Assembly (NCBI GenBank): GCA_025964175.1
Contig: JAOPZL010000004.1
Location: 1-33,454, forward strand
Direction of reading: 5' to 3'
DNA: 33,454 nucleotides
Source of the DNA: Solirubrobacterales bacterium
GTDB taxonomy: Bacteria > Actinomycetota > Thermoleophilia > Solirubrobacterales > Solirubrobacteraceae
In this document: piece after piece, positions 1 to 33,454 of the stretch
How the letters are laid out: every line of letters starts with the position of its first letter
How positions within the stretch are numbered: the first letter of the stretch is position 1
The notes under the pieces: model-generated
What the model saw: only the letters and a program-made list of their open reading frames with translations
What the model was told of the DNA's origin: nothing
Database searches by the model: none
Made by a program: the position numbers and the translations under genes

Positions 1-2
1 TC

Positions 3-1205
3 GTCGCGCTGCTGTCGCTCCTGGTGGTGGCGATCGCCGCCTCGTCGGTCGCGCAGGTCGCCCGCCGCCGCGCCCACGACGCCGACCTGCGCCGCGACGA
101 GGCGGACATCGCGGCGGAGACCGCGCGACTGCTGCTCGGCGAGGGGAGGCTGGAGGACGGGCTCGCGCTGGTGGGACAGCGGCTCGGGACGGCGCTGGGG
201 CTGGGCTCGGCGGCGGTGGTGGTGGGGGACCTCAGCGGCGCTCGGGCGGCGGGCAGCGTGGGGGACCCCAGCGGCGCCGGCGAGCGCGACCCTCGCCATA
301 CCTGGCTCCCGCTCGGCGACCGCGCCTTCCTCGTCATCCCCGCGGACCTGCCGCCCTCCGTCGAGGAGCGGCTGGCGGAGCGGCTCGCGCCCGCGCTGGC
401 GCCCGTCGTCGCCGCGGCGCTGGAGCGGGCGCGGCTGCAGGGCGAGGTCGTCGAGACCGCCGCGCTGCGTCAGAGCGACGTCGCCAAGACCGCGGTCCTG
501 CGCGCCGTCTCCCACGACCTGCGCTCGCCCCTGACCGCGATCGTCACCGCCGGCGAGGCGCTGCGATCGGCGGGGCTGCGAGCCGGCGAGCGCGAGGAGC
601 TCGCCGCCGTGGTCGTCGAGGAGGGCACGCGGCTCTCGCGGCTGATCGAGAAGCTCCTGGACCTCTCGCGCCTGCAGGCCGGCGCGGGGCGCCCGCGCAC
701 GGGGCTGATCTCGCTGGAGGAGGTGCTGCGCGCAGCCGCCGAGGACGTCGCCGGCAGCGGCGGAACGATCTCGCTCTCGATCAACGACCTCCCGCCGCTG
801 CGCGCCGATGCCGCTCAGCTCGAGCGCGCGTTCGCCAACCTGCTGGAGAACGCGATCCGCCACGGTGGCGATCAGCCGATCTCCGTTCGCGCCCGCGCGC
901 TGCACAACCGCGTCGTCGTGCGGATCGTCGACCGCGGCCCCGGCATCGCGCGCGCCGAGCAGGAGCGCATCTTCGAGGCCTTCCACCGCGCCGAGGGAGC
1001 GGTCCCGGAGGGCGCGGGACTGGGCCTGGCCATCGTCCGCGGGCTCGTCGAGTCCAACGGGGGTACGGTCGCGGTCGAGTCGCTGCCCGGTCAGGGTGCG
1101 ACGTTCGTCGTGAAGCTGCCGCTGGAGGCGGTCGACCCCGGTGTCGACCCGGCCGCCGCGGCGGCCGGTCCCGCGGCGGGCGCGGCGCGCGGCGGGCGCG
1201 GATGA
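3..1205 (+). CDS. kdpD: KdpD-like sensor histidine kinase, C-terminal part (5' truncated by window edge)
   Basis: Open frame from the window start; hydrophobic segment then H-box (AVLRAVSHDLRSPLTAI), N-box (FANLLENAIRHG), G-boxes (DRGPGIA, GAGLGLAIVRGLVE); ATGA overlap with a KdpE-like regulator. Confidence 0.8.
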   Translation, partial: VALLSLLVVAIAASSVAQVARRRAHDADLRRDEADIAAETARLLLGEGRLEDGLALVGQRLGTALGLGSAAVVVGDLSGARAAGSVGDPSGAGERDPRHTWLPLGDRAFLVIPADLPPSVEERLAERLAPALAPVVAAALERARLQGEVVETAALRQSDVAKTAVLRAVSHDLRSPLTAIVTAGEALRSAGLRAGEREELAAVVVEEGTRLSRLIEKLLDLSRLQAGAGRPRTGLISLEEVLRAAAEDVAGSGGTISLSINDLPPLRADAAQLERAFANLLENAIRHGGDQPISVRARALHNRVVVRIVDRGPGIARAEQERIFEAFHRAEGAVPEGAGLGLAIVRGLVESNGGTVAVESLPGQGATFVVKLPLEAVDPGVDPAAAAAGPAAGAARGGRG

Positions 1206-1876
1206 GCAGCGGCGAGGCTCCGCGCGTCCTCGTCGTCGACGACGAGCAACAGATCCTGCGGGCGCTGCGGGTGATCCTGCGCGAAGCGGGCTTCGAGGTG
1301 ATCGCGGCGGCGACCGCCGAGGAGGCGCTGGATCGTGCGGCGGTCCGCCCGCCGCAGGCGGCGATCGTCGACCTCGTGCTGCCCGACGGCGACGGCATCG
1401 AGGTGACGCAGCGGCTGCGCGAGTGGTCGGAGATGCCGATCCTCGTGCTGTCGGCGATCGGCGACGAGGACCAGAAGGTCCGCGCGCTGGAGGCGGGCGC
1501 CGACGACTACGTGACCAAGCCGTTCGGCCCGCGCGAGCTCGTGGCGCGCCTGCAGGCCGCGCTGCGCCGCGCGGGCGGTGGGCCGGACGAGCCGGCGATC
1601 GCCGTCGGCGGCCTGGACGTCGACCTCGCCGCCCGTGTCGTGCGCGTCGACGGCGCCGAGATCCACCTCACGCCGATCGAGTTCGACCTGCTGCGCACGC
1701 TGATCCGCAACCGGGGGCGCCTGCTGACCCACCGCCGCCTGCTCACCGAGGTGTGGGGCAGCGGTTACGCCGACGACACCCAGGTGCTGCGCGCTCACAT
1801 CGCCAACCTCCGCCGCAAGATCGGCGACGGCTACGTGAAGACCGACCCGGGGGTCGGCTACCGCTTCGCGGCGTAG
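1202..1876 (+). CDS. kdpE: OmpR/KdpE-family response regulator
   Basis: Receiver (VLVVDDEQQILRAL, DLVLPDGDG, KPF) plus winged helix (IHLTPIEFDLLRTLIRNRGRLLTHRRLLTEVWG...GVGYRF), KdpE-like. Confidence 0.85.
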   Translation: MSSGEAPRVLVVDDEQQILRALRVILREAGFEVIAAATAEEALDRAAVRPPQAAIVDLVLPDGDGIEVTQRLREWSEMPILVLSAIGDEDQKVRALEAGADDYVTKPFGPRELVARLQAALRRAGGGPDEPAIAVGGLDVDLAARVVRVDGAEIHLTPIEFDLLRTLIRNRGRLLTHRRLLTEVWGSGYADDTQVLRAHIANLRRKIGDGYVKTDPGVGYRFAA

Positions 1877-1878
1877 CG

Positions 1879-1924
1879 GCCGACGGGCGGCGGCTCCGCG
1901 CCGCGGAGCACGCCGCCCGTCGGC
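1879..1924. terminator. Long GC hairpin between convergent kdpE and acyl-CoA dehydrogenase genes; probable bidirectional terminator
   Basis: GCCGACGGGCGGCG (1879-1892) pairs perfectly with CGCCGCCCGTCGGC (1911-1924); inner GCTCCGCG/CGCGGAGC extends the stem. Located 3' of both genes. Confidence 0.65.
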
Positions 1925-1934
1925 ATCGAGTCGC

Positions 1935-3809
1935 TCAGTCGCCCGCCGACGGAACCGGCTCGGGCGCGGCCGACTTCGCCTCGACGGAGGGGTCGAGCAC
2001 GTCGGACTCGAACCAGGTGTAGCGGCCCTCGAGGACCTTCTGGGCCGCCTTGTACTGGGCCGCGTCGTCGTTGGCCCACAGCTCGTGGAAGAGCGCGTCG
2101 GCGCGTCGGCGGGCCTGGTGGGCGAACAGGTCGGCCAGCTCGTAGGCCTCGTCGGTGCCCAGCGTCGTCGCGTACACCGAGGCGCACGAGATCGCGTACA
2201 GCTCGGCCCCGATGTCGACGAGGCGACCGAGCAGGTGGCCCTTCTGCTCCAGGGACGCCTGGTGGCGGCCCATGAGGTAGAAGGTCGAGCGGGCGAGCTT
2301 GCGCGCCCCGCGCTCGACGTAGCGCATGTGGTCGGCGACCGGGCCGAACTCGGAGAACGAGCCGGGCTTCAGGCCGTCGCCGACCGTCAGCTTCGGGAAC
2401 CAGCCGGCGTAGAACCCGCCGGCCTTCAGCGCGCCCTTCGCCTTGTCGGCGATCGCCGTCTTGGGATCGAGGATGTCGCCCGCGACCGACAGGTGCTGGT
2501 CCAGCGCCTCACGCGCGATCAGCAGGTGCATGATCTCGGTGGAGCCCTCGAAGATGCGGTTGATGCGCATGTCGCGCAGCAGCTGCTCGGCGGGCACCGG
2601 CTTCTCGCCACGAGCGCGCAGCGAGTCGGCCGTCTCGTAGCCGCGGCCGCCGCGGATCTGGATCATCGTGTCGATGACCTGCCAGCCGAGCTCCGAGGCG
2701 TACAGCTTCGCCAGCGCGGCCTCGATGCGGATGTCGTTGCGCTTGTCGTCGGCCAGGCGGCTGGACACGTCGACCAGCGCCTCGATCCCGAACGCCGAGC
2801 CGGCGATGAACGCGAGGTTCTGGGCGACGGGGTCGTGCTTGCCGATCGGCTGGCCCCACTGCTTACGCTCCCCGGCGAACTCGCGGGCGATCTTCAGCGC
2901 GTACTTCGTCATCGCCGCGCAGATCGCCGGCAGCGAGAGGCGACCGGTGTTCAGTGTGGAGAGGGCGATCTTCAGGCCGGCACCCTCGCCGGCGATCAGG
3001 TTCTCCTTGGGCACGAAGACGTCGTCGAACGTCGTGACCGAGTTCTCGATGCCGCGCAGGCCCATGAACTGGTTGCGCGTCTGGACGGTGATGCCGTCGG
3101 TGTCGTAGGGCACGATGAAGGCCGAGATGCCGCCCTTGCGGCCCTCGCTCTTGGGCACCTTGGCCATGACGATGACGACGTCGGCGATCGCGCCGTTCGT
3201 CGCCCACAGCTTCACGCCGCTGATGCGGTAGCCGGTGCCGTCCTCGGTCGGGACCGCGGCGGTCGTCATGCGCGCCGGGTCGGAGCCGACGTCGGGCTCG
3301 GTCAGCAGGAACGCGGACACGTGCGTGCGCGCGACCTTCGGCAGCCATTCGCGCTTCTGCTCCTCCGAGCCGAACATGCGCAGCGGCTCGGGCAGGCCGA
3401 TCGACTGGTGGGCCGACAGCAGCGTCGAGATCGACGAGTGCCAGGTGCCGGCCAGCGCGAGCGCCTTGTTGTAGTAGACCTGGCTGAGGCCGAGCCCGCC
3501 GTACTCGGTGGGAATCTTGATCCCCATCGCGCCGATCTCCTTCAGGCCCTCGATGACCTCGTCGGGGATCTTCGCGTCGCGCTCGATGGCGAACGGATCG
3601 GCGGTCTCGATGAGGAACGCCTTCAGCTCGGCGAGGAACGCCTCGCCCTTCGCGGTCGCCTCGGGGGCTTCGACGGGCTGGGGGTGGATGAGGTCGGTGC
3701 GCAGCGAGCCGAGGAACAGCTCCTTCCCGAAGGAAGGCTGCTTCCACTCGGTCTCGCGGCTCGCCTCCGCGACCTGCTTGGACTCTTCGTAGGTGGGATT
3801 CGCGGCCAT
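1935..3809 (-). CDS. Acyl-CoA dehydrogenase family protein (about 624 aa, C-terminally extended)
   Basis: ACAD motifs: LLTEPDVGSDPARMTT, KLWATNGAIADVVIVMAK, IRGGRGYETADSLRARGEKPVPAEQLLRDMRINRIFEGSTEIMHLLIAREALD. Confidence 0.9.
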   Translation of the reverse strand: MAANPTYEESKQVAEASRETEWKQPSFGKELFLGSLRTDLIHPQPVEAPEATAKGEAFLAELKAFLIETADPFAIERDAKIPDEVIEGLKEIGAMGIKIPTEYGGLGLSQVYYNKALALAGTWHSSISTLLSAHQSIGLPEPLRMFGSEEQKREWLPKVARTHVSAFLLTEPDVGSDPARMTTAAVPTEDGTGYRISGVKLWATNGAIADVVIVMAKVPKSEGRKGGISAFIVPYDTDGITVQTRNQFMGLRGIENSVTTFDDVFVPKENLIAGEGAGLKIALSTLNTGRLSLPAICAAMTKYALKIAREFAGERKQWGQPIGKHDPVAQNLAFIAGSAFGIEALVDVSSRLADDKRNDIRIEAALAKLYASELGWQVIDTMIQIRGGRGYETADSLRARGEKPVPAEQLLRDMRINRIFEGSTEIMHLLIAREALDQHLSVAGDILDPKTAIADKAKGALKAGGFYAGWFPKLTVGDGLKPGSFSEFGPVADHMRYVERGARKLARSTFYLMGRHQASLEQKGHLLGRLVDIGAELYAISCASVYATTLGTDEAYELADLFAHQARRRADALFHELWANDDAAQYKAAQKVLEGRYTWFESDVLDPSVEAKSAAPEPVPSAGD

Positions 3810-3880
3810 ATCAGATGTGTACCCGATTCGGCAGTCAACGAGCGCGGCGGTTCGGCCGGCGGTGGCCCCGGGCCCAGCGG

Positions 3881-5191
3881 CTAGAACGCCAGCAGGTTCT
3901 CACGCAGAGTCGGCGCGGTGTATTCGGTGCGGACCAATCCCCGCCGCTGCAGCTCGGGCACCAGCCCCTCCGTGACCTCGATCACCTGGCGGCGGCTCAC
4001 CGCCTGGTTGTGCATGGTGATGAGGAACCCGTCGCCGCCGACCTCCTCCATGATCTCCTGCATCTGATCGGCGATCGTCACCGTCGTGCCGATCAGCGGG
4101 TACGACGACTCGAACTCGGCCGACTCGTAGACGAGCTGGCGCAGCGTCTTGCCGCTGCCCGTCTGCTGGAACTTGTCCAGCGACCCCTGCTCGCCGTTGG
4201 TGGTGAGGTGGGGCAGCTCGGCGTCCATCTCGAACGCGCTGAAGTCGATGTCGGTGATGGAGGACAGCAGCCCCAGGGTCTGCTCGGCGAAGACGTTCGA
4301 CGTGATGACGCGCTCACGACGTTCGTAGGCGTGCTCGACCGTCTCCCCCAACGTCGGGATGACCAGGAACAGCACCTTGATGTCGTCGGGATCGCGGTCG
4401 TGCGCCGCGGCGCGAGCCCGGATGTCGTCGCGGTACTCCTTCATCCCCTCGATGCCGTCGGCCAGCGTGATGATGGAGTCGGCGTGCTTGGCGGCGAAGT
4501 CCCGGCCCTTGGGCGAGCCGCCGGCCTGGACGAACACCGGCCGCCCCTGAGGCGACGGCGCGGTGTTCAGCGGCCCGCGCGACCGGAAGTAGGTGCCCCG
4601 GAAGTCGATCGGGCGCACCTTCTTGAAGTCCGCGTATACGCCGCGTTCGCGATCCATGACGATCGCGTCACGGTCCCAGGAGTCCCACAGCGCGTTGACC
4701 AGCTCCATGTACTCCTGGGCCATGTCGTAGCGCAGCTCGCGCGGCGGCAGCGCGTCCAGCCCGAAGTTCTGGGCCGCCGCGTCCTCCGCGCTGGTCACGA
4801 TGTTCCAGCCGAAGCGACCGCCCGCGATGTGGTCCAGCGTGGAGCACAGGCGCGCCAGCAGGAACGGTGGATAGCCGAGGGTCGACAGGGTGATGACGAC
4901 CCCCAACCGGGAGGTGCCGGCGCTCATCAGCGCCGCCAGCGGCGCGGGGTCGTGCTTGGGGGCCATGCCGACCGCGTGCGTGAGCACGTTCTCGGTCGTC
5001 CCGCCGTAGGCCTCCGAGACCGACAGCTTGTCCTCGACCATGACGTAGTCGAAGCACGCGCGTTCCAGCGCCTGGGCCATCTCGACGTAGAACCGGCCGT
5101 CCCATGGGGAGCCGCCGTTCTCATACGGTCCGTTCCACAGGTCCGCGGTGAAGTTCATGAACCATCCGAGGTGAAACCGCTTCGCTTCCAT
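3881..5191 (-). CDS. LLM-class FMNH2-dependent monooxygenase (NtaA/SnaA/DszA-like)
   Basis: HLGWFMNF..., GRFGWNIVTSAEDAAAQNFG, YFRSRGPLNTAPSPQGRPVFVQAGGSPKGRDFAAKHAD motifs; start placed at MEAKRFHLGWF (5191) rather than the longer ORF. Confidence 0.85.
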   Translation of the reverse strand: MEAKRFHLGWFMNFTADLWNGPYENGGSPWDGRFYVEMAQALERACFDYVMVEDKLSVSEAYGGTTENVLTHAVGMAPKHDPAPLAALMSAGTSRLGVVITLSTLGYPPFLLARLCSTLDHIAGGRFGWNIVTSAEDAAAQNFGLDALPPRELRYDMAQEYMELVNALWDSWDRDAIVMDRERGVYADFKKVRPIDFRGTYFRSRGPLNTAPSPQGRPVFVQAGGSPKGRDFAAKHADSIITLADGIEGMKEYRDDIRARAAAHDRDPDDIKVLFLVIPTLGETVEHAYERRERVITSNVFAEQTLGLLSSITDIDFSAFEMDAELPHLTTNGEQGSLDKFQQTGSGKTLRQLVYESAEFESSYPLIGTTVTIADQMQEIMEEVGGDGFLITMHNQAVSRRQVIEVTEGLVPELQRRGLVRTEYTAPTLRENLLAF

Positions 5192-5243
5192 CGTGGCTCG
5201 CTTCCTTGGGGTCGAGTCCCCATGACGGCGCAGCGGACGGGCG

Positions 5244-5266
5244 TGTTTAGCCCGCCTTCCTAAACA
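5244..5266. promoter_or_regulatory. 23-bp palindrome TGTTTAG-CCCGCCTTC-CTAAACA, candidate operator between divergent genes
   Basis: Perfect 7-bp inverted repeat arms, 9-bp spacer, in the 5192-5324 divergent intergenic region; same architecture as 24516-24538. Confidence 0.6.
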
Positions 5267-5324
5267 AAACGCGCGCCCCGCGCGTCGATCCGCCGATCGG
5301 CATAGACGAAGAGGGGCACCTGGC

Positions 5325-6932
5325 ATGGCCACGACGCAGACGTCCGCTCCACGAGCGGCGGTTCACGACACAGGGCGTGATGGCGATGAGGACGCGCTGC
5401 ACTTCGTCCCCCAGCGCGCCCGCCTGGGCAGGGCGTCGATCCTGCCGGCGTACTGGGCGCTGGTCGGCTCCCTCGTCTTCCTGATCTTCGGCGCGCTGGT
5501 CGCGCTGACCATCGGAACGACGAACGCGCTGATCGCGATGGCGATCTCCGTCGTCTTCCAGGGTGGCATCTACTACGGCCTCGCCAAGTACTCGATCCGC
5601 TCCGGCGTCACGTCGTCGGTCTTCTCCCGCGTCATGTTCGGGACGACCGGCAGCGCGCTCGCCGCCCTGCTGCTGGGAGCCGTCGCCATCTTCTACGGCG
5701 CGCTGGAGTCATCGATCATCGCCATCGCGTTCCAGAACTACGTGGGCGTCTTCTCGCTCAACGTCTGGTACGCGATCGTCGCCGTCTACAGCGTGCTGTT
5801 CGTGATCGGCGGCATCCGCAACTGGCTGGATCGCGTCAACGGCGCGCTGCTGCCGCTCTACGCCATCGGCCTCATCCTCGCGGTCGTGTGGGCCGGCAGC
5901 AAGTACGGGTTCAACTCCGCGCACTGGACCTCCTACAAGCCGGAGCACATCACCGTGTCCGGGCCGCCGCTCCTGTTCGGGATCGTCACGTACATGGGCG
6001 TGATGATCCTCACGATGTTCGCCTGGGACTACAGCCGCATGGCTCGCGAGACCGACACGCAGTTCCATCGCGTCGTCACCTTCGGTCCCGTCTACTACTT
6101 CCTGACCTACTTCGTCAACGGCGTGATCGGCATCTTCCTGGTCCTGACCATCCCCAGCAAGCTGGCGCCGGGAGAGGTGTCGATCGTCTTCGACCTGCTC
6201 GGCCTGATGGGCTTCGTCGGGCTCGTCTTCATCTGGGTCAGCCAGACGCGCATCAACACGGCGAACTTCTACGTCGCCTCGTTGAGCCTCGAGAGCTTCC
6301 TCGTGCGCCTGCTGCGGGTGCGCGTGCCCCGACTGGCCGCGGCGGCGGTCTCCGGGGTGATCGTGCTCGCGCTGATGCTGACCGACGTCTTCAGCTTCCT
6401 CGGCCAGGCGCTGTCGTATCAGGCGATCTTCGTCGTCGCATGGGTGGGCATGGCCTGCGCGCACGTCCTCGAGTCCTTCCGCCGCACGAGCACGCCGCAG
6501 GAGGGGGTCATCGACGACTGGCGTCCCGGGCGGGTCCGCGCCTTCAACCCGGGCGGCCTGATCACGTGGTTCATCGCGGCCGGGTTGGGCGTGGTGCTGT
6601 ACGAGGCGGTCGGCGGGACGTGGGGCGCATGGTCCTCGCCGATCACCTTCGTGGTGTCCTTCGGCCTCTACTGGAGCTGGCTGCGGTCCCCGTGGGCGCT
6701 GCGGTCGTTCCTGCAACGCGCGAGCGACGTCCGCGACACGGTGCCCGACCAGTGGACGTCGGAGCTCGTCTGCTCCTACTGCAGCGGCACGTTCGTGGCC
6801 CACGAGATGGACACCGACCGCGACGCCCAGCTCATCTGCGCGGCGTGCGCGCTCGACGAGCGGGCCTTCTACCGGGATGCCGTGGCGGAGGACGCGCGCC
6901 TGCGCGGCGCCGCCGCGGCACGGCGTTCCTGA
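5325..6932 (+). CDS. NCS1-family (cytosine/purine/allantoin-type) permease with C-terminal cysteine-rich tail
   Basis: Multi-TM protein; LGRASILPAYWALVGSLVFLIFGALVALTIGTTNALIAMAISVVFQGGIYYGLAKYSIRSGVTSSVFSRVMFG is NCS1-like; CSYC...CAAC tail. Confidence 0.8.
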   Translation: MATTQTSAPRAAVHDTGRDGDEDALHFVPQRARLGRASILPAYWALVGSLVFLIFGALVALTIGTTNALIAMAISVVFQGGIYYGLAKYSIRSGVTSSVFSRVMFGTTGSALAALLLGAVAIFYGALESSIIAIAFQNYVGVFSLNVWYAIVAVYSVLFVIGGIRNWLDRVNGALLPLYAIGLILAVVWAGSKYGFNSAHWTSYKPEHITVSGPPLLFGIVTYMGVMILTMFAWDYSRMARETDTQFHRVVTFGPVYYFLTYFVNGVIGIFLVLTIPSKLAPGEVSIVFDLLGLMGFVGLVFIWVSQTRINTANFYVASLSLESFLVRLLRVRVPRLAAAAVSGVIVLALMLTDVFSFLGQALSYQAIFVVAWVGMACAHVLESFRRTSTPQEGVIDDWRPGRVRAFNPGGLITWFIAAGLGVVLYEAVGGTWGAWSSPITFVVSFGLYWSWLRSPWALRSFLQRASDVRDTVPDQWTSELVCSYCSGTFVAHEMDTDRDAQLICAACALDERAFYRDAVAEDARLRGAAAARRS

Positions 6933-7026
6933 ATCGGCGCCCGGCGATAAAGAAACCGGCACCCCCTCCCGTCAGAGGGACATGCAGGACAACAGCAGAT
7001 CGAGCCGCGCGACGGAGGCGACGACC

Positions 7027-7677
7027 ATGGAGAAGGGCGCGGACCGCGCCGCGACGCTCATGGACGGCTTCCGCTCGGCCATGTCGCAGCTGGCCGCCGG
7101 GGTGGTGATGGTCACCTGCCACCTCGACGCAAAGGCGTGGGGGCTGACGGTGAGCGCCTGTTGCTCGGTCTCGATGGAGCCGCCGATGCTGCTCGTCTCG
7201 CTGGGCACGCCGACCGCGAGCGCCCGGGCGATCACCGAGAGCGGCCGCTTCGGGGTCAGCGTCCTCGGCGAGTCGCTCACCGAGGTCGCGCGCTTCGGCT
7301 CGTCCCGCGGCCAGCCCAAGTTCGTCGAGCACTTCTGCCCCGGCGACGGGGTCAGCGAGTCACCGGCGGTCGGCGGCGCGCTCGCCCACGTCGACTGCGT
7401 CGTGGAGCAGGCCATCACCGCGGGTGATCACACCCTCTTCATCGGCCGCGTTCGCGACGTGATCCTCAACGACGGGGACCGTCCGCTCGTCTACTTCGCG
7501 CAGACCTATCACCGCCTTGCCGAGTCCAACGACCTGCACGTCGGCCCGGTGGCCGGCGAGACGGTCGACTCGCTCCTCCACGACTACCCGATACCCCGCG
7601 AGTTCGCGCCCGTCCACTCGCTCGGCGTTCCGCCGTCCCGCGATCTCACCGCAGCCTCCACCGTCCATCACACGTAG
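7027..7677 (+). CDS. Flavin reductase (HpaC/RutF-like, FMN-binding split barrel) with C-terminal extension
   Basis: FRSAMSQLAAGVVMVTCHLDAKAWGLTVSACCSVSMEPPMLLVSLGTPTASARAITESGRFGVSVL...; GGAGG upstream of ATG 7027. Confidence 0.85.
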   Translation: MEKGADRAATLMDGFRSAMSQLAAGVVMVTCHLDAKAWGLTVSACCSVSMEPPMLLVSLGTPTASARAITESGRFGVSVLGESLTEVARFGSSRGQPKFVEHFCPGDGVSESPAVGGALAHVDCVVEQAITAGDHTLFIGRVRDVILNDGDRPLVYFAQTYHRLAESNDLHVGPVAGETVDSLLHDYPIPREFAPVHSLGVPPSRDLTAASTVHHT

Positions 7678-7690
7678 CCAGGGAGGATCC

Positions 7691-9280
7691 ATGGCCACCG
7701 TCGAGCAACCCGTCACCACCCCAGAGAGCACGAAGCACCTGAAGAACGCCGAGCAGTACGTCGACTCGCTGCGAGACGACCGCCAGGTCGTCTACAAGGG
7801 CGAGCTGATCAAGGACGTCACGACCCACGTCGCGACGGCCGGCGGCATCAGGAACATCGCCGCGATCTACGACCAGCAGTTCGATCCCGAGGTGCAGAAC
7901 CTGCTGACCTACGTGCGGGAGGACGGCGAGCGGGTCACCGCCTCGTATCTGATCCCTCGCACCAAGGCCGATCTCGCGTTCCGCCGCGAGGGCATCAAGC
8001 ACGTCGCCCGCCAGACCTTCGGCACCCACGGCCGCGGCATCGACATGATCTCGACGTTGCCGCTGGGGATGCTCGCGGAGCTTCCCTCCTTCCGGCGCGA
8101 GTGCCCCGACTACGCGGACAACATCGCCCGCTACATCACCTACGCGGAGGAGAACAACCTCCACCTCGGCGAGACGATCGTCGACCCGCAGGGCTTCCGC
8201 TCCCGCGCCTCGGGAACCGATCCCGAGGCGCTGCCGCCCGAGCGGGCGACCGCCCGCATCGTCAAGGAGGACGCGACCGGCATCTGGATCAGCGGGGTCA
8301 AGGGCGTCGGCACGGCCGTGCCGCAGTCCAACGAGATGATCATCGGCAGCTTCCATCCGCCGCTGGACGAGGAGAGCTTCTGGGTCATGGTGCCGATCGG
8401 CTCGCCCGGCCTGAAGATGTTCTGCCGCGAGATCGTCCACCGGCCGGAGGCCACCGCCTACGACCATCCCCTGACCTCGCGGGGCGAGGAGGTCGAGTCG
8501 ATCGTGGCGTTCGACAACCTGTTCGTCCCCAACGAGCGCGTCATCGCCAAGTCGAAGCGATCGCTGCACGGCGTGAACTTCTACAACGTCTGGGCGCGCC
8601 TGGAGCACTGGTACACGTTCGTGCGCATCACCGCCAAGGCGGAGATGTACGCGGGCCTGGCGCAGCTGATCGTCGACACGCTCGAGCTCGACGGGGTTCC
8701 GGTCGTCCGCCAGCGCGTGGCGGACGTGATCGAGTACTGCAACATCCTGCAGGGGATGTGCCTGGCCGCCGAGGACCTGGCGCAGCTCTCCGAGGGCGGC
8801 GTGATGGTCCCCGAGGTCAACATCATCACCGCCGGGCGCTCCTACGCGCTGGACAACCTGCCCCGGATCCTGCACATCCTCCAGGACCTCTGCGGCCAGG
8901 GCATGATCCTGCGCTGGACCGAGGACGACCTGAAGGTCCCGGCGGCGTTCGGCAAGGACCTGGCCTGGTTCCTGGACACGCGCAGCATGAGCGCGCGCGA
9001 CAAGAACCTGGTCATGAACCTGGTCTGGGACGTCGCCTCCAGCGAGCACGCGACCCGCTCGAAGATCTTCGAGGAGTCCAACGCGCTCAACGTCCCGTTC
9101 CTCAAGGAGCGGCTCTACGGCGAATACGACCGTTCGCGCTTCCTGCAGGAGTGCCGCCACTTCATCGGCCTCGGGCCCGCGCCCAACCGCGAGCACGAGG
9201 CGCACATCCAGGCGCCGTCGCTGTCGACCGTGGGTCACAGCACGGGTGACGACTCGTTCCGGGCGGCGGAGAAGGCGTGA
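7691..9280 (+). CDS. 4-hydroxyphenylacetate 3-monooxygenase (HpaB)-family FADH2-dependent oxygenase
   Basis: HpaB-type motifs (YVREDGERVTASYLIPRTKADLAFRREGIKHVA, DPQGFRSR, FDNLFVPNERV, HWYTFVRITAKAEMYAGLAQ); directly follows the flavin reductase; GGGAGG RBS. Confidence 0.85.
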   Translation: MATVEQPVTTPESTKHLKNAEQYVDSLRDDRQVVYKGELIKDVTTHVATAGGIRNIAAIYDQQFDPEVQNLLTYVREDGERVTASYLIPRTKADLAFRREGIKHVARQTFGTHGRGIDMISTLPLGMLAELPSFRRECPDYADNIARYITYAEENNLHLGETIVDPQGFRSRASGTDPEALPPERATARIVKEDATGIWISGVKGVGTAVPQSNEMIIGSFHPPLDEESFWVMVPIGSPGLKMFCREIVHRPEATAYDHPLTSRGEEVESIVAFDNLFVPNERVIAKSKRSLHGVNFYNVWARLEHWYTFVRITAKAEMYAGLAQLIVDTLELDGVPVVRQRVADVIEYCNILQGMCLAAEDLAQLSEGGVMVPEVNIITAGRSYALDNLPRILHILQDLCGQGMILRWTEDDLKVPAAFGKDLAWFLDTRSMSARDKNLVMNLVWDVASSEHATRSKIFEESNALNVPFLKERLYGEYDRSRFLQECRHFIGLGPAPNREHEAHIQAPSLSTVGHSTGDDSFRAAEKA

Positions 9281-9314
9281 GCCTCCGGTGGCGTCGAGCA
9301 CGGGAGGCGACGGC

Positions 9315-9968
9315 ATGAGCGATGCCGACGCGCGGCGCGTCTACGACGCGGCGCGCCTGGGGCAGAGCCTGGTCTGGGGCTCCCGCCCGGCGGTCCTCGT
9401 CGTCGACTTCACCTGCGGCTTCACCGACCCCGCGTACGGCGCGGGGTCGGAGCTGACCGCCGAGGTCGAGGCGACGCGCCGGCTGCTCGACGTCGCTCGC
9501 GACGCCGCGACCCCGATCGTCTTCACGGCGATCGGGTTCGAGGCGAGCGGCATCGATGCGGGGATCTGGCTGCAGAAGTTCCCGGCTCTGACGGAGCTGA
9601 GGCTGGGCCAGCGGGCCGTGGAGATCGATCCGCGGCTCGGGCGGCGTGAAGGCGAGGTGATCGTGCACAAGAAGGGCGCGTCCGCGTTCTTCGGCACGAA
9701 CCTCTCCGCGATCCTCGTCGCCCAGGGCGTCGACACCGTCGTGCTCTGCGGGGCGACGACGAGCGGCTGCATCCGTGCCACCGCCGTCGACCTGCTGCAG
9801 CACGGCTTCCCGGCGCTCGTCCCGCGCGAATGCGTCGGTGACCGGGCGCGGTCACCGCACGACAGCAACCTCTTCGACATCCAGGCCAAGTACGCAGACG
9901 TGGTGACGCTCGACGCGGCGCTGGAGTACGTCGAGCGCAGCGGTACACGCGCCGGGGTCGTCGCATGA
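9315..9968 (+). CDS. nicF: Isochorismatase-family amidohydrolase, probable maleamate amidohydrolase (NicF-like)
   Basis: D-K-C catalytic pattern: AVLVVDFTCGFTDP, HKKGASAFFGTNL, CGATTSGCIRATAVDLLQHGF; next to a NicX-like gene. Confidence 0.75.
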   Translation: MSDADARRVYDAARLGQSLVWGSRPAVLVVDFTCGFTDPAYGAGSELTAEVEATRRLLDVARDAATPIVFTAIGFEASGIDAGIWLQKFPALTELRLGQRAVEIDPRLGRREGEVIVHKKGASAFFGTNLSAILVAQGVDTVVLCGATTSGCIRATAVDLLQHGFPALVPRECVGDRARSPHDSNLFDIQAKYADVVTLDAALEYVERSGTRAGVVA

Positions 9969-10002
9969 CCCTCGCGCTCCCCTCCGGAGAAAGGACCCGC
10001 CC

Positions 10003-11079
10003 ATGATCACCTCGACCACGTTCGTCGACCTGTGCGTCAAGGAGCTCGAGCTCTGCAAGGTGCGGGAGGGCGAGACGGTCGCCGTCCTGTCGCAGATGGA
10101 CGAGCGGCTCGACTACGCCGACGCCTTCCTGGCCGCCGCGCACAAGCTCGGCGCCACGCCGTTCCACGTGCGGCTGCCGGAGGCCTCCACCTCGCTGACC
10201 GGCGACGCGGGAGCGTGGACGGTCGGCAACACGCCGTTGGCCAGCAATCCCGCCGCGCTGGACGCGCTGAAGTCCGCCGACCTCGTCATCGACCTGATGT
10301 TCCTGCTCTTCTCCCGGGAGCAGCTGGCGATCCAGGCGGCAGGCGCGCGGATGCTCCTGTGCGTCGAGCCGGTCGACAACCTGTCGCGGCTCTTCCCGAC
10401 CGCCGATCAGCGCCGCCGGGTCGAGGTCAGCGAGGAGCTGCTGGGCAGGGCCAGGAGCCTGCGCATCACCAACACGGCGGGAACCGACGTCGTCTACCAG
10501 CTCGGAACGCTGCCGGTGATGACCGAGTACGGCTACACCGACCAGCCCGGCCGCTGGGATCACTGGCCGGCCGGCTTCCTGTTCACGGGGGCACCGGACG
10601 ACGGCGTCGACGGCACCGTCGTCGTCGACCGCGGCGACATCATCATCACGCCGTTCAAGAAGTTCGTCGAGGACCCGGTCGAGATCACGATCGAGGCGGG
10701 CCTGATCCAGGACATTCGCGGCGGCTTCGACGCGGAGCTGCTGCGCGACTACATCGCCGGCTTCGAGGACGAGAAGGCGTACGGCATCTCCCACATCGGC
10801 TGGGGCTGCAACGAGAAGGCACGCTGGTCGGGCCTGGCCAACGACCGCCGCAGCATCGGCATGGAGAGCCGCTGCTTCTACGGCAACACGCTCTTCTCGA
10901 CCGGGCCGAACGTCGAGCTCGGGGGCACCAACGACACCGAGTGCCACATCGACATCCCGATGCGCAACTGCAGCATGTTCCTCGACGACGAGCCGGTCCT
11001 CATCGACGGCGAGTTCGTCATCGAGGACCTCCGGGCGTCGCGTGCGCCGTTCGCGCCGCCTTCCGTCGCGCGCGCCTAG
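10003..11079 (+). CDS. nicX: 2,5-dihydroxypyridine 5,6-dioxygenase-like protein (NicX / aminopeptidase-T-like fold)
   Basis: 358 aa; GISHIGWGCN (H264) and ECHIDIP (H315, D317), corresponding in spacing to the His/His/Asp iron ligands recalled for NicX. Confidence 0.75.
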   Translation: MITSTTFVDLCVKELELCKVREGETVAVLSQMDERLDYADAFLAAAHKLGATPFHVRLPEASTSLTGDAGAWTVGNTPLASNPAALDALKSADLVIDLMFLLFSREQLAIQAAGARMLLCVEPVDNLSRLFPTADQRRRVEVSEELLGRARSLRITNTAGTDVVYQLGTLPVMTEYGYTDQPGRWDHWPAGFLFTGAPDDGVDGTVVVDRGDIIITPFKKFVEDPVEITIEAGLIQDIRGGFDAELLRDYIAGFEDEKAYGISHIGWGCNEKARWSGLANDRRSIGMESRCFYGNTLFSTGPNVELGGTNDTECHIDIPMRNCSMFLDDEPVLIDGEFVIEDLRASRAPFAPPSVARA

Positions 11080-11133
11080 CCGGACCGTCCCGATGACCAA
11101 CGACAGCCTGCCCATCGACCGAGGAGCGCGAGC

Positions 11134-12000
11134 GTGAAGCCTGCACCATTCAAATACGCCAAGGCGGAGACGGTGGCGGAGGCGACGGCCCTCCTGGACC
11201 AGCATGCCGACGACGTCAAGGTGCTGGCCGGTGGCCAGAGCCTGATCCCGCTCATGAACATGCGCCTCGCGCGGCCGGAGGTGCTGATCGACATCACCGG
11301 CATCGACGAGCTGTCGGGCATCGAGGTCAACGGCGCGCTCACGATCGGCGCGACGACCCGTCACGTCGAGGTGCTGCGGTCGAACGAGGTGCGCGCCTTC
11401 GCCCCGATCATCGCTGCCGCGATGCGCCACGTCGGCCATGTCGGCGTGCGCACCCGCGGCACGTTCGGCGGCTCGGTGGCCCATGCCGACCCGGCGTCGG
11501 AGATCCCGGCGATCGTGATCGCGCTGGACGGCGAGCTGACGGTCGCCGGACCGTCCAGCGAGCGGACGGTCGCGGCGGCGGACTACTTCGTCAGCACGTT
11601 CACGACCGACATGGAGGAGAACGAGATCCTCACCGCGGTGCGCTTCCCCTACCCGCTGGACCGGGCTCGCTGGTCGTTCCACGAGGTGGCGCGGCGCCAC
11701 GGCGACTTCGCGCTGGTCGGCGTCGCCGCGGTGGCCGAAGTCGACGACGCCGGCGTCTGCACCCGCGCCCGCATCGCGCTCAGCGGCGTGTCCGACGTCC
11801 CGGTGCGCGCCACGGCGGCCGAGGAGCTGGTCGTGGGCAGCACGATCGGCGAGGTCGCCGCCGAGGCGGGCCGTCTGGCGGAGCGGCAGATCGATCCGGG
11901 CAGCGACTTCCACGCGTCCGCCGAGTACCGCAAGGAGGTGGCGCGGGCCCTCGTGACCCGCGCGCTCAACGACATGGCCACCAAGGGAGAAGCGCGATGA
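11134..12000 (+). CDS. Molybdenum hydroxylase FAD-binding (medium) subunit, CoxM/NdhF-like
   Basis: AGGQSLIPLMNMRLARPEVLIDI and TRGTFGGSVAHADPASEIPA FAD-binding motifs. Confidence 0.9.
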   Translation: MKPAPFKYAKAETVAEATALLDQHADDVKVLAGGQSLIPLMNMRLARPEVLIDITGIDELSGIEVNGALTIGATTRHVEVLRSNEVRAFAPIIAAAMRHVGHVGVRTRGTFGGSVAHADPASEIPAIVIALDGELTVAGPSSERTVAAADYFVSTFTTDMEENEILTAVRFPYPLDRARWSFHEVARRHGDFALVGVAAVAEVDDAGVCTRARIALSGVSDVPVRATAAEELVVGSTIGEVAAEAGRLAERQIDPGSDFHASAEYRKEVARALVTRALNDMATKGEAR

Positions 12001-12509
12001 GCTCCACGATCGACGTGGGCACCCAGCCCACCGACGACCAGCGGATCCTCCGCATGACCATCAACGGGGTTCAGCGGCGGGGGATCGCCGAGCCGCGCAT
12101 GCTGCTCGTCGACTTCATCCGTCATGAGCTGCAGCTGACCGGCACCCACGTCGGCTGTGAGCACGGCGTCTGCGGCGCCTGCACCGTCCGGGTCGACGGC
12201 GAGGTGGTGCGCTCGTGCATCATGTTCGCCGTCCAGGCCGAAGGGGCGCAGATCGAGACCGTCGAGGGCCTGGCCAAGGACGGCGAGCTGAACGTCGTCC
12301 AGCAGGCGTTCCGCCAGGAGCACGGCCTGCAGTGCGGCTTCTGCACCCCGGGCATGCTGCTGGCCACCGAGAGCCTGCTGGCGGAGAACCCCGATCCCTC
12401 CGAGGAGGAGATCCGCGACTACCTGTCGGGCAACGTCTGTCGTTGCACCGGCTACGTGGGGATCGTCAAGTCCGTCCAAGCGGCCGCCAAGCAGCGGTCG
12501 CAGGCCTGA
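11997..12509 (+). CDS. Molybdenum hydroxylase 2x[2Fe-2S] (small) subunit, CoxS-like
   Basis: GCEHGVCGACTV and QCGFCTPGM...NVCRCTGY cluster-binding motifs; ATGA overlap with the preceding gene. Confidence 0.93.
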   Translation: MSSTIDVGTQPTDDQRILRMTINGVQRRGIAEPRMLLVDFIRHELQLTGTHVGCEHGVCGACTVRVDGEVVRSCIMFAVQAEGAQIETVEGLAKDGELNVVQQAFRQEHGLQCGFCTPGMLLATESLLAENPDPSEEEIRDYLSGNVCRCTGYVGIVKSVQAAAKQRSQA

Positions 12510-12517
12510 GGAGCCAG

Positions 12518-15001
12518 ATGGCCATCCAAGAGACGCTCAACACCGGGCTGAACATCCAGCCCGAGGCCGAGGCCGACGCTGTCCTGCAGCGACGCAAGTA
12601 CATCGGCATGAACGTGCTGCGCACCGAGGATCCGGCGTTCCTGACCGGGCGCGGCAAGTACACCGACGACGTCCACCTGACGGGGATGCTGCACGCGGCG
12701 TTCCTGCGCAGCGCGCAGCCGCATGCGCGGATCGTCAGCATCGACAAGACGCGTGCGCTGGCGCTGGACGGCGTCATCGACGTGATCACCGGGGAGGACC
12801 TCGAGGACACGGTCGGGCCGTTCTCGACGACCGTCCACCGCCCCGAGGTCGAGACGGTGACGCGGGCGATCCTCAACTCGAAGGTCGCGCTCTACGTCGG
12901 GCAGCCGCTGGCCATCGTCGTCGCCGAGTCGCGGTACCTGGCCGAGGACGGCGTCGACGCGCTCGACGTGGAGTACGAGGTCCTGGAGCCCGTGATGGAC
13001 GCGGAGAAGGCCCTGGAGGAGGGCTCGCCGCTGCTGTACCCGGAGATGGGCACGAACAACTTCGCCCACATCGAGTTCCAGCGCGGCGACGTGGACGAGT
13101 GCTTCGAGCGGGCCGACCACGTGTTCAAGAAGCGCTTCCACGCCGGCCGCTTCATGGCGGCGCCGCTGGAGGCCCGCGGCGTGATCGCCGACTGGGACGC
13201 GTCGGGCGAGCTGACGGTGTGGAGCTCCAGCCAGGTCCCCAACCTGGTGCGCACCTACACCGCGGGCCCGCTCGGCATCGCCGAGAGCAAGATGCGCGTC
13301 ATCTCCGAGGGCGTGGGCGGCGGCTTCGGCATGAAGGCGCACATCTTCGACGAGGAGGTGCTGATCCCCGCTGCGTCGCAGCGCGTCGGTGCCCCGGTCA
13401 AGTGGATCGAGGACCGCTACGAGAACCTGGCCGCGTCGCTGCACTCCAAGGAGGTCATCGTCTACCTCGAGATGGCCGTCCAGGACGACGGCACGTTCCT
13501 CGCCTTCAAGGGCCACTACATCGGCGTCGGCGGCGCCTGGCCCGCGCACCCTTGGACGTCGCTGATCGACCCGCTGCCCGCCGCGTCGCTGCTGCCCAGC
13601 TTCTACGACATCGAGGCCGTCGGCTGGTCGATCGACGCGCCGATGACCAACCGCTGTCCGCTCGGCGCCTACCGCGGCGTCGGTTGGACGCCGGGGCACA
13701 GCGCCCGCGAGACGATGATCGACGACATCGCCCGCGAGCTGGGCATCGATCCGCTGGAGATCCGCCTGAAGAACATGATCCCCGACGGCGAGGAGTTCGT
13801 CACCGTCACCGGGATGAAGTACGACGGCGGCAGCTACAGCGCGTCGATGCTCAAGGTCAAGGAGATGATCGACTACGACGGGCTGCGCCAGAAGCAGGCC
13901 GAGCTGCGCAAGGAGGGCAGGTACATCGGCATCGGGTGGAGCCCGTGGGTCGAGCCCTGCGCGTGGGGTTCGGAGGTGGCCAAGGCCAACGGCTTCGCCG
14001 CCGAGTTCTTCGACGCCGCCAGCGTCACGATCGAACCCGACGGCTCGGTCACGGTGACCACCGGCTGCCACAACCACGGGCAGGCGCACTACACGACGCT
14101 GGCCCAGGTCACCGCCGACACGCTCGGCGTTCCGTTCGAGAGCATCAGGGTGATCGAGAACGACTCGGCCACCGCGGTCTACGGCACCGGCACGTACGCC
14201 AGCCGCACCGCAGTGGTCGCCGGCGGCGCGATCATGCGCGCCGGCAGCGAGGTGCGCGACAAGATCATCCGGCTCGCCGCCCACGCGATGGAGGTCAGCC
14301 CCGAGGACATCGACCTCGCCGAGGGCAAGGCCAGCGTCAAGGGCGTCCCGGACAAGGTCATGACCATGCAGGAGATCGGGATGCTCGCCTACTACGGCGG
14401 GCCCAACCGGATCCCCGACACGGAGCCGACGCTGACCGCGACGCGCTCCTACGACCCGCCGGAGACCTACAGCAACGGCACGATCGTCGCCATCGTCGAG
14501 GTCGACATCGAGACCGGCAAGGTCCACCTGCAGCACATCGCGGCATGCGAGGACTGCGGGACGATGCTCAACCCGATGGTCATCGACGGGCAGATGCACG
14601 GGGCGATCGCCCAGGGGATCGGCGGCGGGATGTACGAGGACCTGGCCTACGACGCGAGCGGTCAGTTCCTGGCCAGCAGCCTCATGGACTACCTGTACCC
14701 ATCCACGACGGAGGTCCCGAACATCGAGATCGCCCACATCGAGACGCCCTCGACGGTCACCGAGGGCGGCATCAAGGGCATGGGCGAGTCCGGCACGATC
14801 GCCTCTCCGGTCGCGTGCCTGAACGCGATCGCCGATGCGATCAGCCCGTTCGGCGACATCAAGATCATGAAGTCGCCGATCGGGCCAAACGACGTCCGGG
14901 AGATGCTGCGTGCGGCTGCGGCCGGCAGCAACGGCTCGGCGCCGGCGACACAGCCGGCAGACGTGGAGACGCGGTTGAGCCAGCAGGCGGAGGGGGCGTA
15001 G
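12518..15001 (+). CDS. Molybdenum hydroxylase molybdopterin (large) subunit, CoxL-like, AYRGVGW active-site loop
   Basis: VLRTEDPAFLTGRGKYTDDV, GVGGGFGMKAHIFDEE, AYRGVGWTPGHSARE, catalytic-Glu motif GIKGMGESGTIASP. Confidence 0.92.
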   Translation: MAIQETLNTGLNIQPEAEADAVLQRRKYIGMNVLRTEDPAFLTGRGKYTDDVHLTGMLHAAFLRSAQPHARIVSIDKTRALALDGVIDVITGEDLEDTVGPFSTTVHRPEVETVTRAILNSKVALYVGQPLAIVVAESRYLAEDGVDALDVEYEVLEPVMDAEKALEEGSPLLYPEMGTNNFAHIEFQRGDVDECFERADHVFKKRFHAGRFMAAPLEARGVIADWDASGELTVWSSSQVPNLVRTYTAGPLGIAESKMRVISEGVGGGFGMKAHIFDEEVLIPAASQRVGAPVKWIEDRYENLAASLHSKEVIVYLEMAVQDDGTFLAFKGHYIGVGGAWPAHPWTSLIDPLPAASLLPSFYDIEAVGWSIDAPMTNRCPLGAYRGVGWTPGHSARETMIDDIARELGIDPLEIRLKNMIPDGEEFVTVTGMKYDGGSYSASMLKVKEMIDYDGLRQKQAELRKEGRYIGIGWSPWVEPCAWGSEVAKANGFAAEFFDAASVTIEPDGSVTVTTGCHNHGQAHYTTLAQVTADTLGVPFESIRVIENDSATAVYGTGTYASRTAVVAGGAIMRAGSEVRDKIIRLAAHAMEVSPEDIDLAEGKASVKGVPDKVMTMQEIGMLAYYGGPNRIPDTEPTLTATRSYDPPETYSNGTIVAIVEVDIETGKVHLQHIAACEDCGTMLNPMVIDGQMHGAIAQGIGGGMYEDLAYDASGQFLASSLMDYLYPSTTEVPNIEIAHIETPSTVTEGGIKGMGESGTIASPVACLNAIADAISPFGDIKIMKSPIGPNDVREMLRAAAAGSNGSAPATQPADVETRLSQQAEGA

Positions 15002-15010
15002 GAGCCCGCT

Positions 15011-15052
15011 CCGATCGGGTGTGGAGCCGGGGTCGGCTCCGCACCCGATCGG
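15011..15052. terminator. Strong hairpin 3' of the CoxL-like gene (possible terminator/attenuator/processing stem)
   Basis: CCGATCGGGTGTGGAGCC (15011-15028) vs GGCTCCGCACCCGATCGG (15035-15052): 18-bp stem, one mismatch (G-U capable), 6-nt loop; no clear U-tract. Confidence 0.55.
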
Positions 15053-15173
15053 CGTTGCCGCGTAGGTGAGGGCGGTCTTGCCCGAGACCGGCAGGAGGAG
15101 GCCCGTTCCCCGCGACACGCGCGTGGACGGAGACGAAGCCAACCATCGCCATGCGAGAGGAGTGCTGTTTCAG

Positions 15174-16592
15174 ATGTCCTTCTTCAAAGAGCAAGTCAGC
15201 GCGAGCTACTACACCCTCGACGTCTTCTATCTGTTGGCGTCCGTATGTCTACTGCTCGTCGTCACCGCAATCGGCCTGATCGACGCAGGCCTCGTTCGTC
15301 GGCGCAACATCCTGGAGACCTGGCTGGTGAAGCTGGCCTCCGCGATCCTCGCCGGAGGCGCGTTCCTGGTCGTCGGCTACGGCATCTGGAACTGGCAGTA
15401 CTTCCAGGCGCTGGGGATCCCCAATCCACTCGGGGAGGCGATCAAGGGGTGGTGGATCGGTGGTTCGAACATGACCACGTTCTCCCACAACCTCGATCCC
15501 GCGATCACACCTGAAGCCGATGTGTTCCAGATCTTCGCGGTGTTCTTCTTCGCGTACGCGGCCGTGATCGGCGCGCTTCTGCACTCGGCCGGGCTCGAGC
15601 GCATCAGGGCGGCGCCGATGTTGATCATCGCCGTCATCGCCGGCGGCATCGTGATGCCGTTCGAGGCGTACCTGACCTGGGGCTCGGCGAGCTTCCTGAC
15701 CAACAACGGCGCGCACGACTACCTGGGCCTGTTCTCCTGCTACGTCCTCGTGGGCGTGTGGGGCCTGATCATCGCCTGGAGGGTCGGGCCTCGGCTCGGC
15801 GCGTTCCGCCCGCATCCGCAGGCGGCCGGCGTCTTCCCGGGCAACCTCGGACTCACGGGGATCGGCATCGGCCTGCTGCTGTTCGCGGTGCCGTTCCTGG
15901 CCCTCGGCTGCGGCTTCATCGTCCCGGACGCCGGCTACTTCGGCATCTCGATGGCGACGAGCGGGTTCGGCCTGGTCGCGCTCAACGTCGTCGCCTCCTA
16001 CACCGGCGGCCTCCTGGGCGGCATGGCCATCTCCTACCGGACGCGCAACCCGCTGTTCGCGATGATCGGCCCGGTCGCCGGCTACCTGGGCTGCGCGGCG
16101 TGCCTGGACATCGTGGACCCGTGGGTCTGCTTCCTCGTGGCGCTCTTCTCGCCGTTCGCGTTCTGGCTCGTCTACACGATCCTCTACCGCCTGAAGATCG
16201 ACGAGAAGAAGGTCGTGCCGCTCGGTCTGGGCTGCGGCACGTACGGCGCCATCGTCGCCGGGTTCGTCGGATGGCACACGCCCACCGGCGGCTACTTCGG
16301 GCTCGAGGGCGCCTATGGCTTCCAGCACGCACAGGTGACGCCGTGGATGCAGCTCGCGGCGCTGGGCGTGACGGTCGCGGTCGCCGCGGTCTCGGGGCTG
16401 ATCGTCATCGTCGGACTCGAGAAGACCATCGGCCTGCGCGTCAAGCGGGAGGATGAGCTGCAGGGTCTGGACGACGCTCTGTGGGCCACGCCGCCCGAGC
16501 CGGTCGAGCAGGTCCTCGCCGACTACGGCAACGGGGCCGTGCCGGACCAGGAGCCGGCCCCCGTAGGGGTGCCGGTGTCGCCGGGCCTCTAG
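15174..16592 (+). CDS. Amt/ammonium-transporter-family membrane protein, divergent, apparently lacking both twin-His residues
   Basis: Amt signatures: GLIDAGLVRRRN (cf. GLAFFYGGLVRRKN), HDYLGLFSCYVLVGVWGLIIAWRVGPRLGAF, GPVAGYLGCAACLDIVDPW, C-terminal GLRVKREDELQGLD. Confidence 0.75.
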   Translation: MSFFKEQVSASYYTLDVFYLLASVCLLLVVTAIGLIDAGLVRRRNILETWLVKLASAILAGGAFLVVGYGIWNWQYFQALGIPNPLGEAIKGWWIGGSNMTTFSHNLDPAITPEADVFQIFAVFFFAYAAVIGALLHSAGLERIRAAPMLIIAVIAGGIVMPFEAYLTWGSASFLTNNGAHDYLGLFSCYVLVGVWGLIIAWRVGPRLGAFRPHPQAAGVFPGNLGLTGIGIGLLLFAVPFLALGCGFIVPDAGYFGISMATSGFGLVALNVVASYTGGLLGGMAISYRTRNPLFAMIGPVAGYLGCAACLDIVDPWVCFLVALFSPFAFWLVYTILYRLKIDEKKVVPLGLGCGTYGAIVAGFVGWHTPTGGYFGLEGAYGFQHAQVTPWMQLAALGVTVAVAAVSGLIVIVGLEKTIGLRVKREDELQGLDDALWATPPEPVEQVLADYGNGAVPDQEPAPVGVPVSPGL

Positions 16593-16617
16593 CCGGCAGC
16601 ACCGACGACGCAGTTCC

Positions 16618-16651
16618 GCTGCGCCCCGTCGCCCCGGCGACGGGGCGCAGC
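16618..16651. terminator. Perfect GC hairpin between Amt-like and MoxR/CoxD-like genes
   Basis: GCTGCGCCCCGTCGCC (16618-16633) is the exact reverse complement of GGCGACGGGGCGCAGC (16636-16651). Confidence 0.55.
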
Positions 16652-16680
16652 ATTCCGTCATCCCGACCGAAGGACCTGAT

Positions 16681-17568
16681 GTGTCATCGCTGACGCCGGA
16701 GCTCACCCGCTTCGCCTCGATCGAAGACGTCGAGACCGCGCTCGAGCGGGAGCGCTACCTGCCCGACCGGGGGCTGGCCACCTCGATCTACCTCGCCACG
16801 ACGATGCGCCGGCCATTGCTGCTGGAGGGCGAGGCCGGTGTCGGCAAGACCGAGGTGGCCAAGACGCTGGCCCGGATCCTCGGCGTCGACCTGATCCGCC
16901 TCCAGTGCTACGAGGGCATCGACTCCGGTCAGGCGCTCTACGAGTGGGACTACTCGCGCCAGCTGCTGTACGCCCGTGCCGTCCAGGAGGGGGACTTCGG
17001 CGAGCGCGTCTCCGAGCTCTACGGACCCGAGTTCCTGCTCGAGCGCCCGCTGCTGCGGGCCGTCCGCTCCGGGGGCCAGGCGGTGCTGCTCATCGACGAG
17101 CTCGACCGCTCCGACGACGAGTTCGAGGCGTTCCTCCTGGAGATCCTCTCGGACTACTCCGTGACCATCCCCGAGATCGGCACGATCGAGTGCGCCATCC
17201 CGCCGATCGTCGTCCTGACCTCCAACCGCACCCGCGAGCTGCACGACGCGCTCAAGCGCCGCTGCCTCTTCCACTGGATCGACTTCCCGACGCCCGAGCG
17301 CGAAGCCGAGATCATCCGGCTGCGTGCCCCGGAAACCTCCCAGCGGCTCGCCGAGTCCGTGGCCGCGACGATCGCGCGCATCCGCGCGCTGGACCTCGTG
17401 AAGATCCCCGGAGCGGCCGAGGCGATCGACTGGGCCACCGCTCTGGCCCTCCTCGGAGCCGACGCCGTGACCTCGGAGGCGGCACGGGTGAGCCTCGGCT
17501 GGGCGATCAAGAACCGCGACGACCTGCTCGTGGTGCAACGGCTGCTCCCGGAGCTGCTGGATGAGTGA
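16681..17568 (+). CDS. MoxR-type AAA+ ATPase, CoxD-like Mo-hydroxylase maturation factor (GTG start)
   Basis: Walker A GEAGVGKTEVAK, Walker B VLLIDELDR, VVLTSNRTRELHDALKRRCLFHWIDFP; next to a VWA protein. Confidence 0.88.
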   Translation: MSSLTPELTRFASIEDVETALERERYLPDRGLATSIYLATTMRRPLLLEGEAGVGKTEVAKTLARILGVDLIRLQCYEGIDSGQALYEWDYSRQLLYARAVQEGDFGERVSELYGPEFLLERPLLRAVRSGGQAVLLIDELDRSDDEFEAFLLEILSDYSVTIPEIGTIECAIPPIVVLTSNRTRELHDALKRRCLFHWIDFPTPEREAEIIRLRAPETSQRLAESVAATIARIRALDLVKIPGAAEAIDWATALALLGADAVTSEAARVSLGWAIKNRDDLLVVQRLLPELLDE

Positions 17569-18646
17569 CGCGCTGCTCGACCACCTGCTCGGGTTCGGGC
17601 GGGCGCTGCGGCTGGAGGGCGTCACCGTCGGCACCGGCCAGATCCTCGAGTTCAGCCGGGCCGCCGCCTTGCTGGGACCGGCCGACTTCTACTGGGTCGG
17701 CCGCGCGACGCTGGTCAGCCGGCGCGGCGACATCAAGACCTACGACACCGTGTTCCGCCGCTACTGGAAGGGCGATCTCGGCCAGGAGCTGACGGCGACG
17801 GAGATCATCGAGCGCGTCCGCGGCGTCGCCGACGACGACGGGCTCGTGGGTGGCGACCGGGGCCGCGACGTGCAGCCCGACGCCGAGCGCGCCAGCCGGC
17901 TGGAGCTGTTGCGCTCCAAGAGCTTCTCCCGCATGAGCGAGCAGGAGCTGCGCGAGCTGGGCCGGCTGATCGCCCACCTGCGCCTCGCGGTGCCGCTGCG
18001 GCGCTCCCGTCGCCGGCGCCCGGCGCACCGCGGCGATCCCGACGTGCGCCGGACGCTGCGTCGCTCGCTGCGCACCGGCGGGGAGCCGCTGGAGCGCGCG
18101 TGGCGCGATCGCCGTCCGCGCCAGCGGCGCGTCATCTTCATCCTCGACGTCAGCGGGTCGATGGCCTCCTACTCGCGCGGCCTGCTGATCTTCGCCCACG
18201 CGGCGCTGCGCGCCGATGCCGGCTGGGAGACCTTCTGCTTCGGCACGCGGCTGACGCGCATCACCCGCAGCCTCGCCAAGTCCGATCCCGACACCGCGCT
18301 GACGCGCGCGGCCGAGCAGGTCCACGACTGGGACGGCGGAACGCGGATCGGCGACTCGCTCAAGCAGTTCCTCGACCGCTACGGCCACGGCGGCATGGCG
18401 CGCGGCGCGGTGGTGGTCATCTGCTCCGACGGGCTGGACATCGGCGACCCCGTCGTCCTCGACGCCCAGATGCAGCGCCTGGCCCGACTGGCGTATCGGG
18501 TGATCTGGCTCAACCCGCTGCAGGAGCAGGCGGGGTACCAGCCGATCGCCCGCGGCATGGCGGCCGCGCTGCCCCACGTCGATGCGTTTCGCAGCGGGCA
18601 CAACCTGGCCAGCCTCGAGGCGCTCGCGCAGGAGCTGGCGACCTAG
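17561..18646 (+). CDS. VWA-domain protein, CoxE-like
   Basis: MIDAS-like FILDVSGSMASYSRGLL; ICSDGLDIGDP; overlaps the MoxR gene. Confidence 0.88.
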   Translation: MSDALLDHLLGFGRALRLEGVTVGTGQILEFSRAAALLGPADFYWVGRATLVSRRGDIKTYDTVFRRYWKGDLGQELTATEIIERVRGVADDDGLVGGDRGRDVQPDAERASRLELLRSKSFSRMSEQELRELGRLIAHLRLAVPLRRSRRRRPAHRGDPDVRRTLRRSLRTGGEPLERAWRDRRPRQRRVIFILDVSGSMASYSRGLLIFAHAALRADAGWETFCFGTRLTRITRSLAKSDPDTALTRAAEQVHDWDGGTRIGDSLKQFLDRYGHGGMARGAVVVICSDGLDIGDPVVLDAQMQRLARLAYRVIWLNPLQEQAGYQPIARGMAAALPHVDAFRSGHNLASLEALAQELAT

Positions 18647-19462
18647 ATGGCCCTTGCACCCTCGGGCGCGAGCGGCTTCGTGCAGGCCAACGGCCTGCGG
18701 CTGCACTACCTGTCCTACGGCGCAGACGATCCCGATCGGCCCGCCATCCTCATCCTCCCCGGGATCACGAGCCCGGCGGTGACGTGGGACTTCGTGGCCC
18801 GCGAGCTGGCGGACCGGACACGGGTCATCGCGCTGGACATGCGGGGCCGCGGTGCGTCGGATCGGCCGCCCACCGGATACGCCCTGTCGGACTACGCCGC
18901 CGACGTTGTGGGGACGATCGCCGGACTGCGCCTGCGCCGGCCGCTGCTGCTGGGGCACTCGATGGGCGCCCGGGTGGCCGCCGCGGTCGGCGCCCTGCAC
19001 CCCGGTGTCGCCGGCCCGATGATCATCGCCGACCCGCCGCTGACCGGCCCGGGCCGCGCGCCGTACAACATCTCGGTGGAGGACTTCCGCCGGCAGCTGC
19101 ACGAGGCCTACGCGGGCACGACGGCCGACGCTGTGCGGCGTGACTACCCGCGGTGGAGCGACCGCGAGCTCGCGCTGCGCGCGGAGGTGCTGCCCACCTG
19201 CGCCGAGCACGCCGTGGTCCAGACGCACGAGCACTTCGACGTCGAGGACTTCTTCGCCCTGTGGCGCCTGCTCCCGCCGCCGCTGCTGTTCGTCTACGGC
19301 ATGGAGAGCCCGGTGATCGACGCGGCCGGGCTCGCCGAGGTGCGGGCGGCCAACCCGGCGGCGGAGGTCGCGGGGATCGCGGACGCCGGTCACATGATCC
19401 CGTGGGAGAACCTGCAGGACTTCGTCGCCGTCGTGCGCGACTTCGCCGCCGCTACGCGGTGA
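18647..19462 (+). CDS. nicD: Alpha/beta hydrolase, probable N-formylmaleamate deformylase (NicD-like)
   Basis: LILPGITSPAVTWDFVARELA, nucleophile elbow GHSMGAR, terminal DAGHMIPWE; follows CoxE directly. Confidence 0.65.
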   Translation: MALAPSGASGFVQANGLRLHYLSYGADDPDRPAILILPGITSPAVTWDFVARELADRTRVIALDMRGRGASDRPPTGYALSDYAADVVGTIAGLRLRRPLLLGHSMGARVAAAVGALHPGVAGPMIIADPPLTGPGRAPYNISVEDFRRQLHEAYAGTTADAVRRDYPRWSDRELALRAEVLPTCAEHAVVQTHEHFDVEDFFALWRLLPPPLLFVYGMESPVIDAAGLAEVRAANPAAEVAGIADAGHMIPWENLQDFVAVVRDFAAATR

Positions 19463-20216
19463 GGGCCAGGCGGCCGTCCAGCAGCGAGCCGGCGCCCGGC
19501 GCGACCGGCGTGAGGCCGAGGCGGTTCAGGATCTCGAACGTCGTGGCCACCGAGGCCGACAGCACCGGCAGCCCGAGCTCCTGCTCGGCGATCTCGATCG
19601 CGGGCAGGCAGGGCATCTGCACGCAGGCCGACAGGACGACGGCCTGCGCGGAGCCGAGCCGCAGCCGGCCGGCGATGGCCGGCAGACGCAGGGGATCGTG
19701 GCGACCCACGTCCAGGTTGCGCGGGATCTCCAGGCTGATGGCGTCGGTGACCTCGATGCCGGCGTCCTCGAGGTAGTCGACCACGCGGGCGGTCAGCGGC
19801 TTCATGTACGGCGTGACGATCGCGACGCTGGTGAGCTGCAGGGCGGTGATCGCCCGCACCAGCGCACCGGCGCTGGAGACGATCGGGGCGGCGGAGCCCT
19901 GTTCGGCGGCGACGGCCGCCAGCCGCCGCTCGGAGGTCCGGTGGTAGCCGGGGCCCTGGGCCATGATCGCGACCAGGCACGCATAGGCGATGACGTCGAC
20001 CTCGGCGTCGGTCAGCTCGACGGCGCAGCGATCGCTGTCGCTGACCATCTGCGCCAGCTCTCGCTCCGTCACCTGGTTCATGCGCACGCGGCTGGAGTGG
20101 ATCGAGAAGCTCTCCGCCGCGAGCTCGCGCCGGCGGCGCAGGATCTCCCCGACCTCGATCTCCATGGTCGTGTTCGAGCTGGGGACGATCAGCCCGACCC
20201 GGTGGTGGGAGCCCAC
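19452..20216 (-). CDS. nicE: Asp/Glu racemase-superfamily protein, probable maleate cis-trans isomerase (NicE-like), GTG start
   Basis: RVGLIVPSSNTTMEIE, YACLVAIM (C80), SACVQMP (C198): two catalytic-Cys motifs with the spacing recalled for NicE. Confidence 0.8.
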   Translation of the reverse strand: MGSHHRVGLIVPSSNTTMEIEVGEILRRRRELAAESFSIHSSRVRMNQVTERELAQMVSDSDRCAVELTDAEVDVIAYACLVAIMAQGPGYHRTSERRLAAVAAEQGSAAPIVSSAGALVRAITALQLTSVAIVTPYMKPLTARVVDYLEDAGIEVTDAISLEIPRNLDVGRHDPLRLPAIAGRLRLGSAQAVVLSACVQMPCLPAIEIAEQELGLPVLSASVATTFEILNRLGLTPVAPGAGSLLDGRLALTA

Positions 20217-20218
20217 GG

Positions 20219-20596
20219 TCAGCCCCCGCCGAACGGCGAGTCGATCACGTAGCGCCAGCCGCCGTCCGTGCGACGCAGGACGTCGGCGGTGCGACCGGTG
20301 ATGTCGACGGGCTCTCCGCCGGCGTCACGCCCGTGCAGTCGCCATTGGCCCGAGAGCAGAGCGAGATCGCCGCTGCGGGAGACGCGGGGCGGGTCGGCGT
20401 GGTAGGTGGCGTCGATGGCGAGGAAGTCGGCGAAGACGTCCCGGATCGCCTCGGTGCCGGCGACGACGTCGCCCTCGGCGGAGACCCACACCGCGTCGTC
20501 CTCGAACAGCCCCATCATCGCCTCGAGGTCACGGGCGGCGTAGGCGTCGCCCCAGGCCCGGGCGACGTCCTGTGGGGTGGCGGGCTGCATCGTCAC
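20219..20596 (-). CDS. SnoaL/NTF2-like (ketosteroid isomerase-like) protein
   Basis: DVARAWGDAYAARDLEAMMGLFEDDAVWVSAEGDVVAGTEAIRDVFADFLA...GRTADVLRRTDGGWRYVIDSPFG; GTGA overlap with the upstream gene. Confidence 0.8.
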   Translation of the reverse strand: MTMQPATPQDVARAWGDAYAARDLEAMMGLFEDDAVWVSAEGDVVAGTEAIRDVFADFLAIDATYHADPPRVSRSGDLALLSGQWRLHGRDAGGEPVDITGRTADVLRRTDGGWRYVIDSPFGGG

Positions 20597-21399
20597 GCCC
20601 GCGCCGGGCGGATGCGGATCGTCGTCGGGGTCGGTGTCGCCGCGAAGAAGTCGGCCCGGAACGCGTCGGTGTCCGGCCAGTCGCGCTTGGGCACCTCGCG
20701 CCGCAAGACGCTGAACTCCGTCGCGCCGTCGGCGAACGGGAACGGATCGAGCCGGACGGCCCACGGACCGTCCGGCTCGATGGTGATCGCCGTCGTGCCG
20801 CCGGCGTAGTCGACCGGCACGGGGTCGATCGCCGCGTCCTCACCCCCAGTGAGGTCACGCATGCAGAAGTGGAGCGAGAGGCGGTCGAACACCTGCAGCA
20901 GGCGGTAGTTGGTCCAGCGCTCCTGCTCCTCGATGCCGAGCTCGTCGATCAGCTGGGACTGGCGCTCGAGCTCCTCGTCGGCGAAGGCTGCGACGGCGCG
21001 GCGCTCCGCTTCGGCGAAGGACAGCACCAGCGCCGGGTCCGTGCCGTAGCGGCCGTTGTAGATCCCGCACCCGTGCATCGAGACGAGCAGGCCGGCGTAC
21101 GCGTCGTCCAGCAGCACTCCGGTGATCTGCGCGCGGTAGAAGGCGAGATGGGGGAGGACCTCGATGTCGAGGAAGTTGCGCGGCTGCGGTGGAGCGCCAT
21201 TGGCGGCCAGCAGCGAGGGAGCGCGCTCCCAGATCGCCCAGCCGTCGTCGTGGCGCGCCGTCGCGGTGAGCATGCTGCGGCGCGGGTGCAGTGGCTCGAA
21301 GCGGTCCCCGCCCCACGCGGCGGCGAACTGGCCGGCGAGATCGGCGTGGTCGGTCTGGAGCACGATCTGCCAGGCATGGCCGAGGTCGCGGACGATCAT
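20593..21399 (-). CDS. DUF3891-like protein of unknown function
   Basis: MIVRDLGHAWQIVLQTDHADLAGQFAAAWG...ATARHDDGWAIWE...VSMHGCGIYNGRYG...RWTNYRLLQVFDRLSLHFC resembles DUF3891; start chosen at 21399. Confidence 0.7.
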   Translation of the reverse strand: MIVRDLGHAWQIVLQTDHADLAGQFAAAWGGDRFEPLHPRRSMLTATARHDDGWAIWERAPSLLAANGAPPQPRNFLDIEVLPHLAFYRAQITGVLLDDAYAGLLVSMHGCGIYNGRYGTDPALVLSFAEAERRAVAAFADEELERQSQLIDELGIEEQERWTNYRLLQVFDRLSLHFCMRDLTGGEDAAIDPVPVDYAGGTTAITIEPDGPWAVRLDPFPFADGATEFSVLRREVPKRDWPDTDAFRADFFAATPTPTTIRIRPARA

Positions 21400-21537
21400 C
21401 GGCTGAGCATCGCGACCGAGCCCGGCGCCCGCCATCGTCTCACCGGAGGATCCGCCCTGATGACCCGGCGCTGCCCGATGGAACGATCTCTCGCCGGCGA
21501 TGTCGGAATCCGGCCGAAGGTGCGGTAGAAGGGCCAC

Positions 21538-22347
21538 ATGACCGACGCTCTGCAGCTCGAACGCATGACGTGGACCGAGGTGGATCGGGCCCTGGCCGAC
21601 GGCGTCGATGCGGTGTTGGTGCCGTTCGGCTCCGTCGAGCAGCATGGGCCGCACATGCCGCTGGACACCGACTCGCTGATCGCACGGGAGCTCGCGCTGC
21701 GGGTCGCCGCCCGCGGCGCCCAGGAGGGGGTCCGGATGCTCGTCGCGCCGACGATCGGCGTGACCGTCTCCTGGTACCACATGCAGTACGCGGGCAGCAT
21801 GCGGTTGACGACCGACACGTTCCTGCGCGTGGTGCGCGACGTTCTCGACTCGCTCGTCACGCACGGGCTGGAGACGATCGTGATCGTCAACGGCCACGGG
21901 GGCAACGTCCCGGCGCTGACCGTGGCCATCAACCACTATCTGGAGACGACGGGCCGCCGGATCGTGGTGGCCAACTGGCTCGACCTGGCCAGCGACGTCG
22001 TCGGCGAGATCGACACGCCGGGGCTCCACGCGGAGGAGGCCGAGACCTCCCTGGCCTTGGCCCTGGGCCAGCGCGTGGATCTCGAGGCGGCGACCCGCGA
22101 CGCCTTCGACCGCGGTGCCGCCGTGCGCGCGGCCGGACTTCCATGGACCTCGTTCGGGCGCTACGACGCGTCCCACCGCGGCCCGTCGGTCACCGTGCCG
22201 ATGGACATGCTGCGGGACATCGCGCCGTCGGGGGTGGTCGGCGACGCGACGCGCGCGGCCCGGGCCACGGGCGAACGCATCGTGGAGGCCTTCGTCCCGC
22301 GGCTGGTCCAGGTCGTGCGCGAGCTCACCGGCGGGGCTGCCGCATGA
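21538..22347 (+). CDS. Creatininase-family amidohydrolase
   Basis: VPFGSVEQHGPHMPLDTDSLIA, IVNGHGGNVPAL, LHAEEAETSLAL metal-binding motifs. Confidence 0.88.
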   Translation: MTDALQLERMTWTEVDRALADGVDAVLVPFGSVEQHGPHMPLDTDSLIARELALRVAARGAQEGVRMLVAPTIGVTVSWYHMQYAGSMRLTTDTFLRVVRDVLDSLVTHGLETIVIVNGHGGNVPALTVAINHYLETTGRRIVVANWLDLASDVVGEIDTPGLHAEEAETSLALALGQRVDLEAATRDAFDRGAAVRAAGLPWTSFGRYDASHRGPSVTVPMDMLRDIAPSGVVGDATRAARATGERIVEAFVPRLVQVVRELTGGAAA

Positions 22348-22760
22348 GGGTGCAGCGGCCGGGCACCCCGGGCGTGGCGACGCCCCAGGAGCCCTATGCG
22401 CAGGCGGTCCGGGCCGGAGACACGCTGTACCTGGCCGGCCAGGTCGCCTTCGACGAGGACAACGACGTCGTCGGCGTGGGCGATCCGCGCGCGCAGATCG
22501 AGCAGTGCTGGCACAACGTCCAGCGCATCCTCCAGGCCCAGGGCGCGAGCCTGCACGACGTCGTGAAGGTCGTCTGCTACTTCACCGACATCCGCCACTT
22601 CCCGCTGGAGCTGGAGATCCGCCGCCGGCTCTTGGGCACCGGGCCCTACCCCGTGGCCACGGTGATGCAGGTCGCCAACCTCGGGCTGGACTCGCTGCTC
22701 GTGGAGATCGATGCGACCGCCGTCCTCAGCCCGCCGTCCCCAACCCACCAGGAGTCATGA
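22344..22760 (+). CDS. RidA/YjgF-family protein
   Basis: YAQAVRAGDTLYLAGQVAFDEDNDVVG...QIEQCWHNVQRILQAQGASLHDVVKVVCYFTD...PYPVATVMQVANLGLDSLLVEIDATA; ATGA coupling to creatininase. Confidence 0.88.
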   Translation: MRVQRPGTPGVATPQEPYAQAVRAGDTLYLAGQVAFDEDNDVVGVGDPRAQIEQCWHNVQRILQAQGASLHDVVKVVCYFTDIRHFPLELEIRRRLLGTGPYPVATVMQVANLGLDSLLVEIDATAVLSPPSPTHQES

Positions 22761-23005
22761 TGCAGGTCAACGTCCAGCTCAAGGTCGCCACCGGGACGGT
22801 GGCGGCGAGCCTCGGGTACGAGAGCGCGGTCGAGTCGACGCTCAAGCACGCCGGGTTGAAGATGTACCCCAAGAACCCGGGCACGCAGGACTCGATGGAG
22901 GCCTGCCTGTTCCGCGTGCCGGTCAAGGACCAGGACGAGGCCGATCGCGCCCTCGCGCTGCTGCGCGATCACGAGGGGGTCGAGCGCGTGGGCGTCGCCG
23001 CCTAG
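22757..23005 (+). CDS. Small (82-83 aa) conserved-context protein of unknown function
   Basis: ATGA-coupled to RidA; GGAG RBS; MMQVNVQLKVATGTVAASLGYESAVESTLKHAGLKMYPKNPGTQDSMEACLFRVPVKDQDEADRALALLRDHEGVERVGVAA; no family recognised. Confidence 0.65.
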   Translation: MMQVNVQLKVATGTVAASLGYESAVESTLKHAGLKMYPKNPGTQDSMEACLFRVPVKDQDEADRALALLRDHEGVERVGVAA

Positions 23006-24168
23006 ATCGGGCGCAGCCGCGACGTCGTCGCCGCCATCACGGCGCCGACCGCGGCCAGGACCGTGAACGCGCTTCCCAGGCTGCCGGTGACGTCGCGCAG
23101 CGCACCGGCGGCGATGGGCCCGACCGAGGCCAGCAGGTACCCGACGGAGAAGCCCATGGCCGTCAGCCGGCTGGACTCCTGCGGCGTCGCCGCGAAGTCG
23201 ACGAACAGCGTCAGCAGCAGGGGGAAGGCGCCGCCCATGCCCAGGCCCAGGCAGGCGGCCCACAGCCACGGGGCCGTCAGCGGCGCCACCCCGATCCCCA
23301 GCGCGCCGACGCTGAGCAACGCGACCGAGGCGCCGTAGGACCGCCGCAGCTCACCGGAGCGGTAGGCCAGCGCCGGCACGACCAGCCCGCCGGCGATCTG
23401 GGCGGCGGTGAACGCCGTCAGCACGAGGCCGGCGCGACCCTCGCTCCAGCCCAGGTCGTGGTAGCGCGGCGCCACCCAGGTCAGCACGACGATGAAGATC
23501 AGCGCCAGCCCCGCGAAGGCCAGCGTCAGTCGCCATGCGGGGCGGCTGCCCCACGGAAGCCGCGGGGGCACCACGACGGCTGCCGGGTCGGTGGGCGCAG
23601 ACCTGCGGGCGACGAGGACCCACGCCACGATCGCGGCCGGCGCCGCCAGCGCCCACACGGCGAGCGCGTCGGGCCAGGATCCGAGCGCCGCGGCGATCGG
23701 CTCGCTCACGCTGGCCGCCATCAGCGCTCCGAGGTTGATGGCCAGGGCATAGAGGCCGGTGACCAGCACGGCGCGGTCGGGGAAGCGCTGCTTGACGACG
23801 GCGGGCAGCAGAGCCTGGGCGATCGCGATCCCCACCCCGAGCAGCAGCGTGGCGCCGAACATCACGGCGACGCTGCGGCCGGCCCCGCGCAGCGCGGTCG
23901 CCAGGGCCGTCAGCGCCATCGCGGCGATGATCGTGCGCTCCAGGCCCCAGCGCCGGCCCAGCCGCGCGGCGCCCAGCGCGAAGCCGGCGAAGCACAGCGT
24001 CGGGATGGTGGTCAGCAGTCCGGCCGCGGCGCTGGACAGGCCGAGGTCGGCGCGGATCGACGGCAGCAGCGGCCCGATGCCCGCGAGCGCCGGTCGCAGG
24101 TTGAGCGCCGCGAGCGCCAGGGCGACGACGACGAGCGCCGCCTGGCGGGTCGGCGCGGTCGTGGCCAT
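23002..24168 (-). CDS. MFS transporter, CynX/NimT-like
   Basis: ALVVVALALAALNLRPALAGIGPLLPSIRADLGLSSAAAGLLTTIPTLCFAGFALGAARLGRRWG; about 12 hydrophobic segments; start at 24168 overlaps the stop of the ABM gene. Confidence 0.85.
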   Translation of the reverse strand: MATTAPTRQAALVVVALALAALNLRPALAGIGPLLPSIRADLGLSSAAAGLLTTIPTLCFAGFALGAARLGRRWGLERTIIAAMALTALATALRGAGRSVAVMFGATLLLGVGIAIAQALLPAVVKQRFPDRAVLVTGLYALAINLGALMAASVSEPIAAALGSWPDALAVWALAAPAAIVAWVLVARRSAPTDPAAVVVPPRLPWGSRPAWRLTLAFAGLALIFIVVLTWVAPRYHDLGWSEGRAGLVLTAFTAAQIAGGLVVPALAYRSGELRRSYGASVALLSVGALGIGVAPLTAPWLWAACLGLGMGGAFPLLLTLFVDFAATPQESSRLTAMGFSVGYLLASVGPIAAGALRDVTGSLGSAFTVLAAVGAVMAATTSRLRPI

Positions 24169-24458
24169 CAGCCGTCGATCGAGGTGTAGGTCCGCACCTG
24201 GCGGTCGACCAGCAACGGGAACAGCTCCTGCTTCACGCGCTCGAACGCCGGCGTGGCGAGGTGGGCCTCGTAGGCCGCCGCGTCGACGTAGCTCTCGTAG
24301 ACCAGGAAGACGTCCTCCTCCTCCGAGGACTGGTGCGCCTGCCAGGCCACGCTTCCCGGCTCCGCCTGGCATGCGGGCGTGATGTCTGCGAGCACGCGGC
24401 GGAAGATTGGCGCCGCATCCGGACGGCAGCGCAGGGTGATCGCGAAGGCATGGGCCAT
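24168..24458 (-). CDS. Antibiotic biosynthesis monooxygenase (ABM)-domain protein
   Basis: MAHAFAITLRCRPDAAPIFRRVLADITPACQAEPGSVAWQAHQSSEEEDVFLVYESYVDAAAYEAHLATPAFERV. Confidence 0.85.
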   Translation of the reverse strand: MAHAFAITLRCRPDAAPIFRRVLADITPACQAEPGSVAWQAHQSSEEEDVFLVYESYVDAAAYEAHLATPAFERVKQELFPLLVDRQVRTYTSIDG

Positions 24459-24483
24459 CTGAGGTCTCTCCTGAGGTCGTGGC

Positions 24484-24587
24484 TTGCATACCGACGACGT
24501 CCCAGGAGCGTCCGCTGTTTGCCCGGACTCAACAAACACGGCCTGCGGATCGTCTCCTGGATGAACCCCGACCGGAATTGCATACCG
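24484..24587. repeat. Two perfect direct repeats TTGCATACCG (24484-24493 and 24578-24587) flanking the palindrome in the ABM/GntR intergenic region
   Basis: Read directly; the second copy overlaps the G of the proposed GTG start of the GntR gene. Confidence 0.6.
24516..24538. promoter_or_regulatory. 23-bp palindrome TGTTTG-CCCGGACTCAA-CAAACA, candidate operator between divergent genes
   Basis: Perfect 6-bp inverted arms; same 23-bp length and TGTTT...AAACA ends as 5244-5266. Confidence 0.6.
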
Positions 24588-25267
24588 TGAAACCACAGCT
24601 CGCGACGCCGGCGGCAGCCGCCGGCAGGAACGCGGCGCAGAGTGCGACCGCCTCGATCCGCGCCGCCATCCTCGAAGGGCAGTTCGTCCCCGGCCAGCGT
24701 CTCACCGAGGGCTCGCTGGCCCGCGAGCTGCGCACGAGCCGGACGCCGGTGCGCGAGGCGCTCGGCCGGTTGACGACCGAAGGGCTGGTCGTCGCGGCGC
24801 CCCATCGTGGCGTGACCGTCTGCTCCTACGGCGTCGAGGACCTGCGGGAGATCTCCAGCCTGCGCTCGCTGCTGGAGGGGCGGGCCGCCCGGCTCGCTGC
24901 CCGAGCGGCGAGCGCCCAGCAGCTGCGGCGGCTGGGCGCGAGCTGCGACCGCTTCTCGTGTCTGCTCGCCGAGGAGGCGCCGATGACGGAGCTCGTCAAG
25001 GAGAACCTGACCTTCCACGAAGCGATCCTCGCGGCGGCGGGGAGCCCGCGGCTGGCCGAGATGGCTCGAAGGGTGCGCGACCTGCCGTTGGTGTACCAGA
25101 CCTACTCGTGGTCGTCGCCGGACCGCTGCCGCGTGGCGATGTCGGAGCACCGGCGCCTGCTCGGCGCACTGGAAGGGCACGACGACGAGCGCGCCGAGCT
25201 GATCATGCGCCAGCACATCCTGGACGGCTCCGACCTGCTGCTCGCGCACTTCGGGACGGCCGCATGA
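24587..25267 (+). CDS. GntR-family (FadR/FCD-type) transcriptional regulator, GTG start
   Basis: IRAAILEGQFVPGQRLTEGSLARELRTSRTPVREALGRLTTEGLVVAAPHRGVTV wHTH plus FCD-type C-terminus. Confidence 0.88.
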   Translation: MKPQLATPAAAAGRNAAQSATASIRAAILEGQFVPGQRLTEGSLARELRTSRTPVREALGRLTTEGLVVAAPHRGVTVCSYGVEDLREISSLRSLLEGRAARLAARAASAQQLRRLGASCDRFSCLLAEEAPMTELVKENLTFHEAILAAAGSPRLAEMARRVRDLPLVYQTYSWSSPDRCRVAMSEHRRLLGALEGHDDERAELIMRQHILDGSDLLLAHFGTAA

Positions 25268-26475
25268 AGGCCGTCGACGGCCCCCTCGACGGCCTGCGGG
25301 TGATCGAGCTCGGCACGCTGCTGGCCGGTCCGTTCGCGGGCCGGCTGCTGGCCGACATGGGCGCCGAGGTCATCAAGGTGGAGGCGCCCGATCGTCCCGA
25401 TCCCATGCGCGGCTGGGGGCAGACGTCGTACCGCGGACGGTCGCTGTGGTGGCCGGTGCTCGCCCGCAACAAGAAGTGCGTCACGCTCGACCTGCGCAGC
25501 CCGGCCGGCCAGACGCTCCTGCTGGAGCTGGTGGCCAAGAGCGACGTCGTCATCGAGAACTTCCGCCCCGGCACCCTCGAGCGCTGGAACCTCGGCTACG
25601 AGCAGCTCGCGGCCGTCAACCCCGGCATCGTGCTCGCACGCGTCTCGGGCTACGGGCAGACCGGCCCCTACGCCGCGCGGGCGGGATACGCGGCGGCGGC
25701 CGAGGCGATGGGCGGCCTGCGCTTCATCAACGGCTATCCCGACGAGCCGCCACCGCGGGCGGGCATCTCGCTCGGCGACTCGCTCGCCGGCATGTTCGCC
25801 GCGCAGGGCGTGCTCGCGGCGCTCTACCGGCGCGACCACTCGCCGGACGGGCGGGGGCAGGTCGTCGACGTCTCGATCCTGGAAGCCTGCTTCGCCCTGT
25901 TGGAGGGCGCCGTGCCCGAGTACGACCTGCTCGGTCACATCCGGCGTCCGAGCGGCTCGCGCATGCCGGGCGTAGCACCGTCCAACGTCTTTGCGACCGC
26001 GGACGGCCGGAGCATCGTCATCGCGGCCAACCAGGACACGCTGTTCCGCCGCCTGTGCGGCGTCATGGACCGGCCCGAGCTCGCCGACGACCCGCGCTTC
26101 GCCGCCCACGCGGCGCGCTTCGAGAACCAGGACGAGCTCGAGGCGCACATCGCCGCCTGGGCCGTGGAGCGCACCGCCGAGCAGGTCGACGGGGTCCTCA
26201 ATGCCGCCGGCGTCGTCTGCGCCCCGATCATGAGCATCGCCGACATCTTCGCCGACGAGCACGTGCGCGCCCGCGAGATGCTGGTCGAGCACGTCGACCC
26301 GGAGCTCGGCTCGTTCACCGGGCCCGGGGTCGTGCCGAAGTTCTCCCGCACGCCCGGCGGGGTGCGCTGGACCGGCCCGTGGACGTCGGGCCAGGACAAC
26401 GCCGAGGTGCTGGGCCAGCTGGCCGACCTCGGCGACGAGGACCTCGCCGCGCTGGCCCGGGAGGGGACGATATGA
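25264..26475 (+). CDS. CaiB/BaiF-family CoA-transferase
   Basis: LDGLRVIELGTLLAGPFAGRLLADMGAEVIKVEAPDRPDPMRGWG...NKKCVTLDLRSPAGQ...DVVIENFRPGTLERW; ATGA coupling. Confidence 0.92.
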   Translation: MKAVDGPLDGLRVIELGTLLAGPFAGRLLADMGAEVIKVEAPDRPDPMRGWGQTSYRGRSLWWPVLARNKKCVTLDLRSPAGQTLLLELVAKSDVVIENFRPGTLERWNLGYEQLAAVNPGIVLARVSGYGQTGPYAARAGYAAAAEAMGGLRFINGYPDEPPPRAGISLGDSLAGMFAAQGVLAALYRRDHSPDGRGQVVDVSILEACFALLEGAVPEYDLLGHIRRPSGSRMPGVAPSNVFATADGRSIVIAANQDTLFRRLCGVMDRPELADDPRFAAHAARFENQDELEAHIAAWAVERTAEQVDGVLNAAGVVCAPIMSIADIFADEHVRAREMLVEHVDPELGSFTGPGVVPKFSRTPGGVRWTGPWTSGQDNAEVLGQLADLGDEDLAALAREGTI

Positions 26476-27386
26476 GCGTCACGATCTGCGAGGTCGGGCC
26501 GCGCGATGGCCTGCAGAACCATCCGCTGGTCGTGGCGGTGGCCGACCGCATCGAGCTCATCGAGCAGCTCTCGGCCAGCGGCCTGCCGTGCATCGAGGCG
26601 GTCAGCTTCGTCCATCCGGCGCGCGTCCCCGCCATGTCCGGCGCGGAGGCGGTGCTCGCGGGCGCCCGCCCGCACCCGCTCACCCGGCTGACCGGCCTGG
26701 TGCTCAACGCGCACGGTCTCACGCGCGCGTTCGCGGCCGGGCTGGCCGAGCTGCGCTACGCCTTCGCCGTCTCGGACGCGTTCAACCGGCGAAACGCGAA
26801 CAGGTCGGCGGCCGAGGGACGCGCCGGTGCCGTGGCGGCGGTGCGCATGGCCCAGGCACGCGGTGTCCGCATCGGCGTCGTCCTGGCGACGGCGTTCGGC
26901 TGCCCGTTCGAGGGCGAGGTCGACCCGGGCGCCGTCATCGACGCTGCGGCCGAGCTGGCCGCGGCAGGCGCCGACGAGCTCATCCTCGCGGACACGATCG
27001 GTGTCGCCGTCCCGCGCGACGTGCGCCGGCTCGTGCCCCGCGCGCTCCCGCTGGGGCCGACGATCGGCGTGCACATGCACAACACCCGCAACACCGGCTA
27101 CCTCACCACGTTCGCGGCCATCGAGGCGGGAGCCACGATCGTGGATGCGGCGGTGGGCGGTCTCGGCGGCTGTCCCTTCGCGCCCGGCGCGACCGGCAAC
27201 ATCGCCACGGAGGATCTCGTCTATGCGCTCGAGCGCGAGGGGATCACCACGGGCGTCGACCTCGACCGGCTGCTGAAGACCGCCGCCTGGCTGGAACGGC
27301 GGCTGGCGGTGCCGTTGTCCGGGCAGCTGCTGCGCGCCGGCCGCTTCCCGGCCGCGAGCGCCGGCCGACGGAGCGCGAAGCCATGA
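26472..27386 (+). CDS. HMG-CoA lyase-like protein
   Basis: ICEVGPRDGLQN, EAVSFVHPARVPAM, ADTIGVAVP, HMHNTRNTGY, GGLGGCPFAPGATGNIATED. Confidence 0.88.
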   Translation: MSVTICEVGPRDGLQNHPLVVAVADRIELIEQLSASGLPCIEAVSFVHPARVPAMSGAEAVLAGARPHPLTRLTGLVLNAHGLTRAFAAGLAELRYAFAVSDAFNRRNANRSAAEGRAGAVAAVRMAQARGVRIGVVLATAFGCPFEGEVDPGAVIDAAAELAAAGADELILADTIGVAVPRDVRRLVPRALPLGPTIGVHMHNTRNTGYLTTFAAIEAGATIVDAAVGGLGGCPFAPGATGNIATEDLVYALEREGITTGVDLDRLLKTAAWLERRLAVPLSGQLLRAGRFPAASAGRRSAKP

Positions 27387-28282
27387 TCGTTCGGGAGCTG
27401 ACGGATGTCGGCGCACGACCCCGCCGGGTTGCGATCGGCAACTTCGACGGCGTCCATCTCGGTCACCAGGCCATCGTGCGCGGCTGCGACACGGTGCTGA
27501 CCTTCGCCCCTCACCCGTTGGCCATCCTGGCTCCAGGCCGCGCGCCGTTGCGGCTGGGCACGCTGGACGACCGCGCCGATCGCCTCGCCGCGCTCGGGGT
27601 TCGAGAGCTCGTGGTCGTGCCCTTCGATCCCGCCTTCGCGGCCCTCAGCTGCGGGGACTTCATGCGCCGCGTGCTGGTCGAGCGGCTCCGTGCGACGCAC
27701 GTGTCGGTGGGAGCGAACTTCCGCTTCGGCGCGGGCGCGGCGGGCGACGCCGGCACGCTCGCCGCCTGCACGCGCTTCACCGTCTGCGCCCATCCGCTGG
27801 TCCAGATCCGCGGCGTCTCCGTCTCCTCCAGCCGCGTCCGCGCATCCGTCCTCGACGGGGACGTCGAGTTGGCCGCGCAGCTGCTCGGACGGCCCCATCG
27901 CTTGCCGTGCGAGGCCGGCGAGACGGGGCGACACGACGAAGGTGTCGTGCTGCGCCCTGAAGTCGGGTTCGCTTTTCCGAGATCCGGCAGCTACAAATGT
28001 CGCGTGATCTCCGGCCGAACACGGCAGTTGAGGCGTTGCGCGTTCCTCCGCGTGTCCGCCCCGGCGCTGCCCGGCCAGGATCGGACGACCTCCACGTTGC
28101 AGCTGATCGACTGCGACCGCATCCGGCCAGGGGAGGAGCTTTCCGTCGAGCTGCTTTCCCGCGTCGCACGGTCACCGCAGGTCGTCACCTCGCACGAGGT
28201 CGGATCGCGGGAGGGTCTTCATGCGTTGGTCGAGTCCATGGCCTGCAGCCCTCCACCGCGGATGCGCACCGGCATCCGCTAG
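27383..28282 (+). CDS. RibF-like protein: FAD synthetase (FMN adenylyltransferase) N-terminal domain with degenerate C-terminal region
   Basis: AIGNFDGVHLGHQAIV, LTFAPHPLAIL, GANFRFG, VSSSRVRASV motifs; canonical riboflavin-kinase GFPTANL motif not found. Confidence 0.7.
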   Translation: MIVRELTDVGARPRRVAIGNFDGVHLGHQAIVRGCDTVLTFAPHPLAILAPGRAPLRLGTLDDRADRLAALGVRELVVVPFDPAFAALSCGDFMRRVLVERLRATHVSVGANFRFGAGAAGDAGTLAACTRFTVCAHPLVQIRGVSVSSSRVRASVLDGDVELAAQLLGRPHRLPCEAGETGRHDEGVVLRPEVGFAFPRSGSYKCRVISGRTRQLRRCAFLRVSAPALPGQDRTTSTLQLIDCDRIRPGEELSVELLSRVARSPQVVTSHEVGSREGLHALVESMACSPPPRMRTGIR

Positions 28283-28290
28283 ACCATCCG

Positions 28291-30237
28291 ATGACGGTCC
28301 GCTCGCGACACGAGTCGCTTCCCTGCAGCGACGACCTCGCCGCCCTCACCTTCTGGAGCGCCCCGATCGCCGGGATGGTCGTCTCCCTGCGCGCCGGCCA
28401 GGCGCCGACCTTCCGCGCCGCCAACGCGGCGCTGTGCGCGCTGACCGGGCGGCGGGCCGACGACTTCGAGCTGATCGCCCCGTCGGTCGTCGTGCCCGGG
28501 TTCGAGGAGCTCGTGGCCACGCTGGCGGCCGGCGAGGCCGATCGCGTCGAGACGAGCTGCGTCCACGCCAACGGCCGGTCGACCCCGGTCACGCTGCGCT
28601 TGGGGATGCTCCCCGGGACACCGCCGGCCGACGACCACGAGGCGCCCGCGACGCTGGCTTTCGTGCAGCTCTACGAGTCGGTCGGTCATCGCCAGATCGA
28701 GCGGGCGCTGCGGGAGAGCGAGCAGCGCGTGCAGGAGGTGGTCGACAACGTCAGCGCCCTCATCTACATCAAGCACTCCAACGGACGCTTCCTGCTCATC
28801 AACCGGTACTTCGAGGAGATGTTCGGCGTCAGTCGCGAGGATGCGCCCAAGCGCACGAACTACGACTTCTTCGAGCCGGCCATCGCCGCGCACTACAGCG
28901 CCAACGACCGGCGTGTGCTGGAGAGCGGCGTCGCGATGGAGTTCGAGGAGCCTCGCGCCGACGGTGGCGCGTGGCTGTCGCTGAAGTTCCCGCTGTTCGA
29001 CGAGGACGGCCGCCTCTACGCCGTCGGCGGCGTCTCCACCGACATCAGCAATCGCAGCCGCGCCGAGGCCGCGGTGCGCCAGGCCAAGGAGGAGGCGGAG
29101 CGAGCCAACCACGCCAAGAGCCAGTTCCTGTCGCGCATGAGCCATGAGCTGCGCACCCCGCTGAACGCCATCCTCGGCTTCGGCCAGCTGCTGCAGTTGG
29201 AGGAGCTCGGCGGCACCGCTGCCCCGAGCGTCGAGCGGATCGTCACCGCCGGTCGCCATCTGCTGTCGCTGATCAACGAGGTGCTGGACCTGTCGCGCAT
29301 CGAGTCCGGTGCTCCGACGACGTCGATCGAGCCCGTGCACGCGGTGGACCCGCTGATCGAGGCGCTCGAGCTGGTGGCCCCGCTGGCCCGGGAACGAGAC
29401 ATCGAGATCGTCAAGGACTTCCACGAAGGCCTCTACCGGGTGGTCCTGGCGGACCGTCAGCGGCTCAACCAGGTGCTCCTGAACGTGATCAGCAACGGGC
29501 TGAAGTACGGTCGCCCCGGTGGCCGGGTGCATGTCTCCTTCGCCGCGGTCGGCGCGCGGCGGTTGCGCTTCCGGATCTCCGACACGGGACCCGGGCTGCA
29601 CCCACACGACATCGAGCGGATCTTCGTCGCGTTCGAGCGCCTGGACGCGAGCAACACCGGCATCGAGGGCACGGGCCTGGGATTGAGCCTGTCCCGCAGC
29701 CTCGTCGAGGCGATGGGCGGGACCATCGGGGTCGAGAAGACCGTGCTCGGCGAGGGGACGACGTTCTTCGTGGAGCTGGAGTTGACCGACGAGCGCCCGG
29801 ACGTGACCCAGCTGGAGCTGAGCACCATCAACGCCGTCCGGACGCTGCCATCCGGGCTGGAGACGGGCACGATCGCCTACATCGAGGACAACCTCTCCAA
29901 CCTCGACCTCGTGCAGCAGCTGCTCGCCCACGTCGGCAACATCAAGCTGATCCCGGCGATGCAGGGCCGGCTGGGCATCGAGCTCGCCGTCCGCCACCGC
30001 CCGGATCTCATCCTCCTGGACCTGCATCTGCCCGACCTCGACGGGAGCGAGGTGCTCGAGTGGCTGAAGCGCGACCAGCGGACCCGCGAGATTCCCGTGA
30101 TCGTGCTGTCGGCCGATGCGACGGCCGCGCAGATCGACCGTCTGCTCCGGTCCGGCGCGAGCGCCTATCTGACCAAGCCACTTGATGTTCCTGCGTTCTT
30201 CGACGCCATCCGAGAAGCCTTGAAAGGGACGAAATGA
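28291..30237 (+). CDS. PAS-containing hybrid histidine kinase with C-terminal receiver domain
   Basis: PAS-like VDNVSALIYIKHSNGRFLLINRYFEEMFG; H-box FLSRMSHELRTPLNAILGFGQLL; GTGLGLSLSRSLVEAMGG; REC DLILLDLHLPDLDGSEVLEWL...KPLD. Confidence 0.9.
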   Translation: MTVRSRHESLPCSDDLAALTFWSAPIAGMVVSLRAGQAPTFRAANAALCALTGRRADDFELIAPSVVVPGFEELVATLAAGEADRVETSCVHANGRSTPVTLRLGMLPGTPPADDHEAPATLAFVQLYESVGHRQIERALRESEQRVQEVVDNVSALIYIKHSNGRFLLINRYFEEMFGVSREDAPKRTNYDFFEPAIAAHYSANDRRVLESGVAMEFEEPRADGGAWLSLKFPLFDEDGRLYAVGGVSTDISNRSRAEAAVRQAKEEAERANHAKSQFLSRMSHELRTPLNAILGFGQLLQLEELGGTAAPSVERIVTAGRHLLSLINEVLDLSRIESGAPTTSIEPVHAVDPLIEALELVAPLARERDIEIVKDFHEGLYRVVLADRQRLNQVLLNVISNGLKYGRPGGRVHVSFAAVGARRLRFRISDTGPGLHPHDIERIFVAFERLDASNTGIEGTGLGLSLSRSLVEAMGGTIGVEKTVLGEGTTFFVELELTDERPDVTQLELSTINAVRTLPSGLETGTIAYIEDNLSNLDLVQQLLAHVGNIKLIPAMQGRLGIELAVRHRPDLILLDLHLPDLDGSEVLEWLKRDQRTREIPVIVLSADATAAQIDRLLRSGASAYLTKPLDVPAFFDAIREALKGTK

Positions 30238-30878
30238 CCAGCCAGCCGGTTCGCGTCCTCGTCGCCGACGACCACCCCGTGTATCGCGAGGGGCTGGCGC
30301 GCCTGATCTCCAGTCGCCCCGAGTTCGAGCTCGTAGGGGAGGTCGGCGGCGGCCGCGAGGCGTTGCACGAGATCCGACGGTTGAACCCCGACGTGGCCGT
30401 CGTCGACCTGCGGCTCCCCGACCTCGACGGCATCGACATCGTCGAGTCCGTCATCCGTGAGGGTGCGCTCGCGCGCGTGGTGATCCTGTCGGCCTACGAG
30501 GAGAGCGCCACCGTGTACCGCGCGATCGCCTCCGGGGCCCGGGCCTACCTCCTGAAGGTCTGCTCCGGGGACGTGCTGTGCGGGACCATCCTCGCGGTCG
30601 CTCGCGGGGAGACGGTGATCCCGTCCAGCCTGCAGAGCGGGCTGGCCAGCGAGATCCGCGCGCGCCGGGAGCATCGGGACGACGCGATGCTCACCACCCG
30701 TGAGCTGGAGATCCTCCGATTGGCCGCCGATGGGCTGTCGGCGCCGGAGATCGCGGCCCGTCTCGTCATCAGCGTCACGACCGTGAAGACCCATCTGCAG
30801 CACATCTACGCGAAGCTCGAGGTCTCCGACCGAGCGGCCGCGGTGGCGACGGCATTGCGGCGCGGCGTGCTGCTGTGA
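30234..30878 (+). CDS. NarL/LuxR-type response regulator
   Basis: REC RVLVADDHPVYREGLARL, VVDLRLPDLDG; HTH LTTRELEILRLAADGLSAPEIAARLVISVTTVKTHLQHIYAKL; ATGA overlap with the kinase. Confidence 0.92.
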   Translation: MTSQPVRVLVADDHPVYREGLARLISSRPEFELVGEVGGGREALHEIRRLNPDVAVVDLRLPDLDGIDIVESVIREGALARVVILSAYEESATVYRAIASGARAYLLKVCSGDVLCGTILAVARGETVIPSSLQSGLASEIRARREHRDDAMLTTRELEILRLAADGLSAPEIAARLVISVTTVKTHLQHIYAKLEVSDRAAAVATALRRGVLL

Positions 30879-30983
30879 CCGCTCGCGCACGGCCCATCAT
30901 CCGGTCGTGCATCCAGATGTCGTTCGATCGGATCCTCCGGGGGCACGATAGGCGCGGTAGCGGCAGCCCGAGAGGCTCCGCTC

Positions 30984-31556
30984 ATGACCGATGCAGGCCC
31001 GAACTCGACCATGCGCTCCGCCGAGCTGATGTCGGCGATCGAGGAGGCGTACACGACGCGCTTCCCCCAGTTCCTGCGAGTGGCCTCGGCCATCGTCGGT
31101 GACGCCGAGCGCGGTCGGGACGCGGTGCAGGACGCCTTCGCCCGCGCCATCAGCCGGCGGCTGGACTTCCGCGGAGACGGCCCGCTGGAGGCCTGGCTGT
31201 GGCGCACGGTCACCAACGTGGCCCGCGATCATCGCCGTACCGCGAGCATGACCGTGCTCTCCGCGGAGCCGCCTGAGCCGCGCTTCGGGGGCACGTCGAT
31301 GCCCACGCTGGACGCGGCCGACCCCACCATGCGCGAGCGCGTCGCACGGCTGCCCGAGCGGCAGCGGCTCGTGCTGTTCCTGCGCTACTACGTCGACCTC
31401 TCCTACACGGAGATCGGCGAGGCGCTGGAGATCCGCACGGGGACGGTCAGCGCGACGCTCAACGCCGCGCACAACGCGTTGCGCCGTGGTCTGGGCCCGG
31501 AGCTCGGGTCACCGGCGCTCTCCGCGCCGGTCCCGCCGCTGGCCGTCGCGGCCTGA
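30984..31556 (+). CDS. ECF-type RNA polymerase sigma factor
   Basis: Sigma2-like FPQFLRVASAIVGDAERGRDAVQDAFARAISRR; sigma4-like LPERQRLVLFLRYYVDLSYTEIGEALEIRTGTVSATLNAAHNALRR. Confidence 0.85.
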   Translation: MTDAGPNSTMRSAELMSAIEEAYTTRFPQFLRVASAIVGDAERGRDAVQDAFARAISRRLDFRGDGPLEAWLWRTVTNVARDHRRTASMTVLSAEPPEPRFGGTSMPTLDAADPTMRERVARLPERQRLVLFLRYYVDLSYTEIGEALEIRTGTVSATLNAAHNALRRGLGPELGSPALSAPVPPLAVAA

Positions 31557-31579
31557 GGCGCACTAATGAAAATCCCGGT

Positions 31580-32284
31580 GTGCCTCGTCAGACGCGCATG
31601 GAGCTGACCAACGAATTCCGCGTAGCGGCGCCCGTCGCCCAGGCCTGGCCCCTGCTGACGAACATCGAGCGGATCGCCCCGTGCGTGCCGGGCTTCAAGC
31701 TCAGCGGCGTCGAGGCGGACGCCTACCAGGGCGTGATGAAGATCAAGGTCGGTGCCGTCCAGATGAGCTACGACTGCGCGATCCGCTTCGTCGAGTGCGA
31801 CGACGCCGCCCACCGCGCGGTCATCTCGGCGACGGGCCGCGAGCTGCGCGGCCAGGGCGGCGTGACCGCGACCATCACCTCCAACCTGCGGGCCGATGGC
31901 GACGGGACGCATGTCTCGGTGCTCACCGAGCTCAACGTGACCGGCCGGGTCGCCCAGTTCGGCCGCAACATCCTGGCCGAGGTCAGCGACCGCCTGGTCC
32001 AGCAGTTCGTGCGCAAGCTCGAGACGCAGTTGCTGGCCCCGGCGACGGCGGACGCCGATGTGGCCGGCACAGCGGCCGGCACCGCGGCGCGAGGGCCCCA
32101 GCCCACGAGCACGGGCGCGGCGGTGACCGCGTCGGGCACGGCGTCCGAGGGCGACGATGACGAGCCGTTGAACCTCCTGTCCGTGGCTGCCGGTCCGCTG
32201 GCGCGCCGCGTCGCGCCGTTCGCGGCGACGGCGGTGCTGCTGGCGTTCGTCGTCGCGGTCGTGCGGATGCGGAGCGGTCGATGA
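31580..32284 (+). CDS. CoxG-like SRPBCC protein with C-terminal membrane anchor
   Basis: MELTNEFRVAAPVAQAWPLLTNIERIAPCVPGFKLSG...YQGVMKIKVGAVQMSYDC...; C-terminal hydrophobic AATAVLLAFVVAVV. GTG at 31580 or ATG at 31598 possible. Confidence 0.85.
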   Translation: MPRQTRMELTNEFRVAAPVAQAWPLLTNIERIAPCVPGFKLSGVEADAYQGVMKIKVGAVQMSYDCAIRFVECDDAAHRAVISATGRELRGQGGVTATITSNLRADGDGTHVSVLTELNVTGRVAQFGRNILAEVSDRLVQQFVRKLETQLLAPATADADVAGTAAGTAARGPQPTSTGAAVTASGTASEGDDDEPLNLLSVAAGPLARRVAPFAATAVLLAFVVAVVRMRSGR

Positions 32285-33423
32285 AGGGCGGGCAGGAGGA
32301 CCCCATCGACGCCGCCGAAGCGTGGGCGCACGGCGGCCAGCGCGTCGCTCTGGCCACCGTCGCCGACGTGCGCAAGTCGGCACCGCGCCCGCCGGGCACG
32401 AAGATGGCGATCAGCGAGTCCGGGCGGATCGCCGGCGCGGTCTCCGGGGGCTGCGTCGAGGGCGCCGTCGTCGAGGCGGCCGAGGAGATCATGCGCACGG
32501 GGATCCCGCGGCTGGTGCACTACGGCATCACCGACGAGGAGGCGTGGGACGTCGGGCTGCAGTGCGGCGGCGAGATCGACGTCTGGATCGAGCGCTTCGA
32601 CGCATCGGGATCCGCCGGGCCCCAGTCCGGGAACGGCTCGCGAGCGATCACGGCGGAGTTCGGCGAGCTGTCGCGCACCGGCGGCCGCGCCGCCCTCGTC
32701 ACGATGATGCGCGGCCCGCGGCTCGGAGCGAAGATGCTGGTGCGCGCCGACGGCACCCACTCGGGAACGCTCGGCGATCCCGCGGCGGACGACCTCGCGG
32801 TCTCCCAGGCCGGAGAGCTGCTGCACAGCGAGCGCAGCGAGTTGCGCAACGCGGGCGAGCTGGCGCTGTTCATCGACGTGACGGCGCCCCCCTCGCGCCT
32901 GTTCATCTTCGGCGCCGTCGACTACGCCGCCGCGCTGTGCACCGTGGCCCGCGCCTTGCGGTGGCAGCCGTTCGTCGTCGACCCCCGCGCCCGCTTCGCG
33001 CAGGCCGAGCGCTTCCCCGACGCCGAGGAGGTCATCGCCGCATGGCCCGAGGAGGCGTTCGACCGGCTCGGTGGCATCGACCGGGCGACCGCGATCGTCG
33101 TGCTCACGCACGACCCCAAGCTCGACGACGCCGCGTTGGACTGCGCCCTGCGCTCCGATGCCGCCTACATCGGCGCGATGGGCAGCCGCGGCGCGCAGCG
33201 CGCCCGCCGCACGCGGTTGCTCGAGCGTGGGGTGGAGGAGTCGGCGCTGCTGCGGATCTCGGCTCCCGTGGGGCTGGACATCGGCGCGACGACGGCGCAG
33301 GAGACGGCGCTCTCGATCATGTCGGAGATCATCGCGATGCGCCGCGGGCGGCGCGGCGGGCGCCTGGCCGACAGCGGGAGCCGCATCCACGTGGCCGCGC
33401 CGCTGGAGCCAACGGTCACGTGA
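32281..33423 (+). CDS. XdhC/CoxI-family Mo-hydroxylase maturation protein
   Basis: ALATVADVRKSAPRPPGTKMAISESGRIAGAVSGGCVEGAVVEAA; YIGAMGSRGAQRARRTRLLERG...APVGLDIGATTAQETALSIMSEIIAMR. Confidence 0.9.
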   Translation: MKGGQEDPIDAAEAWAHGGQRVALATVADVRKSAPRPPGTKMAISESGRIAGAVSGGCVEGAVVEAAEEIMRTGIPRLVHYGITDEEAWDVGLQCGGEIDVWIERFDASGSAGPQSGNGSRAITAEFGELSRTGGRAALVTMMRGPRLGAKMLVRADGTHSGTLGDPAADDLAVSQAGELLHSERSELRNAGELALFIDVTAPPSRLFIFGAVDYAAALCTVARALRWQPFVVDPRARFAQAERFPDAEEVIAAWPEEAFDRLGGIDRATAIVVLTHDPKLDDAALDCALRSDAAYIGAMGSRGAQRARRTRLLERGVEESALLRISAPVGLDIGATTAQETALSIMSEIIAMRRGRRGGRLADSGSRIHVAAPLEPTVT

Positions 33424-33454
33424 CGTCGCTGGAGCCGCTGGTCGACGGCCACGG

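Follow-up and report, generated by a model that had tools for sequence, protein, structure and literature searches.

A two-component HpaB-type flavin monooxygenase as the probable source of 2,5-dihydroxypyridine in a NicX gene cluster of a Solirubrobacterales bacterium

In the nic pathway of Pseudomonas putida KT2440 (NicAB, NicC, NicX, NicD, NicF, NicE), a molybdenum hydroxylase acts first, the subsequent hydroxylase is the class A flavoprotein NicC (PF01494), and 2,5-dihydroxypyridine is degraded by NicX, NicD, NicF and NicE. The 2-hydroxypyridine 5-monooxygenase of Burkholderia sp. MAK1, HpdABCDE, is a multicomponent di-iron enzyme unrelated to the HpaB type. HspB/Hsh, the 6-hydroxy-3-succinoylpyridine hydroxylase of nicotine degraders, is a single-component FAD-containing monooxygenase (PMC7688666) that obtains 2,5-dihydroxypyridine from a 6-hydroxypyridine and loses the side chain para to the hydroxyl group. 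Enzymes of the HpaB family include the 4-hydroxyphenylacetate 3-monooxygenase TtHpaB (PDB 2yyg) and the para-hydroxylating chlorophenol and nitrophenol monooxygenases HadA, TcpA, TftD and NpcA. A literature search of open-access papers found no HpaB-type enzyme producing a dihydroxypyridine; each of the two elements, lower pathway and enzyme family, is known, and their combination is undescribed in the open-access literature searched. A search of the same literature for PyrA-type direct opening of the pyridine ring gave nothing relevant.

The stretch of DNA analyzed here (33,454 bp, hereafter the window) is the entire contig C194 of the 3.92 Mb genome (433 contigs, 93.9% complete) of a soil-type actinobacterium related to Conexibacter and other Solirubrobacterales. 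Its locus has in common with the nic pathway of KT2440 a molybdenum hydroxylase as the predicted first enzyme, 2,5-dihydroxypyridine as the expected intermediate, and NicX, NicD, NicF and NicE. It differs in that its hydroxylase is of the two-component HpaB type, whereas that of KT2440 is NicC, and in that its molybdenum enzyme is of the three-subunit quinoline-oxidoreductase type. Judged from sequence, the genes at 7027–7677 and 7691–9280 likely encode a two-component flavin monooxygenase of group D, whose product would be the 2,5-dihydroxypyridine used by NicX (probability roughly 0.75), and the pair is a probable non-orthologous replacement of NicC. The substrate may be 2-hydroxypyridine, hydroxylated plainly as by HpdABCDE, or 6-hydroxynicotinate, hydroxylated with decarboxylation; the formation of 2,5-dihydroxypyridine from a 6-hydroxypyridine would be shared with HspB/Hsh.

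Gene content of the window

The Pfam scan covered 30 ORFs of the window, and the genes of the module and its surroundings are as follows.

5325–6932, + strand: NCS1-family permease, predicted to serve in heterocycle uptake (PF02133, E 2.2e-6)
7027–7677, + strand: flavin reductase, partner of the oxygenase (ATG at 7027, stop at 7677, 216 aa; PF01613 Flavin_Reduct, E 5.1e-37)
7691–9280, + strand: HpaB-family FADH2-dependent oxygenase, proposed pyridine para-hydroxylase (HpaB_N and HpaB domains; 529 aa)
9315–9968, + strand: NicF-like maleamate amidohydrolase (PF00857, isochorismatase family; best PDB match 4l07, E 5.2e-55, then 3ot4/3uao)
10003–11079, + strand: NicX, 2,5-dihydroxypyridine 5,6-dioxygenase (sole PDB match 7cn3, P. 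putida NicX, E 7.6e-96, 47% identity over 334 residues)
11134–12000, + strand: FAD (medium) subunit of a xanthine-oxidase-family molybdenum hydroxylase (PF00941, PF03450)
11997–12509, + strand: [2Fe-2S] (small) subunit of the molybdenum hydroxylase (PF00111, PF01799)
12515–15001, + strand: molybdopterin (large) subunit, N-heterocycle hydroxylase type (best PDB match quinoline 2-oxidoreductase 1t3q, E 1.1e-176)
15156–16592, + strand: ammonium transporter family protein (PF00909, E 2.2e-30; kept within the module of G071 and G693)
16681–18646, + strand: CoxD (AAA+) and CoxE (VWA), molybdenum-enzyme maturation (PF07728/PF00004; PF05762)
18647–19462, + strand: NicD-like N-formylmaleamate deformylase (best PDB match deformylase 4l0c, E 3.2e-45)
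19452–20216, − strand: NicE-like maleate cis-trans isomerase (PF17645; best PDB match 4fq7, E 1.1e-76)
20219–20764, − strand: SnoaL-like protein (PF14534/PF12680; kept beside NicE in G071, 44% identity in L052)
21538–22347, + strand: creatininase-family amidohydrolase (PF02633, E 3.5e-57; conserved in the module)
27997–33423, + strand: histidine kinase, response regulator, sigma-70-like factor, CoxG and XdhC-type maturation protein (Pfam)

The nic-type maleamate pathway set (NicX, NicD, NicF and NicE) is complete within the window and, because each of the four best matches solved Pseudomonas lower-pathway enzymes, the route needs 2,5-dihydroxypyridine. The iron ligands of NicX, His265, Ser302, His318 and Asp320, are all kept (H264, S299, H315, D317), as are the substrate contacts Glu177, His189 and Leu104 (E175, H187, L102). 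His105 is replaced by Phe103 in the window protein, and the H105F mutant of P. putida NicX retains activity (PMC7910607).

The large subunit of the molybdenum hydroxylase shares the motifs GAYRGVG and GIKGMGES with 1t3q; CO dehydrogenases rank behind 1t3q, and nicotinate dehydrogenase 3hrd is only distant. Form I CoxL of aerobic CO dehydrogenase is marked by the motif AYXCSFR. CO oxidation, considered on account of the "Cox" genes, was rejected, as the large subunit is nearest to quinoline 2-oxidoreductase and has GAYRGVGW in place of AYXCSFR. NicD, NicE and the molybdenum hydroxylase (11134–15001), which round out the route in the window, had gone unmentioned in the original prediction. The window spans the steps from oxidation of the ring carbon beside the nitrogen down to fumarate, and the HpaB pair is the sole good candidate there for the second ring hydroxylation.

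The order reductase, HpaB, NicF, NicX, molybdenum hydroxylase (medium, small and large subunits), ammonium transporter, CoxD, CoxE and NicD is shared with G071, a Solirubrobacterales relative (94% complete) in which the whole module is present (stretches L009/L052), and with G693, a member of the window's genus whose 5.95 Mb genome is a single contig (stretches L068/L069). The creatininase-family gene has 70–73% identity in these two genomes and 35% in G288, where it lies beside HpaB. The five genes at 27997–33423, probably for regulation and molybdenum-enzyme maturation of the module, adjoin it also in G071 and G693, and an 81% identical gene for the NCS1 permease is found at the equivalent position in the Conexibacter MAG L007. 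A promoter and terminator scan of positions 6500–19500 gave no signal above chance.

The reductase–oxygenase pair and NicC

Coordinates, Pfam domains and gene order agree with the claim, made earlier from the bare sequence, of a flavin reductase and then an HpaB-family oxygenase, the pair lying just upstream of NicF and NicX. The two genes are separated by 13 bases, and AGGGAGG precedes the oxygenase ATG at 7691. The oxygenase is not a chance ORF, because homologues with 73–88% identity stand in identical order in other genomes. Matches of the reductase to StyB/HpaC-type NCBIfam models were below cut-off, and it adjoins HpaB in the close relatives L007–L011 and in G693. With HpaB_N (PF11794, residues 20–285, E 7.4e-63) and HpaB (PF03241, residues 309–489, E 9.9e-29) over the full length of the oxygenase and a cognate reductase beside it, the pair is assigned to the two-component group D flavin monooxygenase (HpaB/TftD) family, for which use of diffusible FADH2 is predicted.

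The best PDB matches of the oxygenase were 7dbw and 9j9j, followed by TtHpaB, TcpA, HadA and TftD, with only 28–30% identity to the closest solved relatives. Alignment against TtHpaB and TcpA revealed that R115, Q167, R170, T208 and R246 are identical to the flavin-site residues R101, Q158, R161, T193 and R233 (HadA/TcpA numbering), while Asp254 of the HadA flavin site is Glu269. The bases of the ortho-hydroxylase TtHpaB, Tyr104 and His142, correspond to Met119 and Glu161, the latter position being occupied by Pro in HadA, TcpA, TftD and NpcA. The catalytic His290 of the para-attacking HadA, TcpA and TftD, which in HadA is the catalytic base (PMC8342789), is His306; in those enzymes it deprotonates the phenol hydroxyl, directing oxygen to the para carbon. 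Of the substrate pocket of HadA, Phe286 and Arg208 are absent. The oxygenase thus has in common with HadA, TcpA, TftD and NpcA the family, the predicted FADH2-dependent type, the His290 position, the flavin-site residues and the best PDB matches, but differs from them in its low identity, separate clade, other pocket residues and pyridine gene context. An AlphaFold model of the oxygenase with six homologues had a mean pLDDT of 39, too poor for geometry.

PF01494 was found in none of the 30 window ORFs, in line with the earlier statement that the window holds no single-component FAD hydroxylase of the NicC type. Elsewhere in the source genome PF01494 occurs at 11 places, all on contigs other than the window's, and three of the proteins are strong matches: PobA, which exceeds the NCBIfam equivalog cut-off; a protein resembling anthracycline hydroxylases, encoded at the end of a contig; and an MHPCO-like protein (L018). 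The idea that L018 is an overlooked NicC was dismissed, since MHPCO (1e-60) ranks far ahead of NicC (8e-20) among its PDB matches. The genome was checked for a homologue of NicC or PicB outside the window, and no NicC was recognized among its PF01494 matches (genome 93.9% complete). At E ≤ 1e-15 no PF01494 protein was found in G071, which carries the full module in a genome ∼94% complete; G693 has nine by domain match. Nor was a separate decarboxylase gene recognized in the module common to G071 and G693, again as had been stated for the window.

Linkage of HpaB and NicX

HpaB and NicX are neighbors at eight actinobacterial loci (the window included), one of which is in a complete single-contig genome. 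The pairing recurs in Conexibacter and in further Solirubrobacterales, and HpaB-NicF-NicX is present in a Pseudonocardiaceae MAG and another actinobacterial MAG. Plasmids of Peribacillus frigoritolerans carry two HpaB genes at 46% identity and NicX at 52%, plus NicD, NicE, NicF and a reductase, and alphaproteobacterial plasmids (Rhizobium, Ochrobactrum, Thioclava, Terrarubrum, Neorhizobium) carry HpaB at 33–36% and NicX at 43–49%; the linkage recurs across three phyla. In rhizobia, the HpaB-NicX pairs are located among vitamin B6 degradation genes. Some relatives (L010, L049) have no molybdenum hydroxylase on the stretch examined. Of the order's 232 genomes, 5 have a close HpaB (E ≤ 1e-110), and the module is rare, because phylum-wide sampling at E ≤ 1e-60 turned up no further genome with a close HpaB besides G071.

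Phylogenetic analysis placed every NicX-linked HpaB in one clade (100/99), within a larger group with TcpA/NpcA and separate from TtHpaB. TcpA and NpcA formed their own clade (100/100), with the window protein outside. The NicX-linked clade also contains members without NicX in reach, namely one on contig C314 of the source genome and those of Aminobacter, Dietzia and G696. The linkage of HpaB and NicX is partly by descent.

The Glu and His found at the TtHpaB His142 and HadA His290 positions occur together in 13 of 15 NicX-linked homologues and in none of 17 unlinked ones (n = 32; Fisher p 3e-7, a value that is too small because the homologues are related, the linkage label needing 4 changes on the tree vs. 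11.7 when shuffled). L008 was excluded from this count, as its contig ends inside NicF, and G693 and both Peribacillus copies were counted as NicX-linked, the true NicX of G693 being on the adjoining stretch L069. G288, which is NicX-linked, has Tyr at the His290 position. His290 alone is also present in the nitrophenol and chlorophenol enzymes, as expected.

Mechanism and substrate

In the proposed route, the molybdenum hydroxylase would yield a 2-hydroxypyridine-type compound. The reductase would supply FADH2 to the oxygenase, in which a C4a-hydroperoxyflavin would arise; His306 would take a proton from the ring hydroxyl (or the pyridone NH), and oxygen would be inserted at C5, para to the hydroxyl group. 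NicX would then open the ring of 2,5-dihydroxypyridine to give N-formylmaleamate, from which NicD, NicF and NicE would produce formate, ammonia and fumarate. Para attack fits both substrates, because C5 of 2-hydroxypyridine and C3 of 6-hydroxynicotinate are para to the hydroxyl group. The two are the same ring position, which in 6-hydroxynicotinate carries the carboxylate, so that with this substrate the reaction would be a decarboxylative displacement like that of NicC. The original prediction, that the pair may form 2,5-dihydroxypyridine by para-hydroxylation, possibly decarboxylative, in the slot usually filled by NicC, is strengthened as far as sequence comparison reaches by the three-phylum HpaB-NicX linkage, by the lack of a recognized NicC and by the HadA/TcpA-type His. 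Counting against it are the low identity to solved enzymes, the clade members with no NicX nearby, the Tyr of G288, Glu269 in place of Asp254, the changed pocket residues, and the relatives in which no molybdenum hydroxylase was seen.

If this holds, a second, unrelated enzyme class would serve the step preceding pyridine ring cleavage, NicX clusters without NicC would be explained, and Met/Leu-Glu-His would be a ready sequence marker for such clusters. HadA/TftD-type chemistry would reach from phenols to pyridines, with uses in the degradation of N-heterocyclic pollutants and in hydroxypyridine production. Testable genes can be named in G693, the complete genome from the window's genus, and among the rhizobial vitamin B6 clusters. 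A wider idea, offered as a doubtful one, is that the HpaB subfamily with Glu (His142) and His (His290) is dedicated to hydroxypyridine para-hydroxylation and accompanies NicX-type dioxygenases in Actinomycetota, Bacillota and Alphaproteobacteria, in which case its actinobacterial branch might decarboxylate 6-hydroxynicotinate and its rhizobial branch might replace MHPCO in a second vitamin B6 route.

Public records label relatives of the oxygenase as 4-hydroxyphenylacetate 3-hydroxylase, and like TtHpaB it has HpaB_N and HpaB domains and a partner flavin reductase. However, its scores against the NCBIfam HpaB models, 235.4 and 123 bits, are far under the respective cut-offs of 480.2 and 885.2 bits and Tyr104/His142 are absent, so that it is not HpaB sensu stricto; together with the tree position apart from TtHpaB and a NicX linkage kept over three phyla, this makes an ordinary phenol or 4-hydroxyphenylacetate hydroxylase that simply neighbors the pyridine genes very improbable. 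That the molybdenum enzyme converts pyridine to 2-hydroxypyridine, and the pair is a 2-hydroxypyridine 5-monooxygenase acting without decarboxylation, has not far short of an even chance: the NCS1 permease and the lack of a recognized carboxylate-handling gene favor it, and the reaction is known in Burkholderia MAK1 with hpdABCDE as the enzyme (cited in PMC7356986; pathway, PMC5159870). Yet no sequence feature examined separates it from the use of nicotinate, in which the molybdenum enzyme would form 6-hydroxynicotinate and the pair would swap the carboxyl group for a hydroxyl (ipso, para to the existing one), giving 2,5-dihydroxypyridine and CO2 as a true functional substitute for NicC. The latter is held tentatively, with the odds somewhat against it. 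His290, confined to displacing (dehalogenating, denitrating) members according to the HadA authors (PMC8342789), is present as His306, and the shared module lacks a recognizable decarboxylase; but His306 need not signal displacement, because rhizobial homologues with the identical His have a likely B6-type substrate with hydrogen at the attacked carbon. Also against the use of nicotinate, the oxygenase lacks the Arg208 that in HadA faces the leaving group, the molybdenum subunit most resembles quinoline oxidoreductase and is only distantly similar to 3hrd, and the NCS1-type transporter, similar in size to KpiP, a 533-aa permease encoded with the 4-hydroxypyridine genes of Arthrobacter IN13 (PMC7356986), mildly favors a neutral substrate.

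It is unlikely that the pair instead hydroxylates 3-hydroxypyridine at C6, which is also para to the hydroxyl group (a reaction that its rhizobial relatives might carry out when vitamin B6 is degraded), the molybdenum hydroxylase then having another role. The vitamin B6 genes around the rhizobial pairs act on intermediates that are 3-hydroxypyridines, but a known proteobacterial route from 3-hydroxypyridine to 2,5-dihydroxypyridine uses a molybdenum hydroxylase alone, and a cluster of that kind, with NicX and a molybdenum hydroxylase, exists in the same genome on contig C427.

That contig encodes a second NicX (61%), NicD, NicF and another molybdenum hydroxylase (36%), and its NicX cluster contains no HpaB and no PF01494 gene. 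The lack of HpaB there is expected if, on the preferred reading of the pair as the source of 2,5-dihydroxypyridine, HpaB supplies the hydroxyl group missing from the window's substrate. This fits a C427-type substrate that already has a hydroxyl group at C3 and would need the molybdenum enzyme alone, HpaB adding the second hydroxyl in the window. The C427 cluster also has a gene of the isocitrate/isopropylmalate-dehydrogenase family.

Genes flanking and inserted in the window cluster

Window 1935-5332, - strand: acyl-CoA dehydrogenase and NtaA/DmoA-family flavin monooxygenase
Window 21538-22347: creatininase-family hydrolase (counterpart in the distant HpaB-NicX locus of genome G288, L051:10259-10963)
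Window 24479-27386, extending to roughly 28000: GntR regulator, class III CoA-transferase, HMG-CoA-lyase-family protein and FAD-synthetase-like frame

The acyl-CoA dehydrogenase and the NtaA/DmoA-family monooxygenase adjoin the permease in divergent orientation, and because this pair was not found beside the module in the relatives examined, it probably lies outside the module. The creatininase-family hydrolase was retained in the module of G071 (Solirubrobacterales) and G693 (same genus) at 70-73%, and in G288 it adjoins HpaB. The block running from the GntR regulator to the FAD-synthetase-like frame is an insertion in the window cluster, missing from G071 and G693. On a Peribacillus plasmid, a CoA-transferase, HMGL and FAD synthetase likewise lie beside HpaB-NicX, and in genome G021 (L042) a CoA-transferase at 62% adjoins NicX genes.

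Further NicX clusters and an MHPCO-like flavoprotein

L041 (C427 of the window's own genome) 485-8894: second NicX cluster, with molybdenum hydroxylase, NicX, NicD, NicF and Iso_dh-family enzyme
L018 (C54 of the window's own genome) 1228-2424, - strand: class A flavoprotein, nearest to 2-methyl-3-hydroxypyridine-5-carboxylate oxygenase (MHPCO; E 1e-60)
L042 (G021) 5437-14489 and L044 (genome G003) 5760-9951: NicX clusters without HpaB

The window's genome holds this MHPCO-nearest flavoprotein plus two NicX clusters; in the second, the Iso_dh-family enzyme is perhaps a D-malate dehydrogenase replacing the NicE route. Both HpaB-free clusters encode a PEP-utilising-enzyme-like protein, split in two parts in G003, and that of G021 also an aconitase-family protein; these perhaps serve phosphorylating activation and as maleate hydratase, respectively.

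HpaB loci on plasmids and in other genomes

L038:4215-17883 (Rhizobium plasmid CP021372.1) and L064:4216-17881 (Rhizobium plasmid NZ_CP048425.1): HpaB-NicX loci
L070 (G696:C249) 5547-18246: two more HpaB genes together with molybdenum hydroxylase, Amt and NicD; regulators as in the module
L050 (G171:C25) 9181-11717: adjacent HpaB and NicX, both frame-broken

At both Rhizobium loci, HpaB, a NicX-like dioxygenase, a flavin reductase and two amidases are surrounded by genes for the breakdown of vitamin B6: pyridoxamine-pyruvate transaminase, pyridoxine 4-oxidase/GMC and a lactonase-like gene. Since searching both plasmids with an MHPCO-like protein as query gave no match, HpaB and NicX may stand in for MHPCO there. 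On the L070 stretch, the G696 cluster shows no NicX, and both HpaB genes carry the His290 residue (the catalytic His position of HadA/TcpA). The frame changes in both HpaB and NicX of G171 reflect either pseudogenes or assembly errors.
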